Source: a virus
Strand: one strand, 5' to 3'
DNA: 64,000 nt
IMG/VR virus record: IMGVR_UViG_3300007513_001761
Span: 1-64,000 of that record
Shown here: positions 1 through 64,000 of the stretch, piece by piece
How the letters are laid out: each line of letters begins with the position of its first letter
How positions within the stretch are numbered: position 1 is the first letter of the stretch
Made by a program: the position numbers and the translations under genes
The notes under the pieces: model-generated
What the model saw: the letters and a program-made list of their open reading frames with translations, nothing else
What the model was told of the DNA's origin: nothing
Databases searched by the model: none

Positions 1-119
1 TTCTTCTGCCTTTGAGCCGCTTGGTCTGCCAATTGTTCTTCGTGATCACGCTGCTTCCTGCTGATCTCGTTAAGCTCTTCTTTAATAATCTGTTTAAGTT
101 GTTGTTTTGTGATTTTCAT
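1..119 (-). CDS. Partial protein with prohead-targeting-like N-terminus
   Basis: This is the first 39 or so codons of a gene that runs off the left edge. It starts with ATG at 119, behind AGGAG about 6 bases upstream. The visible protein begins MKITKQQLKQIIKEELNEI and continues as a charged, Gln- and Lys-rich stretch likely to be helical or coiled coil. T4 internal head proteins carry short N-terminal capsid-targeting peptides that the prohead protease cuts after (Leu/Ile)-x-Glu. The IKE and LNE triplets here would fit that rule, but this is inference from a short sequence. The rest of the protein is outside the window, so its function is unknown. Confidence 0.7.
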   Translation of the reverse strand, partial: MKITKQQLKQIIKEELNEISRKQRDHEEQLADQAAQRQK

Positions 120-128
120 AGAGATCTC

Positions 129-1067
129 CTAGATGGCCGAAAGTAAATCTAACAATAAATAGTTGTCGTTATCGATAAACCTAGCTTTTTGTTTACGTTC
201 CTCAAAAACAGATTTCGGCATTGAACCCACATCCTCATAGCCGCTCACATCGATCTTATATAATTCAATATCATATCGAAGTAATGTCTTAATGATTTTC
301 CTTTCTTTGGCTGCGGCGTCTGGGTCGAGGGCAACGTAGACGGGGGTGTCGTTGTAGACGATATTTTGGATAATTCGAGAGTTCGTGTGTAAAGTGGAAC
401 CCAAGATGGGGGTAGCATTTCCGGCCACAATGGCATCAAAGACTCCTTCAACGATTGTTAGATCATCGTTCCAGTTAATAAATAGTTCGTTGAAAACAAT
501 GTTCTTAGATGCTCTCGGATTCTTATATTTATAGGAATCTCCGTTATACGATCTCGCAATAAAATAACTTACATCGCCATCAATATCAAAGGACGGAACT
601 ATAATGCGGTTGCGATACTCGCCTGAAAAGCAATAGCCAATCTTCCACCGGACAATGTCATCGTGCGAAAGCCCGCGCGACCGCAAGTATTGATATGCAA
701 ACTTAGCTGTTGCAGGTTGTTTTGAGTCTGTGAGACTCATGAATTCCGGCGGGAGTTCAAGTTTTTGAGGGCTTTCTTCTTCCCTTCCTCCCATGAAAAG
801 TTCAGCAAATCTCTCAATATCGTGCCGGCCGAATAGTTCGTCCCATTTCTGTAATTGCAGAAAAGAACCAAACCTTCTAATAAGACGGCGAGTATTGCGA
901 CCACGATAATCACACACCCAACATTTAAAAGCATTTTTGTCCAGGTTAACAGAGAGCTTATATTTGTGGTGATTGCACGACGGACATTTGAAAAGTAATT
1001 CCGATCCGGACGCTTTGTAGTTTCCAAGAGTTTCATATAGGATCTTCTTTGCTTGTTTCTTGTTCAT
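129..1067 (-). CDS. DNA primase (zinc ribbon plus TOPRIM)
   Basis: This 312-residue protein should make RNA primers for lagging-strand DNA synthesis with the phage helicase. An N-terminal zinc ribbon is visible as Cys28-x2-Cys31 and Cys49-x2-Cys52. A TOPRIM domain follows, with the acidic Glu at about 207 (IVEGVFDA) and the Asp-x-Asp at 248-250 (ALDPDA) that bind catalytic metal in primases and topoisomerases. The length fits single-domain phage primases such as T4 gp61; no helicase domain is attached, so the helicase must be a separate gene. ATG start, with GAGGG a few bases upstream. A sigma70-like promoter lies in the 44-base gap before it. Confidence 0.9.
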   Translation of the reverse strand: MNKKQAKKILYETLGNYKASGSELLFKCPSCNHHKYKLSVNLDKNAFKCWVCDYRGRNTRRLIRRFGSFLQLQKWDELFGRHDIERFAELFMGGREEESPQKLELPPEFMSLTDSKQPATAKFAYQYLRSRGLSHDDIVRWKIGYCFSGEYRNRIIVPSFDIDGDVSYFIARSYNGDSYKYKNPRASKNIVFNELFINWNDDLTIVEGVFDAIVAGNATPILGSTLHTNSRIIQNIVYNDTPVYVALDPDAAAKERKIIKTLLRYDIELYKIDVSGYEDVGSMPKSVFEERKQKARFIDNDNYLLLDLLSAI

Positions 1068-1081
1068 TTGCCCTCAAGTTT

Positions 1082-1110
1082 AATGTAACACAGATCGCAC
1101 TCCAGGTCAA
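1082..1110 (-). promoter_or_regulatory. Sigma70-like promoter for primase
   Basis: Read on the minus strand, TTGACC (1110-1105) and TACATT (1087-1082) are separated by exactly 17 bases in the short gap upstream of the primase gene. The -35 matches consensus at 5 of 6 positions and the -10 at 4 of 6. The transcript would begin only a few bases before the ribosome binding site. Prediction only. Confidence 0.5.
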
Positions 1111-1111
1111 G

Positions 1112-1543
1112 CTATTTTTCCAAAGTACCGGTCACAAGATCCATAATTGGTAAAACCACACCCCAGCTTTTGTTCTGGTTTTTCATGTGGTGATTCCAGT
1201 GCCAGGGAAAGTATTTCTTTGTGAACTGTGGGTGTCGATGCATGAGATTATGAAGCACAATGAAGGCCGCAGCATAAAGCGCTATAGCACAAAAAAATGC
1301 CGGCGACCAAAAGTACACCGGCAAATGGATCAAAAGAAGAAACGGCAACCCTACCGCCTCGTTATTTGAAACCTTATGATCGTGAAAGTCGTTTGCTCTC
1401 GCGATTAAGTGGTGTCCCCGAATGTGGAAAGCAAAGATACTTCCTCCTTTTTTTCCTAATCCGTGAAAGATATATCGATGCGTAACGTATTCAACAATAT
1501 TAGCATACAGTATTCCTAAACAGAAAAGATAAAGCACCGCCAA
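1112..1543 (-). CDS. Fatty acid hydroxylase superfamily membrane enzyme
   Basis: A 143-residue protein with hydrophobic membrane segments and the histidine clusters of the fatty acid hydroxylase/sterol desaturase superfamily of di-iron enzymes: HRYIFH (22-27), HIRGHH (40-45), HNLMH (98-102) and HWNHH (115-119). It ends in the D-x4-GT pattern typical of the C-terminus of FA2H/Scs7-type enzymes. Family members hydroxylate lipid acyl chains at the membrane, so it may alter host membrane lipids or lipid A acyl chains; the substrate cannot be read from sequence. The start is TTG at 1543, about 6 bases after AGGGGG; GTG at 1537 is an alternative. It lies between hsp20 and primase, and such a gene is unusual in a phage. 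Confidence 0.75.
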   Translation of the reverse strand: MAVLYLFCLGILYANIVEYVTHRYIFHGLGKKGGSIFAFHIRGHHLIARANDFHDHKVSNNEAVGLPFLLLIHLPVYFWSPAFFCAIALYAAAFIVLHNLMHRHPQFTKKYFPWHWNHHMKNQNKSWGVVLPIMDLVTGTLEK

Positions 1544-1566
1544 GGGACACCCCCTTATTTTAACTA

Positions 1567-2052
1567 TTACTGAATTTCAATTTTTCGCACGATAGGTTCA
1601 TTATTTGTAGGATTAACCTTTGGAATCGAGAGGGACAGAATACCATTTTCATGGATAGCTGTGATCCCTGTTTCATCCAGGTTTTCATCCAAACGGAACG
1701 AACGTGCAAATGCTGAACGTTTTACTTCGCGGCGAACATATTGAGAATCTTCAACCTCGAAGCGTTGATTGCTTTCAGCTTTAATGGTCAAGATACCATC
1801 TGTAACTTCCACATTCACATCGTCCTTTTTAAGGCCAGGAATTGCAGCTTCGATCTCCACGCGGTCATCAAAGTTAACCACATTACACTTCGGGTAAGAA
1901 CCCTGAAGAAAGAAATCATTGCCGAACTCCCGATGGATCGTTGGGAACATGTCGTTCAACATCGTGTTGAATAGTTCGTCAAATGGTGTCAGAAACTCCC
2001 GCTTTGAAAAATTGCGCGCGGGAAGCGCAGGTCTACGAATAATACTAGTCAT
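1567..2052 (-). CDS. hsp20: Small heat shock protein Hsp20
   Basis: This 161-residue protein is a small heat shock protein, an ATP-independent holdase that keeps partly unfolded proteins soluble. The alpha-crystallin domain covers roughly residues 45-150, with the IPGLKKDDVNVEV strand region and the HENGILSLSIPK segment diagnostic of the family. A C-terminal I-x-I-type tail motif (RKIEIQ) could mediate oligomer assembly. Hsp20 genes are common in T4-like marine phages, where they may help fold or assemble virion proteins. The gene has its own predicted promoter and a structured 5' leader, and SD GGAG lies 8 bases before the ATG. Confidence 0.93.
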   Translation of the reverse strand: MTSIIRRPALPARNFSKREFLTPFDELFNTMLNDMFPTIHREFGNDFFLQGSYPKCNVVNFDDRVEIEAAIPGLKKDDVNVEVTDGILTIKAESNQRFEVEDSQYVRREVKRSAFARSFRLDENLDETGITAIHENGILSLSIPKVNPTNNEPIVRKIEIQ

Positions 2053-2063
2053 CTTAAAATCTC

Positions 2064-2107
2064 CTTATCTGTGATAGTATAAGTGTGCAGACAGTCCGAA
2101 GATCTGC
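2064..2107 (-). promoter_or_regulatory. Structured hsp20 5' leader with two hairpins
   Basis: The leader between the predicted hsp20 promoter and its ATG contains GCAGA...TCTGC arms (2107-2087) around a C-TTCG-G loop. A weak second hairpin, CTTAT (2083-2079) with ATAAG (2068-2064), ends at the first G of the GGAG ribosome site. This could be a stability hairpin or a weak temperature-sensitive element. Only base pairing is seen; function is inferred. Confidence 0.3.
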
Positions 2108-2112
2108 CTACT

Positions 2113-2121
2113 CTATAAATA
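2113..2121 (-). promoter_or_regulatory. TATTTATAG box upstream of hsp20
   Basis: Minus-strand TATTTATAG at 2121-2113 is identical to boxes found before two virion genes but lies 69 bases from the hsp20 ATG. It overlaps the -10 hexamer (TATATT) of the predicted sigma70 promoter, so hsp20 might be read by both the host factor and the phage late factor. Confidence 0.3.
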
Positions 2122-2145
2122 TAACCACCTTTTGTTATTCGTCAA
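2118..2145 (-). promoter_or_regulatory. Sigma70-like promoter for hsp20
   Basis: On the minus strand TTGACG (2145-2140) and TATATT (2123-2118) are spaced by 16 bases, inside the 82-base gap between the resolvase gene and hsp20. The -35 overlaps the last codons of the resolvase gene. Five of six positions match consensus in each hexamer. Confidence 0.55.
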
Positions 2146-2704
2146 CCTTTTTTTGCTCTTTTTTGTATCCGGCTTTTGCCACAACAATTGCGTCTGCCCG
2201 ATCATAAGATTCGGGCTTAGGGTTTCCATGACTTGTATATTCTATCTTAAAAGCGGCTTCGGTTTCTAATAAGTGCTCTAACACTACTTTTTTTGCTTTC
2301 TGTCCTCGTGGAACTTTTATGCCGCAGAGCTTGCGCGCTTCCATGGCTGTAAGATATTGTGGTTCAAGCTCAAACAATTCATAAACCATCCACGACACAA
2401 TCCCGTTAAATTTCTGCAGCACAGCCATCGTCTTGGCCGAAGAGCCACCAGAATTAAAGAAGGTAAACGGCTGCTCAATATAAATGCTGTTAATAGGAAA
2501 ATCAGAATCTCCCCAGCCTGGGTACTCTTCATTATAACACTGGTACATTTCGAACAAATCCATCAGCTTTTCTTTGACAACCAGCGCTTTATTAAAAGTA
2601 CCTTTGTACTTTCGCAAGTCTACCGAATCATAGAAAACCAATTCGCCTTCAGCTATCACTGCAAAACCAGTGATGCTGGTCGATACATCAATTCCTAATA
2701 TCAT
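2135..2704 (-). CDS. RuvC-like Holliday junction resolvase
   Basis: A 189-residue protein of the RuvC/RNase H-fold resolvase family, which cuts branched DNA during recombination and before packaging. The acidic active-site residues are visible: Asp6 in ILGIDVSTS, Glu77 in IYIEQP, and Asp168/Asp171 in YDRADAIV. The size matches bacterial RuvC. It replaces the endonuclease VII fold used by T4 for this job. It lies just after the virion gene block, 12 bases downstream of the preceding stop. No ribosome binding site is seen; instead a TATAAT hexamer ends 6 bases before the ATG, which could make a leaderless transcript. Confidence 0.85.
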   Translation of the reverse strand: MILGIDVSTSITGFAVIAEGELVFYDSVDLRKYKGTFNKALVVKEKLMDLFEMYQCYNEEYPGWGDSDFPINSIYIEQPFTFFNSGGSSAKTMAVLQKFNGIVSWMVYELFELEPQYLTAMEARKLCGIKVPRGQKAKKVVLEHLLETEAAFKIEYTSHGNPKPESYDRADAIVVAKAGYKKEQKKVDE

Positions 2705-2716
2705 GTGAATATTATA

Positions 2717-3976
2717 CTATATATCGAATCTCATTTTAAAGGATAAATCTTGTTCTTCTTCTTTAAGTATAGGGTTGGACAAAGTAGCCAAGCCAATTAG
2801 GTTTTTGTTTTCATCATAGATCCCTACCCTCGAAATATAAACCTGTCTTTTAAACGATGCGCTATAATCAGAATAGCTAGAACTCACAAGATTAACTGCT
2901 TCGCGAGAAGGATTCTCTTCATACAAAGTTGAAGAAGATAGTTCTATTTGAGATTGTCCGTATTTTAAATACGTAGGGTTATTCGAATAATTAACCTCTC
3001 CTCTGCGTGCGTGAGCAAACATAGTCACAACCTGGGTATTCGTTTCTCCCTTAAAGGACATTCCGTAAGAAGCATTACCATAAGAGGAAGAAGTCGAACC
3101 ACCGGAAGTGGAAGCTTGACTAACACCGTCGCGGGCGCCGGCAGCAAAAAATATCCACGATGGGCTAGAAGTATCGGTGGTTCCCGAAGTCATAGGAATT
3201 GATTCTCCATTGAGAGCCCACGATCCCGTCAATAATACGAACCCCTCACCATATAATATCACACCCGCCACAGAGCCGCTTCCCGTACTGCCGGCCGGCC
3301 CTACTTGAATTAATTCTCCGTTACGTTTTACGTCTTGTAGTTCGCCAATTAGCGAGCCAGAAAAGTACCATCTTAACGAAACAGTTCCAGGATAAACCCT
3401 TGAACCATAAAAAATTGAAGGAATCGAAAGTAAATTAATGTTTTGAGTGCTTTTGTCACCATAAGAAGAAGACACTTTATAATGCGTACTCAGCCCACCA
3501 TAAAAGTTCAATCTATTTTTAAGGGAATAAAATCTTGGATAAACTGGGCCGGCATCCACAGGCTCTGTACCAACATCACCACATTCTAGCAAAATATCTG
3601 ATTTTAAGCTGCCAGCATCCCACATAATCTCTCGAACAAGAGAAGCTGACATGGGATATTCAGTTTCAAGGGTGTCTCCATATTCGTACTGAGTTTCATA
3701 GTTTACTGTTGAAATATTCCGAAAAGAAGCGCCGAGGCCCGCCTTAGTCAAGAAAGGATAAGAAAAATTGTTAGATCCGGAAAGTTTATCAATATTGTAC
3801 TCATACAAGCTGATATCACCAGCCTGTGTTCCCATTATATTAGTACTAAAAGCACCCGACTGTTCGGGGATATTATTATAACGTATCTCCCCGTCATAGA
3901 TGAAGAATTCACAACTCGGATGAGCCTTCATCGTGTTTAGGATAACATCATTTGGTCCAAATTTCTTAAGGGACAT
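2717..3976 (-). CDS. Virion structural protein, paralogue of next upstream gene
   Basis: A 419-residue protein of unknown fold, rich in Ser, Gly and Tyr as phage tail and baseplate proteins often are. It is a paralogue of the gene immediately upstream. Both carry a glycine/valine strand segment (G-V-I-L-Y-x-E-G-F-V-L-L-T-G-S here), an NPTYL motif and a C-terminal block ending in LATLSNPILK and a final R-x-D-hydrophobic residue. The pair looks like a tandem duplication inside the virion gene run. No enzyme motif is visible. It could be a tail fibre, baseplate or decoration protein; which one cannot be decided from sequence. Confidence 0.6.
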   Translation of the reverse strand: MSLKKFGPNDVILNTMKAHPSCEFFIYDGEIRYNNIPEQSGAFSTNIMGTQAGDISLYEYNIDKLSGSNNFSYPFLTKAGLGASFRNISTVNYETQYEYGDTLETEYPMSASLVREIMWDAGSLKSDILLECGDVGTEPVDAGPVYPRFYSLKNRLNFYGGLSTHYKVSSSYGDKSTQNINLLSIPSIFYGSRVYPGTVSLRWYFSGSLIGELQDVKRNGELIQVGPAGSTGSGSVAGVILYGEGFVLLTGSWALNGESIPMTSGTTDTSSPSWIFFAAGARDGVSQASTSGGSTSSSYGNASYGMSFKGETNTQVVTMFAHARRGEVNYSNNPTYLKYGQSQIELSSSTLYEENPSREAVNLVSSSYSDYSASFKRQVYISRVGIYDENKNLIGLATLSNPILKEEEQDLSFKMRFDI

Positions 3977-3993
3977 CTCACACCTCTTTTAAA

Positions 3994-5139
3994 TTAGTAG
4001 TCGAGGCGCACCCTCAAAGTTAGCTCATTGGACGGATCCTTGCGCAAAGGCTCCGAAAGTTTTGCGGTGGCCAATAATTGTTGTGACGAGTTATAAAGCC
4101 CAATTGTTGTAATATAAGCAATGGGGGTGTCTGTTGAAACAGACTTAACTCTGATTTGACTATCGCTAAGATAAGTTGGATTAGAGCTATGGTTATATTT
4201 ATTGTGCGGAACTCGACAGAAATAAAGTGTTGAGTTAATCTCTGTAGTGTTATTAAACGAGATATTTTGGAGTCTTCGGCGTATCTCATCGCACGATCCC
4301 GTGATTGTAGAGCCAGTTAACGTGCCGGCAATAGTTTGGTATTCATCTTCATCTCTATTATAATGGAAATGATTCGGAGCACTTAACGAATTATCCGCTA
4401 GAGAACCGGTAAAAGATCCCGTGGAAAGAAACACGATACCAGCTTGATAAAAAACAAGCCCAACAGCAGCATTTTCTATTCCTGGTCCAATCGTTGCGGC
4501 AGCATCTGTAAGCTTGTCGGAATATAAGACTCCGACATCACCGCCAAAAGCATTAAATGTGCCGCCTGAATCAGATGCGCTCACATCAGTGAGGGTTACA
4601 ACTGCGGCCGTGCCGCCCTCATCGGCAAATGGATTGTTCCACTCGTTGGTGCTGTCGTAAGAAGCGGTACCCAATTTAATGCTTACGCTGCCTTTTTTAA
4701 TTTGATCTTTCGTAATCAAACGCGAAAGATTAAGAAACCAGCCGGCCCGAGAAGCACCTTGCTGATCTTGAGATAAATCTAATTCAAACTTTCTAACTAC
4801 ATTGTTAGACCCCGTATATCCCAAAAGAACTTGAGACATTTGATTATACATATTAATCTTTTTGGCGTTTTGGGTGTTTGTGGTGCCGCTAAGCACAGAT
4901 TCTTCATCATATCCCACAGTAATGTCAAAAATATGGTTGGCTGAAGAGCTTAAGTAGGGGTAATCATAGACACTTTGAAACTGTCCGTGAGTATAATTTT
5001 TAATGTTATCTTCACTCCCTTCTGTTCCATATGTACCACTAGCAATGGCGCCAGTCATCGGAATAGATTCGTATAACAACGTCTTGGTTGTGGTTACGTC
5101 TGAGCCTGGATCAAGCTTCTCAAAATTTGTTACTGCCAT
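3994..5139 (-). CDS. Virion structural protein, tandem paralogue
   Basis: A 381-residue structural protein, duplicated with the following gene. Shared marks are a hydrophobic glycine-rich strand region (VGLVFYQAGIVFLSTGS), an NPTYL motif near residue 320, and a C-terminal block reading ITTIGLYNSSQQLLATAK and ending R-V-R-L-D-Y. Its N-terminal half differs from its partner, so the N-terminus may set the location and the C-terminus a common attachment fold. Only 17 bases separate the two genes, indicating one transcript. No catalytic motif is recognised. Confidence 0.6.
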   Translation of the reverse strand: MAVTNFEKLDPGSDVTTTKTLLYESIPMTGAIASGTYGTEGSEDNIKNYTHGQFQSVYDYPYLSSSANHIFDITVGYDEESVLSGTTNTQNAKKINMYNQMSQVLLGYTGSNNVVRKFELDLSQDQQGASRAGWFLNLSRLITKDQIKKGSVSIKLGTASYDSTNEWNNPFADEGGTAAVVTLTDVSASDSGGTFNAFGGDVGVLYSDKLTDAAATIGPGIENAAVGLVFYQAGIVFLSTGSFTGSLADNSLSAPNHFHYNRDEDEYQTIAGTLTGSTITGSCDEIRRRLQNISFNNTTEINSTLYFCRVPHNKYNHSSNPTYLSDSQIRVKSVSTDTPIAYITTIGLYNSSQQLLATAKLSEPLRKDPSNELTLRVRLDY

Positions 5140-5163
5140 TTAATTTCTCCAATTAGCTTATTA

Positions 5164-6180
5164 TTAGGGTAGGCGCGCGATCCTTAAAGGAATTTGAATC
5201 ATAACGCCCGTATTTGTGCCTTGTAGGTATACTGTTGTGTCAATATAATCCACTAAAGTTGCGTCTGCGAGCGCTGTGCTTGAGTTAAGCGTACCATACA
5301 GAGTGTATTCGGTTCCCAATGATGGGTTTATCTTGAACGCCAAGAAGCAAGCAGTCGCCCGTGGGCCTGCTATAACCGACACATCAGTATCCAGAGTGGT
5401 GTAGCTCGGATCGTATACAACCTTATCCGTAACTCCCGGAACAGTGGTGGTACTATAATGTTCTAGTCCAATTTGCAAAGTGGTGGATGGGAATGCAGTT
5501 GGGGTAAAAGCCACGCTGGGGGTGCCCATACTGCCGTTAGAAAACCAAGAGTCCGAATTCTTGCCGCTAAATACAGTACTAATAAATCGATTATCATAGG
5601 ATACCACGTAGGACTTCTCGGACAGACCTTCACTTTGGATATATACCATCCTATTTGCTGCGGTACCTTTAACAGACGTTGTATCCAGCCCGCATTCTAG
5701 CAAAACGAAACGAGAAGTATCTCCCCCTAAAAGAATATTATCATCAAGCCCATTAACTTTGATTTTATCAAAAATCTTATCTGAGGTGGTGTCGTTCTGT
5801 GTATCTGTTACCCAGATCACTCCTTCACTACCTTTAGCAGTCGAAGGAAATTTAATATTAGCAACGCTAGTAACTTCGCTCTGGTTGTTTATTTTAATAA
5901 CCGGCATATACAACAAATTTGTGTTTGTTAGTTCCAAGAGTCCATAATTAATGGCGGCATTTGTTTGCGTAAATGCCTCAAAAATTGGAGTTTGCAAAAT
6001 TTCTAAATCATAATAGGCCGATCCAGAAGGGTGGTTCTTGTTATAAAGCCCATAATCAATCTCATCATCGCCCAAAGCAAAATAATCTACACTAAATTCG
6101 CCGCTGGCCATCTTTTCTCGACCCAAATCAGTCAAGACCGCGTCTAAAATAATATCACCCGAATTGTCTAAAAAAGCCAT
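5164..6180 (-). CDS. Virion structural protein with LTxxGRxxxAxGxF N-terminus
   Basis: A 338-residue protein whose first 45 residues contain LTDLGREKMASGEFSVDYFALGDDEIDY. The same layout (LTPYGAYTLATGKF...YYAFFDDNVLY) opens the 331-residue protein encoded at 13566-14561, so the two share a head module. The rest is Thr/Ser-rich beta-type sequence with no enzyme motif. By family resemblance among large phage virion genes it is probably a baseplate or tail component; the exact role is unknown. A TATTTATG box 25 bases upstream of the ATG suggests it heads a late transcript covering this gene and the two downstream paralogues. Confidence 0.6.
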   Translation of the reverse strand: MAFLDNSGDIILDAVLTDLGREKMASGEFSVDYFALGDDEIDYGLYNKNHPSGSAYYDLEILQTPIFEAFTQTNAAINYGLLELTNTNLLYMPVIKINNQSEVTSVANIKFPSTAKGSEGVIWVTDTQNDTTSDKIFDKIKVNGLDDNILLGGDTSRFVLLECGLDTTSVKGTAANRMVYIQSEGLSEKSYVVSYDNRFISTVFSGKNSDSWFSNGSMGTPSVAFTPTAFPSTTLQIGLEHYSTTTVPGVTDKVVYDPSYTTLDTDVSVIAGPRATACFLAFKINPSLGTEYTLYGTLNSSTALADATLVDYIDTTVYLQGTNTGVMIQIPLRIARLP

Positions 6181-6197
6181 TTATCTACCTCTCTTCT

Positions 6198-6206
6198 CAT
6201 AAATAG
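6198..6206 (-). promoter_or_regulatory. Late-promoter-like box (CTATTTATG)
   Basis: In the 35-base gap before the 338-residue virion gene, the minus strand reads CTATTTATG (6206-6198). The core TATTTAT starts 25 bases before the ATG, matching the 24-26 base spacing of the boxes before the genes starting at 9514, 28457 and 36311. Confidence 0.4.
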
Positions 6207-6215
6207 TTACTATTT

Positions 6216-8825
6216 TTAATATTCGCTCATCAAATCATAAGTAATGTTTAAATCAATTTTCTTGCCTGTCTTGTTTGAGGTCAAGCGAATCTTAAAAGTT
6301 TTACCCCAAATCAAATCTTCCTTCGAACCAACAGACAAATTTTCCAATTGAGAGCCCGCATCTTGTGTATAATCTATTTCCGTGGTGTTCAATTCAATCT
6401 GGCTGTAATTTGGTCTTAATTGAACTAGTTTCTTAAAAGTTTTTGAGGGATTAATATAAATATCTTCAGACAATTCTGATTCATGTATAACATTAAAGAC
6501 GCTATATAAATAGCCGCCATCATCTACTAATTCTGCTTCGTAAATTATACTCAAATGTCCAGGAACATATTGTTCATTTAACACCCGAAAAAGATAATAA
6601 TATTTATGATTGGTCTTTATTCTATTCTCAAAAAACTCTACTGTGTAGGGATATTTTGAATCTGTCTCAATTAGATCAAGCGTGTCGATTAGATTATTAT
6701 CAAAATCGCTTATTGCTGTGGGTTTTTCGCTTAATCTATAAATTTCAATATAACGCGGTTCAGATACTGTTTGTTTTGGAAGCGAGGACCATTCCCATAA
6801 ATCGTTGGCATTCAAATAGTTTGTTTTGAAGTCTGAATCTTTTTCTGTAATGGGTGTGGGATAAGTTGCTTTTGTATCGAAAGCGCCGTCTCGTAGTTTA
6901 TACCCTATAGTTTGAGAACTGTCTAACACTTGATATGGGGATGTTGTCAACTGATTTGGGATATAATCGGTTATCTTAAAACTCTTCGAGAATAATGGGA
7001 TTTCGAGTATTTTAATCGATGGCTCATAATTTAAATAAAAATCAGCCAAATAGCCATAAGGCGACGACAAAGCGTGTGACTCGTCAGCCAATGAATTAAA
7101 AAGAGTCAGGAGGGTGCCCTCTTGATACAATTGATCTGTTCTTTCTTCATCATCAGAATACGGATCATAAAACTCAAGCCCAAACTGATCATCTGAGAGC
7201 CCTCCACATCCTAGATCTTTAGTTAAGCACAGGTCCGTCGTTCTATATTTATATCCCACCACCAACAAGTAAGAATAAATATTATAAGTGTATTGGGTGT
7301 CATATTTCACTTGAGTATCCCAGAAGTTTATCAGTTCCCTTTCTGAGTTCATAAACCAATAATTTTGAAGAGCGTCTTGGGTGCGTGCATCACCGGTAGG
7401 TGGGCCTCCAATCTTCTCCACTCGATAAGCTAATGTTTCCACATGCCCCTGGTTATTTCCATAAATATCACTTAACGACGTAATATCAAAATTGGCCGAG
7501 TTGCTCAAATAATTTATTGTATCGTGAAGAACGTTTATTGAACTGACGGTGTTGAAATATCTATAAGAACCGTTTCCCCCTTTTGCGGCCGAATTACGAG
7601 GTACATTATTCTCTCCGATAAAAATGCACTCAGGGGCTGAAGAACTGTAATTGTCTCTGCAATGCACTAAGAATGGGATATAATCTATACTTTTCACATT
7701 GGTAGTAGTTGTTGTGTTGACTTCAGACGGAGAGGATTTATCAAAATTGCCCGAAAGATAGGACCTATTGAAAGCAAACGAAGATGTAAGCGGAATCATG
7801 GTATCTACTTTTTCGCTAAACACCTCATAAAGAGTTTTGATAAATTTAGCAGAAAAATCATGCTCTATTATCGAAGTAGAAAAATCGGAAAATGGACCTA
7901 GAGGCATCTTTATCTTTGTACAATAAGGAAAATAAGATTGCATAGGGGTGATTTCTCTATTATCATAAAGAGTCTCTATTGCATGGCTGTCCATTAACAC
8001 ATTTTTAAATTTGCTTTGCATCCATCTTGAAGTAGACGAAGACAAAGGAAATTGAGAAATGGACGATGTTAGATACGAAGTATTCAAATGAATATAATCG
8101 CCAAAGGTGTCGGCGCGCCTAAGCTCGCCTATTTCAAAATCATTATCTGCCGGCAGTGCATGTGAATTAACATCAAAAAGGTCTTGTATAGTCGTATAGT
8201 TCCCTTCGCAGGTTACAGCGTTAAACAGTCTCGTATCATATAGTTCTATGGCCTCGTCAAAGCTATAAGCCGACATATCAGCTAAAATATATAAATTGGG
8301 TATTTCTAACTCAGATGAGACCATGTTAGTATAATTTTGATACTCGGAAAGATATCGATTATAATCATAGGTTATTTCCATTTGGTCTACACCGAGAGGA
8401 GATAATAAAGATGCCGAGAGCTTAGAATATGGAACCTCCAGTTGAGAATAGTGAGTTTCAAAAAGCTTTTCATTATAAATAGCGGGGTATGTGTAGTCTC
8501 CAAACGTTCCTCCTATAAATAAGGTTTTCCAAAACACATCACTTTTCACCTCATCGTTGTTTCCATAAACTCTGACCGGGAATTTCTTATTGGGAATCAT
8601 AGCTGTTGGATCCACTACTTCTACGTATGAAGAGTTATCTGCGCGCGAGGCTAACACATCAAAATAGCCCGTTGTTGGAGATGATATATCTAACTCTTCA
8701 AACACCAACGTACTCCCAAGAGAAGTACTAACACTTGTCCAACAACCACCTACAGCGCTTCGGAAGGAATCTGCGGAACCAGAGAAAGTTATAGGATCAA
8801 GAATTTGTAGTGTAACAGCCGTCAT
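6216..8825 (-). CDS. Large virion structural protein (869 aa)
   Basis: An 869-residue protein rich in Tyr, Ser, Asp and Asn with many predicted short strands, in the style of tail-fibre and baseplate proteins. Near residue 710 a segment (EIYRLSEKPTAISDF, then NHKYYYLFRVLNE) resembles a fibronectin type III-like module; that reading is tentative. No signal peptide, transmembrane segment or enzyme motif is seen. It sits in the uninterrupted run of virion genes, 11 bases downstream of the gene before it. The function is not recognised beyond being structural. Confidence 0.55.
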   Translation of the reverse strand: MTAVTLQILDPITFSGSADSFRSAVGGCWTSVSTSLGSTLVFEELDISSPTTGYFDVLASRADNSSYVEVVDPTAMIPNKKFPVRVYGNNDEVKSDVFWKTLFIGGTFGDYTYPAIYNEKLFETHYSQLEVPYSKLSASLLSPLGVDQMEITYDYNRYLSEYQNYTNMVSSELEIPNLYILADMSAYSFDEAIELYDTRLFNAVTCEGNYTTIQDLFDVNSHALPADNDFEIGELRRADTFGDYIHLNTSYLTSSISQFPLSSSTSRWMQSKFKNVLMDSHAIETLYDNREITPMQSYFPYCTKIKMPLGPFSDFSTSIIEHDFSAKFIKTLYEVFSEKVDTMIPLTSSFAFNRSYLSGNFDKSSPSEVNTTTTTNVKSIDYIPFLVHCRDNYSSSAPECIFIGENNVPRNSAAKGGNGSYRYFNTVSSINVLHDTINYLSNSANFDITSLSDIYGNNQGHVETLAYRVEKIGGPPTGDARTQDALQNYWFMNSERELINFWDTQVKYDTQYTYNIYSYLLVVGYKYRTTDLCLTKDLGCGGLSDDQFGLEFYDPYSDDEERTDQLYQEGTLLTLFNSLADESHALSSPYGYLADFYLNYEPSIKILEIPLFSKSFKITDYIPNQLTTSPYQVLDSSQTIGYKLRDGAFDTKATYPTPITEKDSDFKTNYLNANDLWEWSSLPKQTVSEPRYIEIYRLSEKPTAISDFDNNLIDTLDLIETDSKYPYTVEFFENRIKTNHKYYYLFRVLNEQYVPGHLSIIYEAELVDDGGYLYSVFNVIHESELSEDIYINPSKTFKKLVQLRPNYSQIELNTTEIDYTQDAGSQLENLSVGSKEDLIWGKTFKIRLTSNKTGKKIDLNITYDLMSEY

Positions 8826-8836
8826 ATGTAAATCCT

Positions 8837-9514
8837 TTAATAGCCATCGCTAGGAGCCGTTGGGGCGCCCAAACTGCTATCAGTGGTAATTTTAGAAGAA
8901 ACAGTCAAAGATTCTTGAGAAACTTCTTCAGCAGAAAAAGCGGTAATGTTTTCTAAATCGATCACAGGGGCCAAAGATTTCTTAAAATTAAGAGTATTTG
9001 CGCGCTCGATAATTTGGTTTTCTAATTCTTCTACCATCTCTAATATTTTTTCATCGTAAATAGTTTTAAACTCGTCGATATCGGTAATGCCATGAGGATT
9101 GTATTTTTCTTTAAATCCTGTTTTTTCGTTTGTCGAATAGCCCGTGATATCGCCGCTCCAGTAAACATCATCATCTGTGGTAGGGCCCGGAGAATCATAA
9201 TAGGGGCGATTCACGTCATCCGTTTCTCGGAAGCCCAAGGTATTATACATGACCCAATACGAACCATCTGCCGAACAGTCCTCACAGTATATGTATGCCT
9301 GCGCAAACGTGATAGAGGTACTGTCGAATTGTTGGGCATATGCGTCCAGTTCAGCGTAGGAATCGTTAAGCGAATGCCAGTACAATTCTAGCCCATCGCC
9401 AGAAATAAGTCCTTGGCTGTCGAGCGACACTGTCGGACTCATATAGCCGATATTGCTTAACCAACTAGTTTCACCTTCTTCAATGCGTCCTTCCCAATTC
9501 CAAGTTGTTGTCAT
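8837..9514 (-). CDS. Virion-block protein (225 aa), unknown
   Basis: A 225-residue acidic protein, unrecognised. Its N-terminal half is rich in Trp, Tyr, Ser and Asp, with a Cys-x2-Cys pair (YCEDCSADG). The second half contains a helical, possibly coiled-coil stretch (about residues 145-180) and a Ser/Thr-rich tail ending in APTAPSDGY. SD GAGGAG lies about 8 bases before the ATG. A TATTTACTA box 24 bases upstream suggests a late start here. Position alone supports a virion or assembly role. Confidence 0.5.
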   Translation of the reverse strand: MTTTWNWEGRIEEGETSWLSNIGYMSPTVSLDSQGLISGDGLELYWHSLNDSYAELDAYAQQFDSTSITFAQAYIYCEDCSADGSYWVMYNTLGFRETDDVNRPYYDSPGPTTDDDVYWSGDITGYSTNEKTGFKEKYNPHGITDIDEFKTIYDEKILEMVEELENQIIERANTLNFKKSLAPVIDLENITAFSAEEVSQESLTVSSKITTDSSLGAPTAPSDGY

Positions 9515-9529
9515 TTTATATTCTCCTCA

Positions 9530-9538
9530 TAGTAAATA
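9530..9538 (-). promoter_or_regulatory. Late-promoter-like box (TATTTACTA)
   Basis: Minus-strand TATTTACTA (9538-9530) begins 24 bases before the ATG at 9514 and is followed directly by the GAGGAG ribosome site. It is a weaker match to the TATTTATAG box seen before other virion genes but keeps the same spacing. Confidence 0.3.
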
Positions 9539-9540
9539 TG

Positions 9541-10278
9541 TTAATATTTAAATGCTGCACCAGCTATCTGATTTTGGTGCATGTTGAGTCCAGCCAAGGC
9601 TCCCCCTAATAGTTTTTTCGCCGTAGAGGGTTCTTCTTTTCGCTGGGTGTCGTCTCTTTTGGCTTGCGTCTGTTGATCGGGTGCAGGATCCAAATTATAA
9701 AAAGCGTCCTCAGTGCAAGGAAACTTATCCGTAGCAGGGATCTTCTCTTTTTTAAGATTTTTAATGTCGCGATCTTTTAGATTGGGGTTGCTCACCACTT
9801 CCACATCTGTTTGACTTTCTCTTAAGTCGTAGTCTGCCGAAGACAAATCAGAAGAAACAGGCTCCACGGCGATATTCAAAGCGCCCATTAAATTAGTAGC
9901 TTGCATAACCACATCGGAGTAGTCTTCGTTTTGGGTTACTAATCCCTCTTGCTGAAGCTTTTCAACCCCCTTGAGTATATTATAGTCTGCCGAGCCGCGC
10001 GTCACAGTCTGCCCCTTAACGGTGGCTCGTGTGGATTGTGCTCTGTTTTCGGGAGGAGGAGCAACTTTCACGCGCCAGCGATTCAGTTGTTGTGTCCCGG
10101 TCGTGGTAGGAGTGACTGTAAGTCCTTGTTGTTCAACCACACTTTGGCTTGCTGCGGTAATGTCTGAATCCATTGGAGCAGATGCCAAATTTTGATTGGA
10201 TGAGCCGTTAGTTTGCGACTGGCCGTTTCCCTGAGTTTGTTGACTATAGTCTTCCTCCGTCGCTTTTTTATCTGCCAT
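9541..10278 (-). CDS. Low-complexity virion-block protein (245 aa)
   Basis: A 245-residue protein with a Gln/Asn/Ser/Thr-rich, probably disordered N-terminal third, a charged middle, and a C-terminus with a glycine/alanine-rich hydrophobic stretch (GGALAGLNMHQNQIAGAAFKY). No known domain is recognised. The disordered start and compact tail suggest a linker or assembly protein within the virion rather than an enzyme. It is 21 bases downstream of the 1091-residue gene and in the same transcript direction. Confidence 0.5.
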   Translation of the reverse strand: MADKKATEEDYSQQTQGNGQSQTNGSSNQNLASAPMDSDITAASQSVVEQQGLTVTPTTTGTQQLNRWRVKVAPPPENRAQSTRATVKGQTVTRGSADYNILKGVEKLQQEGLVTQNEDYSDVVMQATNLMGALNIAVEPVSSDLSSADYDLRESQTDVEVVSNPNLKDRDIKNLKKEKIPATDKFPCTEDAFYNLDPAPDQQTQAKRDDTQRKEEPSTAKKLLGGALAGLNMHQNQIAGAAFKY

Positions 10279-10299
10279 TTTTCATTTCTCCCATAATTT

Positions 10300-13200
10300 T
10301 TAGGTTAGCTGAGCGTAGTATGTTATCTTCCAATAAGACGCGTTTTCTACATCGAAAAAAAATGTCCCACCAGTAAAAGGGGACTGGCCTTCCGTGCCCT
10401 CGGGTGCCATTTCGGAAAAAGCGCACTCATTAAAATAGAACGCATGATTAATTGTATCATATGACCACAATCCCACATCTCCGCCGGGGTCGTCGGCGTT
10501 GTCGCCTAGGTCGCTACTGAGGAGACAATCTTCAAAGTCAGCGGTCAGAAACCCGGCGCTTATTAGTGAGCTATATGCAGGAACATCTTCAAACCCGCCG
10601 GAATCGACACACACACCATAGGAACTACATGCATAATAACTCACCTCTGGATATCCGTCCGGGACATAAGCCAAATAAAGAGGATAACATGCATAGGTCT
10701 GCTTAACGCCCCAAACAGATAGTGGTTCTGCTGTCGGCGTCGAGGACCAGTTTTCGCAATCATCTATATTGGCATAATGAACCCTATAATCGTCTAATTG
10801 ACCTTTACACCCTGAACATAGTTCATTGGATGCATCGGTTGCATCAGCTATCCAGCCGGCGGTACCAGAGGAAGCGTAAGCAAAGCCGGTCCAATCCTCA
10901 TAGGCGTTGCTTTCGCCGGCCCAGGCCACAACATCAGATAATCGAATATATTGAGTCACACGCAGCCCGTTGCGGTCTTCGTCCCATTCTACGTTAATAG
11001 ATAAATCATCCTCTGCTGCAGCTATGGCGTCGGATACATCTACGTCTGGATCGGTCATCAACGCATCCGCCACTTCAACTGTAAATTCATCAGAGACATA
11101 GGGATCCGGCATTGTCGCGGGTGCAGACTGTACTGCGTAAGCGAATTTTTCGGGTGTGCTTAGGCTACCGTCCCACATGGTTATTAAATCCATGTAATAA
11201 CCCACATTCGTTGCTGTGCCACTTGATACATAATTGGTGGTGTAAAAATCGTTCATTAGTTCATAAAAATTTTGAGTTTCTGTTAGTGTGCCATTGTAGG
11301 GGTTGATATTCTCTGCATATACCCAAGCGTCTTCGAGCCCTAGAGTCTTGTCCCCATCGTAGGAATTCAATAACAAGTCTTTGTGCATAACATACAAAAT
11401 GGGACCAGCAACCCATGGAGGGGGTGTTCCGGCGGCTGCATACATAGCAGTTACTTGCTCCGCAAAAAAAGTATTAAATTCGTTGCTAATTTCGTTAAAC
11501 GAACATATGCTATTGGCCAAATCTAAATATTCTTTCAGAAGATCCAATGTTTCTTTATAGCTGTCAATAAACACTTTCATAATTTCGGCAGTGTAATCAG
11601 CCATCCACACCTCCGCAGAATAGTCAGTCATTCGGCAGCGCTCGATTTCTGTGGTGGGGTAGTTGTCATAGCCCGCAAAGTCTTCGAAAACAAAAGTCAT
11701 AAGTCTATAATTTTCCTTTTCTTCATTCCAAGAGGTACCTTCAAAATCCAAAGACATATTTCTCACTGTCATAATTGGACCATAAGCCAATTGTCCGTAG
11801 CCTGGACCGTAGTCCATAGGGGGTGATGTATATGCTGTACTTAGCAAAGCAGACGAACCAGCTTCAGTGCCAAATTTTACAAAGTCTCCTGTGTCAGGGT
11901 TGTTGCCATAAGCATCAGCAGTGTTCCCTATCAGAGTAATGCCGCAAAAATCAGTGAGAGGGTATAAAAAATCGGCGGCTTCGAGGGAGGTCGTGAGCAC
12001 ATACCCGTTTTCTCCATAGTCCGGAATGCCATCTTCAGAACTATACGAATCTTCCCAGCGCGCGATGTGGGCGGATGAGACCACGAAAAGCGAATATGGC
12101 ACATCTATATCCAACCACAAATTTAACTTTCCTACGTCGGTAATCAAAGCCGATAGCTGAGAATTCTTGTATAAAGATTTTTCATAGTCAAAAAACCAAT
12201 AACCATAACTTGCAGCAGTTCCCATTCCCGCCACATCTTCATTGTCTTCTTGATCGACCTCTATAGAAAAATACCAATTCGGATAGATGTAATAGGAATG
12301 ATCGTTTTCACTATCGCCATACCATAAATAATTTTCAGACATTTCCCAAGAATCATAGCTTCTTGTCCTAACATCGCGCAATTTAGCGTTTCGAATAATT
12401 TCAAACTTTAATTTATCTCCCTCTTCGATTCTTTTATTAAGAGTAGAAAGCCTTTTTTTGTATCTAGCATAAAATCGTCCTGTTTTAGTAGCTGAAGATT
12501 TGCTAGGGAATACGCTTTTAAGATTGTTTAGCTCCGGGATGAGGTTTGTTCTTTCTCCATATTCTTCTAAAATATATGATATATTGTTGAGAGTTCTTTT
12601 AAGAACTCTATCGGTGGCGGCATCTTCTTCGAACTCTTCTATAAGTTCTTTAAAATAGTCTACTGCTTGCTTGTGAGTAACGTTTTTAATTTTATAATAA
12701 GGTGATTGAATCGATTGAAAGGGGACTTGCTCATAAATAGCACCCTCGCTATCGAAAAATTCTACCTGTCGAGGGGCTGGGATTGCGTCAAAAGGAAACA
12801 GATCTCCGCTTGCAATATCTCCATAAGCAGTAGAGTGCGACAAACCATCAAACACTGCTTGATAGGAGATATCACTCACTTGTGCTTTCAAAAGCGACAA
12901 ATTCTGCAATTCCATATCGAGAACATCGTTGCCAAACACAGAAGTAAGAGGGGCCGCTGGCTCCCAATCCATTAGAGAACTAAAAGCGCCCACATAAAGA
13001 CCCATCGGATCGCTATAAGAACCTTCTCTGCCCTCTTCATATGAAAAATATAGCCACAGTCCCGCAATTTCTGATTTCTCCGCAATGCTGACATCTGCGT
13101 TTTGTCCCAATTCCATCCTATAAGAATACCGGAATTCCCATACTCGATTTCCTTTCGCATCATATAAACTATCATCCGTCAAATATTTATAGACCACCTC

Positions 13201-13575
13201 ACCATCAGCATCAACAGCTTTTTGAAAAACACCATGTAGTTGGGCATAAAAGTCTCCGAACTCCAAAGGAGGTAGATCTTCATATTCTCCTTCTGGGAAA
13301 ACCCATGTGCCTAACTTCGCGTGCTCGAAAATGTTTACTTTTTTATCGACTATATTTTGAAAACGATTCGGATCTACAGTAGCATAAAAATAAAAATTTA
13401 CTTTTCCGTCTAAATCTGAGATCATTGAGTCAACATCTTGATCCTCGTCAACATTTATAAAAATCGACAAATTGATCGTAATCGAAGAATCATCAATATC
13501 TACTGTACGAATATATGGGGCCGGCAAATAAGTACCGAAATTGCTGACAAGGTCTCCCTTAAGAATTACTGACAT
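10300..13575 (-). CDS. Large virion structural protein (1091 aa)
   Basis: A 1091-residue, strongly acidic, Tyr- and Trp-rich protein. A lysine/glutamate helical segment around residues 300-400 (ELIEEFEEDAATDRVLKR and following) may form a coiled coil. The C-terminal third contains several cysteines, including ELCSGC and repeated Tyr-Ala-Cys pairs, unusual for a cytoplasmic structural protein. No enzymatic motif is recognised. It overlaps the upstream gene by 10 bases, so the two are translationally coupled. Probably a tail or baseplate protein, perhaps a fibre; this rests on size, composition and position. Confidence 0.55.
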   Translation of the reverse strand: MSVILKGDLVSNFGTYLPAPYIRTVDIDDSSITINLSIFINVDEDQDVDSMISDLDGKVNFYFYATVDPNRFQNIVDKKVNIFEHAKLGTWVFPEGEYEDLPPLEFGDFYAQLHGVFQKAVDADGEVVYKYLTDDSLYDAKGNRVWEFRYSYRMELGQNADVSIAEKSEIAGLWLYFSYEEGREGSYSDPMGLYVGAFSSLMDWEPAAPLTSVFGNDVLDMELQNLSLLKAQVSDISYQAVFDGLSHSTAYGDIASGDLFPFDAIPAPRQVEFFDSEGAIYEQVPFQSIQSPYYKIKNVTHKQAVDYFKELIEEFEEDAATDRVLKRTLNNISYILEEYGERTNLIPELNNLKSVFPSKSSATKTGRFYARYKKRLSTLNKRIEEGDKLKFEIIRNAKLRDVRTRSYDSWEMSENYLWYGDSENDHSYYIYPNWYFSIEVDQEDNEDVAGMGTAASYGYWFFDYEKSLYKNSQLSALITDVGKLNLWLDIDVPYSLFVVSSAHIARWEDSYSSEDGIPDYGENGYVLTTSLEAADFLYPLTDFCGITLIGNTADAYGNNPDTGDFVKFGTEAGSSALLSTAYTSPPMDYGPGYGQLAYGPIMTVRNMSLDFEGTSWNEEKENYRLMTFVFEDFAGYDNYPTTEIERCRMTDYSAEVWMADYTAEIMKVFIDSYKETLDLLKEYLDLANSICSFNEISNEFNTFFAEQVTAMYAAAGTPPPWVAGPILYVMHKDLLLNSYDGDKTLGLEDAWVYAENINPYNGTLTETQNFYELMNDFYTTNYVSSGTATNVGYYMDLITMWDGSLSTPEKFAYAVQSAPATMPDPYVSDEFTVEVADALMTDPDVDVSDAIAAAEDDLSINVEWDEDRNGLRVTQYIRLSDVVAWAGESNAYEDWTGFAYASSGTAGWIADATDASNELCSGCKGQLDDYRVHYANIDDCENWSSTPTAEPLSVWGVKQTYACYPLYLAYVPDGYPEVSYYACSSYGVCVDSGGFEDVPAYSSLISAGFLTADFEDCLLSSDLGDNADDPGGDVGLWSYDTINHAFYFNECAFSEMAPEGTEGQSPFTGGTFFFDVENASYWKITYYAQLT

Positions 13576-14561
13576 ATTTCTGGCTCCGTCGTTGATCCGT
13601 AAATATCATAAAAATATTCATCATCACCCTCTTCTGTGCAATCGAAATCTAAATCAATATAATAGGACTCTTTATTAAACTGGTGGGCGCCGCGACAAGC
13701 AACTTCACGATCTACCTCTGTATCTACTAAAACATCAAAATAGTATTCCACGCTTCCTGTCGTATATTCCTCTTCTGGAACATTTACCTTTCTTTCGCTT
13801 AGCATCATCCCATTCTCAATTTGGGGAATGTCTTTTTTAAAATATTTTCGAAGGAGTTGGGTTGTAACAACATCATTTAACGAACCAGTCAAAACTTCAA
13901 ATACTTCCACACTGAAGTTCTCGGTCAATAGTTCGGTATTAACTTCTTCCAAATAAAACACGGGATCTTCTGTAAGCAATTCTATAGATTTTTGATCAAA
14001 GAAAGTAGCGGTGGTGCCTCCTATAGAGCGCGCATCCTCTGGGTTGTAATTAAAAGTGGGGTCTACTATTTTTTTACGGTAGGTAGATTGTATGTTAATT
14101 TGAGGAACATTAGAGTTGTTAACTTCATCCTTTTCCTGCGAGGAAGAAATTCGGCTTTGTAAGGCGGCCAATTTCCAGGCCGGGGTGGTCTGGGTTTCGC
14201 CAGTCATTTTGGCATCCCCAAGCGCAGCGTCATAGCGGTAAAGATCTTTTTCGGGGCTTTGTTGTGACAGGTCAGGATTATCATCTAAAAAGTTAAGAGT
14301 GGTAACTACCGAAGAATTTATTTTTCTCTCAAGGTCTTCAAACAAAACTATTCCTTCGAGATATTGGGTTTCGTTTTTTATTCTATTATAGATTTCGTTT
14401 TGGTTTTCATACCTATTTGCATATTGAGCGTCATATAAAACATTATCATCAAAAAAAGCATAGTAAGTGGGCTTAAATTTTCCTGTGGCGAGCGTATAAG
14501 CTCCATAAGGAGTTAATTTAAGATCAAATACTTGTTCCTTTTTGTTAATAAATTTTGCCAT
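13566..14561 (-). CDS. Virion structural protein, head-module paralogue
   Basis: A 331-residue protein opening with MAKFINKKEQVFDLKLTPYG, then ATGKFKPTYYAFFDDNVLY. This head module is shared with the 338-residue protein encoded at 5164-6180. The remainder is acidic, and near residue 180-200 it carries NPEDARSIGGTTATFFDQ. No catalytic motif is seen. It lies between the 3232-residue giant gene and the 1091-residue gene and overlaps the latter by 10 bases. A baseplate connector role is plausible but unproven. Confidence 0.6.
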   Translation of the reverse strand: MAKFINKKEQVFDLKLTPYGAYTLATGKFKPTYYAFFDDNVLYDAQYANRYENQNEIYNRIKNETQYLEGIVLFEDLERKINSSVVTTLNFLDDNPDLSQQSPEKDLYRYDAALGDAKMTGETQTTPAWKLAALQSRISSSQEKDEVNNSNVPQINIQSTYRKKIVDPTFNYNPEDARSIGGTTATFFDQKSIELLTEDPVFYLEEVNTELLTENFSVEVFEVLTGSLNDVVTTQLLRKYFKKDIPQIENGMMLSERKVNVPEEEYTTGSVEYYFDVLVDTEVDREVACRGAHQFNKESYYIDLDFDCTEEGDDEYFYDIYGSTTEPEICQ

Positions 14562-14577
14562 GGCAACTCCTTAGTTC

Positions 14578-17500
14578 TTATTTTTTAGGCTTCTTTCCGT
14601 TTCTACTGCGCTTGCCTCGTCGCGAAGAACCCTTCCGGGAAGACTCTTTCGATTCTTTTGGCGTCTTGTCCTCATCGCAGGGTCGGCCGCCCATGCGGCC
14701 ACCAGGATCGTGGACATAAAGATTCGTTCCAGGCACCCGAACTAGACCACCAGTTCGATTTTCTTTTTCTTTCTGAGCGTTCATCTTGTCTACCGCACTA
14801 GCATCTTCATCGTTCAACACTTGATCAATATAATCATCCATGGTGGGATCTTTTCCGTATAATACATCAGCATCAAATTTAATCAATTCTACAATGGATA
14901 AATAGTCATATGGCCAATTAAACTGAATGTTGTATCCCGCCTCTTGCTCCTCAATAGTGGGGGCTTGCGCTTCTGGTTTTCTGTCGTTTTTGGAGTTGTT
15001 GCCTCCTGTCGGCCGGCCTGTACGAGAATCAACGGCAGCGGTACCTGTTGACTTGTTGGGACTCAGAGATTTAGTAGACTTGGCTGCTTGCTCTGGAATC
15101 TGGTCTTCGTATCTTGCGAAAGATTTCTGCTTAACTTTGAAAACCATCCATCTAAGATTCTTATTGTTCATGATATCATCAGCCGCCAACAATTCATTAT
15201 CTATTAAATCGTGTGCTGTTGATTGTACATTAAATTTAATTTTTTTGTAGTCTCTCGGGGCCAAGTTTTGCCAGATATAAGATAAATCATCCCTATCTAA
15301 AGTGTATTCGAACTCAAAAAGATACATCACACACGGGCTGATATCCGCATTGCTTAAAAAGTCAAATTGAGGGGGTAGTACATATCGTTGCATTTTTTGA
15401 ACTAGTTTTCTAATAGATTCTCCCGCAGATTCATACGAATCCCCGTCTGCTGTCCCCACAGACTCTTGAAAACATGCCTCTATACGTTGGCGAGGAATAG
15501 AAAACAATACCTTTCGCTTTGAAGCTTGAGTCCCTGTAATATTTTGTCCGGTGCTAGAGGCAGTCTCCAGCACATAAGGAACAGCCACCACCGCTTCTCG
15601 TAAAGTACGTTGTTGTGCTATTTCTCCTAGCCTCACTTTGCGGTTTTCTGCGCTAAACCCTATAACGTCGTTAAATGATTTTACTTTGCGGTGCAGTTGT
15701 GCGGCTCCTGCTAATGAATTATCATTATAAGCGGATGCTGTTTGGACCACATCGTAATGGTATCGCAACCAATCTTTGGGAATGTCTTCAATCTGTAGGA
15801 AAACGCCGATATCGGGCTTTTCTGGAATTGAGCCGAATTGATGCCACATTCCACGAGGCACAGATGTAGAAGCAAAAGAAGGAAGGGTTACTGTGTTTTC
15901 GGCGGGACTAATAGGACGCACTCCCATGTTGTTGAAATTAAGCATAGGGGTTTCCCATTTCGGTTGAATAATCCACCTCATTCCCATTGTTTCGTTTGTT
16001 GTTTCTTTATAGCCAGTTGTGGCATTTGTTGTTTCTTTATATATCCTCTCAACACCCAGATAATTTATACTAGCACTGAGTTGCATCGCATTGTCGTTAA
16101 CATTTTTTCCTTCATATATCAAATCACCACACCCAACAATAGAGCCACTAAAAGTGGGGATTAATTGAGTGCCTTTGAGATCGCCGGCAGACGCGGGATG
16201 GACGGGTCCAGGGTCGGCGCGCCAGCATACGGTTTGTGTTTCTGCCAGGATTCTTTCCAAATCATAAGAGACGGAGGCGGTCGGCCTAAAGATCAAATCA
16301 ATCCATGCTTCTCCGTTGTAATAAGGAGGAGTATAAGCCCAGTTAAACCCTGCCATAGAATCCACTGGATTAGAAGCCGTCACAACAGAGGATGTAATCC
16401 CCAATGAACCAGTGGGTCTTCCCGCTACTGGTGGACCGAAAGCTGTTGGGCGGCTATACATTGTAAAAGTTTCTCGATAATTTGTATTTTGTCGAGGATC
16501 TTGTGGAAGCGGGTAAGATGTTTTATTTTGTACTCTCCCGTTTCTAATCTGTTTCCCGCCCCAAGTGGAATAAAAAGTATTGTTACCAGACGCACCCGAT
16601 TCATGTTGATATGTGCGGGCGCCCTTCATTGACCTTCCTATTTTTATACGAGACATTGCGACAAAGCCGGCAGGGAAAGTCTGATCCCCAACTACAATCT
16701 CAGATTCCATTTTACTAAACGTTCCATTTTTCAAGAAAAGATTACCCACTTCTCCAAAAAAGTTGGAAGCCATCATTGTGTAAATAGAGTCAACACCCAC
16801 CGCATTAAAAGAAGCCGTAAGTCCTGCACCAAACGGATCGTTAAGTGAAGAAGAAGGATCTGATTCGAGATCATAAAAGCTATAGCCATTTATATATTTT
16901 TCAGGCTCAATAATTGCCTCAAAGGGAATCCGCTCGAAATAAGATCCTCCCAAATATCCAGTTTCGGGCGTCATTACTGCCCCGTCGTTATTGGTCAACA
17001 TCCAGTTCGGCAGTGCATCGCCGCTAGAGGCGGTAGACCATCGGGAGGGTGTGCCGGCCCACGATCCTTCTCCAAAAGAAGCTGTTCTAATACGCGTGGA
17101 ATCTGTCACAGTGGGGAAGTCTACTGCCAAGCCCGACTTAATCGAGTTATATAAAATACCGGGCGAAAACATAGTTTGCATAAGAGAACGAATGGAACCG
17201 TCCGCATCTCGAAGGATATCAGTGTTACCAGCCACGGTTGTTGTTTGGGCTGCAATTCCTTTTCCATATGATCTGGAAAATTGAGTTACGAGATCTAAAG
17301 TTCTTTGTGCAGGATAGAAACCTTTATATGGATTAAAACGGATCGATGCGCTGCACACCAGTCTAATTTGTTTGGCTTTAAGTCCGCTCAACTCTTTTAC
17401 TTCTGCAAATGAACGCATAAAGTCCGAATTGGAATAATCTTTATAAAAGGACGCAGTCGCGCTAGTAACAGAAGTACCCCCAATTTGAAAAATATCGTCA

Positions 17501-20500
17501 ATACAGGCATTGGTGGTGCCATATATCATAAAATCTTCAACATGTTCAGATATTCTAAATTCAGGCACAATCGCATAATCTTTACACAATAACCGCAACT
17601 CATCCTTAAAGCCTTCTTTTCCGTTTTCCACCTCGTAGTCATTAAACCACGGAGCAGAAGCTGAAACTACAAACTTAGATGTTCTTGCGTCTTTTATCAG
17701 TCTTCCTGCTTGCGTTGGAGCTTCCCACACAGCTTCTCCACCAAACTTATCAATTTTATCGGCATATGAATTACGCATAGAGCCAGTTTCTTTGACGGGT
17801 ATACCCGAAGGAGATACTACTGATTGTGGCGACGGAAGACAGTGCTTGCGCGCATACAAGGCGCCGGCGGCATTGTTTTTAACAGAATTGAGTGTGCCCG
17901 CTAATTTTGCCTGTGCGCCTGCCGCAATTTGCGAATAACAATTCTGCATCTCGCCGGCAGATTGACTAAAAACCAACTGCGGAATAACCGTGAGCCCAAT
18001 GGAGGCGGCGACGATTTGAGGAGGACCCGAACGCGTTAAAAACCCTTGAGGGGCGTCAAGCGGCCAACAACTCTGTGACACGGTTATTCCGAACGAATTT
18101 GTCAGCACTATAGTGCTTCCCACGTTCACTCTTTCGGTTTCGCTATCACGCCACATCTTATTATCAAAGTTTGGTCGTGTGATGGCTGACGATGTCCATG
18201 AATTCATAAGCGAAGGAAATAGCCGCTCTCCATATACCACCCAATTAAGTTCGTAGCTGCTGTTGGAAGATCCAGCGAGGGCCATAAGTTGTTCAAATGC
18301 GCTGCCGGCTTGGTTGACGATACGACTACCATAAACAATGTTGTTTAATCCTGGCTGATTGAAAAATAAGTCTTTGTTCGTATAAGATGCTTTAAGGGTG
18401 ATGTTCTCAGAATTTGTTGGGGTGCCTGTCGTTGCTCCGGCATTCCCCCCACCAACATTCATATTAACATATACAGGTTTCGCTCTATTGGAAACTATAG
18501 GTTGGGCCCAGTTTTGAATTTGATGATCATCATAGAGAGTAATTTTATTCTGCCGATAATGTTGTTGCAGAATGGGATTGTTTGTTGCACGACGAGCGCT
18601 TTTCCAGTTCCACCCAAACGTGCCCCCTCTACGTGTCATCAACAAGTTAAAGTAATCTACATCACGAAGAATCTGAGTTCTTACGCCAAGACGGGTTGTC
18701 AAGGTATTATTCACATACCTCCTAACATCGTCCGTGAGCCCATACCCCAACGAATTAGATAGACCGGTTTCTGCATAATCTCCGACCGGATCTTCTGTAT
18801 AAATATTGAGCATAAAGGTAGGCTGATAGATTCCAGCTAGCGTAGGCTTAAGTGACGCGACACCACGATTCTGTGGGGATGCCACGTCGCTTCCGGACGC
18901 AAACTTAAAGTAAGCTTCCCAGCCATCCACAGAGCTTGAATACATTGCCTCGCCAAAACCGTAAGTTGGCGCATAGCCATAATATCTTATATCAGTTGTG
19001 TCTATAGCCAACGCAGAAGAAACCCACGAATACTGTCTGTCGTTGCGCGGAATAGCATGCTGGACCCAGTAGTTGTCATATTGAGACGATGTGGTGACCG
19101 TTCCATGAAGATTGTCTATCAAATATGGTCTTCTATTGCTGTTAATTTTGATAAAGGATGCAGATTGGTTATAAGAAGCGCCAGGATTACTGACCAACAG
19201 TGAGTCTCTCCCAAAACGCCCGCAATGACGAGAAAGAAGGGCGTTGAGTCCAAAATCTTTTCCGTGAATATCATATGCCACAATACCTGGAGTACCATTC
19301 ATAGAGGCCGTGGGCGATATAGTGCCCGATGGCGCCTGGAGTGGTTTTCTAACGGTTAAGTTGCGATAGTTAAGGGCGTTATAAACTGAATATTCTCCGG
19401 ATCTAATATCTCTATATCCGATACCCAAAGTTTCGATGCCGCCAGGTGCTGAAAATCTACTACGTACAATAGATTTATTGTTGCCGCCGGTCAAATATCC
19501 AACCGAATATGAGGGGATCAACTCTATGTGTTTGGCATAATCTCGATGAATTCCGAAAAAAGTTCTTCCCTGCGACGACGAAGGGGTTTCTGTTACCTGT
19601 GAAGGTAGTGTGGGTTGGTTGTCTATGAAACGGCGAGGATTAGAATAAGAGCCTACTGAAAACAATACTTCATAATTATGGGAGTAGTTTCCTAAAATCG
19701 TTGAGCCGGTTCGCATCAGCATGTTGCTAATGTTAACGGGCCTTTTTGCCACATAATCTCGATAATAGACCGCCTTCTGAGAAGCCGTCATGGGGTAAGG
19801 TCTTTCGCCTACGTCGTTTGCTTCCGGCCATGGGTAATCCGGACCAACCATGCCAATGGCCCCGCTAATAGCATCTACTCCGTGGCATTGACCAAGCAAA
19901 ATCTTCCACGCCTCTGGGCGCGTTTTCCATGTGTCGGTGCTAGCGGTATTGATCGGGACATGTCGCGACTGGTGTCCTCCAACAGCATAATTTGTGAACG
20001 GTCCTTGCATGGGAACTTCCATCTCGGGCCCATATACATCGTTATGAAGGTTGGTTAGTATAATACCGCCGGTAACTCGCGAGTTTACACGATCATTATA
20101 ACCGCCAGACACAGAGGCGCTTATAATGTTGAAAGGAAAAGCCAGCGAGGATTTTACATTCGAATACCCCTTTCCTTCCTGCCAGTCCCGCCCATGTTGC
20201 ACTTTAAGATATCGTTTAGTTTTTTTATTTGGATCGACAACATCTACACAGTCCTTAAGATCGACCATATCCTCCGTAAAGCCAAGCAAAACGTTTAACG
20301 GAACAAACACGTTGTTGTCGCGATTAACAGGACCTGCCGGCGCTACTGCATTATAAGTAAAAGCAATATTCTTGTTGTCATCAAAATTAACTCCCCCTTT
20401 GATTGGGAGATCTCTTTTAAATTCGGCTAATTTATATGTTTTTTCTCTCTTGCGAAGAATGTGACTCGGTCGATAATAAATTTGTTTTGATGCATCCGAG

Positions 20501-23500
20501 AGCGTACTAGCGCTTTGATAATTTTCGTTCTCAACATTCCAGCGAATGTTTTCACGCTGATAGTTAACGCATTTATTACTAGAACTAATAACAAAATTTT
20601 GTACTGGGTTGGCGCGCTCGTTCCACCATGCACAATTAGTGTTCTGTAAATCGGAGACAGGGTGGTGATTAAGGCGCCAACCATACGTTTTTGCCTCAAT
20701 TCCCAACATTGGATAGCCGCTAGGTCCAACACTGAACGGATCTGGCTCTAAGCGCTCGAATTCCAAGGTAGGAAATTTCGTTTGATATTTGTTTCTTTCT
20801 AAAACATGACTTTCTATGGTATTGATTGTATCCGGCACAAATTGTGACGATACTGGGACGAGTTGAGCAAGTACTTGTGAGACTGCATCGTCGAACCATT
20901 TGTAATAATTCACATATTTTTCGACATCCGCCACGCGGGTGACGCGTCGGAAAAACGCTTCTCTTAATTTTTCTATTCCTTTATATCGAGAACGATAGCG
21001 ATTAACAGGATCTCCAATTAAATTATTAAAATCTACGGCGCCAGCAAAGAAATCGAGCATCTCTTCAGAAATTGCGTTGTACATGCTTTTTTCTATTGTA
21101 TAGTAAAAACTTGGTACATTCTCTGTAATGCCTAAAATCTTGTCGTCTTCGCTAAGAATTTTAATCATGTCGGATGCAATTGGAGACTCTGGATCAATAA
21201 ATTGATATGCATTAACGTTTTCTCTGGTGATCACATCAGTTGAAGATGTTCCGAATCCATAACCCCAACCAGTGTGTTGGTATCCAGCGAGTTGCCCAAA
21301 CCACCCATAATTGTTTCTTATTAGGGCTGAGCCCGAACTCAAATCTTGAACATAAAAATTACCGTCACCATTTGAACTTGTAACATTATTAAAATTCCAA
21401 TCTAAAATTAACGTGTCTTTATTCAAAAGATCGTAGCGTTCATTAACTGCGCCATATGGCGAAATGTTTTGATATGAGCCAGATGTGCCAACATTGTCTA
21501 CATCAGCAGCATGCTGATCTAAATCTGCATTATTGATATATTTGTCCCAGTACCTCATTCCAGCTACGCGAACATCAGTAATGTTTAACATCGCCCCCGT
21601 AACGTTGGTCCTTCTGGCGCCCACATAAATACGTTTATTGCTCTGAAGCATGCTTTGTCCAAGAGCTTTAGACACCGAGGCCGTCAAAAGAAAACTATCT
21701 TGGACATTTCCTAGTAGCGTGTTTACGCCTCGAAATTCTAAATCATAAGTATAATTATCCGAACCAGAAACCGTATCCGTGAGCGGGTAATTACTCGGCT
21801 TTAATCGAACCGAAAGGTTCCAGCGATCATTGTCATATACATTATAAAAAATACTACTGGTTAATTCTGGGAAAGTGTTGGGGGCATTGGATGAGGTAAG
21901 CTTGAACCGTACATTTTTTGATCCAAATTCATCACGGACAGCATATACATCGAAGTTAGCGTAATCCAAATCTCCAAAAGCGTTGGGCCATGTAGTGCCG
22001 ACATCCGCATCCATTGACGCTGAACACATACCAAACAAGGAGGCGGTGAGAAAATTCCGGTTTATACCATCCAAACTCTTATTAAAAGAAGGAAAAGTGA
22101 TGTCAGTTTCTACTGTAAACCCTAGTTTGTTCTCGTACCCTGTGGCATCGCCAGAAGCCGCCGACGCCGATATGTAATTAGCAGTATCGCCTTCCGAGCC
22201 ACTTTGGGCAAGATAAACGAGGGCGCCTGTATTATATGCATTATTAAAATTTAAATACGTTTTGTTGATTAAGGTTTGACGTAAATTGTTGGCCAATTCA
22301 TAAGTTTGATTATTAGAATAAACATTTAAACGAATAAGTTTATCGTCAACGTTAAAACAGCGCAAAACATTTTTAATGGCACGTTCGGTTCCTTTAGATT
22401 TATAAATGCTCGTAAGATTGTTGTAGAGATTAAGATAAATTAAGTTTTTAGTTTCAGTAAGATCTCCCTCAAATAGAGAATTGTTTTCACGATTAGTGAA
22501 CTTTTCCATGACATCTGCATCCACATACAATTCGGGAGAATATAGACCCAAAGACTGTGGTAGGTGTTGGGCAAAGGGATAAGGAACTGCTGACGCACTT
22601 GTGTATGTGGGACTCTTAAACCTGGAGATGGCAGAAATTTGTAAGTAAAGTTTATCAAAATAAGTGCCAACAATATGAGATAATAATTTAGTTTGGGTTG
22701 TGGCAGATTCGTCTTCTTCTGCATGCACCCACGACGGAATTAAAGTAGAAAAGGCTGTATTATTATTAAGATCATAATCATTTCCTTGTTCTAATAAATC
22801 TGTGGTTAAACCCATCACTTCTGGGTGACGTGAGTATATGATCGGGTCTAAGTATTCGCTCGCTGATGCACTGGCTTCTACAATGGCAGAGCCCGTATTT
22901 CTAGAAGTCGCGGTATAGCCATGCCACGAGGCATTTGTCAGGCGCCCTGAATAATCTAATACTACGCTATCGACACTAGCAGTTTGCGTAATTCCTTCGT
23001 TAAATTTATAATAAACACCCAAAGTCGCATTGCTGATGTCGGTATTTGTGCCTCCATACACCGGAACAAACCAATTTCTGCCAATTTCTTCTGATGTTCT
23101 TTTTGTTTTCCAAAATCTAAATTCATCTAAAGAGCCGCTAAGTTTTCCAGATCCTGTCGCAGCATTGCTATAAGCCGGCGCCGTTGTCAATGCTCCCAGG
23201 CGCGCCACTAAGTTTTTAGAATTTAGTTCGCTAATGGAAGCATTTGCAAACTTTTTCATCTGGTTTAATTTTCCATTCACATAGAAATTGCACCTAAAGT
23301 CGCTACCAGAGTTATACATCGTAAACGCATAGTGATGCCATTCACCCATCGACTCGCCAATCGAACTGCTAAGAAGTCCCGTACCAATTTGTTGAAGATG
23401 AATTCCCTTACCAGATGTGTTTGTGGTTGACGCTTCTGGTTTGGGGGCGGCCGAACCAGGGACAGCGCCAGACATAACTGTCAAATAAAATGGCGAATCA

Positions 23501-24276
23501 GTCCAGGATCCTCCGCCGGCCACAGAACTTGTCATCATAATCGTAATGCGTCCATAATCCGCACTCGCAGATGAAGCATTATTCCACGCATCAAAAACGA
23601 TTTGCTTTCGAGTCGTAGTGGCGCCAGGATCGAGAGAACCTGTTTTAAGCCAGAATTCTACCGTTACACCGGTATCAAAATTGGATCGAAGGTTAGACTG
23701 GCGGGTACCAGTTCCATAATCAGTAGGGAGCCCCTCAGACGTATAAATATCTGTATCAAAAACGTTTCCTTGTTGGAACTTGCCGCTTTTGGAAGTAGGA
23801 AAGGCGTCCTTAAGAGAAGTTACAGCCGACGATGTAGTTGGCCCTCCGAAAAACGTGATGTATTCCAAGTCATCACTTGTATATCCATAGCCGTTAGTTG
23901 TGCTGGTTGCGGTGCCGTATCCTTCTGCGGATATAATCACATATCCATTCGTTCGCGGATAGCGCTTATTGAAAATATATTTTTCAATTCCTAATGATTT
24001 GTTATAAAAGGCTGTTATCTCAGCGTCTGATCCATCATAAGGATAATAGTTATATATCCTTTCTATTCCAGATTTATAATATAAATAAGCCGATCCGTAT
24101 CGCGCAAAAGATGCCGGATTGCTATAGTCAATTTGAGGAACAAAAGTGCTTTGTTTCTTTGCTTTTGCTTGCACATTAGCAGAAGACTCAACAGAAGAAA
24201 ACGCTTCTTTCTCTGTTGTTTCGGAAAGATAGTTGGTATTTTTATCAGTTGATTGAAAAAGTTTCTTAATACTCAT
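14578..24276 (-). CDS. Giant LamG-containing virion protein (3232 aa)
   Basis: This is the largest gene in the window, one open frame of 3232 codons. A concanavalin/LamG-type jelly roll is visible around residues 195-405, with VTVEFWLKTGS, then GEWHHYAFTMYNSGSD, FYVNGKL and SLDEFRFWKTKRTSEEIG, the usual strand pattern of that fold. Such domains often bind carbohydrate. The rest is Ser/Tyr/Asn-rich with no recognised domain. The last 30 residues are strongly basic (SSRKGSSRRGKRSRNGKK), possibly binding DNA or an acidic partner. It follows gp6 and the 669-residue gene, so it is probably a baseplate-wedge or tail-fibre giant. It overlaps the upstream gene by 11 bases. A 30-base direct repeat lies at 15995-16040. 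Confidence 0.75.
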   Translation of the reverse strand: MSIKKLFQSTDKNTNYLSETTEKEAFSSVESSANVQAKAKKQSTFVPQIDYSNPASFARYGSAYLYYKSGIERIYNYYPYDGSDAEITAFYNKSLGIEKYIFNKRYPRTNGYVIISAEGYGTATSTTNGYGYTSDDLEYITFFGGPTTSSAVTSLKDAFPTSKSGKFQQGNVFDTDIYTSEGLPTDYGTGTRQSNLRSNFDTGVTVEFWLKTGSLDPGATTTRKQIVFDAWNNASSASADYGRITIMMTSSVAGGGSWTDSPFYLTVMSGAVPGSAAPKPEASTTNTSGKGIHLQQIGTGLLSSSIGESMGEWHHYAFTMYNSGSDFRCNFYVNGKLNQMKKFANASISELNSKNLVARLGALTTAPAYSNAATGSGKLSGSLDEFRFWKTKRTSEEIGRNWFVPVYGGTNTDISNATLGVYYKFNEGITQTASVDSVVLDYSGRLTNASWHGYTATSRNTGSAIVEASASASEYLDPIIYSRHPEVMGLTTDLLEQGNDYDLNNNTAFSTLIPSWVHAEEDESATTQTKLLSHIVGTYFDKLYLQISAISRFKSPTYTSASAVPYPFAQHLPQSLGLYSPELYVDADVMEKFTNRENNSLFEGDLTETKNLIYLNLYNNLTSIYKSKGTERAIKNVLRCFNVDDKLIRLNVYSNNQTYELANNLRQTLINKTYLNFNNAYNTGALVYLAQSGSEGDTANYISASAASGDATGYENKLGFTVETDITFPSFNKSLDGINRNFLTASLFGMCSASMDADVGTTWPNAFGDLDYANFDVYAVRDEFGSKNVRFKLTSSNAPNTFPELTSSIFYNVYDNDRWNLSVRLKPSNYPLTDTVSGSDNYTYDLEFRGVNTLLGNVQDSFLLTASVSKALGQSMLQSNKRIYVGARRTNVTGAMLNITDVRVAGMRYWDKYINNADLDQHAADVDNVGTSGSYQNISPYGAVNERYDLLNKDTLILDWNFNNVTSSNGDGNFYVQDLSSGSALIRNNYGWFGQLAGYQHTGWGYGFGTSSTDVITRENVNAYQFIDPESPIASDMIKILSEDDKILGITENVPSFYYTIEKSMYNAISEEMLDFFAGAVDFNNLIGDPVNRYRSRYKGIEKLREAFFRRVTRVADVEKYVNYYKWFDDAVSQVLAQLVPVSSQFVPDTINTIESHVLERNKYQTKFPTLEFERLEPDPFSVGPSGYPMLGIEAKTYGWRLNHHPVSDLQNTNCAWWNERANPVQNFVISSSNKCVNYQRENIRWNVENENYQSASTLSDASKQIYYRPSHILRKREKTYKLAEFKRDLPIKGGVNFDDNKNIAFTYNAVAPAGPVNRDNNVFVPLNVLLGFTEDMVDLKDCVDVVDPNKKTKRYLKVQHGRDWQEGKGYSNVKSSLAFPFNIISASVSGGYNDRVNSRVTGGIILTNLHNDVYGPEMEVPMQGPFTNYAVGGHQSRHVPINTASTDTWKTRPEAWKILLGQCHGVDAISGAIGMVGPDYPWPEANDVGERPYPMTASQKAVYYRDYVAKRPVNISNMLMRTGSTILGNYSHNYEVLFSVGSYSNPRRFIDNQPTLPSQVTETPSSSQGRTFFGIHRDYAKHIELIPSYSVGYLTGGNNKSIVRSRFSAPGGIETLGIGYRDIRSGEYSVYNALNYRNLTVRKPLQAPSGTISPTASMNGTPGIVAYDIHGKDFGLNALLSRHCGRFGRDSLLVSNPGASYNQSASFIKINSNRRPYLIDNLHGTVTTSSQYDNYWVQHAIPRNDRQYSWVSSALAIDTTDIRYYGYAPTYGFGEAMYSSSVDGWEAYFKFASGSDVASPQNRGVASLKPTLAGIYQPTFMLNIYTEDPVGDYAETGLSNSLGYGLTDDVRRYVNNTLTTRLGVRTQILRDVDYFNLLMTRRGGTFGWNWKSARRATNNPILQQHYRQNKITLYDDHQIQNWAQPIVSNRAKPVYVNMNVGGGNAGATTGTPTNSENITLKASYTNKDLFFNQPGLNNIVYGSRIVNQAGSAFEQLMALAGSSNSSYELNWVVYGERLFPSLMNSWTSSAITRPNFDNKMWRDSETERVNVGSTIVLTNSFGITVSQSCWPLDAPQGFLTRSGPPQIVAASIGLTVIPQLVFSQSAGEMQNCYSQIAAGAQAKLAGTLNSVKNNAAGALYARKHCLPSPQSVVSPSGIPVKETGSMRNSYADKIDKFGGEAVWEAPTQAGRLIKDARTSKFVVSASAPWFNDYEVENGKEGFKDELRLLCKDYAIVPEFRISEHVEDFMIYGTTNACIDDIFQIGGTSVTSATASFYKDYSNSDFMRSFAEVKELSGLKAKQIRLVCSASIRFNPYKGFYPAQRTLDLVTQFSRSYGKGIAAQTTTVAGNTDILRDADGSIRSLMQTMFSPGILYNSIKSGLAVDFPTVTDSTRIRTASFGEGSWAGTPSRWSTASSGDALPNWMLTNNDGAVMTPETGYLGGSYFERIPFEAIIEPEKYINGYSFYDLESDPSSSLNDPFGAGLTASFNAVGVDSIYTMMASNFFGEVGNLFLKNGTFSKMESEIVVGDQTFPAGFVAMSRIKIGRSMKGARTYQHESGASGNNTFYSTWGGKQIRNGRVQNKTSYPLPQDPRQNTNYRETFTMYSRPTAFGPPVAGRPTGSLGITSSVVTASNPVDSMAGFNWAYTPPYYNGEAWIDLIFRPTASVSYDLERILAETQTVCWRADPGPVHPASAGDLKGTQLIPTFSGSIVGCGDLIYEGKNVNDNAMQLSASINYLGVERIYKETTNATTGYKETTNETMGMRWIIQPKWETPMLNFNNMGVRPISPAENTVTLPSFASTSVPRGMWHQFGSIPEKPDIGVFLQIEDIPKDWLRYHYDVVQTASAYNDNSLAGAAQLHRKVKSFNDVIGFSAENRKVRLGEIAQQRTLREAVVAVPYVLETASSTGQNITGTQASKRKVLFSIPRQRIEACFQESVGTADGDSYESAGESIRKLVQKMQRYVLPPQFDFLSNADISPCVMYLFEFEYTLDRDDLSYIWQNLAPRDYKKIKFNVQSTAHDLIDNELLAADDIMNNKNLRWMVFKVKQKSFARYEDQIPEQAAKSTKSLSPNKSTGTAAVDSRTGRPTGGNNSKNDRKPEAQAPTIEEQEAGYNIQFNWPYDYLSIVELIKFDADVLYGKDPTMDDYIDQVLNDEDASAVDKMNAQKEKENRTGGLVRVPGTNLYVHDPGGRMGGRPCDEDKTPKESKESSRKGSSRRGKRSRNGKKPKK
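15995..16040 (-). repeat. 30-base-period direct repeat inside the giant gene
   Basis: TTTGTTGTTTCTTTAT (plus strand) occurs at 15995-16010 and 16025-16040. The period is 30 bases, so the frame is kept; in protein it duplicates a YKETTN hexapeptide spaced by 10 residues. It is a small in-frame duplication, not a mobile element. Confidence 0.7.
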
Positions 24277-26275
24277 ATTCTTCTACTCGGAACTTAAACG
24301 TTTCCCGTTGTTCGGTCCACGCTTGCAACGATGGATCATAAAAGGAAAACCGAAGTCCATACGCATACCCTGGCTCTAACAGATTCATATCCACGTCAAA
24401 GTAATTTCCGGAAATATCATAGGAGAGTCCAGTAGCAATATCCGACCCGGTGCCGTAAGGAATAGCCTCATAGCCATCTACCAATCTAAAAACACGATAG
24501 GAAGCGCTTTGAATTGTTGAGCTTTCTACGGTGGTATTGGCTGTTGTGTAAATCGTAGGTTTCCAATATTTATTTCTAATAAACAAATTAAAGCGCGCAT
24601 TTTCATCGTTTCGATATCGATCTTTTAGATTTGTAATATTCAGATAATACACGGGCTTTTGAATCACTTGGGATGCACTGAAATGTGTAGGGTTAAACGA
24701 AGAAGTGAAAAACTCCACACCGGCCCAAGGGTTGTTTTTTCCACTTCCATCGTGCCATACATCGAAAATTGTCGTAAGCGGAGAAGAAGCTCCAGTAATC
24801 GCAAACGAGGCACTGTAAATTCCAGTGGATACGTGCGCACCCGTCACAACATAGGGGTTGGTGCTATTTGGCACCCAGAGGCGCGGAAGTGTTGTTGGCA
24901 GCGAAATTGCTGCGCGCGTTGCAGCGCTTGAAGACGCGGCTTGTCCGCTTGGTTTGGTGTTATCGTCAGAGCCTGAATAAAAACTCACATAAATGGGGCC
25001 GGTTCCAATCGAAGGAATGTCTCTTAGGGCGCCTCTCACATAGTTGTAAAGGTAGAGGCTATTAATATTATCATTAACGGGGGCCAAAGAACTGCTGTAG
25101 TATGTATCTCCTCTATCATCTTTTACGGTGGAGTCCCACCGCGCTTCAATGGAGGGGCGCATAAAATAATATTGAGTTCCTCGTGCAAAAAACCTCTTCG
25201 TATAGTAAGAAATGGTAGAACCGGTAGGATCCTCTAGCCATCCATTATAAGTCCCATCAGCGCTGTTCGCGTAATATCCCTCATAAGTTCCTGTCAAGTG
25301 TACACCAACGCCATAATTTGCAATGGTTCCTGCAGACCATAACTCTACAAGACCGGTAATATCTATCTCTAGGTCTTCTAATCCAGTAGCAAAAGATTGA
25401 GTATACCATCTCCAAGGATATGCAGCATTCGCTTCAGTAATGTAGTCTCCTCCCACTTTTTCCCATGGAGTTCCGGCACTACCTGCCTGTTGTATTCCCA
25501 ACGAAATGCCGTCCAGTGTTCCCTCTACCGAAGTGCTTGTAACGCCGCCGGCTGTACTAGAGGTAACATATATAACGGCCGAGTCAGTGGGATCTATATT
25601 GGCTGAAAAGGCGCTTAAGCCGTCTACAACGCTATTAAATGCGGCCGCAATGCTGGCTTTGGCTGCAGTGGTTGAGCTTATATCAACCTCTGTCTCAGTG
25701 CCAGTCGCAGATGGTGCCGAATCTCCTGAGCCGTCATTGAACCATAAGTTATACCTATTGGTGCCATCATAAGTAATAATATAGTTTTCTCCAGATCCGG
25801 CGCCGTAATCAGCCAAAGTGTCCGAAGAGAAGGTAACTTTAGTTATTTCGGCTACATTCGTGCTGTTTCTTACCATCCAATTGGAGCCGGCGTTTCCGTG
25901 AGTCAAATCTTTATACGTTTCAAGATCTAAGCCTGTTCCTTCTTGCCAGTCGGCTGATATCGGCTCTACCACCAAGCTATAATCTTCTGGAACTGTTTTA
26001 GAATGAGGAGCGTTATAAAGCTTTAAATAGAAATTAACGCTGCCGCTATCAGGTATCACTCCGTTGGTTCTGTCTGTAGTGATGGAATCGATTGGAAATT
26101 TAATCAAAATTCGGGATAATTCTACAGAGCTTGATGCTTGGCGTCCATATATTGAAAATGTTTCAATAATGTCCGCATAACCCGCATTGGCTCCTGTTGC
26201 TCTCGTGGTGAGATTCGATTTAAAGGCATTAACAATTGTGTTGTCTGCATTAGCTATATATTTTTTAATTGCCAT
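24266..26275 (-). CDS. Virion structural protein after gp6 (669 aa)
   Basis: A 669-residue protein. Its N-terminal region (DNTIVNAFKSNLTTRATG, then SSVELSRILIKFPIDSI) resembles DNRLRE-type beta-sandwich modules, in which a strand reading RxLxxFdl follows an 'identifier' loop; this reading is tentative. A Thr/Ser/Ala-rich inserted segment follows (about residues 145-270), then more beta-type sequence with many Tyr residues. It starts where gp6 stops (TAATG overlap), so it is translationally coupled to baseplate assembly genes and is likely a baseplate or fibre-attachment protein. Confidence 0.6.
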   Translation of the reverse strand: MAIKKYIANADNTIVNAFKSNLTTRATGANAGYADIIETFSIYGRQASSSVELSRILIKFPIDSITTDRTNGVIPDSGSVNFYLKLYNAPHSKTVPEDYSLVVEPISADWQEGTGLDLETYKDLTHGNAGSNWMVRNSTNVAEITKVTFSSDTLADYGAGSGENYIITYDGTNRYNLWFNDGSGDSAPSATGTETEVDISSTTAAKASIAAAFNSVVDGLSAFSANIDPTDSAVIYVTSSTAGGVTSTSVEGTLDGISLGIQQAGSAGTPWEKVGGDYITEANAAYPWRWYTQSFATGLEDLEIDITGLVELWSAGTIANYGVGVHLTGTYEGYYANSADGTYNGWLEDPTGSTISYYTKRFFARGTQYYFMRPSIEARWDSTVKDDRGDTYYSSSLAPVNDNINSLYLYNYVRGALRDIPSIGTGPIYVSFYSGSDDNTKPSGQAASSSAATRAAISLPTTLPRLWVPNSTNPYVVTGAHVSTGIYSASFAITGASSPLTTIFDVWHDGSGKNNPWAGVEFFTSSFNPTHFSASQVIQKPVYYLNITNLKDRYRNDENARFNLFIRNKYWKPTIYTTANTTVESSTIQSASYRVFRLVDGYEAIPYGTGSDIATGLSYDISGNYFDVDMNLLEPGYAYGLRFSFYDPSLQAWTEQRETFKFRVEEYEY

Positions 26276-28071
26276 TATCTAACTTTTCCTTTAATATCGG
26301 TTTGGGGGAATTTTATTTCTATAATGGCATTTTGAGGAACAACCAAATAACTTCCATCGGGAGATAGATTGTCATTAATATTAAGCGTAGCATTAGAATA
26401 ATTGGTCCCCGTTTTATTATTTAATGTAACAGACGACACATCCAGAACTCCTGTCACTTTCTTGAGTTCGCTATAAATGTCACTAATATAGATGTGCTCT
26501 CCAATATAAAAGCTTGTTTTATATTTCTCTCTTAGTGCATTCACGCAGTCATCCAGAAGAGTAAACTTGTTAGTGTTGGTTGCAGGACTCACCACAAAAT
26601 CAATACCCAAATTAAGAATGTAAGGGTCCAAAATATCAATAGTATCGTTAATCATTCTATAGTGATTAAGCCAAGTTTTTAAATTATTTTTAATAGTGGT
26701 GTTGGTTGTCGTTAATTTACCAGTCTCATTTTCAGATACCACATACATGTTAAGATTTCTCCTTAGAGAATTAGGATCTTTTTGAACCGAAACCCGTTTA
26801 ATTGAACCGTATTGTGCTGGCATTCGGTAGGCCACATTTTCATAATCCGCCTGGGTAACTGCTCTATTTTGGGTGGGGAAGGTATCAAAAATTCGAAGCT
26901 TAAGCTCTGTCGAACTTGGCTCGGAGACATCTCCCACAATCGGCTCCTCGTTGTTAACCTCGATGGAAGACTGAACTTCGGTTATGGTGGCCGATGAAAG
27001 AACTTCTCTATCCGCAAATTCCAACAATGCACTCACTACTGTGTTTAAACCGTTGGTGGCAATATTGGAATTACCAGCATTCGTCATGCGATATGTAATT
27101 GTCAATGTAGTGTTTGATGGCACAATGCCAAAATTTTCATTTTTAGAAAGTCGTGTCGGATCAAAAGTTGTATCCGTTACATAATCTTTTCCAAAAAGTT
27201 CTAAAGCCACCGCTTGTGGGTTTGCAGCCACATTGGATTCTCCCGATTTTCCAGTTCCAAATTGAAGATAGGTGTTGTTGCGATCTCGGTCAACTACAAA
27301 TTTTCTTGATACCAGATAGGGTTTAAGAATAGAAGGAACATTATCATTTAAAAAGTTACTATTGGCTAGCTCTTTAAACACCATATCTTGAGACAAATAC
27401 CCTACCTCAAAATACTCATTTCCTTCTGTGTCTACAACACTAATAATTTCACTGATGGTTGCAGACGACATCTTAAGGCGCCGAAAGCGCTGATAGGCCC
27501 CTACTTTTAGTTTCTCTTGCCCAAAGCGACCAGATACTACATTTCCATAAGCTTTAATAGCAAAATGTGTAGGAGCGCCAGTAGAAGTATTTACTCTAGC
27601 TACAATAACTGGATTTTTTGGATCTGCAAAATCTACGTTTTCTGTCAATGCAAAACTCAAACCGGTTTCGGAAGTAAATCGGCTTCCTCGTTTTAAAACA
27701 GGTATATATCGCGTATCGGGACCAATACCGGTGGTGGATGCGGGTATTAATACGAAAAGCGACACTTTTCCATAAGTGGAGGCGCGTCCTGTATACTTAT
27801 ATCCTAAGATCCTCCCGTGGCGTAACACATTATTATATTGATAAGCGGTGTCTAGAAAAGTTTCATTAACGTTATAATCTAAGTAAAAAGACATTTGATC
27901 GCCCACATAGGCCACTGCATCCAACATTAACGCCCCGAAGGAAGCTTCACTAAAGTCCTGAAAAGTGTCAGGGTAAAATCTCTCTGCTACCTGGCGCAAT
28001 TCTTTGCGTATTCCTTCGTAATCAGTAGCCGTATAATCGATAGGAACTATCTTTTTTTGTTCATCAGACAT
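26275..28071 (-). CDS. 6: Baseplate wedge protein gp6 / baseplate J-like
   Basis: A 598-residue baseplate J/gp6-like protein, which in T4 forms the continuous ring of the baseplate by dimerising between wedges. Diagnostic segments are the N-terminal DYTATDYEGIRKELRQVAER, the SFGALMLDAVAYVGDQMSFYLDYN helix pair, NETFLDTAY, and later the FPTQNRAVTQADYENVAYRMP block typical of the family. The length is close to T4 gp6 (660). It follows the gp25-like gene by 17 bases, the same order seen in contractile-tail phages. It acts inside the assembling tail in the host cytoplasm. Confidence 0.9.
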   Translation of the reverse strand: MSDEQKKIVPIDYTATDYEGIRKELRQVAERFYPDTFQDFSEASFGALMLDAVAYVGDQMSFYLDYNVNETFLDTAYQYNNVLRHGRILGYKYTGRASTYGKVSLFVLIPASTTGIGPDTRYIPVLKRGSRFTSETGLSFALTENVDFADPKNPVIVARVNTSTGAPTHFAIKAYGNVVSGRFGQEKLKVGAYQRFRRLKMSSATISEIISVVDTEGNEYFEVGYLSQDMVFKELANSNFLNDNVPSILKPYLVSRKFVVDRDRNNTYLQFGTGKSGESNVAANPQAVALELFGKDYVTDTTFDPTRLSKNENFGIVPSNTTLTITYRMTNAGNSNIATNGLNTVVSALLEFADREVLSSATITEVQSSIEVNNEEPIVGDVSEPSSTELKLRIFDTFPTQNRAVTQADYENVAYRMPAQYGSIKRVSVQKDPNSLRRNLNMYVVSENETGKLTTTNTTIKNNLKTWLNHYRMINDTIDILDPYILNLGIDFVVSPATNTNKFTLLDDCVNALREKYKTSFYIGEHIYISDIYSELKKVTGVLDVSSVTLNNKTGTNYSNATLNINDNLSPDGSYLVVPQNAIIEIKFPQTDIKGKVR

Positions 28072-28088
28072 TAAAAAACTCCCTCTTT

Positions 28089-28457
28089 TTAAGTAGTAAT
28101 AACAATAGAATCACTCGCCCCCAAGGATGGAATAGAATAATATATAACCACCCCCAAGATGTTACCATCCCTATCACCACTATCAAATAAAATCTGGTCA
28201 ATCTTTACAACAGGTAAATATCTCCCCACCTGTCCTATAATATTAGTTCTTATGGCTGAGTTGGTTTGTTCCCCAAAACGCCTAAACAAATATTGCATCA
28301 TACCCACACCAAATTCTGGTACCATCACTCGTTCGCCGGGATTAGTTAGAAGAAGCATTCTTAAATTTTGTCTTATTTCACCCAAAATATCGCTTTCCAT
28401 GGTAAAGCCGGTACCCGAATCGTATTCCATGGGTATGCTAGGTCCCCAAAAAGACAT
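28089..28457 (-). CDS. 25: Baseplate wedge protein gp25 (gpW/gp25 family)
   Basis: A 122-residue gpW/gp25-like protein, a small baseplate wedge subunit shared by contractile phage tails, type VI secretion and tailocins. The family core is clear: EIRQNLRMLLLTNPGERVM, then PEFGVGMMQYLFRRFGE. The length matches T4 gp25 (132). In the assembled baseplate it links the tail tube and sheath to the wedge. It lies between the 2250-residue gene and gp6, and a TATTTATAG box 26 bases upstream suggests that a late transcript starts here. Confidence 0.92.
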   Translation of the reverse strand: MSFWGPSIPMEYDSGTGFTMESDILGEIRQNLRMLLLTNPGERVMVPEFGVGMMQYLFRRFGEQTNSAIRTNIIGQVGRYLPVVKIDQILFDSGDRDGNILGVVIYYSIPSLGASDSIVITT

Positions 28458-28474
28458 ATTGTTTTACCTCGTTA

Positions 28475-28483
28475 CTATAAATA
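28475..28483 (-). promoter_or_regulatory. Late-promoter-like box (TATTTATAG)
   Basis: Exact TATTTATAG on the minus strand (28483-28475) in the 29-base gap before gp25. It begins 26 bases before the ATG and is followed by the GAGG ribosome site. The identical nonamer occurs before the spike-like gene and hsp20. Confidence 0.45.
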
Positions 28484-28486
28484 TCA

Positions 28487-31400
28487 TCAATCTTGATTTT
28501 CGCACAAAGCGCCTGACGCACTAAACGGATTTGATATCAAACGACGCTTTTGTTTCCATGTTAAGATCCGTTCGCCGCTGGGTAATTTAATCGCTTCGCG
28601 CAAATTCCGAAGATAAACTTGTCCCGGCCCATTGTTCTTACCAGTAATTTCGGCAACATCGAAATCTCTATCATTATAATACGTTTTAAAGAGCCTCTTT
28701 AATCTTGTCTTGGAGCTTCTTAATACGATTTGATCCCATTCGTCCCACTGCATGAAGAAGGGAGACCACACATCTCTATCGGTCGAACTAACCCAGTTCC
28801 CTTCCGAATCCCCAGAAACCTCAATTCCTGTGATTACGCCATCTTCGTCTGACGTTACCTCGGCAGTCATTCCGGGTTTTGTAGTCGGATCAAAGGAGCT
28901 TTTGCCGGCGCGGGCCCAGGATTCATCGTCTGCTACTGTTTTTTCGCCTATGGACATTAAAAACGCTTTATCAACATACATTGCCAACATAGAAGCCATT
29001 TTGCGCACCGGAATAATATATCGAGTCGTAAGCTTAAACTTGTCGTCATTTTTCAAAAGATTGACTAGACATAACAAGCGCTTACTATTTTCATTGATAC
29101 CAACAAAGTCATTGAGCGGGAGATCAAGAGCATCCATCTCTACAGATGTAATTTCATATTTTGTGCCATCCAATATAATAGAGAACCTTAATCCGTAACG
29201 CACCCCCAATTCTCCAGTAATCCCGATAGCTGTTCCATTATCGTCATATACTACTTCCATTGGATTGTCTACACCGGGATATACTTCGGAAAGGAGCGCG
29301 TTTAGATCTGAATTGTCCATAATCTCAGATATAGCGGTGTCATCAGCTAATTTCTCGCCGTTAATACTAATATACTTTTCAATATAAAAGGGTCTGGCGG
29401 GGTCAGCTTCTACTTCACTTTCTCCTAAATCTAGAGTGCTTACGTCTCCAATCTCTACATATATCTTGTCTGTCAGGGGATACAAAGTATCGTGTGCTGT
29501 TGTGTCTGAGTGAGCTTCTCCTACCATATAAACCGGCTCATTATCGTCATTAAGGTGAATGTGATAATATCCAATATATTCTTGTCCCTCGTTTCCATCG
29601 CCGTCGTTATCTTCTCCAATTACAAATTCGCCACCATAGGTATAATATGCCAAATCGCCCACATCATTATAATCGGTAGCAACGGCCGGATCAATAGGCT
29701 CAGTGGGGATATCTATATATGATTCGTTAACGGTACCATCGGGATTCATATTGGCGTTAAGAGTTAAAGAAGAGCCTTGTGTCATGTTGTCTAGCAAATA
29801 ATAATCAAGGTCATAAATATCTGGCGTCCATCCGATGATATCGAGATTTTCAATAATCTTTTCGCTCATAAAGTTTAATTGTTCCATCACCAATTCGGTG
29901 AGTACTATTTTAGCATCTTCTTCAGTTTCTTGAACCGCCTCTAAGTTTTCGTCGGAGCGATAATTTTTAAGGCTTTTGAAAAAAGTAACTTCGTCATCAC
30001 GCTTTGCTTGACGTAAGATATCACGAGTAGGATAAAGATATTCTTCCTGCATATTGTTTAAACGTGTTAAAGCGGCAGTTACATGAAAAGGCGGCTCTAT
30101 CTCTTCTCTTTCAATTCTTTCTCCGTACATCTGTACAGCTTGCTCTAAAAACGCATACCAAAATTCGTTATCTTTAAAGGCTGTGAACAATTCTCTATCA
30201 GCTTCCTGGGGTGCTTTAAAACTACGCTCCATAACTTCAACGATATAAGAGCCATAAATTGCACTAAATACTTCAGGAAAACGCGGCGAAAACTTCGTAA
30301 AAACAGGCATCGCTTTTATAAGCCCCACGCTACAATAAATACGGATAGCTGCTGATATAAGACCTTGCAATAATGCCTTTGAAGAACGATTAAGAATACG
30401 ATCATAAGGCACCTCAAGGACACACTCGGGATCCTGTGACAGCCTAGTGTCTTCTGGCATTGTCGGATAAATTTCATCGATCATTTCTTGTATATCGCCA
30501 AAATCGATTAGGTCTGTATATTTGGGCTTGCAAGGGCTCAGGTCGGGAAATAACACATCCACAAACCCCAGCCAACCTTTATTTTGGAGAGGGGCAACAT
30601 AAACGGCCGGGTTCATATAGTTTCCGCCATAAATTGACGGATCTAGGTAGAATACACGATTTGTGGCACCTTCAATGGTGTAAGTCCCGTCTTCTATTTC
30701 TTGCTGCATTTTGCTGATACCCAATATCATGTCTGAGTTTCTAATATCTCTGGGTTCGAGGTCGTCACCTAATACTTGCGCGTCACCATATAAATCGCCT
30801 CGTTCGGATCCGGCATCCGTATCATCTGCTATCACATATTTTGCATCACTAAAAGACAAGCTATCGAATTGGGCCCCATAATACCACGCGCCCTCGGTGT
30901 TGTCCACATCTGCTATAAGAGTTGCCATGGCAGAAGAAATTTCCCCATATATCTCTTCGCATGCGCTCATAATGGTCGAAGTGTATATCGTTTCGCCATT
31001 ACCCTCTAAAAGCTCTTTCAATAATACATATTGAGGCGCTGTGGCGTTAACGTTGGTTTTATAGTGCCCCTCAAACATAGACATAAAGTCAGCGTACTGT
31101 TCTAAAGTTTCATCACTAATGCCATCAAACGTAGTGTCAATAGCCAAAAATTCATATTCGAGAGCCCTAATGATGCTCTCATCTCCCGGTTCTGCCGTAG
31201 CTAAGGTTCCGTCATCAATATCCTTCTTTCTTTTGGGGTCAAGCATATTGAGAAAACCCGCACCCGGATCAAAGTTCTCATTAGACCTTTCCGAAATCTT
31301 AACTCTAGTGGCGTCTGCGGGACGCGTCGAAACAGTGCCATCCTCATCTTCTACAACGACGCCCACCGACGCATACAATCCGCTACTTTCATCCGGATCA

Positions 31401-34400
31401 TCACCATCCCCTTCTAATTCGTACAAATCCGCAAAAAACACTTCTAAATCAAAACCATACGCATAAGTATCCGAATAATCATCTAGATTGCGAGCATTAT
31501 CATTAAACTCTAAGGTAACGTCGGGTGTCGCTTTGCGCGCCTTGGCCCAGACCTCAAGGGTGTTGTTGTCTTCTCCTTCAAAGTCAGGACGGAACTCAAT
31601 GTTGTAGCCAAATTCTGGCATTTTCAAAAGGTTGATTTTGTTTCGATTAAATGGCCCATATCCGGGCAAATCTTTAAAGTCTTTGGTCACCAGGCGCTCT
31701 TCCGGCTCTATCTCGTTGTTCATATCATAACTAAACGCCAGTAAGCTAAGAGTATCTTGTAAATAGCTTGCAACTTTAAGGGGATATGCGCCTCGTTGCC
31801 GATTGATATCTGGAGGTGACGAAAGAAACGCAGACAAACCTTCAGCGGATTCGAGGGGGGCGGCCTCCAGATCGCTGGCGTCCCAATCACTATAGAAGTC
31901 TACCCTTTTGTTTATATTGCTCGTGGCGCGGTGATGGCGCGTGAGAGGTTGTCCCATTGTATCTGAGAGGATCATGTTCACAAGTCCCCACTTCTTTTTA
32001 GTAGGACCATTGCCAATCATATCTTGAGAGTATGCGATTTTCAAAGTTTCAAGAGAGCCGCCCAGCGTGGCTGACACTGTGTCTGCTACTTCGTCCGGTT
32101 CGTAGGGTAAAATACCGTTGTCACAGCCAGGATCCGAGAGCATCGGTGGAGTATTGTTTTCCAAAAATGGTCCCAACCCTCCCTGAAAAATGTCTCCAAT
32201 GTCTCCTAAATCTTCCAAAGCTTGATCGGTATAGCTTTGACACATCTTTTCGCTCTGTGCTGGTGAAAGCCTTCCTTCTAGAAGTTGCATGCGCATGTTA
32301 CACATTTCTTCCTGTTGTTCCTCGGTTAAACAGAGAGAGGGACTTATTGCCTCTTCGGGAACTTGGTCAAGAGCTTTTTTCATCTCTTCTTTAAAGTCGG
32401 CGGGCATTACATTTCCCATGTTCCTAAAAGTAGCCGCAATCGTGCTAGGACCCTTTAGGCTCGGGCGAAATTGAGGGAACTCGTATTTTACAATATCATC
32501 TACAGCTTTTAAGAACTCTGGTGATGGGTTTCCAAGATAAGCTTCTTGAACTTCTCTAGCTGTCGAATTATTGGAGACCTCTTGTGTAAATCGTTGTACT
32601 TCTTCCGAGTCGGTAAAAGCAGCACCCCCGTTTCCAAAAGATTGAAATAATTCAGTGATTGTAGCATCAAGAGTTTCGTCATCAACATCATCGCCGCAAA
32701 TTGACTCTCTAATTGCATCAGCTACAGTGTTTTGATTGCTAAACGCTGCTGCAGTCATATCACCGACCAATTCTAATGCATTACAAATCGCTTCACTTAA
32801 AATTTCACACAATTTAATCATGAGTAATTCCCAAATTTTAGCGATTAGTTCTGCAATTGCTGCTTTGGCGGCCAACTTTATCCAATACCACAAACTTACA
32901 AACTTATCAAAGGGCGGAATAACAAACTGTGGCCACGCAATTTCATCCATATTCCGACAAATCGGTAAAGACAAACTTTTTATAAAATCAGCAGCGTTGG
33001 GATTAAAAAACGCGGTATTAGGACATGTAAGGGCAGCAAAAATATAACCAATAATTGGGGCGCCCGGAAAGTTGCCTAACATGTCCATTAATGATAATTC
33101 ATCTCCCAAATAAACTTCTAGCAACGCCTGAATATAAGCTTCCATAATGATATCGTTGCTTAGTTGTCCACTAACACTTCCAATGTCCACACTGGGTCCT
33201 AGGGTTCTGCGGTTTTCTTCTACATGAGAAGCCCAACCAGAATACGAAACAGAACCATATGGTCCTTCGGCGCGCGTTGCAAAGTCGCCTTTTTGAACAT
33301 CTGCAGTAGCGGCGGCCCATGGTCCTACTGGCTCTTCATCGCCATAATCGTAGTTTCCTACCACGGCATCGCTAGCCTGCTCGTTTGCTGAAGCAGATGA
33401 GAAAATATCCCCTTCTGAAAGCTTTTCATTCATCTTGTCCGACAACTCTTGTTGTTTATCAGCGGGAAGTCCAACAAACAAATCTCCAAAGTTTTCAATA
33501 GACATTGCTCGCAGTGCGCTTTCAAGCATTTTTCCTAACGCTTGCTCTAAGGTAAGACCTCCAAACAAACATTCGAGCGCTTTAACCATAAGGTCTAAAA
33601 GTCCACACAGTTTTAGGCGATTGAATTTTTCGCGACCACTCTTCCGCTCGTCGCGGTTGCCTTTTCTCTGTTCATTCCAACTTATTGCGGCGTACTTAAC
33701 ACTATTTTCCCCCCCTCTCTCGTAATTGAAAACCCAATTGCAAAAGTCAGCAAACATGTCAGCATCTTGTTGAATCTCTTCTAAGGCTTGTTCTTTGGCC
33801 AAAGTTTTAATTTTAGCTTTGTCTACTTTCCAGATAGATTCACCTGTGGCAACAGTTTTGGGCTCATTCCAGGTTGTAGAATCCTCAGCCGCTGCTGCTA
33901 GAAGCTCGTCAGAAGTCATTTCTCTTTGAACCTGGCTTTCGCTAAGGAGTATTTCCAGTTCTTCTTTTAGTTTTTCCATGTCTTCTGTTGTGTAATTGCA
34001 TGTAAAATCATGGAACATATAAGCTATAGCATCTCCGAGACTAAAAGCTTCATCTAAAATATCCTGACCTAATTCTTTTCCTTCTTCTAAAAGTGCTTCA
34101 GCTATACAACTGCGGCCCGTATGTTCACCCGACGCATCATATTCAGAGTTGGCTGTGTCGTAAATTTCAGGATATGTATATGTTTTAAGAAAATCTAACC
34201 AATCTGTGGGTTCTCGCGCTGTTAATTCCTCTACCATGTCGCGTGCCTGAACAAAATAAGCTACGGCTGTGGAATCAGACCACGCTGAAGTTGATACCAA
34301 TAATTCATCCAGGGCAGTGATTATAATTGGCTCTTCTACACATCCTTCAGCTTCAATTTCAAGTTCTTTTAAAACATACTCGCTAGTAAATGTAAAAGTA

Positions 34401-35239
34401 ATGCTACTAACGGCCCTGTTCCACGTAAAGGTATCAGAAAAAGGGCCCCCGGTGCCCACTATGTTATAGTTGCGCTTGTTAAGAAAAGCATCCAATTCCG
34501 GCAAAAGCTTTCCAACTTCAGAATTTTTACTACTCCAACCATAATCACCATATAAATCTAACGAAAACACAGAGTTATCGCTTAAAAATTTCAAATTACC
34601 TTGCCCTGTGCCACGGTAAACATTTAGATAGCGCGTATAAAGGAAGAGAGATTTGCGCACTTTCATTAACAATTCAAACATCTCTGACGACGCATACCAC
34701 ACTTCTATGTCGCCATCTTCATTTTCGGCGCCTTCTTCTTCAGAATCAGCCGCGTCTATAGCTTCTAAATTTTCATAAGGCACAGAATAAAGTAATTTTA
34801 ATCTGCTCATGGAACGCAATCCGACATAATAGTCAGTATGCTCTACCACTTCTTTCAAAATATCTATAGATGCCTGAGAGGTGTCTTTATTATAAGCCAG
34901 CAATAAGGCGGCAAGAGCGGCTTCCTCATATGTTCTCTGCAAATTTGCTACTTCCAAATCAGCTTGCGTATTTACTTCTTCTTCAGATAAGGACTCTATA
35001 TCTTCCATAAGCCCTAAGACGCTATTTTCCGCTGTTTCATAGGTAATTTGATACATACACCTTCTTTCATTTAAAAAAGGAGTATATTCGTCTAAAGTGC
35101 GCCAATTAGGAAGAATGGCAGCGCTATTGGGAATACACGGCGGGCACTCATCGGGAGCAACGGTTTCTATCGGCTCACAAACATCATTGAGTCCATCGCC
35201 GTTCGCATCTTGAAATGGTAAAAATTTGGATTCAGACAT
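28487..35239 (-). CDS. Very large virion protein (2250 aa)
   Basis: A 2250-residue, very acidic protein. Residues 8-20 (QDANGDGLNDVCE) form a D-x-N-x-D-G-x-x-D calcium-loop pattern like thrombospondin type 3 or dockerin loops, followed by Cys-Pro-rich sequence. The first 450 residues and several later parts are helical and rich in Glu/Leu, suggesting coiled coil. Around residues 770-830 a strongly hydrophobic helical stretch (IKLAAKAAIAELIAKIWELL) could be buried or membrane-active. No enzyme motif is recognised. Position between the spike-like gene and gp25 points to the baseplate hub or tail; a tape measure is less likely because long beta-type regions are present. Confidence 0.6.
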   Translation of the reverse strand: MSESKFLPFQDANGDGLNDVCEPIETVAPDECPPCIPNSAAILPNWRTLDEYTPFLNERRCMYQITYETAENSVLGLMEDIESLSEEEVNTQADLEVANLQRTYEEAALAALLLAYNKDTSQASIDILKEVVEHTDYYVGLRSMSRLKLLYSVPYENLEAIDAADSEEEGAENEDGDIEVWYASSEMFELLMKVRKSLFLYTRYLNVYRGTGQGNLKFLSDNSVFSLDLYGDYGWSSKNSEVGKLLPELDAFLNKRNYNIVGTGGPFSDTFTWNRAVSSITFTFTSEYVLKELEIEAEGCVEEPIIITALDELLVSTSAWSDSTAVAYFVQARDMVEELTAREPTDWLDFLKTYTYPEIYDTANSEYDASGEHTGRSCIAEALLEEGKELGQDILDEAFSLGDAIAYMFHDFTCNYTTEDMEKLKEELEILLSESQVQREMTSDELLAAAAEDSTTWNEPKTVATGESIWKVDKAKIKTLAKEQALEEIQQDADMFADFCNWVFNYERGGENSVKYAAISWNEQRKGNRDERKSGREKFNRLKLCGLLDLMVKALECLFGGLTLEQALGKMLESALRAMSIENFGDLFVGLPADKQQELSDKMNEKLSEGDIFSSASANEQASDAVVGNYDYGDEEPVGPWAAATADVQKGDFATRAEGPYGSVSYSGWASHVEENRRTLGPSVDIGSVSGQLSNDIIMEAYIQALLEVYLGDELSLMDMLGNFPGAPIIGYIFAALTCPNTAFFNPNAADFIKSLSLPICRNMDEIAWPQFVIPPFDKFVSLWYWIKLAAKAAIAELIAKIWELLMIKLCEILSEAICNALELVGDMTAAAFSNQNTVADAIRESICGDDVDDETLDATITELFQSFGNGGAAFTDSEEVQRFTQEVSNNSTAREVQEAYLGNPSPEFLKAVDDIVKYEFPQFRPSLKGPSTIAATFRNMGNVMPADFKEEMKKALDQVPEEAISPSLCLTEEQQEEMCNMRMQLLEGRLSPAQSEKMCQSYTDQALEDLGDIGDIFQGGLGPFLENNTPPMLSDPGCDNGILPYEPDEVADTVSATLGGSLETLKIAYSQDMIGNGPTKKKWGLVNMILSDTMGQPLTRHHRATSNINKRVDFYSDWDASDLEAAPLESAEGLSAFLSSPPDINRQRGAYPLKVASYLQDTLSLLAFSYDMNNEIEPEERLVTKDFKDLPGYGPFNRNKINLLKMPEFGYNIEFRPDFEGEDNNTLEVWAKARKATPDVTLEFNDNARNLDDYSDTYAYGFDLEVFFADLYELEGDGDDPDESSGLYASVGVVVEDEDGTVSTRPADATRVKISERSNENFDPGAGFLNMLDPKRKKDIDDGTLATAEPGDESIIRALEYEFLAIDTTFDGISDETLEQYADFMSMFEGHYKTNVNATAPQYVLLKELLEGNGETIYTSTIMSACEEIYGEISSAMATLIADVDNTEGAWYYGAQFDSLSFSDAKYVIADDTDAGSERGDLYGDAQVLGDDLEPRDIRNSDMILGISKMQQEIEDGTYTIEGATNRVFYLDPSIYGGNYMNPAVYVAPLQNKGWLGFVDVLFPDLSPCKPKYTDLIDFGDIQEMIDEIYPTMPEDTRLSQDPECVLEVPYDRILNRSSKALLQGLISAAIRIYCSVGLIKAMPVFTKFSPRFPEVFSAIYGSYIVEVMERSFKAPQEADRELFTAFKDNEFWYAFLEQAVQMYGERIEREEIEPPFHVTAALTRLNNMQEEYLYPTRDILRQAKRDDEVTFFKSLKNYRSDENLEAVQETEEDAKIVLTELVMEQLNFMSEKIIENLDIIGWTPDIYDLDYYLLDNMTQGSSLTLNANMNPDGTVNESYIDIPTEPIDPAVATDYNDVGDLAYYTYGGEFVIGEDNDGDGNEGQEYIGYYHIHLNDDNEPVYMVGEAHSDTTAHDTLYPLTDKIYVEIGDVSTLDLGESEVEADPARPFYIEKYISINGEKLADDTAISEIMDNSDLNALLSEVYPGVDNPMEVVYDDNGTAIGITGELGVRYGLRFSIILDGTKYEITSVEMDALDLPLNDFVGINENSKRLLCLVNLLKNDDKFKLTTRYIIPVRKMASMLAMYVDKAFLMSIGEKTVADDESWARAGKSSFDPTTKPGMTAEVTSDEDGVITGIEVSGDSEGNWVSSTDRDVWSPFFMQWDEWDQIVLRSSKTRLKRLFKTYYNDRDFDVAEITGKNNGPGQVYLRNLREAIKLPSGERILTWKQKRRLISNPFSASGALCENQD

Positions 35240-35270
35240 CTTTTTTCCTTTTTGCGCTCTACTTGGGTGT

Positions 35271-36311
35271 TTATGTTATGTTAACATTTCGACTGCATAT
35301 ATAGCGACTCGCGTTAGGATCAGTGTAATGTTGTCGCCAAGCCAATATCTGCCCTTGTTGAGACCATGCTGGGCCCGAGCCCTGGATGTTACATGCTGCG
35401 AGCGCGCTGGCTAAAGCGGCGGTTTGTCCGCCGGCGACCATGACCGGGTTTGTTCCCACAACCCCAATTATTGCCTGTTGAACAAGATTCATTGTAAGAG
35501 CCACTCCAGCTATAGAATCGACAATCGCTGCCAACTCTTTCAACGCCTGAAGAAGGTTTTCTCCCATAACTGCTGGCTGTAAGTAATTTAAGTGAGGATC
35601 ATGATCTGGAAAGAAAATCTTTCCAATCTCCAATATGGCTTTTGGAATTAAAAGTTCGCGACCAGCGGCATTGTTGCCGGCGATCAAATCAATAGTGGCT
35701 GCCTGTTCTATGCTGCCTCCTTTAGAGTTTGTTTCGCCCAAAAGACCCAGACCTTTGGCACCTTGTGTGCGTCCAGTTACAATTTTTACGCCTTCGTTTC
35801 CGAAGATGCGCACCTTATCAGCTTTCATGCCCACGGCCGATGAGGGTTCTTCCGGATCTCCCGTTTTACGTGCAATTCCAAAATTCGTGTCTATTGTGGT
35901 AAGAGTACTAATATAAATGCGAGCCGCGTCGGCTACAAAATTACGATTAACAATCATTCCATCACAGGGTCCCTTAGAACCACGAGATTTGGCCGCCAGA
36001 CCGACGACTAAATCGATAGTATCGCCAACGCCAAGGGCGCCGAGTCCCGAAGCTTCGGTAGAAGGGCGATCTAATCCGAAGATTAAATGCGCATTATTAT
36101 GAGACATCACCTTTTCGCCCTGGGCCGCATTGAATGTGATGAAGGGTTGAATAGGTGGGGTATTCATCAACCCACCTGTTGCTGTGTTAACAGGTGTACC
36201 TTGATCCATCAAGTCTTGAGGTGTTGCTGGTACCTCAGACTCCCCAGTCCCTTCCGGACATCTCTCAAATGTGTCTTTGTTGAAAAGTTTTCGCTTGCCT
36301 TTTGATGCCAT
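35271..36311 (-). CDS. Spike-like baseplate protein (346 aa)
   Basis: A 346-residue glycine- and alanine-rich protein. Its middle (KADKVRIFGNEGVKIVTGRT, then IDLIAGNN) has the short alternating strands seen in the beta-helical parts of phage central spike proteins. The C-terminal region contains a hydrophobic helix (NLLQALKELAAIVDSIAGVA) and ends in a Tyr-x-Cys-x-Arg-rich tail. The call as a puncturing-spike relative is inference from strand pattern and from position just after three cell-wall enzyme genes and before gp25/gp6. A TATTTATAG box 24 bases upstream of the ATG marks a likely late transcript start. Confidence 0.5.
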   Translation of the reverse strand: MASKGKRKLFNKDTFERCPEGTGESEVPATPQDLMDQGTPVNTATGGLMNTPPIQPFITFNAAQGEKVMSHNNAHLIFGLDRPSTEASGLGALGVGDTIDLVVGLAAKSRGSKGPCDGMIVNRNFVADAARIYISTLTTIDTNFGIARKTGDPEEPSSAVGMKADKVRIFGNEGVKIVTGRTQGAKGLGLLGETNSKGGSIEQAATIDLIAGNNAAGRELLIPKAILEIGKIFFPDHDPHLNYLQPAVMGENLLQALKELAAIVDSIAGVALTMNLVQQAIIGVVGTNPVMVAGGQTAALASALAACNIQGSGPAWSQQGQILAWRQHYTDPNASRYICSRNVNIT

Positions 36312-36326
36312 TTTTTTACTCTCTCC

Positions 36327-36335
36327 CTATAAATA
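36327..36335 (-). promoter_or_regulatory. Late-promoter-like box (TATTTATAG)
   Basis: Exact TATTTATAG on the minus strand (36335-36327) in the 51-base gap before the spike-like gene. It begins 24 bases before the ATG and is followed by the GGGAGAG ribosome site. Confidence 0.45.
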
Positions 36336-36362
36336 CTCTCTTATTGTAAATCTGTGTATCTA

Positions 36363-37688
36363 TTATTCATAGTTTTTACACACATTAGTGGACGGATCTG
36401 ACCATTTTTTACACACAGCGCATGCAGCGTGAGATTTACAAAAATCCTCAACTGACCAAAATGAATCTAAATACCTTCCAAAGCTTATTTGCCCTTGAGA
36501 ACACAAATAGCCGGGGCCTTTTACCCATGAATTAAGGGCAGTCGTATAGTTCCAAACGTCTTCTTTAGAAGTACTAGATAGCCCTTCTATTTCGCTAGAA
36601 TAAGTTCCGCCTTTTCCATGAAGTATCCAGCCCGCTACCGCTAATCCTGTTCTGTCGGCGCCGTGTTTACAGTGTACTAAAACGTTCCCTTTTGCAAATT
36701 CTTTATTAAACGCACTAACCGACTCCTGGAAGCCTTGCCCCTTGATACATCCTTGATGGGCTGACATTTTCTTATATTCAATTTTTTTGCCGGCTGTTTT
36801 TTTATCTAAATATTCGATGTAAGCCTCTTCTATTTCCATCGTGATGCAGGTTGCCATCTGCGGATCCCATCCATATTCGCTATCCAAATCGTCGCGATTA
36901 AGACGAATAAATGTTGTAATATTATCTGTTTCAACCATGTATTTTATTTCACCCAATGTGGGCTGCTTATATCTATAGTTGTTGTTTCCTATCGCTAGAT
37001 AATTACCACTTGGTTTTTTTGCAGTGACAGAATCAAAATTCAAAACACCAGGCGGCACTGTAGCTGGACATTTGCCACCATCGGGGCGCTGTCCTGGGGC
37101 GGCCGTGTCTTGTACGGGATCATAACTCTTCAAGCGGGCAATCGTATTGATCAAGAATTTACCGCTCAGCGGCTCACACTGGGGCTCTTTTGGATCTCTT
37201 AAGTTGGCGCGCTCAATGAGCCGAGTTACAATGCCATGTTGAGAGTTTACTGTGTTTGTTTCTCCGTTCATATTTAAGGTTATTTCTACTATGTCGTTTT
37301 GTCGTATAGGAGAATCAGTAGAGGTTTGGTAGTCGGCAGACGTTACACACAAAGTATGCAATTTAATCAATTTAACGGCTTCCGCAATATTGCTAGTGGA
37401 ATCAAGATTACAGGGGTTTGGCAAATAATGATGCGGGCTTTTCTCGTAAAGATCATCCTTTATTCTCACTCTTATAACATAGCGTCCTATTTGAGCATCT
37501 CCAGTATTTCGGCCAGTTCCTGTATATCTATCTAAGTCGCGTTGAGAGAGAGGGAGGGCATCCGTAAGCGCTACACCTTTGAACACCTTAATTTCTCCTC
37601 GTTTTGCATTAAGCTGATTTTGAGATGCCCACATCAACAATTCTAAACGCATACGAGGCGTTGTAAATGTAGTTTTATCCATTAACAT
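36363..37688 (-). CDS. Tail protein: shared N-domain plus Cys phosphatase
   Basis: A 441-residue protein with two parts. Residues about 30-195 match the N-terminal domain of the next two upstream genes (GEIKVFKGVALTDALPLS, IGRYVIRVRI, a conserved Asn-Pro-Cys, CVTSADYQTST, then a 'C-x2-L-x-G-x-F' end). The C-terminal half carries HCKHGADRTG (339-348), the Cys-x5-Arg loop of tyrosine/dual-specificity phosphatases with catalytic Cys340 and Arg346. A cysteine-rich tail follows. By analogy with its two sisters it should be carried on the virion and act on the cell envelope, perhaps removing phosphate from a surface glycan; this is inference. It starts at ATG 37688, or at 37682 in a TAATG overlap with the preceding stop. 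Confidence 0.75.
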   Translation of the reverse strand: MLMDKTTFTTPRMRLELLMWASQNQLNAKRGEIKVFKGVALTDALPLSQRDLDRYTGTGRNTGDAQIGRYVIRVRIKDDLYEKSPHHYLPNPCNLDSTSNIAEAVKLIKLHTLCVTSADYQTSTDSPIRQNDIVEITLNMNGETNTVNSQHGIVTRLIERANLRDPKEPQCEPLSGKFLINTIARLKSYDPVQDTAAPGQRPDGGKCPATVPPGVLNFDSVTAKKPSGNYLAIGNNNYRYKQPTLGEIKYMVETDNITTFIRLNRDDLDSEYGWDPQMATCITMEIEEAYIEYLDKKTAGKKIEYKKMSAHQGCIKGQGFQESVSAFNKEFAKGNVLVHCKHGADRTGLAVAGWILHGKGGTYSSEIEGLSSTSKEDVWNYTTALNSWVKGPGYLCSQGQISFGRYLDSFWSVEDFCKSHAACAVCKKWSDPSTNVCKNYE

Positions 37689-38917
37689 GGCGGATCCAAT
37701 TTGCTATGTCCAAGCGACATGCTTATATAATCAGCGCGGGTGTCAATCGAGAAATCACCACCTGAGTTTTGATCGATGAATGTTTGTCTATCGCGCCCGG
37801 ACTTGAGCGATGCCCAATCATCAGCCAAAGAAAAACTGTCTGGCTTACCAATTGCCCGTGGCCAAAATACATACATATATGCATCCCCTTGATTGGCAAT
37901 GGCGCGGCCTTTCGGTTTATCAAAGTATTGCTCTACAAGCTCTAGTTGTTGATCCCAATTCATCGCATATACCTTAGTCTGTGCAGCTAATCTGTCAGCA
38001 TCCGAAAAGGGTCGAGAATATCCTTGCAGTCCTGCTGATGTGTCTGGCATAAACTGTATTAAACCAACAGCACATTTAGTCAAACGTGTAGAATGATCAG
38101 AATAGCGGCCTTCACAGCCGATATTTATCTCTTGAGGATCAAAGCCACTCTCGCCATTGATAATGTTAGCCAGCCAACCTGGATCAAAGTTAGCACTAAT
38201 ATTATTGGCAACTTTTACAATTCCGTCTGCCTGGTGTTGGCTCAGCCCATATGCTTTCATCAAATCTGCGGCTGTACGGTGGGAGGCTTTTCCGGAAAGA
38301 GAGCATTTAGTAGTTACAGGTCCGGACGAGTGATCGGCTAGCAACGTTAGTTCTGAAGTGTCGAACTTGCCTTGCAAGCTCTCACAGAGGTTTTGTAAAA
38401 AAGGATCGTACTTTGCTTTGGAAACAATTTGAATTATTTCTCCATGATCTGTATGAATATTACCTCGTGAATCGACGGTCATAGTGACTCTTACTTTGTC
38501 ACCTCTGCGCACTATAGAATCACTACTTATGCTAAAGTCTTCAGACGTTACATATGTTGTAAACATTTTTATCATCTTAATAGTCGCGACTAGATCTGGA
38601 GTTTCTCCAATCCCACAAGGATCTATTAAAAAGCGATGAGGGTTTTCTATAGGCTTCAACATATCTCCATTAGCGTTCCCAACGATCATGGCTTTAATGA
38701 TATAACGTCCAATGGTAGCTGCGTCTATTGCGCCTATTGGTCCATTTTTGGTATAATTGCGCTGCTGCTCTCGGCTTAATGGAACAGCGTCTGTTAGTGC
38801 TATAGCAGTAAATTCACGAATTTCGCCACGTCCACGTCGATTAAATCGTATTTCAAATTTATCCGCAATCGATAGGCGCAGTGCTTCTTCGGGAGTGGTG
38901 GGGTAGTCAACAGACAT
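37682..38917 (-). CDS. Tail lysin: shared N-domain plus lytic transglycosylase
   Basis: A 411-residue protein. Residues about 30-195 are the domain shared by three tandem genes (GEIREFTAIALTDAVPLS, IENPHRFLIDPC, GETPDLVATIKMIKMF, VTSEDFSISSDS, CESLQGKF). The C-terminal 190 residues are a soluble lytic transglycosylase domain with the catalytic Glu256 in NGESGFDP and the AVGLIQFMPDT motif. It would cut peptidoglycan between MurNAc and GlcNAc, locally opening the wall during DNA injection. Two cysteine-bearing inserts (NIGCEGRYSDH; LTKC) are unusual for the family. It is directly adjacent to the M23 gene (TAAATG), so it is made with it. Confidence 0.88.
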   Translation of the reverse strand: MSVDYPTTPEEALRLSIADKFEIRFNRRGRGEIREFTAIALTDAVPLSREQQRNYTKNGPIGAIDAATIGRYIIKAMIVGNANGDMLKPIENPHRFLIDPCGIGETPDLVATIKMIKMFTTYVTSEDFSISSDSIVRRGDKVRVTMTVDSRGNIHTDHGEIIQIVSKAKYDPFLQNLCESLQGKFDTSELTLLADHSSGPVTTKCSLSGKASHRTAADLMKAYGLSQHQADGIVKVANNISANFDPGWLANIINGESGFDPQEINIGCEGRYSDHSTRLTKCAVGLIQFMPDTSAGLQGYSRPFSDADRLAAQTKVYAMNWDQQLELVEQYFDKPKGRAIANQGDAYMYVFWPRAIGKPDSFSLADDWASLKSGRDRQTFIDQNSGGDFSIDTRADYISMSLGHSKLDPPC

Positions 38918-40075
38918 TTAGCCTTCCACCATGGGGCCTTCGGCTGCATCAGTCCCTGCTGGGCTCGTGGGATCTGTAGAAGCAACAGCGGGTGCAGTCG
39001 GATCATCACATTTTTGAATTGCCTTAATAAAGGGAGTTGCGTCCATGGGACTAGAACCTTTCCAAAGCTCCATATGTAAATGAGGGCCGGTACCCACGCC
39101 GGTATTTCCAACCTTTCCAATAAGATCTCCGCGACTCACGAGGTCTCCCGCCTTAATATGTGTGGGCTTCTGTGCCATGTGAAAATATTTCGTTTTATAG
39201 CCACTCCCGAGTCCTGTGTGTTTAATGTTAACGGAATTGCCTTGGCGCGTCTTGCCATCCCATGCATAAACTTTATCAATTACTCCATCAGCGGCTGCAT
39301 ATATTGGCGTGCCCGTCGAAGCTCCCCAGTCGGTGCCCTGGTGTTCTTCGCCGCCTCTAGGTCCATAGGGGCTCGTAATGGGATATGAATCATTCATTAA
39401 TGGATGCATCAAATAGAACTCAGAGTATTCTTCTGCACACACTTCTGCGTCTATCGTTATAGACGGAATAGATGTCTCTAACAACTCAATCGTATTAACA
39501 GTGAATTGTCCCTGTAAGCTTTCACATGAATCAAATTGCGGACGTGCAGGATCTGCGGCTTCTACCACTCCTAGAATTTCTCCTTGCTCCATGATCAAAG
39601 CTCCATCGCCACCTACCTGTAAAGTCACTTTAATGATATCATTCCTGTTTATGTTCATCCCGGAACTTATATCGTAGTCTGTGCTGGTGATGAATGTCGG
39701 AAACATTTTAGCTAATGCGATTGAAGTGGCTATATCTGGCGTTTTTCCCAGGCTACAAGGATCGACCAAATAACTGTGTGGGTTTTCAATAAACGGCAAT
39801 CGGTTACCAATCGCATCTCCAACGATAATGGCCTTTACCGCAGAGCGGGCTATTTTGGAATCATCCGGAGAGCTTGTCGTCGAAACAGAGGCTAGCCCAT
39901 ATCGTTCCAACATTTTCTTGCGCGAAAGTGGCACACCGTCGGTAATTGCACGGGCAGTGAACTCTCGAATTTCGCCTGGGAACCCAACGGTTGCTTTGTT
40001 TTGTTTTTGCGCGGCGTAGAGTCCTATCTTGGCCCTAGCCATTGTAAAATCACTATAATCAAGTGGCATCCACAT
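38918..40075 (-). CDS. Tail lysin: shared N-domain plus M23 peptidase
   Basis: A 385-residue protein. The N-terminal 195 residues are the three-gene shared domain (GEIREFTARAITDGVPLS, IENPHSYLVDPC, GKTPDIATSIALAKMF, ITSTDYDISS, CESLQGQF). The C-terminal half is an M23 (LytM/lysostaphin-type) zinc endopeptidase: HQGTD (His245, Asp249), His299 in YFHM, and HLH (332-334). It would cut peptide crosslinks in peptidoglycan at the site of infection. A Pro/Ala/Ser/Thr-rich tail ends the protein. The first ATG overlaps the preceding gene by 17 bases; ATG at 40069 has better spacing (9 bases) from GGAG. Confidence 0.9.
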   Translation of the reverse strand: MWMPLDYSDFTMARAKIGLYAAQKQNKATVGFPGEIREFTARAITDGVPLSRKKMLERYGLASVSTTSSPDDSKIARSAVKAIIVGDAIGNRLPFIENPHSYLVDPCSLGKTPDIATSIALAKMFPTFITSTDYDISSGMNINRNDIIKVTLQVGGDGALIMEQGEILGVVEAADPARPQFDSCESLQGQFTVNTIELLETSIPSITIDAEVCAEEYSEFYLMHPLMNDSYPITSPYGPRGGEEHQGTDWGASTGTPIYAAADGVIDKVYAWDGKTRQGNSVNIKHTGLGSGYKTKYFHMAQKPTHIKAGDLVSRGDLIGKVGNTGVGTGPHLHMELWKGSSPMDATPFIKAIQKCDDPTAPAVASTDPTSPAGTDAAEGPMVEG

Positions 40076-40364
40076 TATCTCCTTGAATTAAATCAAAGAG
40101 AGAGTTTTTGTCATCTTCGGTAAGCTCTACCTCTCGCCCAGAAGCTTTGTGTTTAAGACCGATAAGCTTTACTAGCTGTTCATTGGAACGTTGCATTGTT
40201 TCAATGTGTTTGGCGGCTACAGGGCTCAGATATTTGTTTTGTTCTGCATCTTTGGCAATGGCGTTAGCAATCTCATTTAAAAACTCTCGGGCCACTTTGC
40301 GGTCATTACGAATGTTGCCAAGCGCCTCTTCCATAAGTTTTTTTAAATCTTCTTGTTTGCTCAT
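40059..40364 (-). CDS. Small helical phage protein (101 aa)
   Basis: A 101-residue, almost entirely helical, charged protein (KKLMEEALGNIRNDRKVAREFL, then YLSPVAAKHIETMQRSNEQLVKL) with an acidic C-terminus. It is not recognised with confidence; the helical make-up and size would fit a small assembly or DNA-binding adaptor, including a small terminase-like protein, but no diagnostic motif is present. It overlaps the sigma factor gene by ATGA and the M23 gene by 17 bases, so it is translated with both. Confidence 0.6.
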   Translation of the reverse strand: MSKQEDLKKLMEEALGNIRNDRKVAREFLNEIANAIAKDAEQNKYLSPVAAKHIETMQRSNEQLVKLIGLKHKASGREVELTEDDKNSLFDLIQGDNVDAT

Positions 40365-41062
40365 AATACGCCACTCTCCCAGTCTTGCTTGAACAGGTAA
40401 TACTTTTTTCTAAATTTCTTTAGAGAATTAACAATCTGTTTGGTGTTAAGTCCAGTAATCTCTCTCAAGTATAGGTAAATAGCTTTTTTGTTAAAAATTT
40501 CTATATCCTCTTTCGACTCAAATAAGATAATAATGGCTTTATAAACTTTAAGATCATTTTCCTTCATTTGGGAAGTGTCCCAAGAACTAAGTTCTGTGTG
40601 GAATGAGAGCCAGAATTCTTCGTCTTCTCTCTCGGTCACATAAGATTCATTCGTCGATAGATACTCTTCTTCGTAAGCTTTTGAGACATTTTCATAATCA
40701 ACCTCGCGCATGCTGCGTTTTTGCTGCTGCTTGACTTTATGAATGAACCAATTCTTAGTAATAACAGAAAAATAGGAAAAGGCTTTGGAGCCTTTAGTGG
40801 GGTCGTATTTATCTAAAATGGTCATAAGCCATATCTTACATTCGTCGCGCAAATAGTCGCAATTAGGAAGATTCGTAAATTTATAAGTAAAAACTATTTT
40901 ATCCACCATTTCGTTAAAAGCAGGCTGGATGAGGTTTACATATAACTCAGTTCTTTCTTTTATGCAGTCTGTGTTGCTATATCGGATAATGGCATTTTCA
41001 TGGACAACGGTAAAATAGTGATTACTCTTTTTGGCCGCTCTCTTCTTCTTCGTTTTCTTCAT
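40361..41062 (-). CDS. 55: Late sigma factor, gp55-like
   Basis: A protein of about 233 residues resembling T4 gp55, the sigma factor that directs host RNA polymerase to phage late promoters. The core DYLRDECKIWLMTILDKYDP, KGSKAFSYFSVITKNWF, HKVKQQQKR is the sigma region 2-like segment. The C-terminal part (YLYLREITGLNTKQIVNSLKKFRKKY) has a helix-turn-helix character. A Lys-rich N-terminus precedes the domain. It is longer than T4 gp55 (185). ATG at 41062 is the first ATG and gives a 41-base overlap with the preceding gene. Its targets may be the TATTTATAG boxes in this window (inference). Confidence 0.82.
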   Translation of the reverse strand: MKKTKKKRAAKKSNHYFTVVHENAIIRYSNTDCIKERTELYVNLIQPAFNEMVDKIVFTYKFTNLPNCDYLRDECKIWLMTILDKYDPTKGSKAFSYFSVITKNWFIHKVKQQQKRSMREVDYENVSKAYEEEYLSTNESYVTEREDEEFWLSFHTELSSWDTSQMKENDLKVYKAIIILFESKEDIEIFNKKAIYLYLREITGLNTKQIVNSLKKFRKKYYLFKQDWESGVL

Positions 41063-41393
41063 CAATGAGTTCAGGTTCCTTGCTATCGTCTGTAATTTCG
41101 GGCGCTTCTGGTTCTGTCAACGAGTAAATATACTCGAAAGTTTCTAGTTGTTCGTTAAAAGACACAGCATGGTGTAGAAGATGTTCTAAGGTTTGATCTC
41201 CATAGAATGCATCCAAATCATATACAGACTTAACATGTTTTGCGAATGCATCTATCATATGTTGTAAATCTCCTAGTTCTTCTGACACCGAGAGAAGTTG
41301 CACGATGGCCGAGCGAGCATAAATAAAAATACCCACATTAAGAAACAGCGATAACGTTAGCACTGCAGATAGTATTATTTCAAGTCGGCTCAT
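41022..41393 (-). CDS. Single-pass membrane protein, acidic tail (123 aa)
   Basis: A 123-residue protein with one N-terminal transmembrane segment (residues about 5-27, IILSAVLTLSLFLNVGIFIYA), a helical middle and a very acidic C-terminus (PEITDDSKEPELIDEENEEEE). The function is not recognised. SD GAGG lies 6 bases before the ATG. It sits between the zinc-ribbon gene and the gp55-like gene, and overlaps both. Confidence 0.65.
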   Translation of the reverse strand: MSRLEIILSAVLTLSLFLNVGIFIYARSAIVQLLSVSEELGDLQHMIDAFAKHVKSVYDLDAFYGDQTLEHLLHHAVSFNEQLETFEYIYSLTEPEAPEITDDSKEPELIDEENEEEESGQKE

Positions 41394-41655
41394 ATGTTTC
41401 CTCTTTTGCTTTGCTTTTCTCTTGTTTTAACAACTCTTTATTGGCTTCAATAAATTCCTTTGTAATCTCTCCAACTTTGATGTCTGATGACTCTCCATCG
41501 GGTGATTTTATGATTTGTGGTGTTGTTAAACTTTTTACTAGAGAACCAGTTAGCTCACAAAATTTACATTGTAAGCTGTCGGCAGTTTCAGTTATCCGGT
41601 GAAATGCCATTTGTTCGCTGCGGCAATCCGCACAAACGTACCGGTATCGGGGCAT
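41380..41655 (-). CDS. FmdB-like zinc ribbon protein (91 aa)
   Basis: A 91-residue protein with a zinc ribbon: Cys8-x2-Cys11 and Cys30-x2-Cys33, starting MPRYRYVCADC as in FmdB-type regulatory zinc ribbons. The C-terminal 45 residues are helical and charged. Such small ribbons often bind nucleic acid or RNA polymerase; next to a gp55-like sigma gene a transcription accessory role is plausible but not shown. It starts directly after the upstream stop codon (TAAATG). Confidence 0.65.
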   Translation of the reverse strand: MPRYRYVCADCRSEQMAFHRITETADSLQCKFCELTGSLVKSLTTPQIIKSPDGESSDIKVGEITKEFIEANKELLKQEKSKAKEETYEPT

Positions 41656-41880
41656 TTACTTTTTCACCAAGTTTTCTAAATCTTCGTTAGAAACTTCCGC
41701 ATTGTTAGTTACCCTAACTGTGGGTGGGTTTCTAACAACAAGCCCATCTTGGGTCTCAACCAAGTCAAATCCTTGTAAAATTGGCACAATGTCCAATTCA
41801 TTTAACAAAGATTCCTGGAGGGCCATCATAATAGCCCCCATTGCTTGGTTAGACAATTTCAATTCTTTAGCTGTTGTCAT
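41656..41880 (-). CDS. Conserved small phage protein (74 aa)
   Basis: A 74-residue protein with an N-terminal helix (LSNQAMGAIMMALQESLLNE) followed by DIVPILQGFDLVETQDGLVVRNPPTV. This helix-then-NPP layout recalls small proteins of unknown role in marine T4-like phages. The start at 41880 is chosen over an open frame extending 28 codons further upstream because GGAG lies 6 bases before this ATG and the extension would run into the cupin gene. No function is proposed. Confidence 0.65.
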   Translation of the reverse strand: MTTAKELKLSNQAMGAIMMALQESLLNELDIVPILQGFDLVETQDGLVVRNPPTVRVTNNAEVSNEDLENLVKK

Positions 41881-41881
41881 T

Positions 41882-42259
41882 TTAATCTCCTTTTTCGATT
41901 CTGTAGCTGTCGCTATCAAAGTGTTGTGTTGAGAACTCAAAAAGTTCTGTGTCTTGCAGAGCAATCATTCTGTGGCGTAATCCGCGATATACATGAAAGT
42001 TGTCGCCGGCCTCTAAAACAATCTCCTCTGCGTCTTCTAATTTATCTCCATCTGAGTATTTTACCAGAAGTCTTCCAGATTGAACATAAAAAACCTCGTC
42101 CTTCAATTTGTGAAAGTGCCATGAGCACTGCTTGTCCTTCTCAAAGAACAACAGCTTTCCGCAATATTCCTCACAATTTACTATCCATCTTTCCCAGCCC
42201 CAGCCTTTATCAACGTGGGTCATCGGCAAAGAAGTCGTCTGCTTTAATTCCTTTGTCAT
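41882..42259 (-). CDS. Cupin sugar-isomerase-like protein
   Basis: A 125-residue single-domain cupin. The metal-binding residues are visible: H48-x-H50 and Glu55 in SWHFHKLKDEVFYV, and His96 in GLRHRM, the pattern of the C-terminal domain of type II mannose-6-phosphate isomerases and related sugar-binding cupins. It would bind a divalent metal and a sugar or sugar phosphate. It is the last gene of the glycan island and overlaps the HAD gene. ATG at 42259 has GGAG 12 bases upstream; Met13 (42223) would shorten the overlap but has no ribosome site. Confidence 0.75.
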   Translation of the reverse strand: MTKELKQTTSLPMTHVDKGWGWERWIVNCEEYCGKLLFFEKDKQCSWHFHKLKDEVFYVQSGRLLVKYSDGDKLEDAEEIVLEAGDNFHVYRGLRHRMIALQDTELFEFSTQHFDSDSYRIEKGD

Positions 42260-42539
42260 CTATGTAAAAATCTCCTGAAGGTTTTCCTAATATCAATTTG
42301 TGGTACTTTGCTTCCCACTTTTTTAATTGTCTTTCTGTTAAATCGTGAAAATCATTGTGGGCTCTGAATCGGTTTCCGTGGTGTCTTCCCATTCCTCGCG
42401 CAGTAAAGTATACTATATTATGCCCTTCTTTATACAAAGTGTTAATTTTTTTAATTCGTTCCTCGAAAGGTTTTGCTTTTCTATAGTCTCCGTCTGTTAA
42501 TGTACAGATGGTGCCGTCGATATCAAACACATATGTCAT
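42210..42539 (-). CDS. Small HAD phosphatase, sugar-phosphate type
   Basis: A 109-residue HAD-superfamily hydrolase with the nucleophile motif DIDGT (Asp6, Asp8), a Thr at 46 (YFTARG) as motif II, Lys86 region and the acidic motif DD at 94-95. It belongs with the short HAD proteins found next to sugar nucleotidyltransferases in capsule clusters. It is much shorter than GmhB (about 190), so a heptose-bisphosphatase role is possible but not assured. It is joined to the nucleotidyltransferase gene by an ATGA overlap. Confidence 0.78.
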   Translation of the reverse strand: MTYVFDIDGTICTLTDGDYRKAKPFEERIKKINTLYKEGHNIVYFTARGMGRHHGNRFRAHNDFHDLTERQLKKWEAKYHKLILGKPSGDFYIDDKGIKADDFFADDPR

Positions 42540-42928
42540 TTCATGTTTCCTAAAATTCGAGTTGTGGAGTAATCCCCAATTCTCTTAAAAAATTTTAATT
42601 CGAGTACATATTCTTGGCCAACCACATCTTTTCCTTCCCAATCAGATCCGATGACCATAACATCTGGCGCCAGGGATCTTATCTCTTCTTCTAATTCTCG
42701 CCTGGTATTGAATACTACCACTTCGTCAATGTATTTTATACACTCTAAAGCAAATTTCCTGTCACTCACGTTATTAAAAGGTCGTTCTTCTCCCTTGTCT
42801 TTTCTAACTTTTTCGTCAGAATCAATACCGACTACTAGTTCATCTCCCAATGATTTCGCATACTTAAACATTTCAAAGTGACCACGATGCAAGATGTCAA
42901 AACATCCATTTACCCACACAAGCTTCAT
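42536..42928 (-). CDS. Heptose nucleotidyltransferase, RfaE2/HldC-like
   Basis: A 130-residue nucleotidyltransferase of the RfaE domain II / glycerol-3-phosphate cytidylyltransferase family. The HxGH signature is His14-Arg-Gly-His17 in GCFDILHRGH, and the C-terminal STTRI motif is present. It would join a sugar 1-phosphate to a nucleotide, most likely heptose 1-phosphate to ADP, GDP or CDP. The start at 42928 is taken because it overlaps the kinase stop as ATGA; a longer frame exists but lacks a ribosome site. Together with the kinase and HAD gene it makes a split version of bacterial HldE. Confidence 0.85.
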   Translation of the reverse strand: MKLVWVNGCFDILHRGHFEMFKYAKSLGDELVVGIDSDEKVRKDKGEERPFNNVSDRKFALECIKYIDEVVVFNTRRELEEEIRSLAPDVMVIGSDWEGKDVVGQEYVLELKFFKRIGDYSTTRILGNMK

Positions 42929-43665
42929 ACGACACTCACGCCTTTCTTTTGTACAACTTGAGTAGCGCAAGTATTCGCAAACTCAATGGCGCTGGCAATG
43001 TCTTTACTTTCTGCATAGCGCGCAACAAGAGCACTAATAAAAGTGTCGCCGGCGCCGGACGTATCTTTTATTTCTACTTTCGGTACTGGGTAATATTCGT
43101 TCAAATAACGAGCGCCTTTAGGCCCGAGAGTGATGATCATCTTTTTAATTAGTTCGTCATCTAACATGTGCTTAGTTCTATTATATTCGAACTCGTTAAT
43201 CTTGATAAATTTAATCTCACGACACCAATCCCCTAGGATCTTTTTGGTGTCTAAAAAAGTATACGGGTTCTGTTGGGCAATATAAGCTATGTCCGTTTCC
43301 GAGAGAAAACCTTTATTATAATCGGAGATAACAATCACATCATAAGGCGAAAAATCAATTTGTTCAAGCTCACAGCGCACGATGTTATCATCATTCTCAT
43401 CGCAACGCAAAATGATGTAGTTGGTTCTATCATCTACAAATCTAACTTTTCGCACAGATTCCCAATTAGCATTTGTGGCAATATCCACGCTTGCTTCGAC
43501 CAATGATTGAATATTACGATAAACATTCATCGCCATACCAGGATTGGTGTTGACGCTGTCTCTGTCTAACTTAATCACCGGCACAGGAGCTTCCGGGCAT
43601 AAACGACTACATTCACCATATTGGTAAACGTCTACACAACTTTCGCCAATCACCAGAATACGCAT
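42925..43665 (-). CDS. PfkB-family sugar kinase, RfaE1/HldA-like
   Basis: A 246-residue ribokinase/PfkB-family kinase. It has the N-terminal ILVIGESCVDVYQYGECSRLCPEAPVPV segment typical of the heptose-7-phosphate kinase domain of HldE and the ATP-site DTSGAGDTF (201-209) with catalytic Asp207. It is about 70 residues shorter than bacterial RfaE1, mainly in the lid and middle region, and still holds both ends of the fold. It probably makes a heptose 1,7-bisphosphate. TAATG coupling links it to the aminotransferase-family gene. Confidence 0.8.
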   Translation of the reverse strand: MRILVIGESCVDVYQYGECSRLCPEAPVPVIKLDRDSVNTNPGMAMNVYRNIQSLVEASVDIATNANWESVRKVRFVDDRTNYIILRCDENDDNIVRCELEQIDFSPYDVIVISDYNKGFLSETDIAYIAQQNPYTFLDTKKILGDWCREIKFIKINEFEYNRTKHMLDDELIKKMIITLGPKGARYLNEYYPVPKVEIKDTSGAGDTFISALVARYAESKDIASAIEFANTCATQVVQKKGVSVV

Positions 43666-44861
43666 TAAGATCCTTTAACAACATCACAAATAAAGTCAAT
43701 TTCTTCGAGGGTTAATTCGGGGTAATTCGGCAAAAAGAAGCCTCGTGCGTGAATCTTATCACTCACTTCATCTCGGAATTCTGCATACAAATCAGTCCAA
43801 AATGGGTGGCGTCCAAGATTGCCAGCGCTAAATAGACGCGTCTCAATGCCATTTTCAACCAGGCGTGTCACAATCTCTTTGCGATGTTCCGTGCTATCGG
43901 CTAAGGCGCCGAAAGAAATAGATACGGGAGTATTATCACCCCACTTTTGAAACTCCACCACACCGTCCAGCTTTTCCGCGTAGAGCGTATGATTTATGTA
44001 CCGACGGTTGGCGGCCCATTCTGCTTTTTGCACCTGTCTGATGCCCAGGAACGCCTGTAAATCGGTAGATCTAAGGTTGTATCCTGGTATAAAAAACGTG
44101 AAGGGGCTGTGGAAGTCATCAATTCCATGTTTATCCATTAAGGCTTTCGAAGATTCAGCGCTCAAGTCTTTAGCCCAGCCGTGACTGCGGAGCATCAAAA
44201 GCATTTCATACAATTCTTTATCATCAGTATTAACCATGCCGCCTTCAATTGTAGAAAGCTGATGTCCGAAGTAAAATGAAAACGAGGACATGTCTCCAAC
44301 AGTACCAACCATCGTGCCATCCGAATAGGCTGCGCCTAGGGCTGCGCAGGCATCTTCTAACAAGGTGAATCCATACTTCTCTTTAAGCGCTAGAATGCGC
44401 TCTTTGTGATGAGGAACGCCGAGAACTTGCACAAAGATTACAGCATCGGGACTTTCTTCTTCGCAGATTTTCTCAAGCTGGTCAAGGTCCATTCCAAACG
44501 TATCGGCATCTGCACCGCACATAATCGGCGTTAAACCAAGCTGAATTGCGGGGGCAATTGTTGTCACCCAACCCACAGACGGCACCACGATCTTCTTGTT
44601 TGGAATGCGTCCTGCTTGCACTGCTGCAGCAACCATCAAAAGATTCGCGGAAGAGCCTGAGTTATTAAAGACCGCATACTTGGTGTCAATGTAGAGGGCC
44701 CAATCGTCTTCAACGTCCCAGGTCAGTTGACCCTTGGTGAGACGTGGGTAACCCTTGAGCCAATCGCACAATGCGTTGATATCTTCGTCATTAATCGTTT
44801 CTTTTGCGAGGGGAAATTTAATTGTCTCTTGTCTGGATATCTTATAGTTTTGATGTTTCAT
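43665..44861 (-). CDS. ColD-type PLP sugar 3-dehydratase
   Basis: A 398-residue DegT/DnrJ/EryC1-fold protein. Where aminotransferases have the Schiff-base lysine, this one has His200 (SFYFGHQLSTIEGG). Histidine at that place marks the PLP- or PMP-dependent 3-dehydratases ColD (GDP-4-keto-6-deoxymannose) and DdhC/E1 (CDP-linked). Other ColD-like blocks are NNSGSSANLLMVAAA, RSHGWAKDL, IPGYNLRSTDLQAFLG and the GNLGRHPF region, and the length matches ColD (388). It would remove the 3-hydroxyl of a nucleotide 4-keto-6-deoxyhexose to give a 3,6-dideoxy sugar. It is followed in the island by an Fcl/ColC-like gene two places upstream. The nucleotide is not readable. Confidence 0.82.
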   Translation of the reverse strand: MKHQNYKISRQETIKFPLAKETINDEDINALCDWLKGYPRLTKGQLTWDVEDDWALYIDTKYAVFNNSGSSANLLMVAAAVQAGRIPNKKIVVPSVGWVTTIAPAIQLGLTPIMCGADADTFGMDLDQLEKICEEESPDAVIFVQVLGVPHHKERILALKEKYGFTLLEDACAALGAAYSDGTMVGTVGDMSSFSFYFGHQLSTIEGGMVNTDDKELYEMLLMLRSHGWAKDLSAESSKALMDKHGIDDFHSPFTFFIPGYNLRSTDLQAFLGIRQVQKAEWAANRRYINHTLYAEKLDGVVEFQKWGDNTPVSISFGALADSTEHRKEIVTRLVENGIETRLFSAGNLGRHPFWTDLYAEFRDEVSDKIHARGFFLPNYPELTLEEIDFICDVVKGS

Positions 44862-45388
44862 CTACAACTCCTTTTGAATGATGTTCCATTCTGGTCTCTT
44901 TCAGATAAAATGGGGTCCTGCATTAACCACTCGAAAGCCAAATCCGGATCGTTCCACAATATAGTTGCTTGGTCTTGGGGGCCCTCATAAGGTCGTGTCC
45001 ATTTATAATGAAAGATACACCTATCGCTTAGACACAAATGTCCATTTATGCATCCAGGTGGTATATAAATGGATGTAGGCTTTTCATCGCTTAGGGTGAC
45101 CATATAAGTATTTGTGTAGGTAGGCGATTTGCGCCTCATATCTGCGATAGCTAATTGAAAGGTGCCCCCAATACAAGTAACAAGTTTCCCGGTGAGTGCG
45201 TCTCCGTGGAGACCTCTTAAAACATTTTTATAAGAAATAGTTATTTTATCTTCTACAAATTGCGGAAGAAAGTTGTTTTCACCATATAGTGTCCAAATCT
45301 TTCCCCTTATATCGTCAAAGGTGTCAAGAGCAATTATCAGCGCTCCTTCAATCTCTGAACTGTGCTTTATATTATCAACGTAATACAT
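44858..45388 (-). CDS. RmlC-like nucleotide-sugar 3,5-epimerase
   Basis: A 176-residue cupin of the dTDP-4-dehydrorhamnose 3,5-epimerase family. It has RGLHGD with catalytic His61, KLVTCIGGTFQLAIADMRRKSPTY, IYIPPGCINGHLCL, Tyr128 in FHYKW, and an ending NDPDLAFEW followed by LSERD as in RmlC. It would epimerise a 4-keto-6-deoxy nucleotide sugar. The usual A-H-G-F after the P-x-G loop is changed to N-G-H-L, so the substrate may differ. The start at 45388 gives a TAATG overlap; a 14-codon extension upstream lies inside the preceding gene. Confidence 0.82.
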   Translation of the reverse strand: MYYVDNIKHSSEIEGALIIALDTFDDIRGKIWTLYGENNFLPQFVEDKITISYKNVLRGLHGDALTGKLVTCIGGTFQLAIADMRRKSPTYTNTYMVTLSDEKPTSIYIPPGCINGHLCLSDRCIFHYKWTRPYEGPQDQATILWNDPDLAFEWLMQDPILSERDQNGTSFKRSCR

Positions 45389-46323
45389 TATTTTATACCA
45401 CGAATGTTGGGATAATTTTGAGTAAACCATTCAATTGTTTCTTTTAAAGAAACATCTAAGTTGGTAAATTCAAAATCCGGGAGGAGTGTTTTAAGTCTAG
45501 ATATATTTGACTTTTTTCTCAATTGGCCGTCAGGTTTGCTTTTATCAAACACCACCTCCCCTTCAAATTCAGAAAGGTTGGCTATTTTTTCTACCAATTC
45601 TTTAATAGAAAGCTCATCATCGCTCCCCACTAATAATCTATTTGGTAATGGCTGTTGCAACTCTAATATGCGTATTAAAATCTCAGCTATATCTAGAGAA
45701 TATACTAACTCTCTTTTTGCATTACCACTTCCCCATATTTTAAATGGAACATCGTCTTTTTTTGCCAATTGGCACTTATAAATTAACGAAGGGGTTACAT
45801 GACCTTCCTCTAAATTAAAATTATCATGTTTTCCAAATATATTTCCTGGTATTACGGAGCAAAAATCAACACCATATTGTCTTTTGGCTGCCTTAACATG
45901 AATGTCCACCATTCTTTTAGCGTAGGCATAAGCAAAGTGAATATGAAAAGGTTCTCCTTTCTGTATATCATCTTCTACAAACGTCTCTTGTTCTTTTGAA
46001 AAAACACACGTAGATGAAAATGCTATCAATTTCTTTACATTTGAAAGACAAGCATAACGAATAACGTTAGAGTTCATTAAGATATTATTATAAAAATAAT
46101 CTTCTTGGTAAGCTATATTGCCGCCGATACCCCCCACCTGGCCAGCGGCATGTATAACCCAATCTGGATTGACCTGCTCATACAGTCTTGCAACTTCATC
46201 TGGCTTTATTAAGTCGGTGTCTTCTCTAGTACTAAAGAAAAATTCGTGTTGAGAGTATTTTAGCGCTATTTCACGAATAGCATAACCAATTAATCCGTTT
46301 GCTCCAGTAACTAAAATTTTCAT
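45388..46323 (-). CDS. GDP-L-fucose / GDP-colitose synthase-like SDR
   Basis: A 311-residue short-chain dehydrogenase of the GDP-fucose synthase type (Fcl/WcaG; ColC is a close relative). It shows the Rossmann TGANGLIG (6-13), S-S-T-C (103-106), the Tyr132-x3-Lys136 pair, and family blocks IPGNIFGKHDNF, GHVTPSLI and WGSGNAKRELVY. Fcl and ColC epimerise and then reduce the 4-keto intermediate with NADPH. With a ColD-type dehydratase in the same operon the product could be GDP-colitose or a relative, but a GDP-mannose 4,6-dehydratase is not evident here. Confidence 0.87.
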   Translation of the reverse strand: MKILVTGANGLIGYAIREIALKYSQHEFFFSTREDTDLIKPDEVARLYEQVNPDWVIHAAGQVGGIGGNIAYQEDYFYNNILMNSNVIRYACLSNVKKLIAFSSTCVFSKEQETFVEDDIQKGEPFHIHFAYAYAKRMVDIHVKAAKRQYGVDFCSVIPGNIFGKHDNFNLEEGHVTPSLIYKCQLAKKDDVPFKIWGSGNAKRELVYSLDIAEILIRILELQQPLPNRLLVGSDDELSIKELVEKIANLSEFEGEVVFDKSKPDGQLRKKSNISRLKTLLPDFEFTNLDVSLKETIEWFTQNYPNIRGIK

Positions 46324-47162
46324 TTTTTCGCCTTATCCTTGTTAAGTAAATATTGCCCCTGCTCTATGGTGCCAAAACGCCTAGGCCAAACCGAATGATT
46401 GCCTCTCCAATTATCATAATCGATACAAATCGACCTTATGTTGACTATATCTGAGCTACAATAATCATATTGAAACAGGGGCTTGTCATTATATACAAAA
46501 GCTCCAATAATAGGGCTATTTTGCGCATTTCTGTCGGGATCCCACACGCATCTCATTATAATTTTTGGAGAATAATAAACAACGGAACCATTTCGTTGTG
46601 CGCGAAAGCCAAGATCGTGTACGTTCATATTCATGTGTTCATATCTACAATCAAGTCCACCAAGTTGTCTATAATAATTTGTATTAATCATCATAACACA
46701 GGGAATCTTCCAGTGTGGTTGAACCCCTGGAAGGTTTGTGTCTGTGTGATACGAAACATTATAATATTCTAAAGGAAATTCCTTTTGGCGGCCTTCTTCG
46801 GTATCGCTCTCCGTATATCTCATAGTAATAATATCAATCGGTTGTTTTTCTTTTATTAACTCAATTGCTAAATCAATTGAATTTTCTTCAATTTCGCCAT
46901 CATCAGTTAGCCACGTTAGATAAGTGCCTTCGGCAAGATAACCTGCCAATTGAAAACATCTAGATGGAGTGCCGAAATCTCTGATAAACTTTACATTTAT
47001 TACATTATCGAAATAAGGAGGAAGTCCTTTTGGTCCGCAGAAAATAATTTCAAATGTATATTTTTTAACTGCTAATTTAGTTCTCTCATAGAGAGATTCC
47101 CAATTTTCCGGTTGAATTCCTGGAACAATGATTGATAAGTCATATGTACCTTGATTGATCAT
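46320..47162 (-). CDS. GT2-like glycosyltransferase, three-copy family (copy 1)
   Basis: A 280-residue GT-A-type transferase opening with LSIIVPGIQPENWESLYE, then a CGPKGLPPYF segment, FIRDFGTPSRCFQLAGYLAEG and the DD metal site in WLTDDGE. It ends with DNWRGNHSVWPRRFG. The same landmarks occur in the genes at 47758-48546 and 52172-53002, so this is one of three paralogues. It would transfer a sugar from a nucleotide donor to a growing glycan at the inner membrane. The linkage is unknown. ATGA overlaps join it to both neighbours. Confidence 0.8.
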   Translation of the reverse strand: MINQGTYDLSIIVPGIQPENWESLYERTKLAVKKYTFEIIFCGPKGLPPYFDNVINVKFIRDFGTPSRCFQLAGYLAEGTYLTWLTDDGEIEENSIDLAIELIKEKQPIDIITMRYTESDTEEGRQKEFPLEYYNVSYHTDTNLPGVQPHWKIPCVMMINTNYYRQLGGLDCRYEHMNMNVHDLGFRAQRNGSVVYYSPKIIMRCVWDPDRNAQNSPIIGAFVYNDKPLFQYDYCSSDIVNIRSICIDYDNWRGNHSVWPRRFGTIEQGQYLLNKDKAKK

Positions 47163-47761
47163 CTCTTGATCGCCTCCACGTTTAAGCTCATCAACATCCC
47201 ATTGACCTTATCCATGTGCGGCAAATGAGCCTGACTGCCATCGTCAATAAAGAAATGTTCCGTTTCCTTAAAAGAATAAATTCGAATGTCTTCTTCTGCA
47301 AATCCTACTTCTATGAGAAATTTCTTTAACAACTTAAAATCAAAAGTAATGTAATGAATGTCATACTCGTTTCTTTGACCCCCGTGCAAAAGTCCATGCA
47401 ATTTTTCTAAATCGGCGGTGAGTAAATAATATTTTATTACTTTTTCAAAGTCAGGCACAGATAATCGTAAAACACCATTTGGCCGAAGAAGTTCTTTCCA
47501 TCGCAATAAAACACTTTTGATTTCTTTTCTTTTAACATGTTCAAGCAAATGAGAAGCATAAATCAAGTCTACAGATGAATCTTCGATACTTTCCAGAGTA
47601 AAAACATTATCTATAATATCCGGAGAAACTTCTTGTCGAGCATCAATATTAATCCATCCGTGAAATTTGCGGCTAGAGCAACCTAAATTAAGTTTGATTC
47701 CTTGTGTCTGTTTTATAGGATCGGCCATATTAGTACCAACTCCTGTTTTCCTGTCGTTCAT
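47159..47761 (-). CDS. SAM-dependent methyltransferase
   Basis: A 200-residue class I methyltransferase with KLNLGCSSRKFHGWINIDAR as the SAM-binding motif I region, SVDLIYASHLLEHVKR as the following acidic/LLEH block, and LLRPNGVLRLSVPD as the post-motif strand. It belongs to the predicted sugar or O-antigen methyltransferases common in glycan clusters. It could methylate a hexose hydroxyl at chain ends or on branches. The ATG start is supported by an ATGA overlap with the glycosyltransferase before it. Confidence 0.82.
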   Translation of the reverse strand: MNDRKTGVGTNMADPIKQTQGIKLNLGCSSRKFHGWINIDARQEVSPDIIDNVFTLESIEDSSVDLIYASHLLEHVKRKEIKSVLLRWKELLRPNGVLRLSVPDFEKVIKYYLLTADLEKLHGLLHGGQRNEYDIHYITFDFKLLKKFLIEVGFAEEDIRIYSFKETEHFFIDDGSQAHLPHMDKVNGMLMSLNVEAIKR

Positions 47762-48546
47762 TGAAATCTCCTTTTCCAGACAGCCGGCGCTTTCTTCCAG
47801 TTGTCTAATCTTATCTTTGGTTGAACGTGCATTATCCAGTGAGGATCACGGAAGCGTTTCTGCAATAACGGTTCATCATGCTGATGTTGACATTCAAAAA
47901 TTGGCATGTGGTCGCCGGTACCTCCGGGCATATGATCACAAGCGAAAAGGGGAATTTGAGCCATTTCTACTTTTGCTCCAACGTATTGAGCCCGGATGGC
48001 CATATCGGCATGCGATGCCCAGGTTCCCTCGTAGCTACAATCCCAACCACCCAAAGAATTAAAAAAATCTGCATACATAAACGCAATATTAAATAACCAC
48101 CACTCTTCGGGGACATGTGGCGAGCCTGCTGGTGTGTTACATATTTTAAAGTATGCGTCTGGTTGAAGGGTTTGTCTTTCATTGCTTCCTTTTTGACCCT
48201 CATAATATTTTGCCACTAAAACGTTATTTTGTGCAGTCCCCATATCATAAAATTCGTCCATGCACTGATCCAGCGAGTTCTCAAAGAATAAACAATCATC
48301 CGCGAGCCATGTATAAACTTTACCCTCACACAAAGACGCAGCGATATTCGATGCTCTCACGGGAGAGCCGTAATCTTTCACATATTTGACATGTTTCAAA
48401 TCCTTCAGGGCATCCGGCAGCGGATTAGGACCGCAAATTATCAATTCAAAACTACGCTTTGTAGAAGTAAGAATTGATTCATAAAGCTTTTCAAGTCTTT
48501 CTGTCCGAATACTGGGGAGAATAAGAGAAATCTCTGGCTGGCTCAT
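47758..48546 (-). CDS. GT2-like glycosyltransferase, three-copy family (copy 2)
   Basis: A 262-residue paralogue of the 46320 and 52172 genes. It shares ISLILPSIRTERLEKLYE, ICGPNPLPDALKDL, VKDYGSPVRASNIAASLCEG, the DD metal site WLADDCL and the ending DNWKKAPAVWKRRF. The fold is GT-A, with an Asp-Asp site in place of a clear D-x-D. It would act in the cytoplasm on lipid-linked or core glycan. The donor sugar cannot be inferred. It is joined by ATGA overlaps to the methyltransferase and the epimerase genes. Confidence 0.8.
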   Translation of the reverse strand: MSQPEISLILPSIRTERLEKLYESILTSTKRSFELIICGPNPLPDALKDLKHVKYVKDYGSPVRASNIAASLCEGKVYTWLADDCLFFENSLDQCMDEFYDMGTAQNNVLVAKYYEGQKGSNERQTLQPDAYFKICNTPAGSPHVPEEWWLFNIAFMYADFFNSLGGWDCSYEGTWASHADMAIRAQYVGAKVEMAQIPLFACDHMPGGTGDHMPIFECQHQHDEPLLQKRFRDPHWIMHVQPKIRLDNWKKAPAVWKRRFQ

Positions 48547-49556
48547 TCTTTACCTCGCATGTATTCAATCACTTCTCGCACAGATTCTTCCAAAGACACT
48601 TCAGCTTCAAAGCCCAAAAGCTCTTTGGCTTTTGTTGTGTTAGGGATGCGCTTTTGAACGTCATATTGGCATGCTTCATCCGAAACCGTCGAGAATTCCA
48701 AATCTGGGTTTAGGATACTCCACACAAGTTGCGATAGCTCAAGCACAGAGGTGGCCAGAGGGGTGGAAATATTGAAATCGTTGTTGTGTGCGTCTTCACT
48801 TTCTAGAGCCATTCTGATGCCTCTGGCGATGTCTTTACCGTTTGTGTAACATCGGACTTGTTCTCCCGAACCTAAAATATGCAGAGGGTTCTGTCCTTTC
48901 ATAATCTTGTTGATGATATCTGGAAGAACGTGACTCATCATTAGCTTGATATTGCCAGATTTAACCTCGTGTTCTCCGATGGCGTCTTCTTCGCCAACAC
49001 CCACGCAGTTAAAGGGGCGGATGATCGTGTAGGGAAGGTCGTACTGTTCCAAGGCTCCCTTGCAGAAGTATTCAACAGCCAACTTCTGGAACCCGTAAGT
49101 GCTCAGTGGCGGCGCACAAGTTTTAATTTCGCTTTCTGGCGTTGGGTAAACGGCAGTATTCTCGAAAACCATGCTGCTAGACAGCACAATAATGCGCTCT
49201 AAAGCCTGAGTTTGGTGAAGTTTAATAGCCAAGTCAAAAGTTGACGCCAGAATGCGCTCGTTTGTGGCCAACAAATCGTAAGCATATTTATGGAAATATG
49301 TGATACCACCGATCATAGCTGCGCCGGCAACAATGTATTGAATATCTTGAAGTACTTCTGGAACATTATTCGGATCAAAGTCAATCACATCCATCTCAAT
49401 CAGATGAAAGTTTGGATGAGTATCGTGAGGGCGTGTGATTGGCCCATACTTTGAGAAGTTGTCAACCCCAACAACCGTGTATCCTTTATCCAAAAACTCG
49501 GCACACAGGTATGAGCCGATAAAGCCTTGACTTCCTGTGATTAGTATTTTACTCAT
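48543..49556 (-). CDS. NAD-dependent sugar epimerase/dehydratase
   Basis: A 337-residue extended short-chain dehydrogenase with a Rossmann TGSQGFIGS near the start, a serine block LSSSMVFENT, the Tyr-x3-Lys active pair in YGFQKLAVE and the sugar-site block IRPFNCVGVGE. Such enzymes act on UDP-, GDP- or dTDP-sugars as 4-epimerases, 4,6-dehydratases or decarboxylases. The exact reaction cannot be assigned. The C-terminal SLEESVREVIEYMRGKE is the usual last helix. Confidence 0.82.
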   Translation of the reverse strand: MSKILITGSQGFIGSYLCAEFLDKGYTVVGVDNFSKYGPITRPHDTHPNFHLIEMDVIDFDPNNVPEVLQDIQYIVAGAAMIGGITYFHKYAYDLLATNERILASTFDLAIKLHQTQALERIIVLSSSMVFENTAVYPTPESEIKTCAPPLSTYGFQKLAVEYFCKGALEQYDLPYTIIRPFNCVGVGEEDAIGEHEVKSGNIKLMMSHVLPDIINKIMKGQNPLHILGSGEQVRCYTNGKDIARGIRMALESEDAHNNDFNISTPLATSVLELSQLVWSILNPDLEFSTVSDEACQYDVQKRIPNTTKAKELLGFEAEVSLEESVREVIEYMRGKE

Positions 49557-50377
49557 TAGTTTGGACTCATTGGTTGGCGTGGGATCATATTAATATAAGT
49601 TTTATCACTTCCTTTTCTCTTTGCCCAAATTGGAATCCCTATCGTTTGACAGGGTATTACCACGACTTCTTCACCAAAAGAATCATATACAGCCTGTATT
49701 ACGCCAGGATGGCACCCAGTTTTTTCGTCTAATTGTAAATAATGAGAGTTAATCTGTTCATCAGTAAAAGTGTTGGCCAAGTTTATATCTAAGCAATCAT
49801 GCCCACAAATAATGCCACCTTCTTTTACCTTCGGCAAATATGCTTCAATATCTCTCTTAACACCTTTATAGGTGTGATCCGCATCAATAAAACATAAATC
49901 TAACGAATTATCGCGTATGTGTTTGCTCATTGCAACCGAATCCCCTTTCAATATTTCCACTGTGTCTTCTATGTTGGCCGCTTTCAAATTATGCTGCAGT
50001 CTTTGTTCTGTTAACATCATCTGGTTTTCATCATTATCGTAAGCGTGGCGATCTCCTCCCTTTAAAGTACGCGGCGAATCGTGCCCTTCGTTTCCTTTAA
50101 ACCAATCGATAGCATATATTTTTCCGTTTAAATTTTTTATCGTAGGTGCGTAGTGTAATAATGTTTCTCCACACCAAACACCAACTTCAGCCATCGTAAA
50201 GGTGGGTTTTATTACACTGTGGATCAGCCAAAGCAACGCATCAATAGGTTCATCTTGTATAGCTAATGGCATTACGTGTATACCCCCTTCTTGTACCTCC
50301 AACCAATACGGGATGCCGTTAAGCAAATAAGGTCCATTATTAAGCTTTCGATAATAGCTGAGTTTGTGTTTTTTCAT
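49556..50377 (-). CDS. SAM methyltransferase, Methyltransf_24 type
   Basis: A 273-residue protein. Its C-terminal two thirds is a class I methyltransferase of the Methyltransf_24/TylF-like group, with AEVGVWCGETLLHYAP as motif I, IYAIDWFKG, then SLDLCFIDADHTYKGVKRDIEAYLPKVKEGGIICGHD. Acidic residues in FIDADHTY and the GHD may bind metal as in related O-methyltransferases. It probably methylates a sugar. The N-terminal 50 residues are not a known domain. TAATG coupling to the upstream sulfotransferase-like gene. Confidence 0.8.
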   Translation of the reverse strand: MKKHKLSYYRKLNNGPYLLNGIPYWLEVQEGGIHVMPLAIQDEPIDALLWLIHSVIKPTFTMAEVGVWCGETLLHYAPTIKNLNGKIYAIDWFKGNEGHDSPRTLKGGDRHAYDNDENQMMLTEQRLQHNLKAANIEDTVEILKGDSVAMSKHIRDNSLDLCFIDADHTYKGVKRDIEAYLPKVKEGGIICGHDCLDINLANTFTDEQINSHYLQLDEKTGCHPGVIQAVYDSFGEEVVVIPCQTIGIPIWAKRKGSDKTYINMIPRQPMSPN

Positions 50378-51393
50378 TTTAGCTTTCCTTTGGTATATGG
50401 CAACATTTCAAAATCAGCGGCACGAAAAGTATGAATAATGTCCATTATTTCATCCGTATACCAATCTAATATGTTTTCAGGCATATATTCTTTCCATTTC
50501 GCCCCCAAGTTTAAAATATGCGGCATTTTCATAGATTTGCGCGGTATCTTTTGGTTTACACATAACCGATTATAATCTTCTTCGATGTGTTCTAATCGAA
50601 TAAGATATAATGGTCGCAGGGGATCGCCAACGAACTGATCACCTGGCGAAAGGTAAAAGGCTTGATCCGGCAGACCCCCAAATCGCATGCTCTGCGGATC
50701 GACAGAAGGACGTGGTCCTGGGGTTGGGAGTGTTGGGCAATCCCAAGCATCAGTCACATGTGGATGTGGGGCTCTTCCTGCATGCGCACTGTTTATCATC
50801 CACTGTTCCCATGCTTTTTGTACAAACTCTCGCTTCTTTAAGGCGTCGGCGCGGGCAAAATTGAGATCTTTCAGCTTGTTTTGGAGAGTATGAGAATTTT
50901 GATAAAAAAACCATGAAACTTCTCTGGTGTACGGGTTCCTGCAGCTTCCGTAAAATGTATACTCATCCATCTCCAAAAAGCTTTTATATAGAGAGAAGCG
51001 CGGATCGCCCATAAGCTGCAACCACCAAAACAGAGGTAAATGTTTTATATTTCCCTGTCCAACATCCGGGATCCCGGATGTGACACTAAAAACAGCATCT
51101 GCCCCCCACAGCATGTGTGGGAGACGATAGTCTATTGGGATATCGTTCGCTATAGCCCACTCAACCCCTCCATCATGTTTCGCTGCGGTGCTGTATACCC
51201 AGGGCGACCACCAGGGGAAATCTTCACCGGGCGGGTAAATAGCTGCAATAGCGCCTTTTCCCAGGCGCGCGTCTTCTTCTTCATATACCACAGAACACTC
51301 TTGACCTGTGTCCGCATGAAGGGCTGTATTAATAGAAGTTCCGCCGGCTTTAGATGTATGAATGTATATAAATCTATATTTATTAGAAATCAT
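50374..51393 (-). CDS. Carbohydrate sulfotransferase-like protein
   Basis: A 339-residue protein with a 5'-phosphosulfate-binding loop at the N-terminus (IHTSKAGGTSI, about 11-21) and a 3'-phosphate-binding arginine/serine region in GSCRNPYTREVSWFF, as in the Sulfotransfer_2 group of PAPS-dependent carbohydrate sulfotransferases. It would put sulfate on a glycan hydroxyl. The middle section (PGPRPSVDPQSMRFGG) is Pro-rich and unlike neighbours. Phage-borne sulfotransferases are rarely noted. It overlaps the gene after it by ATGA. Confidence 0.75.
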   Translation of the reverse strand: MISNKYRFIYIHTSKAGGTSINTALHADTGQECSVVYEEEDARLGKGAIAAIYPPGEDFPWWSPWVYSTAAKHDGGVEWAIANDIPIDYRLPHMLWGADAVFSVTSGIPDVGQGNIKHLPLFWWLQLMGDPRFSLYKSFLEMDEYTFYGSCRNPYTREVSWFFYQNSHTLQNKLKDLNFARADALKKREFVQKAWEQWMINSAHAGRAPHPHVTDAWDCPTLPTPGPRPSVDPQSMRFGGLPDQAFYLSPGDQFVGDPLRPLYLIRLEHIEEDYNRLCVNQKIPRKSMKMPHILNLGAKWKEYMPENILDWYTDEIMDIIHTFRAADFEMLPYTKGKLK

Positions 51394-52175
51394 TTTCGCA
51401 TCCCCTTGAAAACTGTAACTCTATATTTACTGTTTTCATCCAAAAGATCTTCGAAAAAGTCTACTCCAGTATCCGCCATCAACTTGGCCATGGCAGAAAC
51501 ATCTTTGGGCAAACACATTCCCCCAAACCCTCTGAAGTTATCATTACATTCTAGATAATTGCTGTGGATGTGCTTTCGTTTAACGACAGCATTCTTTACA
51601 TTGGTATAGTCAACACCTTGTATTTTGCATGCTTCGTAAAAGCTGTTAGCAAAAATAATCAGCATTGCGTTGTATACGTTGTTGAAATACTTACAGAATT
51701 CTGCCTCGGAGGGCGTCAGGCGCACAAATTCGTCCGGAAAGGAGCCGTGACAATCTTTGAGGATCTTGTAGGTCTTGTCGTCTTCGCAACCTAAAATACA
51801 AACATCGTGATTTTCGGTGAAGTCTGTGATGGCGCACCGCTCACGCAAAAACTCGGGAACGAAGCAAACGTTCAAACCTGTTTCTTCGCGAAGGCGATCT
51901 GTTGTTCCAGGAACGACTGTAGACTTAATGGCTACAATGCCTTCATAACCTTTTGTTTTAAGTTCACCAATGACTTCTTCAACGATTGAAACATCGCAAG
52001 ACCCGTCATTATCGCGTGGTGTTGGTACACAAATGAAAACAGCTTCAGTGTCTAAAACCGCATCGATGGTGGTACCCAAAACAATATCGTGTGCGGACAC
52101 ATTATGGCCCAACAACTCAAATCCAAACTGACAGGCACCACCTACCACGCCGATTCCTACAACTCCAATATTCAT
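51390..52175 (-). CDS. Short UDP-glucose/GDP-mannose dehydrogenase-like protein
   Basis: A 261-residue protein with the Rossmann GVVGIGVVGGA start, the ICVPTPRD and IKSTVVPGTTD strands, PEFLRERC, the long dimer helix (FCKYFNNVYNAMLIIFANSFYE) and the catalytic Cys221 in FGGMCLPKD. Complete family members run to 400-450 residues and have a C-terminal nucleotide-sugar domain that is absent here: the protein stops 40 residues after the catalytic Cys. The gene ends in a normal ATGA overlap with the next gene, so truncation by frameshift is not evident. It may oxidise a nucleotide sugar to a uronic acid, or have lost activity. Confidence 0.78.
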   Translation of the reverse strand: MNIGVVGIGVVGGACQFGFELLGHNVSAHDIVLGTTIDAVLDTEAVFICVPTPRDNDGSCDVSIVEEVIGELKTKGYEGIVAIKSTVVPGTTDRLREETGLNVCFVPEFLRERCAITDFTENHDVCILGCEDDKTYKILKDCHGSFPDEFVRLTPSEAEFCKYFNNVYNAMLIIFANSFYEACKIQGVDYTNVKNAVVKRKHIHSNYLECNDNFRGFGGMCLPKDVSAMAKLMADTGVDFFEDLLDENSKYRVTVFKGMRK

Positions 52176-53002
52176 TCGTATCCAAGCTCCTTGTAACTCT
52201 GCGGCAATTTGCCGTCTTTAAATTCAAACCTTCGTTTCCAAATCGGAGATGATTGTTGCCAGTTGTCTAAATCTATTTGAATGCGCTGGTTGGCAGCGGC
52301 AGGCTGCATATAAATCTCATCAAACTTGGGCTTGTCAGAGAATGTTTGCGCATCGAAGATTGGTGCATGATCCTTTGTCTTGTTAACATAATGATTACAT
52401 GTAGTTGCGTCCGTTTGAGAGTCGAACAAGCGCCCCCCATCAGCCTGAACTCTGAACATCAGATCGTGAAGGGGATGGTTGATGTATTCAAATTGACAGT
52501 CCCAGCCGCCAAGCTCCTTAAAGTAATCCATCATCATAAAGTGATGAAGAGAGATCTTATATTCCTGGGGGATCCCTGGTAATCTCAGTTCGTTGTGGAA
52601 GTGTGCAGTCCAGAATCCCATGGGGAGCGTTTGTCCGCCGTACATCGCGCCTTCTCGATAGCGCATGTTGATTACATCTTTAGTTGTGCAAATATCGCGA
52701 TGAAATCTAACAGCATTGTCGATAGCATCCGGCAAGAAGATCGCATCATCTACGCAGTGATACATATACTCGCCTGTACATTGCAAGGCGCCAATTTGTG
52801 CGGCCCTAGTCGGGGCGCCATAATCCTTAATCAATTTGACATTATCAAAGTGAGTCATTTCTGAAGGTAAATCAAAAGGACTTACCAACACCAATTCCCA
52901 AGTATGCTCTTTGCATGCGTTAAATAAACTGCCATACATCATCAGCCATTGGTGCGTTCGAATTGCCGGCATTAAAACCGATACATCATACTCAAAGCTC
53001 AT
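52172..53002 (-). CDS. GT2-like glycosyltransferase, three-copy family (copy 3)
   Basis: A 276-residue paralogue of the genes at 46320 and 47758. It shares VSVLMPAIRTHQWLMMYG, VSPFDLPSEMTHFDN, LIKDYGAPTRAAQIGALQCTG, a DD site in HCVDDAIF and the ending DNWQQSSPIWKRRFE. A 20-residue tail after the signature is unique to this copy. The three copies differ most in the middle, as expected if they use different donors or acceptors. It overlaps the next gene by 4 bases and the previous by 11. Confidence 0.8.
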   Translation of the reverse strand: MSFEYDVSVLMPAIRTHQWLMMYGSLFNACKEHTWELVLVSPFDLPSEMTHFDNVKLIKDYGAPTRAAQIGALQCTGEYMYHCVDDAIFLPDAIDNAVRFHRDICTTKDVINMRYREGAMYGGQTLPMGFWTAHFHNELRLPGIPQEYKISLHHFMMMDYFKELGGWDCQFEYINHPLHDLMFRVQADGGRLFDSQTDATTCNHYVNKTKDHAPIFDAQTFSDKPKFDEIYMQPAAANQRIQIDLDNWQQSSPIWKRRFEFKDGKLPQSYKELGYE

Positions 53003-53963
53003 AGCCTACTCCTCCCATAACTTCATTCCAAAAGGTTGTGGCGTTGAATTTCTTCTTGTAAATTTTGTAACCTTTCTCTACAATATAATTCCTTTCTTTC
53101 TCGTTGTCAAGATAATACTGCATCTTTTCTACCAAATCTTCTTCGTTTTCAAACTCTACATAATGCACGCTTGGTTTCAGGTAGTTTTCGATGGGGCTGT
53201 TTTTCCGCTCTAATAACAACGACTTACTTGCCAGGATCTCCCAGACGCGACCTTTACATTGGTCATAGCCATCGGGACCCTCTGGGAAGTTGAGGCTAAT
53301 CTTGCTTTGTCTCATTAATTGAGCATAGCGCTCGGGGCTTAAGCCTTCTTCGCGTTGACCTCCTCCCACATGAACCTGAACCCCGTTGGTGATAAGGTGA
53401 GTCAAATAACGTTGTCGCTCTGGATATCGAGGAGATCCTAAAAAGCTCACATTAATCGTTTGATGTTCTTTGCTCTCAATTGGATGATACAAGTTTTCGT
53501 CTTGAGGAGCCCAGAGCCACACTAAGTTATCAATCTTGGTGTTAGTGTTGCGCTCGGATCCCCAGCACACATGCAAGTCCGCAAATCCTTTCTCGTTCAG
53601 TTCTTGGATTTCGGGCAATCCCCACCCATCAAAAACATCGGGCCACATAAACACGGTTTTGCATCCCTTTTCGCGGATGTATTCATAGCTTGCTGCTGTA
53701 GGGTTTAAATGGGATTTCCCCAAGAGAGAAAAAATCACCACGGTTGGCTCAACCCGATCAATAAGGGTTGGCATAAATGCGTCAATGTGCTTCTTTTTAA
53801 TGAGAGAATACTCATCCATATGCACAATGTTGAATTCTACATCGGGGTATGTTGTTTTAAACGTTCGAAACAAGTTGTGATAGTTGTTTGTGAGTCCTCG
53901 GGCCGGATTCGCGTCACACCATTTCTCTGTTACAAACAACACTTTTGCGCTATTTTTCTCCAT
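52992..53963 (-). CDS. GT4/CgeB-like glycosyltransferase
   Basis: A protein of about 323 residues with a GT-B fold. The C-terminal half contains the donor-binding region LNFPEGPDGYDQCKGRVWEILASKSLLL, as in CgeB-like/Glycos_transf_1 type transferases, with the Arg/Glu pair near the nucleotide site. It probably transfers a hexose onto the island's glycan. The start at 53963 has GGAG 6 bases upstream and is preferred to the upstream ATG at 53975 and TTG at 53981. It overlaps the E1 beta-like gene by 14 bases. Confidence 0.75.
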   Translation of the reverse strand: MEKNSAKVLFVTEKWCDANPARGLTNNYHNLFRTFKTTYPDVEFNIVHMDEYSLIKKKHIDAFMPTLIDRVEPTVVIFSLLGKSHLNPTAASYEYIREKGCKTVFMWPDVFDGWGLPEIQELNEKGFADLHVCWGSERNTNTKIDNLVWLWAPQDENLYHPIESKEHQTINVSFLGSPRYPERQRYLTHLITNGVQVHVGGGQREEGLSPERYAQLMRQSKISLNFPEGPDGYDQCKGRVWEILASKSLLLERKNSPIENYLKPSVHYVEFENEEDLVEKMQYYLDNEKERNYIVEKGYKIYKKKFNATTFWNEVMGGVGYEL

Positions 53964-54489
53964 AATAATCTCCATATTCAACCACTAAAGTGCTTTTTCC
54001 GTCAGTTCTATTATATGCCTTATAATATGCTGGGAATATATCCGATGGTTCTTCCAACCGAATCACTTCAATGTTATTTACCATCAATCGCAAACCATCG
54101 GTAAAATCGCCAACATGTTGCGCTTGCGGATGTAGTGGCCTTTCGGATCCAATTCCAGTGCGGATGATAACCTTTGGGATGTATTCCCCATGCGAGAATT
54201 CAGGCATCCTGTCTAAGTGATTGATTAGCTGATTCATTGTGAGCAACAAAAAGTTCCATCTAGGATAAATGCTAATTGGCACCGTACCGGCCACTGCAAG
54301 TCCGTTGGTGATGCCCATCTGCATTTCTTCATCTACGGGCATTTCTAAAAGCTTTTCTCTCGCGACATCCTGGAGCGTGTTAGTCATTGCTGTACCTTTA
54401 TAGGCAACCGCTTGTCCTAAAAACAAGGTATCTGGCTGTTCTCCCAGATAGGTCATGGCTCTCTGCAATTCGTCAAAATACTGTCCCAT
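53950..54489 (-). CDS. E1 beta-like subunit, pyrimidine domain only
   Basis: A 179-residue protein resembling the N-terminal (pyrimidine-binding) half of the E1 beta subunit of pyruvate-type dehydrogenases. It has VDEEMQMGITNGLAVAG with the cofactor-activating glutamate (Glu54/55), RWNFLLLTMNQLINHLDRM, and the histidine-bearing ERPLHPQAQHVGDF loop. The C-terminal transketolase domain, present in complete E1 beta (about 325 residues), is missing. Together with the alpha-like gene immediately upstream it should form a thiamine diphosphate enzyme. There is no lipoyl (E2) or E3 gene nearby, so it probably transfers or splits a two-carbon unit rather than feeding a dehydrogenase. Confidence 0.78.
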   Translation of the reverse strand: MGQYFDELQRAMTYLGEQPDTLFLGQAVAYKGTAMTNTLQDVAREKLLEMPVDEEMQMGITNGLAVAGTVPISIYPRWNFLLLTMNQLINHLDRMPEFSHGEYIPKVIIRTGIGSERPLHPQAQHVGDFTDGLRLMVNNIEVIRLEEPSDIFPAYYKAYNRTDGKSTLVVEYGDYYGEK

Positions 54490-55103
54490 TAAAATTGTAC
54501 CCTCTTTCCTGCACCAGCGTGCGGATATTTATCTAGTTTATAGCTGTAATATGTCACATAGTCGTCATTAACACCTTCATAGGTGAGCTTTTCTTGGTTC
54601 CAGGTTGCGCGGGTGTCAGTACAGACTGATTTACCGTTATCTTCGACAATAAAGTGAATAGGCAATTCATGATTACGAGAGTACTTGATACACTCGTGTG
54701 CAATACCTGTTTCGGATGTCATGTCTCCCATGAAGCAGTATACCTTGTTCGTACCCCCATTGCGCTTGATATCGAGAGCAAGCCCAACTGAAATCGGTAG
54801 CACTCCGGTCACAATGCCCGATGATAACACTCTGTATTCTTTGAAACACAGTGAAATGCTTCGGCCTTGTAGAATTGCAGCCTTAAGCTCCTCTGGCGGG
54901 ACTCCCTTTAATAGGCATTGATAATGACTTCTCCAAGAGCAAAGAACCCAATCTTCGGGTCCTATGTTATGTTTTTGGAATATCTCGATTACCTGTTCTT
55001 CGTTGCCGTTATATAAGTGTACCGGAGCACGGATTTGAGCGTCGTCAAAACATCGCGCAATCTCAGTTTCAAATTCAACCAATTCTTCTTTTGAAAGCAC
55101 CAT
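54489..55103 (-). CDS. E1 alpha-like subunit, thiamine diphosphate binding
   Basis: A 204-residue protein matching the core of the E1 alpha subunit. It has SWRSHYQCLLKGVPP (His60 equivalent to the conserved E1 alpha histidine) and the thiamine motif GDMTSETG (126-133) followed about 23 residues later by Asn156. Complete E1 alpha is about 320-360 residues; here the protein stops soon after the thiamine domain. TAATG overlap with the beta-like gene shows the two are made as a pair. In sugar pathways such E1-like pairs can attach acetyl-type branches (AviB1/AviB2 of avilamycin are a known example); whether this pair does so is inference. Confidence 0.78.
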   Translation of the reverse strand: MVLSKEELVEFETEIARCFDDAQIRAPVHLYNGNEEQVIEIFQKHNIGPEDWVLCSWRSHYQCLLKGVPPEELKAAILQGRSISLCFKEYRVLSSGIVTGVLPISVGLALDIKRNGGTNKVYCFMGDMTSETGIAHECIKYSRNHELPIHFIVEDNGKSVCTDTRATWNQEKLTYEGVNDDYVTYYSYKLDKYPHAGAGKRVQF

Positions 55104-56611
55104 TAATCTCCTAAAAGTTTTCGTTTGAGCTTAATCTTCGTCATCTTTTCAAGATCGGCTCTTGTGTTCAGCCCGAACTTATCTTCTATCATATTAAGAT
55201 ATCGTTCATTTGTATAGTATTTTAAGAACGCTTCATCCCGAAACTTGAGAACGTCAGCGGCCGAGATGTGTTTCGTTGGAAGTGGTTGTGTTTCATACGA
55301 ATGCTGAGAATATCCCACATATTCTTCTGGCAGTTCCCATCCCTCTTTTAAGGCGTCCAAATAGAGCTTTGAGCCGGGGTATGCCATAGCCGAATAATAG
55401 TTGGCAAATTCACAATTAAGCTCCATAGACAAGTCTAACGTGTCTTGCATGGTATCAACAGTATCTTCTGGAAGTCCAAAAATATAGTTACCGATTACGT
55501 TAATGCCGTGACCTTGAATCTTTTCGACCAAATCTCGGATGTTTACTTCCGTAAATTTTCCCTTAACCACATCCTTGCGAACTACTGTGTTTCCCGACTC
55601 GATGCCCAGGGCCAACCAGTTGATACCAGCGTTCTTGAGGGTTTCAAGGTACTCTTCTTTGACTGTGTCAATACGAGCATATGCCCAAATGTTAAAGTCA
55701 TAATTCCTTTCAATCAACAGATCACACAGCTTCATAAAGTGATCCTTGTACAAGACAAACATCTCGTCAGCTATCTTAACGTTCTTAATACCCATCTGAT
55801 GGAGTAGTTCGAACTCCGAGACGATGAATTCCGGATCCCAAAAACGGAATTTATTGCGACCGTAGTCCCAATTTTCCAGATTATTGTTACCAAAGGGCGC
55901 ATTAATGCAGCAAAAACTGCACTTAAACGGGCATCCTAGGCTGGTGTATAAAGATGCGAATGGGGTCTTGTCATTGTCATTAGACATCGCATGCCAATTG
56001 GAGGTTCTATATCGATCCATTGGCAACAAGTCCCAAGCCATTCCTGGCAATTCACTTGGCAACTCTTCTTGTGTAATTAAAGGCGCGGGTCTTGTGCACA
56101 AAACATGCCCGTCGTCCCGATACCAAAGTCCCGGCACCTTTTTTAGTTGTGTAGGATCATCCATATCCACATTGAGCAATCCGGCGATTGTGAGTGGACC
56201 TTCACCCTGACACACAAAGTCGGTTTCTTCCTCTTCCATCGTTTGGCGAGAAACGGCGGACGGATGAAGTCCTATCATGAGCGTTTTTAAATCGGGGTAC
56301 CTCTGCTTAAGCTCTTGCACCAACAGGCGCGCCCCAATCATATTCTGCGTGGAAGCAGAGGGCTGCTGTCCATAGATCACAATCGCCACCAACTTGGGGC
56401 GATAGTAACCGATCATAGACGCAGATTCGGCAGCATCGATACGTGCAGCCTCACAATCCAAGATTTTGGCAGAATAGCCGTTTTTGCGTGCATTGTTAGC
56501 TAACAACGCAGCCCAAATCGGAGGTTCAATCGCAGAATACTCTTTACTGAGTTTCTGATAAATGATTGGTGCACCGTTGGGATGCACGAATAATACGTCT
56601 AATTGTTTCAT
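55103..56611 (-). CDS. B12-binding radical SAM enzyme
   Basis: A 502-residue protein with an N-terminal cobalamin-binding-type Rossmann domain (residues about 1-150) and a radical SAM TIM barrel. The [4Fe-4S] ligands are Cys227-x3-Cys231-x2-Cys234 in GCPFKCSFC. Further family marks are DEMFVLYKDHF, IWAYARIDTVKEE, LALGIESGN and IGNYIFGLPEDT. Relatives methylate unreactive carbons or rearrange and modify small metabolites and sugars. The His that binds the lower face of cobalamin is not obvious. It precedes the E1 alpha-like gene with a TAATG overlap, so it may act on the same sugar. Confidence 0.85.
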   Translation of the reverse strand: MKQLDVLFVHPNGAPIIYQKLSKEYSAIEPPIWAALLANNARKNGYSAKILDCEAARIDAAESASMIGYYRPKLVAIVIYGQQPSASTQNMIGARLLVQELKQRYPDLKTLMIGLHPSAVSRQTMEEEETDFVCQGEGPLTIAGLLNVDMDDPTQLKKVPGLWYRDDGHVLCTRPAPLITQEELPSELPGMAWDLLPMDRYRTSNWHAMSNDNDKTPFASLYTSLGCPFKCSFCCINAPFGNNNLENWDYGRNKFRFWDPEFIVSEFELLHQMGIKNVKIADEMFVLYKDHFMKLCDLLIERNYDFNIWAYARIDTVKEEYLETLKNAGINWLALGIESGNTVVRKDVVKGKFTEVNIRDLVEKIQGHGINVIGNYIFGLPEDTVDTMQDTLDLSMELNCEFANYYSAMAYPGSKLYLDALKEGWELPEEYVGYSQHSYETQPLPTKHISAADVLKFRDEAFLKYYTNERYLNMIEDKFGLNTRADLEKMTKIKLKRKLLGD

Positions 56612-56623
56612 TTCTTGCCTAGG

Positions 56624-57556
56624 TTAATAATTTGCATACCAAGGAGATTCAATAATACTGTATGCCTTAATAAGCTGCTGAATGCCATCATCTAAATCAT
56701 ATTGACATTCAAATCCTTTGTCGTAAAACTTCTGACTACTCACAATATAATCACGAGTGTCGGGATCGGAAGTAAATTCTGCCCTCATAATTTCGAGAGG
56801 CAAGTGTTCTTGAATCTTTTCGGCCAACTGAAGCTTGTTCATGTTCAAGCTGTCGTTGCCAACGTTATAGGTTTCGTTCTTACAAGATTCCCAATTGTCG
56901 ATGACGTGCTTAAATGCCAGACATACATCCTGCAAGTGTACGTAATTTCTCATAAATTCGCACTCATATAAAACCAAAATGCGCTCACGCAATGTCTTCA
57001 GAACAAAGCTATTAACCAACAAATCGGTGCGCATGCGAGTACCAGGGCCAAAAACAGTGGCCAGTCTAAATGTAACGTGGTTTTCCACATTCTGGTATTC
57101 TTTTTCAGCTTCTACTTTTGTAATTCCATAGAGTGAAACTGGATTTAATGGAGACTCTTCTGTACAAACAGAACCATCGACGCTAACGCCGTACCCTGAA
57201 TTAGTGCAAGGATAAATTACCAATTGCTCATCAGTTTTGTTCTGAGCAATCCAGGCGTTTACTCCGTGATTGATTTCGACGGCGCTGCGCTTGTCTTTCT
57301 CACATAGCGGAAATCCTACCAGCGCTGCCAGCGGAATAATGATATCCGCTTTCTCTACGTTTTCTTTTAGTGTGGGAATATCTCTCACATCTGCTTTAAT
57401 GAATTCGAAATTAGGATGAATTGTATACCTCAACAATGAAGTAGGATCATACATCAAGTTATCGTATGCCACGACTTTGTGTCCATCATCCAACAAATGC
57501 TGCGTCAGTTCGCTACCAATGTAGCCTGCGCCGCCTGTAATTAAAATATTAGCCAT
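56624..57556 (-). CDS. NAD-dependent sugar epimerase/dehydratase
   Basis: A 310-residue extended short-chain dehydrogenase with Rossmann ITGGAGYIGSELTQHL, an Asn/Ser block PCTNSGYGVS, the Tyr-x3-Lys pair in YGITKVEAE, and RLATVFGPGTRMR. It resembles UDP-glucose 4-epimerase-like and dTDP/UDP-sugar dehydratase-like enzymes of O-antigen clusters, but the substrate is not clear. It starts one base after the stop of the Mpo1-like gene, and 12 bases separate it from the radical SAM gene. Confidence 0.83.
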   Translation of the reverse strand: MANILITGGAGYIGSELTQHLLDDGHKVVAYDNLMYDPTSLLRYTIHPNFEFIKADVRDIPTLKENVEKADIIIPLAALVGFPLCEKDKRSAVEINHGVNAWIAQNKTDEQLVIYPCTNSGYGVSVDGSVCTEESPLNPVSLYGITKVEAEKEYQNVENHVTFRLATVFGPGTRMRTDLLVNSFVLKTLRERILVLYECEFMRNYVHLQDVCLAFKHVIDNWESCKNETYNVGNDSLNMNKLQLAEKIQEHLPLEIMRAEFTSDPDTRDYIVSSQKFYDKGFECQYDLDDGIQQLIKAYSIIESPWYANY

Positions 57557-57847
57557 TTACCACTCCAATTTTCCTGTTAAAATGTCTTTGAGCATTACCC
57601 AATCGCAGGCTTTGGCCCAGATGGGACGAGAGAATGCTGCGGGTTTGTTCTTTTCGATAAAAAAGTGACCACTCCACGCAAAAGGATACACAATAAATGG
57701 TGCAGCCACAAGCAGCAGCCATACCTTCATATATATTACCGCAGCTACAAAGCCAATTGTAGCCATTTGTCCCATAACATGCAGCCGACGCGTCCATTTG
57801 TTTTGATGAAGCGTCAGATAGTATTCATAATATTCTTTAAACGTCAT
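57557..57847 (-). CDS. DUF962 / Mpo1-like membrane protein
   Basis: A 96-residue membrane protein of the DUF962 family. The family marks are H-x-N near residue 14 (LTLHQNKWTRRLHVMG, His14 and His23), two hydrophobic segments (about 30-57), and WSGHFFIEKNKPAAF (His61, Glu65) followed by W-x-x-M. The yeast member Mpo1 is an iron-dependent dioxygenase that shortens 2-hydroxy fatty acids, using such histidines. A lipid-oxidation role here is inference by family. It is the only gene in this block with an acyl-chain theme, like the fatty-acid-hydroxylase-type gene at 1112-1543. Confidence 0.8.
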   Translation of the reverse strand: MTFKEYYEYYLTLHQNKWTRRLHVMGQMATIGFVAAVIYMKVWLLLVAAPFIVYPFAWSGHFFIEKNKPAAFSRPIWAKACDWVMLKDILTGKLEW

Positions 57848-58059
57848 TCTTTTGTTTTTACCTTCCCATATGATATTTGATTACAAACTCTTTCATAAAA
57901 ATAATAAATAATAAACCCAGTTATGTTCATAAATAAAGCATTTAATAAAGCATCATCAGTTGTAGTACTCACTAAAATAACAAAACTATTGAGAATCGCA
58001 ATTATTCTCCATATGACAGTCTTTAAGATGCTTCTTTGTCGGGTCTCCCTAATTTCCAA
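57844..58059 (-). CDS. DUF2061 membrane protein (71 aa)
   Basis: A 71-residue protein with two transmembrane segments matching DUF2061: an Arg/Ser-Ile-Leu-Lys-Thr-Val-Ile-Trp-Arg-Ile-Ile-Ala start and an Ile-Tyr-Tyr-x-Tyr-Glu-Arg end. The function is unknown. The start is TTG at 58059, 5 bases after GGGAG, so no ATG is available. It overlaps the next upstream gene by 37 bases and the Mpo1-like gene by ATGA. Confidence 0.7.
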   Translation of the reverse strand: MEIRETRQRSILKTVIWRIIAILNSFVILVSTTTDDALLNALFMNITGFIIYYFYERVCNQISYGKVKTKE

Positions 58060-58457
58060 CTAATCTCCCAATCTTTAAACTCGGCTGCTAGGCAGTCAAT
58101 TTTATAATCTTTTCTACCACCTACAATCTCTTGAATTTTGTTTTTAGCCGTATTTCTAATACCATTCAGACCATGAGTTAGCTCAAGATTATTTCCATCT
58201 TTAATTCCCTTGCGATAATTTGACTCATTGTGCCAAATGTGTAAATTCATCTGTGAAAGCACAACAATAGATCTAATCAAATCTGCGTCAATCCCTTCGC
58301 TTTCAGGCAACAAAATATCAATATCATGACAAATGTCAGCAATTTCCTGAGCATATTCTGCTTTGTGTTCTGTGATAAATACTTCTTTTAACTGTGCAAT
58401 GGAAAGCCTATCTACGAGTTCAGAGAGGGTTGGTAAATATCGCCGTTCGTCAGCCAT
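58023..58457 (-). CDS. Conserved glycan-island protein (144 aa)
   Basis: A 144-residue helical protein starting ADERRYLPTLSELVDRLSIAQLKEVFI, then MNLHIWHNESNYRKG. The two parts resemble the DUF4254-like small proteins that travel with glycan genes, in which a helical 'N-x-x-I/L-W-H-x-E' segment is typical; that match is tentative. No catalytic role is claimed. It overlaps the glycosyltransferase before it by 8 bases. Confidence 0.6.
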   Translation of the reverse strand: MADERRYLPTLSELVDRLSIAQLKEVFITEHKAEYAQEIADICHDIDILLPESEGIDADLIRSIVVLSQMNLHIWHNESNYRKGIKDGNNLELTHGLNGIRNTAKNKIQEIVGGRKDYKIDCLAAEFKDWEISWKLGRPDKEAS

Positions 58458-60105
58458 TTAATTCTCCTGTGTATTGTTGAAAATATCCTTTGTATTGATC
58501 AAAGTTTCTTTGTCCAAATATTTCTTTGTATTTAAAAAACACTGTCGATTCTTCTTGCAATCGTTTTTCTGAGTGTTCGGTCGAAGTGGACAACCCTTCA
58601 TTATTATAATAATATAATCCAAGGGGAATGTTAACCTTTTTAAATTTGAATCCAGACTCGACCATACGCAAGAACATCTCCCAATCGCCAGCGTGTGCTA
58701 GCTCGTCATTAAAATAACCAGCTTTCTCGTGAATACTTTTTCTCCACATCGGCATTGGCCCTGGCAAACACTTAATCATATTCTCTTTAGAAAACGAATT
58801 GCGTGAGTGTTCATAGAAAGCGCCTTGCGCAGAATTGTTCTCAAAAGTTTCGTTTGCGACAGTCGTTTGATAGCAATCAGCGTAAACCAAGTCAATTCCT
58901 GTGGAGTAGTGCAAATGTTTTGCGAGAGTTTCTAAGTAGTGTGGTGAGTGTCGATCATCCACACATGCTTGCGCAAAAAACTCGCCAGTGGCCATTTTGA
59001 GGGCCATGTTCTCAGTTTCCATGACTGTTGCTCTATAATCAAGCTTTTTGTAAACCACGTTTTTATTGGTTTTCATGAACTCTCTAATATACTTTTCTTC
59101 ATTCTCCGGTGAGTTGGCGTCAATAATGATCAATTCACACTGGTCAAAAATGGTCTGATTTTTGATGCTTTGTAAAAAATTTTCAATGTATTTTTCCCCA
59201 GCATACAGGGGACAGAAAACGGTAACTTTGGGTAATTCGGGTGCTGGGAAGTAATTTGCTTTGTTGTTATCAATCAGATCGAACCACTTATTAAGAAGCG
59301 TGGTGTTGTTCTCTCGAATGAAGTCCAACATCTCCTTCCCGTTCAATTTAAAATAATCTTCACTAGCTGCGCCAATCAAAGTGTTGGTGATTATCTTACA
59401 TCCCACGATTTTGGCTTCAATCGAAAGGCGATTATATGTTTCCAGCCATTGAGGGAAAAACACTAGATGCTTTACTTGGGCCAAATTGGCAACAAAGCTT
59501 TCAAATGGCTGATGACGTAACAGTTCATATTCCAAGCCATGGTGAGCACAAAAGCTGATAGCTGCTGGCATGCCTTTGTTTTTATTCTGAGAATCCAGCA
59601 GCGCATATTCAATCGTCTTTTCGGTTCCGATATTTTCTTCTAGAACGTTTAATTGCTCTTCTGTCCAAATGTTGCCGCTTAAACTTACAATATTATTGAG
59701 CAACAAGTTCTTCTGAATTACGCTAGCATGCTTTTTGCTCTGACACATAACTGCAGCAGCGTTGGCATAAAAATCTTTGTTGATTAATTGATTTTCTGGC
59801 GCAAGAAAGTCTTTGTAAAGAGATGGATTGTTGGAAGCCACATATTTGTGGTCATGCTCCAGAATTGCGTATGTCATGCCAGCAAACGCATGTTTAAATG
59901 CTTCTGCCAACATAAAAAAATTAGCTATAATGAAAAAACTATCTCTATTGTTTTCCAACAGTGGTCCTGTTACATTGATAGATTTTACTGTTTCTACTGT
60001 ATATTTCTCGCGCAATAATCGAATGAGGGCGTCATTGCAAAGTTCTGCGCCGCCCCTTATTTCATCCGCAAAAAAGTCAGAAATAAAAACAATTTTTTTA
60101 ATCAT
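58450..60105 (-). CDS. Two-domain glycosyltransferase (GT-B-like plus GT2)
   Basis: A 551-residue protein that looks like a fusion. Residues about 1-285 are a GT-B-like half (IVFISDFFADEIRGGAELCND, then HLVFFPQWLETYNRLSIEAKIVGCKII). Residues about 290-520 are a GT2 transferase (LPKVTVFCPLYAGEKYIENFLQSI, LIIIDANSPENEE, a CVDDRHSPH acidic site and WEMFLRM). The GT-B half lacks a complete donor motif, so it may serve in substrate recognition. Bifunctional transferases of this kind build repeating units. It overlaps the next gene by 8 bases. Confidence 0.75.
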   Translation of the reverse strand: MIKKIVFISDFFADEIRGGAELCNDALIRLLREKYTVETVKSINVTGPLLENNRDSFFIIANFFMLAEAFKHAFAGMTYAILEHDHKYVASNNPSLYKDFLAPENQLINKDFYANAAAVMCQSKKHASVIQKNLLLNNIVSLSGNIWTEEQLNVLEENIGTEKTIEYALLDSQNKNKGMPAAISFCAHHGLEYELLRHQPFESFVANLAQVKHLVFFPQWLETYNRLSIEAKIVGCKIITNTLIGAASEDYFKLNGKEMLDFIRENNTTLLNKWFDLIDNNKANYFPAPELPKVTVFCPLYAGEKYIENFLQSIKNQTIFDQCELIIIDANSPENEEKYIREFMKTNKNVVYKKLDYRATVMETENMALKMATGEFFAQACVDDRHSPHYLETLAKHLHYSTGIDLVYADCYQTTVANETFENNSAQGAFYEHSRNSFSKENMIKCLPGPMPMWRKSIHEKAGYFNDELAHAGDWEMFLRMVESGFKFKKVNIPLGLYYYNNEGLSTSTEHSEKRLQEESTVFFKYKEIFGQRNFDQYKGYFQQYTGELNG

Positions 60106-61363
60106 ATGTTACAACTTGATCCAACACATCACGCCATTCTTTTTCTTCGGCAGTTTCAACAAAATGAGATAAACTTTCTACAAAAAGCGCATTCTGTTTG
60201 GTTTCTGAGAATCTTTCGTGAACTTCCATGGAATACTCACACGAATTGAGAGCAATACTATCTTCCTTTTTCTCTACAATATCATTGTAGCACAAGCGTA
60301 ATTGCTCCTTAGTTGACGATTCACGAGGATAAGCCCACATCGACTCCTTAATCAGCACGCCATCCCAGACGACCTCGTCGGGTACGGGCGCCATATCATA
60401 GGCCACGTTGTAAAACTGATCCTTTCCTTTTTCATCCACTAAAAAGTCTAATTGTCCGGACCACCCTGTACAAACTACAGGGAGACCTGAATAGCATGCT
60501 TCATAAATAGGAAGACCAAAACCTTCACCGTGAGCCAAAGAAATCAATGCAGCAATTTGTGGGTGTACATAGAGGGAATGAATTTCGTCGTCCTCCATGT
60601 CGCCATGAAGGAGATATACCTTACAAGCATGCTCACCAAGGGGTCTCAAAAAGGCTCTAAGATCGTTTTCTACCTTCTCGCGATCCATTAAACAATTCTT
60701 AGCAAAATTGGTTTTAAGCACGAGTCCGACTTCTTCGTCTCTAAACTCCTCCACAAACCACTTTACCGTGTTCGGAATGTTCTTTCGTGGCCCAAATTGC
60801 GCAACGGTCAAAAAGTTAACATCGAAATCAAGCTCAATACCCAAATCTGGCAAATTATCGAAAGTCTTAGTCGGATAATCGACTGCATCAATTTCTGTCG
60901 TTAAGGCGAATTCTTGCTCAGAGCCGGGGACATTTTGTTGTGCAACAATATATTTCGTATCTTCGTAAACTTTTTTAGAGTGATTCGAAACAACAATGAT
61001 TCTATCCATTTGATTGCCTTTTTCAATCCACTGGTGTGCTACTTTTGTCGTTTCAATACCGGCGGTATACCCAATATTTACGGGTGCCATTCTTTCCCAC
61101 TCGTTGGGAATCGTTACCTGAAGAGAAATGTCAAATTGACCACCTTGTTGAACATATGCGATTGTCTTTTCGATAGTTTGGTCGATCCAGGCGCGCTCTG
61201 TGTCTACCATCGCCATCCAAGATGTCTGTCCCCACTGCAATGGCTGAATATAAATATCAAACAGGTCTTCTCGCGAGCGTAGGGCTCTCAGAGCAAACCT
61301 TGATTGCTCTCCATACCCAGAGCGTGTCAAGAGAGGAGCCTTTAAAATAATCTTCTTTTTCAT
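60098..61363 (-). CDS. GT4-family glycosyltransferase
   Basis: A 421-residue GT-B glycosyltransferase. The donor-site E-x7-E pattern is clear in HGEGFGLPIYEACYSGLPVV, and TVAQFGPRKNIPNTVKWFVEEF is the domain-2 start typical of the family. The N-terminal half begins KKKIILKAPLLTRSGYGEQ. The start at 61363 gives a TAATG overlap with the next glycosyltransferase gene and has GGAGG 8 bases upstream; an upstream in-frame start 8 codons earlier has no support. Confidence 0.82.
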   Translation of the reverse strand: MKKKIILKAPLLTRSGYGEQSRFALRALRSREDLFDIYIQPLQWGQTSWMAMVDTERAWIDQTIEKTIAYVQQGGQFDISLQVTIPNEWERMAPVNIGYTAGIETTKVAHQWIEKGNQMDRIIVVSNHSKKVYEDTKYIVAQQNVPGSEQEFALTTEIDAVDYPTKTFDNLPDLGIELDFDVNFLTVAQFGPRKNIPNTVKWFVEEFRDEEVGLVLKTNFAKNCLMDREKVENDLRAFLRPLGEHACKVYLLHGDMEDDEIHSLYVHPQIAALISLAHGEGFGLPIYEACYSGLPVVCTGWSGQLDFLVDEKGKDQFYNVAYDMAPVPDEVVWDGVLIKESMWAYPRESSTKEQLRLCYNDIVEKKEDSIALNSCEYSMEVHERFSETKQNALFVESLSHFVETAEEKEWRDVLDQVVTYD

Positions 61364-62649
61364 TAGGCCACCTCCATCAAGTGCCATCTATCATAACCCT
61401 TTCGAGTTTCCCAGGATCCGTGAGTTTCAACTGCATTGTCCATAACTTCAATCCATTGCTTTTCAAAATTTTCAAAATTGTAATTGGTCTTAACATGCTT
61501 GATACCCTTTTCCGACATTTTCTTATATACGGCCGGGCGCATGTCAATTGCTGATTGAAGAGCTTTATTAAAGTCTTCCTGAGCAATGCGATCCTCATAA
61601 ATATAAGGCACCTCAAGGGAGCCAATTATCGCTTTCGACGAAGGTTGAAGTCCAAAGCCAAACCAGTCCTTTCCATCAGTTACCTGCTCTTGTAGTCCGC
61701 CGGTCATGTTCACAATAATAGGTGTTCCGCAAGACATCGATTCTAATGTTGCTAGTCCAAAACCTTCGGCGTCGGAAATGTTGATTGTGAAGTCTGCTGC
61801 ATTATACATCCCGGCCAATTCCAATGAGTCCACTTTTTGTGTCGAAAGTAAAACTTGTCCGTCACCGACATTTAGATGCTCAATAAGATGTGGTAAATCT
61901 TGTCCGTGGGGATCTCGTGCATCTGTATGCATCAATAAAGTGGCCTTGTCGTGGCCCACTTCGTCCAAGAATTCTTTAAACCACCAAATTAGAGTGCCCG
62001 ACTGTTTGCGCCGTGCGTTGCGATTGTTCCAAAAGAAAATTTTCTTATCTTTATTTTTATGGTGAAAACTAGATTCTACGCAAATACGCTCACGCAGAAT
62101 TTCAACCTTTGCCTTATCTTCAGCAGATTTATATTTATAAAAAATACTTGAATTAACAGCATGAGGGAGGTAATGACTCCGCACTCCTGGTGAAACTGTT
62201 TTAACAATATCGTGCGTTACCTTTGAGATACACACAATTTCGTCAGTAGAGCGATAGAATCTTCCATTAAAGTGCGGATGAGGAAAATTATCCCAGACAT
62301 GATAATACATCATGGGAACATTCGCTCGTATTTCGTTTTCAATTTCCCACAGCCAGCCAAAAAAGCGAGGATCGGTCATAAACCAAAGCATATCCGGCTT
62401 TTCCTTCTGAAGAATAGAACGAATAATCTCGTGGTTACCATATCCATCTACTGGATAAATAATCCAATCGTCTTTCCACGGTTCAACTCGTTGCGGTTGG
62501 TAGTCGGCGTGCTTCATGGCACCCCCCAAACACACAAACTCATAGCGCCCTGTCTTTAAGAGCGCCTCAATAAAATACTTCGTCTGGGTACCCACTCCAG
62601 AGGGTGATAACGGGTGATCTGACAGAGTCAGAATTTTTGTCTTTTTCAT
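61363..62649 (-). CDS. GT4-family glycosyltransferase
   Basis: A 428-residue GT-B transferase with the N-terminal domain (ILTLSDHPLSPSGVGTQTKYF, then IVCISKVTHDIVK) and a domain 2 with FFWNNRNARRKQSGTLIWWF, DARDPHGQDL and the EGFGLATLESMSCGTPII donor site. The first gene of the glycan island in transcription order, 7 bases after the nuclease gene. It may add the first or a branch sugar; this cannot be told from sequence. Confidence 0.82.
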   Translation of the reverse strand: MKKTKILTLSDHPLSPSGVGTQTKYFIEALLKTGRYEFVCLGGAMKHADYQPQRVEPWKDDWIIYPVDGYGNHEIIRSILQKEKPDMLWFMTDPRFFGWLWEIENEIRANVPMMYYHVWDNFPHPHFNGRFYRSTDEIVCISKVTHDIVKTVSPGVRSHYLPHAVNSSIFYKYKSAEDKAKVEILRERICVESSFHHKNKDKKIFFWNNRNARRKQSGTLIWWFKEFLDEVGHDKATLLMHTDARDPHGQDLPHLIEHLNVGDGQVLLSTQKVDSLELAGMYNAADFTINISDAEGFGLATLESMSCGTPIIVNMTGGLQEQVTDGKDWFGFGLQPSSKAIIGSLEVPYIYEDRIAQEDFNKALQSAIDMRPAVYKKMSEKGIKHVKTNYNFENFEKQWIEVMDNAVETHGSWETRKGYDRWHLMEVA

Positions 62650-62656
62650 TAATACC

Positions 62657-63418
62657 TCAAGGACAATGTTCGGTATGTCTAAAGTTGCAGTTCCTGCAAG
62701 ACAACCTATTCTTAATATAACGTTTATTTTTAATATTGTATAGTGCCGTGTTCAACATTTTTATTGCATTCGCTGTTTTACGCGGTCCACTAGTGACTCT
62801 AAATAGTTCCACTCGGTTTTTCTTAGCAGTTCTTTTTAGCAGTGCAAAGTGCGTTTCCACATCTTTTGGATCTATATTCATCTTTTGACAGAAAAAATGT
62901 TTATACAAAGTTAACTGGTATGTGACCATCTTATCGCTGCGTTTGCGCGCATCCCAACCCCACGAACAAGTCTTCCAATCGAAGACGTGAACTTTTCCAT
63001 CGGGAGTGGCCACAATCGCATCGATGTAGCCCTTAAACATATAATTATCTTCGCCCTCTAAAGGTTCATAGAGCGGCATTTCTACTGCCATGACTTCGAA
63101 CTCGTCAAAATATTCCTTTAACGCATCTTCAATTTCAGGCAAGATTTGCTTTCCTTGTCCGATCATATCATAGACAAGTTTTTTGTCTACCTCAATGTCG
63201 TCATCCAGACTAGCGATGTTCTTTTTAAATTCTTCAACAAAAAAAGCATCATTTATCTCTTCTTGAAGCAGCTTCTTTTCGCAAACCGAATGAATAGCAC
63301 TTCCAAAAGCAGTATAGGCGTTACCTCTAAAGCCGTCAATTTTGTCTAGGCGCGTCAACTTGTGGTAAAAGGCGCAAAAAACCCAATCTTTGAGTTCAGA
63401 GTATGAAATATGTGGCAA
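62657..63418 (-). CDS. PD-(D/E)XK nuclease with Cas4/AddB-type cysteines
   Basis: A 253-residue nuclease of the PD-(D/E)XK superfamily. It opens with the family helix (ISYSELKDWVFC), has His43, Glu113, Asp133 (GYIDAIVATPD) and the Asp147-x-Lys149 (FDWKT) active site. Cys15 plus Cys241-x2-Cys244-x7-Cys252 reproduces the four-cysteine iron-sulfur arrangement of Cas4, AddB and related nucleases. It likely degrades or trims DNA ends in replication or recombination. The start is TTG at 63418, because no ATG exists before the conserved N-terminus. A strong promoter with a palindrome lies just upstream. Confidence 0.85.
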   Translation of the reverse strand: MPHISYSELKDWVFCAFYHKLTRLDKIDGFRGNAYTAFGSAIHSVCEKKLLQEEINDAFFVEEFKKNIASLDDDIEVDKKLVYDMIGQGKQILPEIEDALKEYFDEFEVMAVEMPLYEPLEGEDNYMFKGYIDAIVATPDGKVHVFDWKTCSWGWDARKRSDKMVTYQLTLYKHFFCQKMNIDPKDVETHFALLKRTAKKNRVELFRVTSGPRKTANAIKMLNTALYNIKNKRYIKNRLSCRNCNFRHTEHCP

Positions 63419-63439
63419 AGTTTTCTCGTATTTTTAAAT

Positions 63440-63457
63440 GTTATACTACAGTATAAC
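63440..63457 (-). promoter_or_regulatory. Palindrome over -10, possible operator
   Basis: GTTATACT and AGTATAAC are exact inverted arms of 8 bases with a 2-base centre, 18 bases in all. It covers the -10 hexamer of the promoter upstream of the nuclease gene. Such placement would allow a dimeric repressor to block transcription. No repressor gene is in the window, so the regulator is unknown. Confidence 0.45.
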
Positions 63458-63478
63458 CACATTTTTAATGATTGTCAA
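63450..63478 (-). promoter_or_regulatory. Strong sigma70-like promoter for nuclease and island
   Basis: On the minus strand TTGACA (63478-63473) and TATACT (63455-63450) are spaced by exactly 17 bases: 6 of 6 and 5 of 6 consensus matches. It is the best sigma70-type promoter seen in the window. Transcription would start about 25 bases before the TTG start of the nuclease gene and could read on into the glycan island, from which it is separated by 7 bases. Confidence 0.7.
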
Positions 63479-64000
63479 GATCTTTTTGACGTTGAAGCAT
63501 TAATATTTTTTTATATAATGCTGGACTAATCTTTTGCAGAAAAGTGTGATTTGGGTCCAGGTAAAACTCGGTGAACCCTGTGGCGTAATATTCTTTAAGG
63601 GATGTGGGAGCATACGCTGATAGGAATACCCCGGCCACCAATGAAGATAGCTTGTCATATCCCACCGTCTTAAGGAGGAAAGCATCAAACTCTTCATTAT
63701 ATTCTGAATCCATGAAAAACGCCAAGGGTGCTTTAAATCCATGCTTCCACAAAATATCATGCAAATACTTCCTCTTTCTTAAAAATTCTTTCTCAAGTTC
63801 TTTGTCACCGTAAATGTCATATCCGTAAACGGCTTCCAGCGAGTGTGCAATTTCGTGTACAATATCATCGAACATATCTTCTTCATCATCTTGCACATTG
63901 GAAATGTACAGGGCCCCATCTTTATAAAATGCATTCACAGAGCGCTTTTCGAATTCATCAAACCAGCCCACAACAATCATTTCTACTTCTTCGAGAAGAT
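63465..64000 (-). CDS. Zinc metalloprotease-like protein, 5' end cut off
   Basis: The C-terminal part of a gene that may start outside the window. ATG at 63980 is possible, but no ribosome site is seen and the frame stays open to the edge (L-L-E-E-V-E). Counting from that ATG, HEIAH (42-46) is the zinc-metalloprotease signature HExxH, and a later Glu in the ATGFTEFYLDP segment may be the third ligand. Target and role are unknown; such phage proteins may cut phage or host proteins. It ends just before the strong promoter and is probably in another transcript. Confidence 0.65.
   Translation of the reverse strand, partial: LLEEVEMIVVGWFDEFEKRSVNAFYKDGALYISNVQDDEEDMFDDIVHEIAHSLEAVYGYDIYGDKELEKEFLRKRKYLHDILWKHGFKAPLAFFMDSEYNEEFDAFLLKTVGYDKLSSLVAGVFLSAYAPTSLKEYYATGFTEFYLDPNHTFLQKISPALYKKILMLQRQKDLDNH

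Follow-up and report, generated by a model that had tools for sequence, protein, structure and literature searches.

Three tandem phage proteins share a probable tail-docking module and carry three unrelated predicted enzyme domains

The window, a 64,000-nucleotide stretch of the virus record IMGVR_UViG_3300007513_001761, contains three adjacent minus-strand open reading frames at 36363-40075 (Table 1). Each encodes a homologous N-terminal domain (N-domain) of about 180 residues, followed by a C-terminal domain unrelated to those of its neighbors. The first frame abuts the second, and the second and third overlap by 7 nt. Pairwise, the N-domains are 43% (E 1e-40), 35% (2e-27), and 33% (3e-30) identical over 157-203 residues. 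This likeness is far beyond chance and bears out a preliminary description of the DNA as encoding three tandem proteins with one N-domain; the motifs quoted there are also found in the sequences (GEIREFT/GEIKVFK, LTDxxPLS, NPH/SPHxxLxxPC, and CESLQG/CEPLSG). Across the whole 113-kb record, the N-domains are exactly these three. The N-domain corresponds to no PHROGs family (one weak match among 80 members), no relatives were found among the cultured phage records of INPHARED, and sequence searches of the PDB returned chance matches or none.

Table 1. Features of the N-domain array and neighboring genes in the window
Feature	Position	Strand	Details
Copy 1 open reading frame	38918-40075	-	385 aa
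Copy 1 shared N-domain	39503..40075	-	residues 1-191
Copy 1 cargo, M23 peptidase	39041..39346	-	residues 244-345; Pfam M23 E 2.1e-25
Copy 2 open reading frame	37682-38917	-	411 aa
Copy 2 shared N-domain	38363..38917	-	residues 1-185
Copy 2 cargo, SLT/lysozyme-type transglycosylase	37811..38203	-	residues ~239-369; Glu256
Copy 3 open reading frame	36363-37688	-	441 aa
Copy 3 shared N-domain	37155..37688	-	residues 1-178
Copy 3 cargo, PTP/DSP-like phosphatase	36366..37154	-	Pfam DSPc E 9.1e-5 (below curated cut-off); Cys-rich C-terminus
Copy 3 P-loop HCKHGADR	36651-36674	-	residues 339-346 (HCKHGADRTG from 339)
Marker gene	40059..40364	-	101 aa, conserved; upstream end of N-domain array in relatives
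Partner protein	35271..36311	-	346 aa, conserved; directly downstream of array
Giant protein	28487..35239	-	2250 aa; adjoins partner in relatives; no family match
gp25-type baseplate wedge protein	28089..28457	-	Pfam 1e-12; phrog_261 3.7e-16
gp6-type baseplate wedge protein	26275..28071	-	phrog_6 3.2e-23

The C-terminal domains (cargos) show no significant similarity when compared with one another. They differ as previously proposed: Pfam recognizes M23, SLT, and DSPc domains, and the HxxxD/HLH, Glu256, and HCKHGADRTG signatures can each be located. In copy 1, the M23 score lies over the Pfam cut-off, and the zinc ligands are contributed by HxxxD (HQGTD) at 245-249 and HLH at 332-334. In copy 2, the SLT match (E 5.2e-4) scores 20.0 bits against a cut-off of 21.3, with a further match to Phage_lysozyme2 (8.1e-3), and the candidate catalytic Glu256 lies within GESGF. 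Residues 159-369 of this copy match the PHROG 'baseplate hub' family phrog_196 (E 3.8e-14), and tblastn against INPHARED matches several known phage transglycosylases, in the transglycosylase regions only. Although the SLT and DSPc scores are both below Pfam's own curated cut-offs, the assignments are supported by the motifs and, for the phosphatase, also by four conserved relatives.

These four relatives are the loci L042, L074, L078, and L085, and the HCx5R[ST] P-loop is invariant across the five distinct loci. A phosphatase profile matches LAR, the mRNA capping enzyme, and TpbA in the PDB, with E 1e-4 at best. With the CX5R phosphatases (DSP/PTP, mRNA capping triphosphatase, TpbA, Y_phosphatase3), the window protein shares the HC[TK]HG[AV]DRTG P-loop and its invariant Cys and Arg, but the likeness is mostly around the P-loop, and the domain in the window is fused to a phage tail docking module. 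The alignment contains no invariant Asp upstream of the P-loop that could be the general acid; an invariant Asp is located inside the P-loop, before the Arg. No relatives of the phosphatase cargo were found in INPHARED, a literature search on tail-borne phage phosphatases returned nothing relevant, and a review of phage envelope-breaching enzymes leaves phosphatases unmentioned.

The array sits within a baseplate gene block. Relatives were gathered by scanning viral contigs with alignments of the partner and giant proteins, with up to 320 contigs matching and at most the best 80 per scan used; membership in the set thus depends on likeness to a small number of partner and giant sequences. Alignments were needed for this step, as scans with single proteins (copy 1, copy 2, or the partner) returned no relatives among viral contigs. 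In about 100 related contigs among the listed matches, the gene order is kept: marker, N-domain gene or genes, partner, and giant. A sheath domain is present in 9/9 large relatives (some below the Pfam cut-off) and gp25 is encoded in 10/10 records, placing these viruses in a contractile-tail group. Together with the gp25 and gp6 homologues near the array, this gives good support to the contractile-tail setting proposed earlier. No sheath domain was seen in the window's own record, which may be a fragment, and no gp27 homologue was recognized. The model of the partner protein is confident (pLDDT 89), with a beta-rich part followed by long helices, and matches no PDB structure and no known spike; the working name 'spike' was accordingly dropped. 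Neither the partner nor the giant protein has relatives that could be found in INPHARED.

After removal of repeated contigs, 111 loci among the listed matches were read (labelled L###). A locus was considered bounded if it has the marker gene upstream and the partner downstream. Of the 83 bounded loci with a detected N-domain among the listed matches, which include near-identical contigs, 71 have one N-domain gene, 7 have two, and 5 have three, and no locus exceeds three. At 80% N-domain identity, the listed matches comprise 53 distinct bounded single-copy loci and 12 distinct multi-copy loci, with the upstream end cut in three of the latter (L016, L042, L069). Three further bounded loci had no N-domain at the first threshold, and one of these gave a weak match in a whole-record search. 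No unlinked extra copies were present in the 25 records searched whole; a second N-domain stretch listed for the L138 record belongs to the same reading frame.

Single-copy loci carry mostly wall hydrolases: a Pfam scan of 56 such loci identifies VanY in 19, amidase_2 in 6, M23, M15_4, and DUF2272 in 3 each, and a muramidase and a tail lysozyme in 1 each, where a single protein may match more than one family and many others match none in Pfam. At multi-copy loci, wall hydrolases occur alongside other cargo or copies with none. Examples include a GDSL-like hydrolase in L103 copy 1 (E 1.3e-3), an alpha/beta-hydrolase-like sequence in L130 copy 2 (recognized by eye only), and copies that lack any enzyme (L004/L016 copy 3 and L069 copy 1). 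The phosphatase is associated with multi-copy loci, occurring in the window, L042, L074/L076, L078/L079, and L085. The HCx5R[ST] motif is found in 7 of the 1759 open reading frames read, and all seven are N-domain proteins of multi-copy loci. Among the listed matches, the phosphatase is present at 5/12 distinct multi-copy and 0/53 single-copy loci (Fisher p 1e-4), a value that overstates the evidence because L074, L085, and L042 are related, leaving roughly three lineages.

In N-domain trees, copies from the same locus mostly group with one another, and supported branches force at least six changes between single-copy and multi-copy states. By these trees, the copies expanded independently several times. 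One ancient triplication is rejected when the first copies of the three-copy loci are held together (AU p 8e-6), and holding the third copies together is likewise rejected (p 9e-5). The window phage and L004 (the same contig as L016) have one triplication in common (clade 100/98). By BLAST and tree distances, copy 3 of the window is nearest the last copy of L004 and copy 2 is nearest its middle copy, with the branching of copies 1 and 2 weakly supported in this tree. The contig end truncates the first copy of L004, whose M23 domain matches that of the window. A second triplication is common to L074 and L085, with positions kept, and L013 represents a third. Copy positions are kept across divergent phages (window versus L004, L074 versus L085) while the cargo differs; between the window and L004, copy 2 carries SLT versus M15 and copy 3 carries a phosphatase versus none.

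One locus captures the exchange more directly. The paired N-domains of L058 share 91% identity at the protein level and 81% at the DNA level. The DNA match begins shortly upstream of the start codon and runs to nucleotide 707, the N-domain ends at 699, and the sequences are unrelated beyond. The end of DNA identity at the end of the N-domain indicates that the module was copied and joined to another enzyme. That a docking module was duplicated and its cargo exchanged, as first suggested from the window, is thus well supported by the independent duplications in the trees and by the L058 boundary, and the exchange also by a kinship of cargos that is unlike that of the N-domains.

The N-domain is probably a helix followed by an OB barrel. 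An AF2 model of copy 2 residues 1-198, made with 80 sequences, has a pLDDT of 82.6 and a pTM of 0.70, with helices at 9-26 (N-terminal) and 109-116, and five main strands at 32-40, 72-81, 120-124, 141-148, and 158-166. The best Foldseek matches to this model are mostly OB folds, all of them weak and none with E below 1e-3; they include VgrG/VgrS chains, a baseplate chain of cyanophage A-1(L), and a viral 'Gp5, N-terminal OB-fold domain' protein. The OB-like fold suggested in the preliminary description is therefore moderately supported, by a fairly confident model and by matches that mostly agree but are only weak. In relatives, the domains attached to the N-domain include VanY, amidase_2, M23, lysozyme, and others. 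The Gp5_OB Pfam model does not match the N-domain. A C-terminal triple beta-helix is absent from the same chain, as the chains end after the enzyme.

In aggregate, the N-domain is very probably a docking module. It would form the docking part (N-terminal helix and OB-like barrel) of the central hub or spike in a contractile tail and, at the threefold tail tip, would function as the top of T4 gp5 or VgrG does, with each copy displaying one enzyme at its C-terminus. T4 gp5 is located at the threefold tail tip (PMC3004832). If the N-domain takes a similar place, the hub would be a homotrimer when encoded by one gene, as is presumably the case in most relatives, and a heterotrimer when encoded by three paralogues. 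In the window phage, the three paralogues have remained distinct in sequence and position and would most likely divide the hub's three places among them, and one tail tip would carry the M23 peptidase, the transglycosylase, and the phosphatase, delivered into the cell envelope on tail contraction. Candidate roles for the phosphatase are action on envelope phosphate groups or as an effector inside the host.

Several known systems resemble this arrangement. As in T4 gp5, the tail-associated lysozyme of the gp5-gp27 hub, a probably OB-like N-terminal docking domain precedes a predicted peptidoglycan-cutting enzyme, and both systems have a contractile baseplate with gp25 and gp6. In contrast to T4 gp5, the window N-domain lacks a Gp5_OB sequence match and a C-terminal beta-helix in the chain, and the phage has several paralogues with different enzymes, a phosphatase included. 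The evolved VgrG proteins of type VI secretion combine an OB-type module with C-terminal effectors, in several paralogues of which some are cargo-free (PMC8668125). In VgrG, a secretion-system protein, the gp27-like and gp5-like parts belong to a single chain, whereas in the window phage the docking domain alone is fused to the enzyme and a heterotrimer is only proposed. In Vibrio cholerae, VgrG spikes mix subunits with and without effector domains and a heterotrimer has been proposed; the same study argues that V. cholerae needs several effectors, rather than the heterotrimer as such (PMC8668125). Cyanophage A-1(L) has a trimeric central spike (gp25) with a helix and an OB fold, and several hydrolase domains at its tail tip (PMC10966104). 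Its enzymes are fixed domains of one hub chain (gp15), with no exchange of cargo between paralogues and no phosphatase.

The occurrence of one, two, and three copies, the mostly wall-hydrolase cargo of single copies, and the confinement of the phosphatase to multi-copy loci suggest a hub trimer of different subunits, although loci with two copies occur as often as those with three, which counts against this reading. The absence of loci with more than three copies was judged too weak alone as proof of a trimer, since such loci may be rare by chance. On balance, a heterotrimer has slightly less than an even chance. The combined statement, in which a gp5/VgrG-like hub module displays enzymes and three paralogues most likely share one hub, is somewhat favored. 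Weighing against it are the weakness of the Foldseek matches, the missing Gp5_OB match, the lack of a beta-helix in the chain or of a spike-like match for the partner, the absence of a recognized gp27 homologue, and the absence of a sheath domain from the window's own record. A heterotrimeric spike that delivers three enzymes in one shot and has extra places for non-wall cargo, such as a host-acting PTP-type phosphatase, is a more doubtful extension.

In one alternative, the same module docks the three proteins on the baseplate, but each forms its own homotrimer or remains a monomer, at a different site or in a different virion, and the tail would bear several enzymes with no heterotrimeric hub. 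Loci with one, two, or three copies would all be compatible with this arrangement, and the divergence of the paralogous N-domains to 32-44% identity is expected for separate sites too. However, every copy belongs to a single compact array with a fixed position in the gene order, no bounded locus exceeds three copies, and since one gene suffices in single-copy phages, the site is probably one and the same. Separate sites are less likely. Far less probable is that these are lysis enzymes (endolysins), or proteins of some other kind outside the virion, whose common domain serves in binding or sorting: M23, SLT, and M15 domains are common in endolysins, but the genes hold a fixed place within the baseplate block of relatives, the phrog_196 (baseplate hub) match in copy 2 spans the enzyme and the last part of the N-domain, and copies without an enzyme would be senseless for an endolysin. 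Least probable, despite how common gene duplicates are in phages and how copy number varies among relatives, is that only one protein is a working hub and the others are recent, selfish, or decaying duplicates, as the three frames are intact with catalytic motifs kept, the N-domains are old (32-44% identical) with near-invariant residues kept, and triplication and positions are common to the window and L004 and, separately, to L074 and L085.

If the shared-hub reading is correct, a single trimeric tip on a phage tail can bear a mixture of enzymes, much as type VI spikes may do, and a heterotrimer would represent the phage equivalent of the evolved-VgrG spikes in type VI secretion. Repeated shifts from one gene to two or three would then offer a natural experiment in how a hub loses its symmetry, and a phosphatase would be unusual among tail-borne enzymes. 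Among uncultured marine phages with contractile tails, the N-domain itself is a widespread and uncatalogued module, which makes it a useful handle for finding their tail enzymes.

Two cysteines of the N-domain, the predicted docking module shared by the hub array genes, are nearly invariant: C101 and C178 (numbered as in the transglycosylase-bearing copy 2) are each kept in at least 90% of the 80 sequences of N-domain alignment A8. This pair possibly forms a disulfide or a metal site. In L042, a multi-copy relative, the cargo of hub copy 2 contains a long hydrophobic stretch. By eye, this segment recalls those used for translocation in polymorphic toxins; Pfam provided no support for the likeness.

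The window also encodes two very large proteins. The giant that follows the partner gene is kept throughout the clade, and no family match was found for it. The lectin-domain protein is a candidate fibre or adhesin. The family weakly matched by the 234-aa protein comprises phage late sigma factors; in relatives this gene is conserved on the upstream side of the array, at a distance of two genes.

Features of the window and of L042
Feature	Position	Strand	Content
3232-aa protein	14578-24276	-	concanavalin A-like lectin domain PF13385, 9.4e-7
2250-aa giant	28487-35239	-	
234-aa protein	40361-41065	-	weak phrog_234 match, 4.8e-4
Sugar-nucleotide and glycan block	42210-57556	-	cytidylyltransferase-like, PfkB kinase, DegT aminotransferase, NAD epimerases, E1 dehydrogenase, B12-binding radical SAM
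L042 hub copy 2	L042:2302-4110		hydrophobic stretch DLIALIPVYGKAAKAG

The sugar-nucleotide and glycan block adjoins the tail module, and sugar genes of similar kind lie upstream of the array in L008, L010, L012, L017, L018 and other related loci. The clade's partner and marker genes also occur in two bacterial assemblies, a WOR-3 MAG chromosome (L100, CP070664.1) and an Actinomycetes MAG contig (L101), where they represent either prophage or mis-binned phage.

Follow-up and report, generated by a model that had tools for sequence, protein, structure and literature searches.

A predicted PTP/DSP-fold domain in one of three paralogous putative baseplate-hub enzymes of an uncultured phage

We analyzed a 64-kb window (the whole stretch of DNA considered here), which is part of the 113-kb record of an uncultured phage, and found that the C-terminal domain of one predicted baseplate-hub protein is, as judged from profile matches and a structural model, a complete domain of the protein tyrosine phosphatase/dual-specificity phosphatase (PTP/DSP) fold. 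On balance, we favor the view that this domain is a virion-borne, extracytoplasmic, accessory envelope phosphatase carried by one of three paralogous hub enzymes. Computed support extends to the domain, its fold, the conservation of its P-loop, the paralogy, the syntenic position, and a repeated linkage to wall enzymes. The main interest of the locus is that, in uncultured phages, a PTP-fold domain is paired with lytic enzymes again and again; we did not find this described in the open-access literature searched, which gave no relevant paper on phosphatase domains of endolysins or tail proteins.

RESULTS

Three consecutive paralogs in a baseplate module

Three consecutive minus-strand genes of the window (Table 1) have an N-terminal domain of ~190 residues in common, and this domain of the phosphatase-fold protein matches those of the two upstream genes with E values of 8e-27 and 2e-26. 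Past the N-domain the three paralogs diverge into a Peptidase_M23 domain (Pfam, E value of 2e-25), an SLT-type transglycosylase domain (residues 243 to 296; Pfam SLT at 5e-4, under the curated cut-off), and the PTP/DSP-type domain; the transglycosylase paralog also matches a PHROG baseplate hub family (E value of 4e-14). A preliminary description of this DNA had proposed a phosphatase fused to a tail-type N-domain. That fusion is borne out, with an N-domain probably of the baseplate-hub type, but the range given for the gene (36363 to 37350) covers only residues 114 to 441 and has to be extended to 37688.

TABLE 1 Features of the hub-enzyme locus in the 64-kb window
Feature	Position	Strand	Basis
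Hub-enzyme gene with phosphatase-fold C-domain, 441-aa product	36363..37688	-	
N-terminal domain, residues 1-190, predicted OB fold	37119..37688	-	Paralogy and model
PTP/DSP-fold domain, about residues 217-429	36402..37040	-	Profile, predicted structure
P-loop HCKHGADRTG (339-348): nucleophile Cys340, Asp345, Arg346	36645..36674	-	
General-acid loop position, residues 308-320 MSAHQGCIKGQGF	36729..36767	-	No Asp/Glu
Paralogous hub gene, SLT-type transglycosylase domain	37682..38917	-	Pfam SLT and PHROG baseplate hub
Paralogous hub gene, M23 peptidase domain	38918..40075	-	Pfam Peptidase_M23
Presumed spike, conserved, 3' of hub genes	35271..36311	-	Name inferred; position kept in 78 cassettes
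Two conserved marker genes preceding hub genes	40059..41065	-	Conserved in relatives' cassettes
Baseplate wedge genes, gp25-like and gp6-like	26275..28457	-	PHROG matches

Since gp25-like and gp6-like wedge genes lie nearby, we assigned the hub gene cluster to the baseplate module. The order 3' of the hubs is the presumed spike (no Pfam or PHROG family match), a gene for 2,250 aa, and then the wedge genes. The 2,250-aa gene (28487 to 35239) keeps its place beside the presumed spike in relatives, and an NCBIfam scan of it gave no match; a 3,232-aa open reading frame (14578 to 24276) follows downstream of the wedge genes. Elsewhere in the window, a sugar-nucleotide/glycosyl cluster (41882 to 53981) encodes a cupin, a PfkB kinase, a DegT aminotransferase, a dTDP-4-dehydrorhamnose epimerase, an NAD-dependent epimerase, a methyltransferase, and a glycosyltransferase, and is sizeable for a phage record of ~113 kb.

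The predicted structure of the N-domain (pLDDT of 77.5) has an OB-type fold, with OB-fold matches of Z up to 7.6. Structural matches include baseplate proteins of phages P1 (Z of 6.7) and Mu and of cyanophage A-1(L), but also unrelated OB proteins; the match to T4 gp5 is weak (Z of 6.3, 100 residues aligned), and a search of the N-domain against PHROGs gave no clear match. The predicted OB-type fold and the gene position probably suit a gp5-like hub, short of proving one.

A complete PTP/DSP-fold domain

The preliminary description rested on a complete Cys-x5-Arg loop, HCKHGADRTG, which we find at residues 339 to 348 of the 441-aa product, as it stated. A bare Cx5R motif in 64 kb is at chance level and is no evidence by itself: HCx5R[ST] occurs once in the window, against ~1.5 occurrences expected from shuffled six-frame translations, and 0.08 are expected when a following G is included. 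Matches of the whole product to Pfam DSPc (9e-5) and Y_phosphatase3 (2e-4) both fall under the curated cut-offs. A profile built from 39 phage relatives, with every hub protein left out, picks this product alone within the window (E value of 7.4e-33). An AlphaFold model of residues 205 to 441, based on a 34-sequence alignment, reached a pLDDT of 91.8 and a pTM of 0.90, and the Cx5R P-loop sits between strand 132-136 and helix 141-153 of that model. Together, the profile match and the predicted fold rule out a chance motif as the explanation of HCKHGADRTG.

The comparison with PTP families that had been proposed places the model in the DSP fold. Alignment to solved atypical DSPs with VIA-align gave Z scores up to 12.2 (RMSD of 2.9, 137 residues aligned), with AtPFA-DSP1 and SIW14 at 12.2 each, PTPMT1 at 11.8, and TpbA at 10.8; Foldseek E values were modest (best, 3e-4), so the fold class is clear and the nearest subfamily is not. 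The top structural scores thus go to the inositol pyrophosphate phosphatases SIW14 and AtPFA-DSP1 and the phosphatidylglycerophosphate phosphatase PTPMT1, yet their identity to the domain is only 11 to 16%, and they are cellular enzymes, unlike the phage domain. Their P-loops also differ from it in composition. The best sequence match in the PDB, by profile search, is TpbA (8e-7), a DSP of Pseudomonas aeruginosa (PDB codes 4r0s and 2m3v) that resembles the window domain in its DSP fold and in the HC-K-H-G start of its P-loop. TpbA, however, is a stand-alone bacterial regulator with Asp105 in its general-acid loop, whereas the window domain is part of a putative hub protein and has no equivalent of this Asp.

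An active site with an aspartate inside the P-loop

Cys340 and Arg346 are both in place in the P-loop. The preliminary description had set the lack of a general-acid Asp against a catalytic role; in the usual DSP general-acid loop, residues 308 to 320, there is indeed neither Asp nor Glu, and an Asp there is not conserved in the family, but the sixth P-loop position is occupied by Asp345, an invariant residue of the family. His311, 29 residues before Cys340, is common to many relatives, though not all. Because our first family retrieval used a degenerate P-loop pattern and so selected for the P-loop itself, we rechecked its conservation with an independent C-terminal motif, W-x-Y-T-T-[QK]-[YF]-N-x-W. 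New members found in this way carry HCAHGSDRTG and HCLWGADRTG; the Cys, Gly, Asp, Arg, Thr, and Gly of the P-loop are retained, and neighboring positions vary. Conservation beyond the P-loop includes Arg239, Asn264, and Glu287 and the C-terminal Trp379, Tyr381, Asn386, and Trp388.

The MptpB/ALP lipid phosphatases (signature HCXXGKDR) and the myotubularins (HCSDGWDR) likewise have an Asp as the sixth P-loop residue; this residue is indispensable to MptpB and serves as the general acid of myotubularins, and the ALPs have no WPD-type Asp (PMC3091653). By analogy, catalysis in the window domain would rely on Cys340 and Arg346, likely with Asp345 as the general acid. The likeness to these enzymes is limited to the P-loop, with no overall sequence kinship shown, and we rejected membership in the MptpB (ALP) family since HCKHGADR has Ala for the signature Lys at position 5.

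Recurrent linkage of the domain to wall hydrolases

When the window domain was used as a single query, neither viral contigs nor phage records yielded anything useful. Only the degenerate P-loop pattern brought out relatives: it matched 66 uncultured viral contigs, most of which represent one family. Five queries against 50,697 annotated phage records did not recover this family (marginal matches only, E values of 0.007 or weaker), and a scan of ~85,000 bacterial and archaeal genomes returned only distant matches and no close family member; most of the distant bacterial matches have signal-like N termini, as judged by eye.

Several phage members join the domain to wall-active modules. One protein combines M23 (1.5e-23), PG_binding_1 (8e-14), and the DSP domain (locus L022), and PG_binding_1 plus DSP recurs in L004, L007, L025, and L045, the last two of which match endolysin PHROGs. 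Weak matches indicate a muramidase-like domain plus DSP in L028 and L031. In two large phage proteins (L010:9598-11343 and L062:140-1630), a more divergent DSP-PTPase domain comes after a weak PG_binding_1 match; this seems to be an independent instance of the pairing. Free-standing members (L040, L044, L050, and L188) have a hydrophobic segment at the N terminus; Phage_lysozyme genes (9e-24 and 3e-22) adjoin the L040 member and lie one small gene from the L044 member, and a weak Glyco_hydro_108 match adjoins that of L050. A sizeable part of the family is without a recognized wall-domain link (e.g., L009, L012, L026, L036, and L042). A GDS-type (SGNH-like) domain that we had noted by eye in L009, L012, L026, L004, and L031 was unconfirmed by the profile libraries scanned, and we do not count it as evidence. 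As read from these architectures, the recurrent linkage to peptidoglycan hydrolases, on which the preliminary description could not draw, is the strongest clue for an envelope context.

The phosphatase-fold hub occurs in multi-enzyme cassettes

Eighty cassette loci were retrieved as relatives of the marker gene at 40361 to 41065, and depending on the locus, one, two, or three hub-enzyme genes separate the markers from the presumed spike. Among single-gene cassettes (n = 57), Pfam families were VanY (17), Amidase_2 (7), M23 (6), DUF2272 (3), and tail lysozyme (1); wherever Pfam recognizes a family, the enzyme is a wall hydrolase, counting DUF2272, which we take to be NlpC/P60-like. None of these 57 has the DSP hub, whereas 6 of the 13 cassettes with more than one hub gene do (P = 1.3e-5, unclustered). 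Once similar cassettes are grouped, the DSP hub occurs in 5 of 12 clusters with several enzymes and in 0 of 51 with one (Fisher P = 1.1e-4, a guide only, as the clusters are akin by descent). Because the marker gene and not the DSP domain was the query for these loci, this comparison was not built in. That the DSP hub is never the sole enzyme suggests that it helps a wall hydrolase and is no substitute for one.

The DSP hub is accompanied, among others, by a tail lysozyme (1.4e-7, L027) and by a protein with a weak match to glucosaminidase (L037). Counted from the markers, the DSP gene comes third in the window and first in the other complete-cassette loci. We examined the Flavobacterium immuto phages and Microcystis phage Mel-JY01 as cultured relatives, and no DSP is annotated at their hub position. 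Seven loci (L114, L130, L131, L133, L140, L098, and L090) have two or three paralogous hub-enzyme genes with no phosphatase domain; such cassettes are a wider case of multi-enzyme and possibly mixed-subunit hubs. In L038 (8795 to 10600), a hub paralog has a 400-residue C-terminal part with only a weak FlgN match, possibly another non-hydrolase cargo.

DISCUSSION

The arrangement recalls T4 gp5, which combines a hub with a tail lysozyme: a hub lies beside a presumed spike, and a predicted OB-type N-domain is joined to a wall-active enzyme. In T4 gp5, however, the triple beta-helix spike is part of the same chain, whereas the window chain ends past the DSP domain and the presumed spike is a separate gene. 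Also unlike T4 gp5, the cassettes with a DSP hub have two or three paralogous chains of differing enzymes, one of them phosphatase-fold.

An accessory envelope phosphatase has to be weighed against three other readings. The domain may be a pseudophosphatase, that is, a phosphate- or phosphoglycan-binding module that anchors a hub or lysin to the envelope as cell-wall-binding domains do in endolysins. It stands in place of binding domains such as PG_binding_1, or alongside them, and its usual general-acid loop lacks an Asp. A pure binder would, however, be expected to lose the Cys in some lineages, and all members whose P-loop was read, including those retrieved by the C-terminal motif, retain its Cys, Asp, and Arg; several members, moreover, already have PG_binding_1. 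We regard a binding module as unlikely. Equally improbable, in our judgment, is an injected effector that would reach the host cytoplasm together with the tail contents and there remove phosphate from host proteins, nucleotides, or lipids, in the manner proposed for the DSP domains of polymorphic toxins. In favor of an effector, the domain weakly matches Tc-R-P and other DSP models of toxin systems, and cargo domains can be part of hub proteins. Against this, the fusions to endolysin-type M23 plus PG_binding_1 proteins, the membrane-anchored members beside lysozyme genes, and the signal-like N termini among distant bacterial relatives point outside the cytoplasm.

A periplasmic location would also fit a protein-tyrosine phosphatase that switches a host envelope regulator (of capsule or exopolysaccharide) during entry, as TpbA, the best PDB sequence match, is itself periplasmic (PMC4409338). 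Yet Asp105 of TpbA is not conserved in the window domain, and slow signaling suits neither entry nor endolysin fusions, which makes such a switch the least probable of these readings.

Under the favored reading of an accessory envelope phosphatase, we infer that the protein is part of the virion, is catalytically active, acts outside the cytoplasm in the phage of the window, and plays a helper role. The three hub enzymes would travel close to the spike and arrive at the envelope upon tail contraction, where the peptidase would sever wall cross-bridges and the transglycosylase glycan strands, both opening peptidoglycan. The phosphatase domain would take phosphate off an envelope component, aiding the wall hydrolases or passage of the tube; Cys340 would attack the phosphate, Arg346 would bind it, and Asp345 (or His311) would protonate the leaving group. 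We favor a phosphate on an envelope glycan, glycolipid, or lipid as the substrate, possibilities being lipid A or core, a wall-linked sugar phosphate, a lipid carrier, or a phospholipid head group. The preliminary description had likewise named envelope substrates, and the context does point to the host envelope; lipopolysaccharide or lipid A is then one of several possibilities, and for teichoic-type polymers we found no support.

To our knowledge, known phage wall-attack enzymes act on sugars, peptides, or amide bonds. It is conceivable, and we suggest it tentatively, that phage-specific PTP-fold envelope phosphatases join peptidases and glycosidases as a third class of lytic helper and serve at both entry and exit. 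At entry they would act in tail hubs of two or three differing enzymes, perhaps mixed trimers, and at exit as endolysins and membrane-anchored forms within lysis cassettes. If a phosphatase is repeatedly used with such wall-attack enzymes, a phosphorylated envelope component would be a barrier worth removing at entry and lysis. This would be a testable new lysin activity and might help lysin design against Gram-negative bacteria. Hubs of two or three different enzyme paralogs also raise the question of mixed hub trimers.
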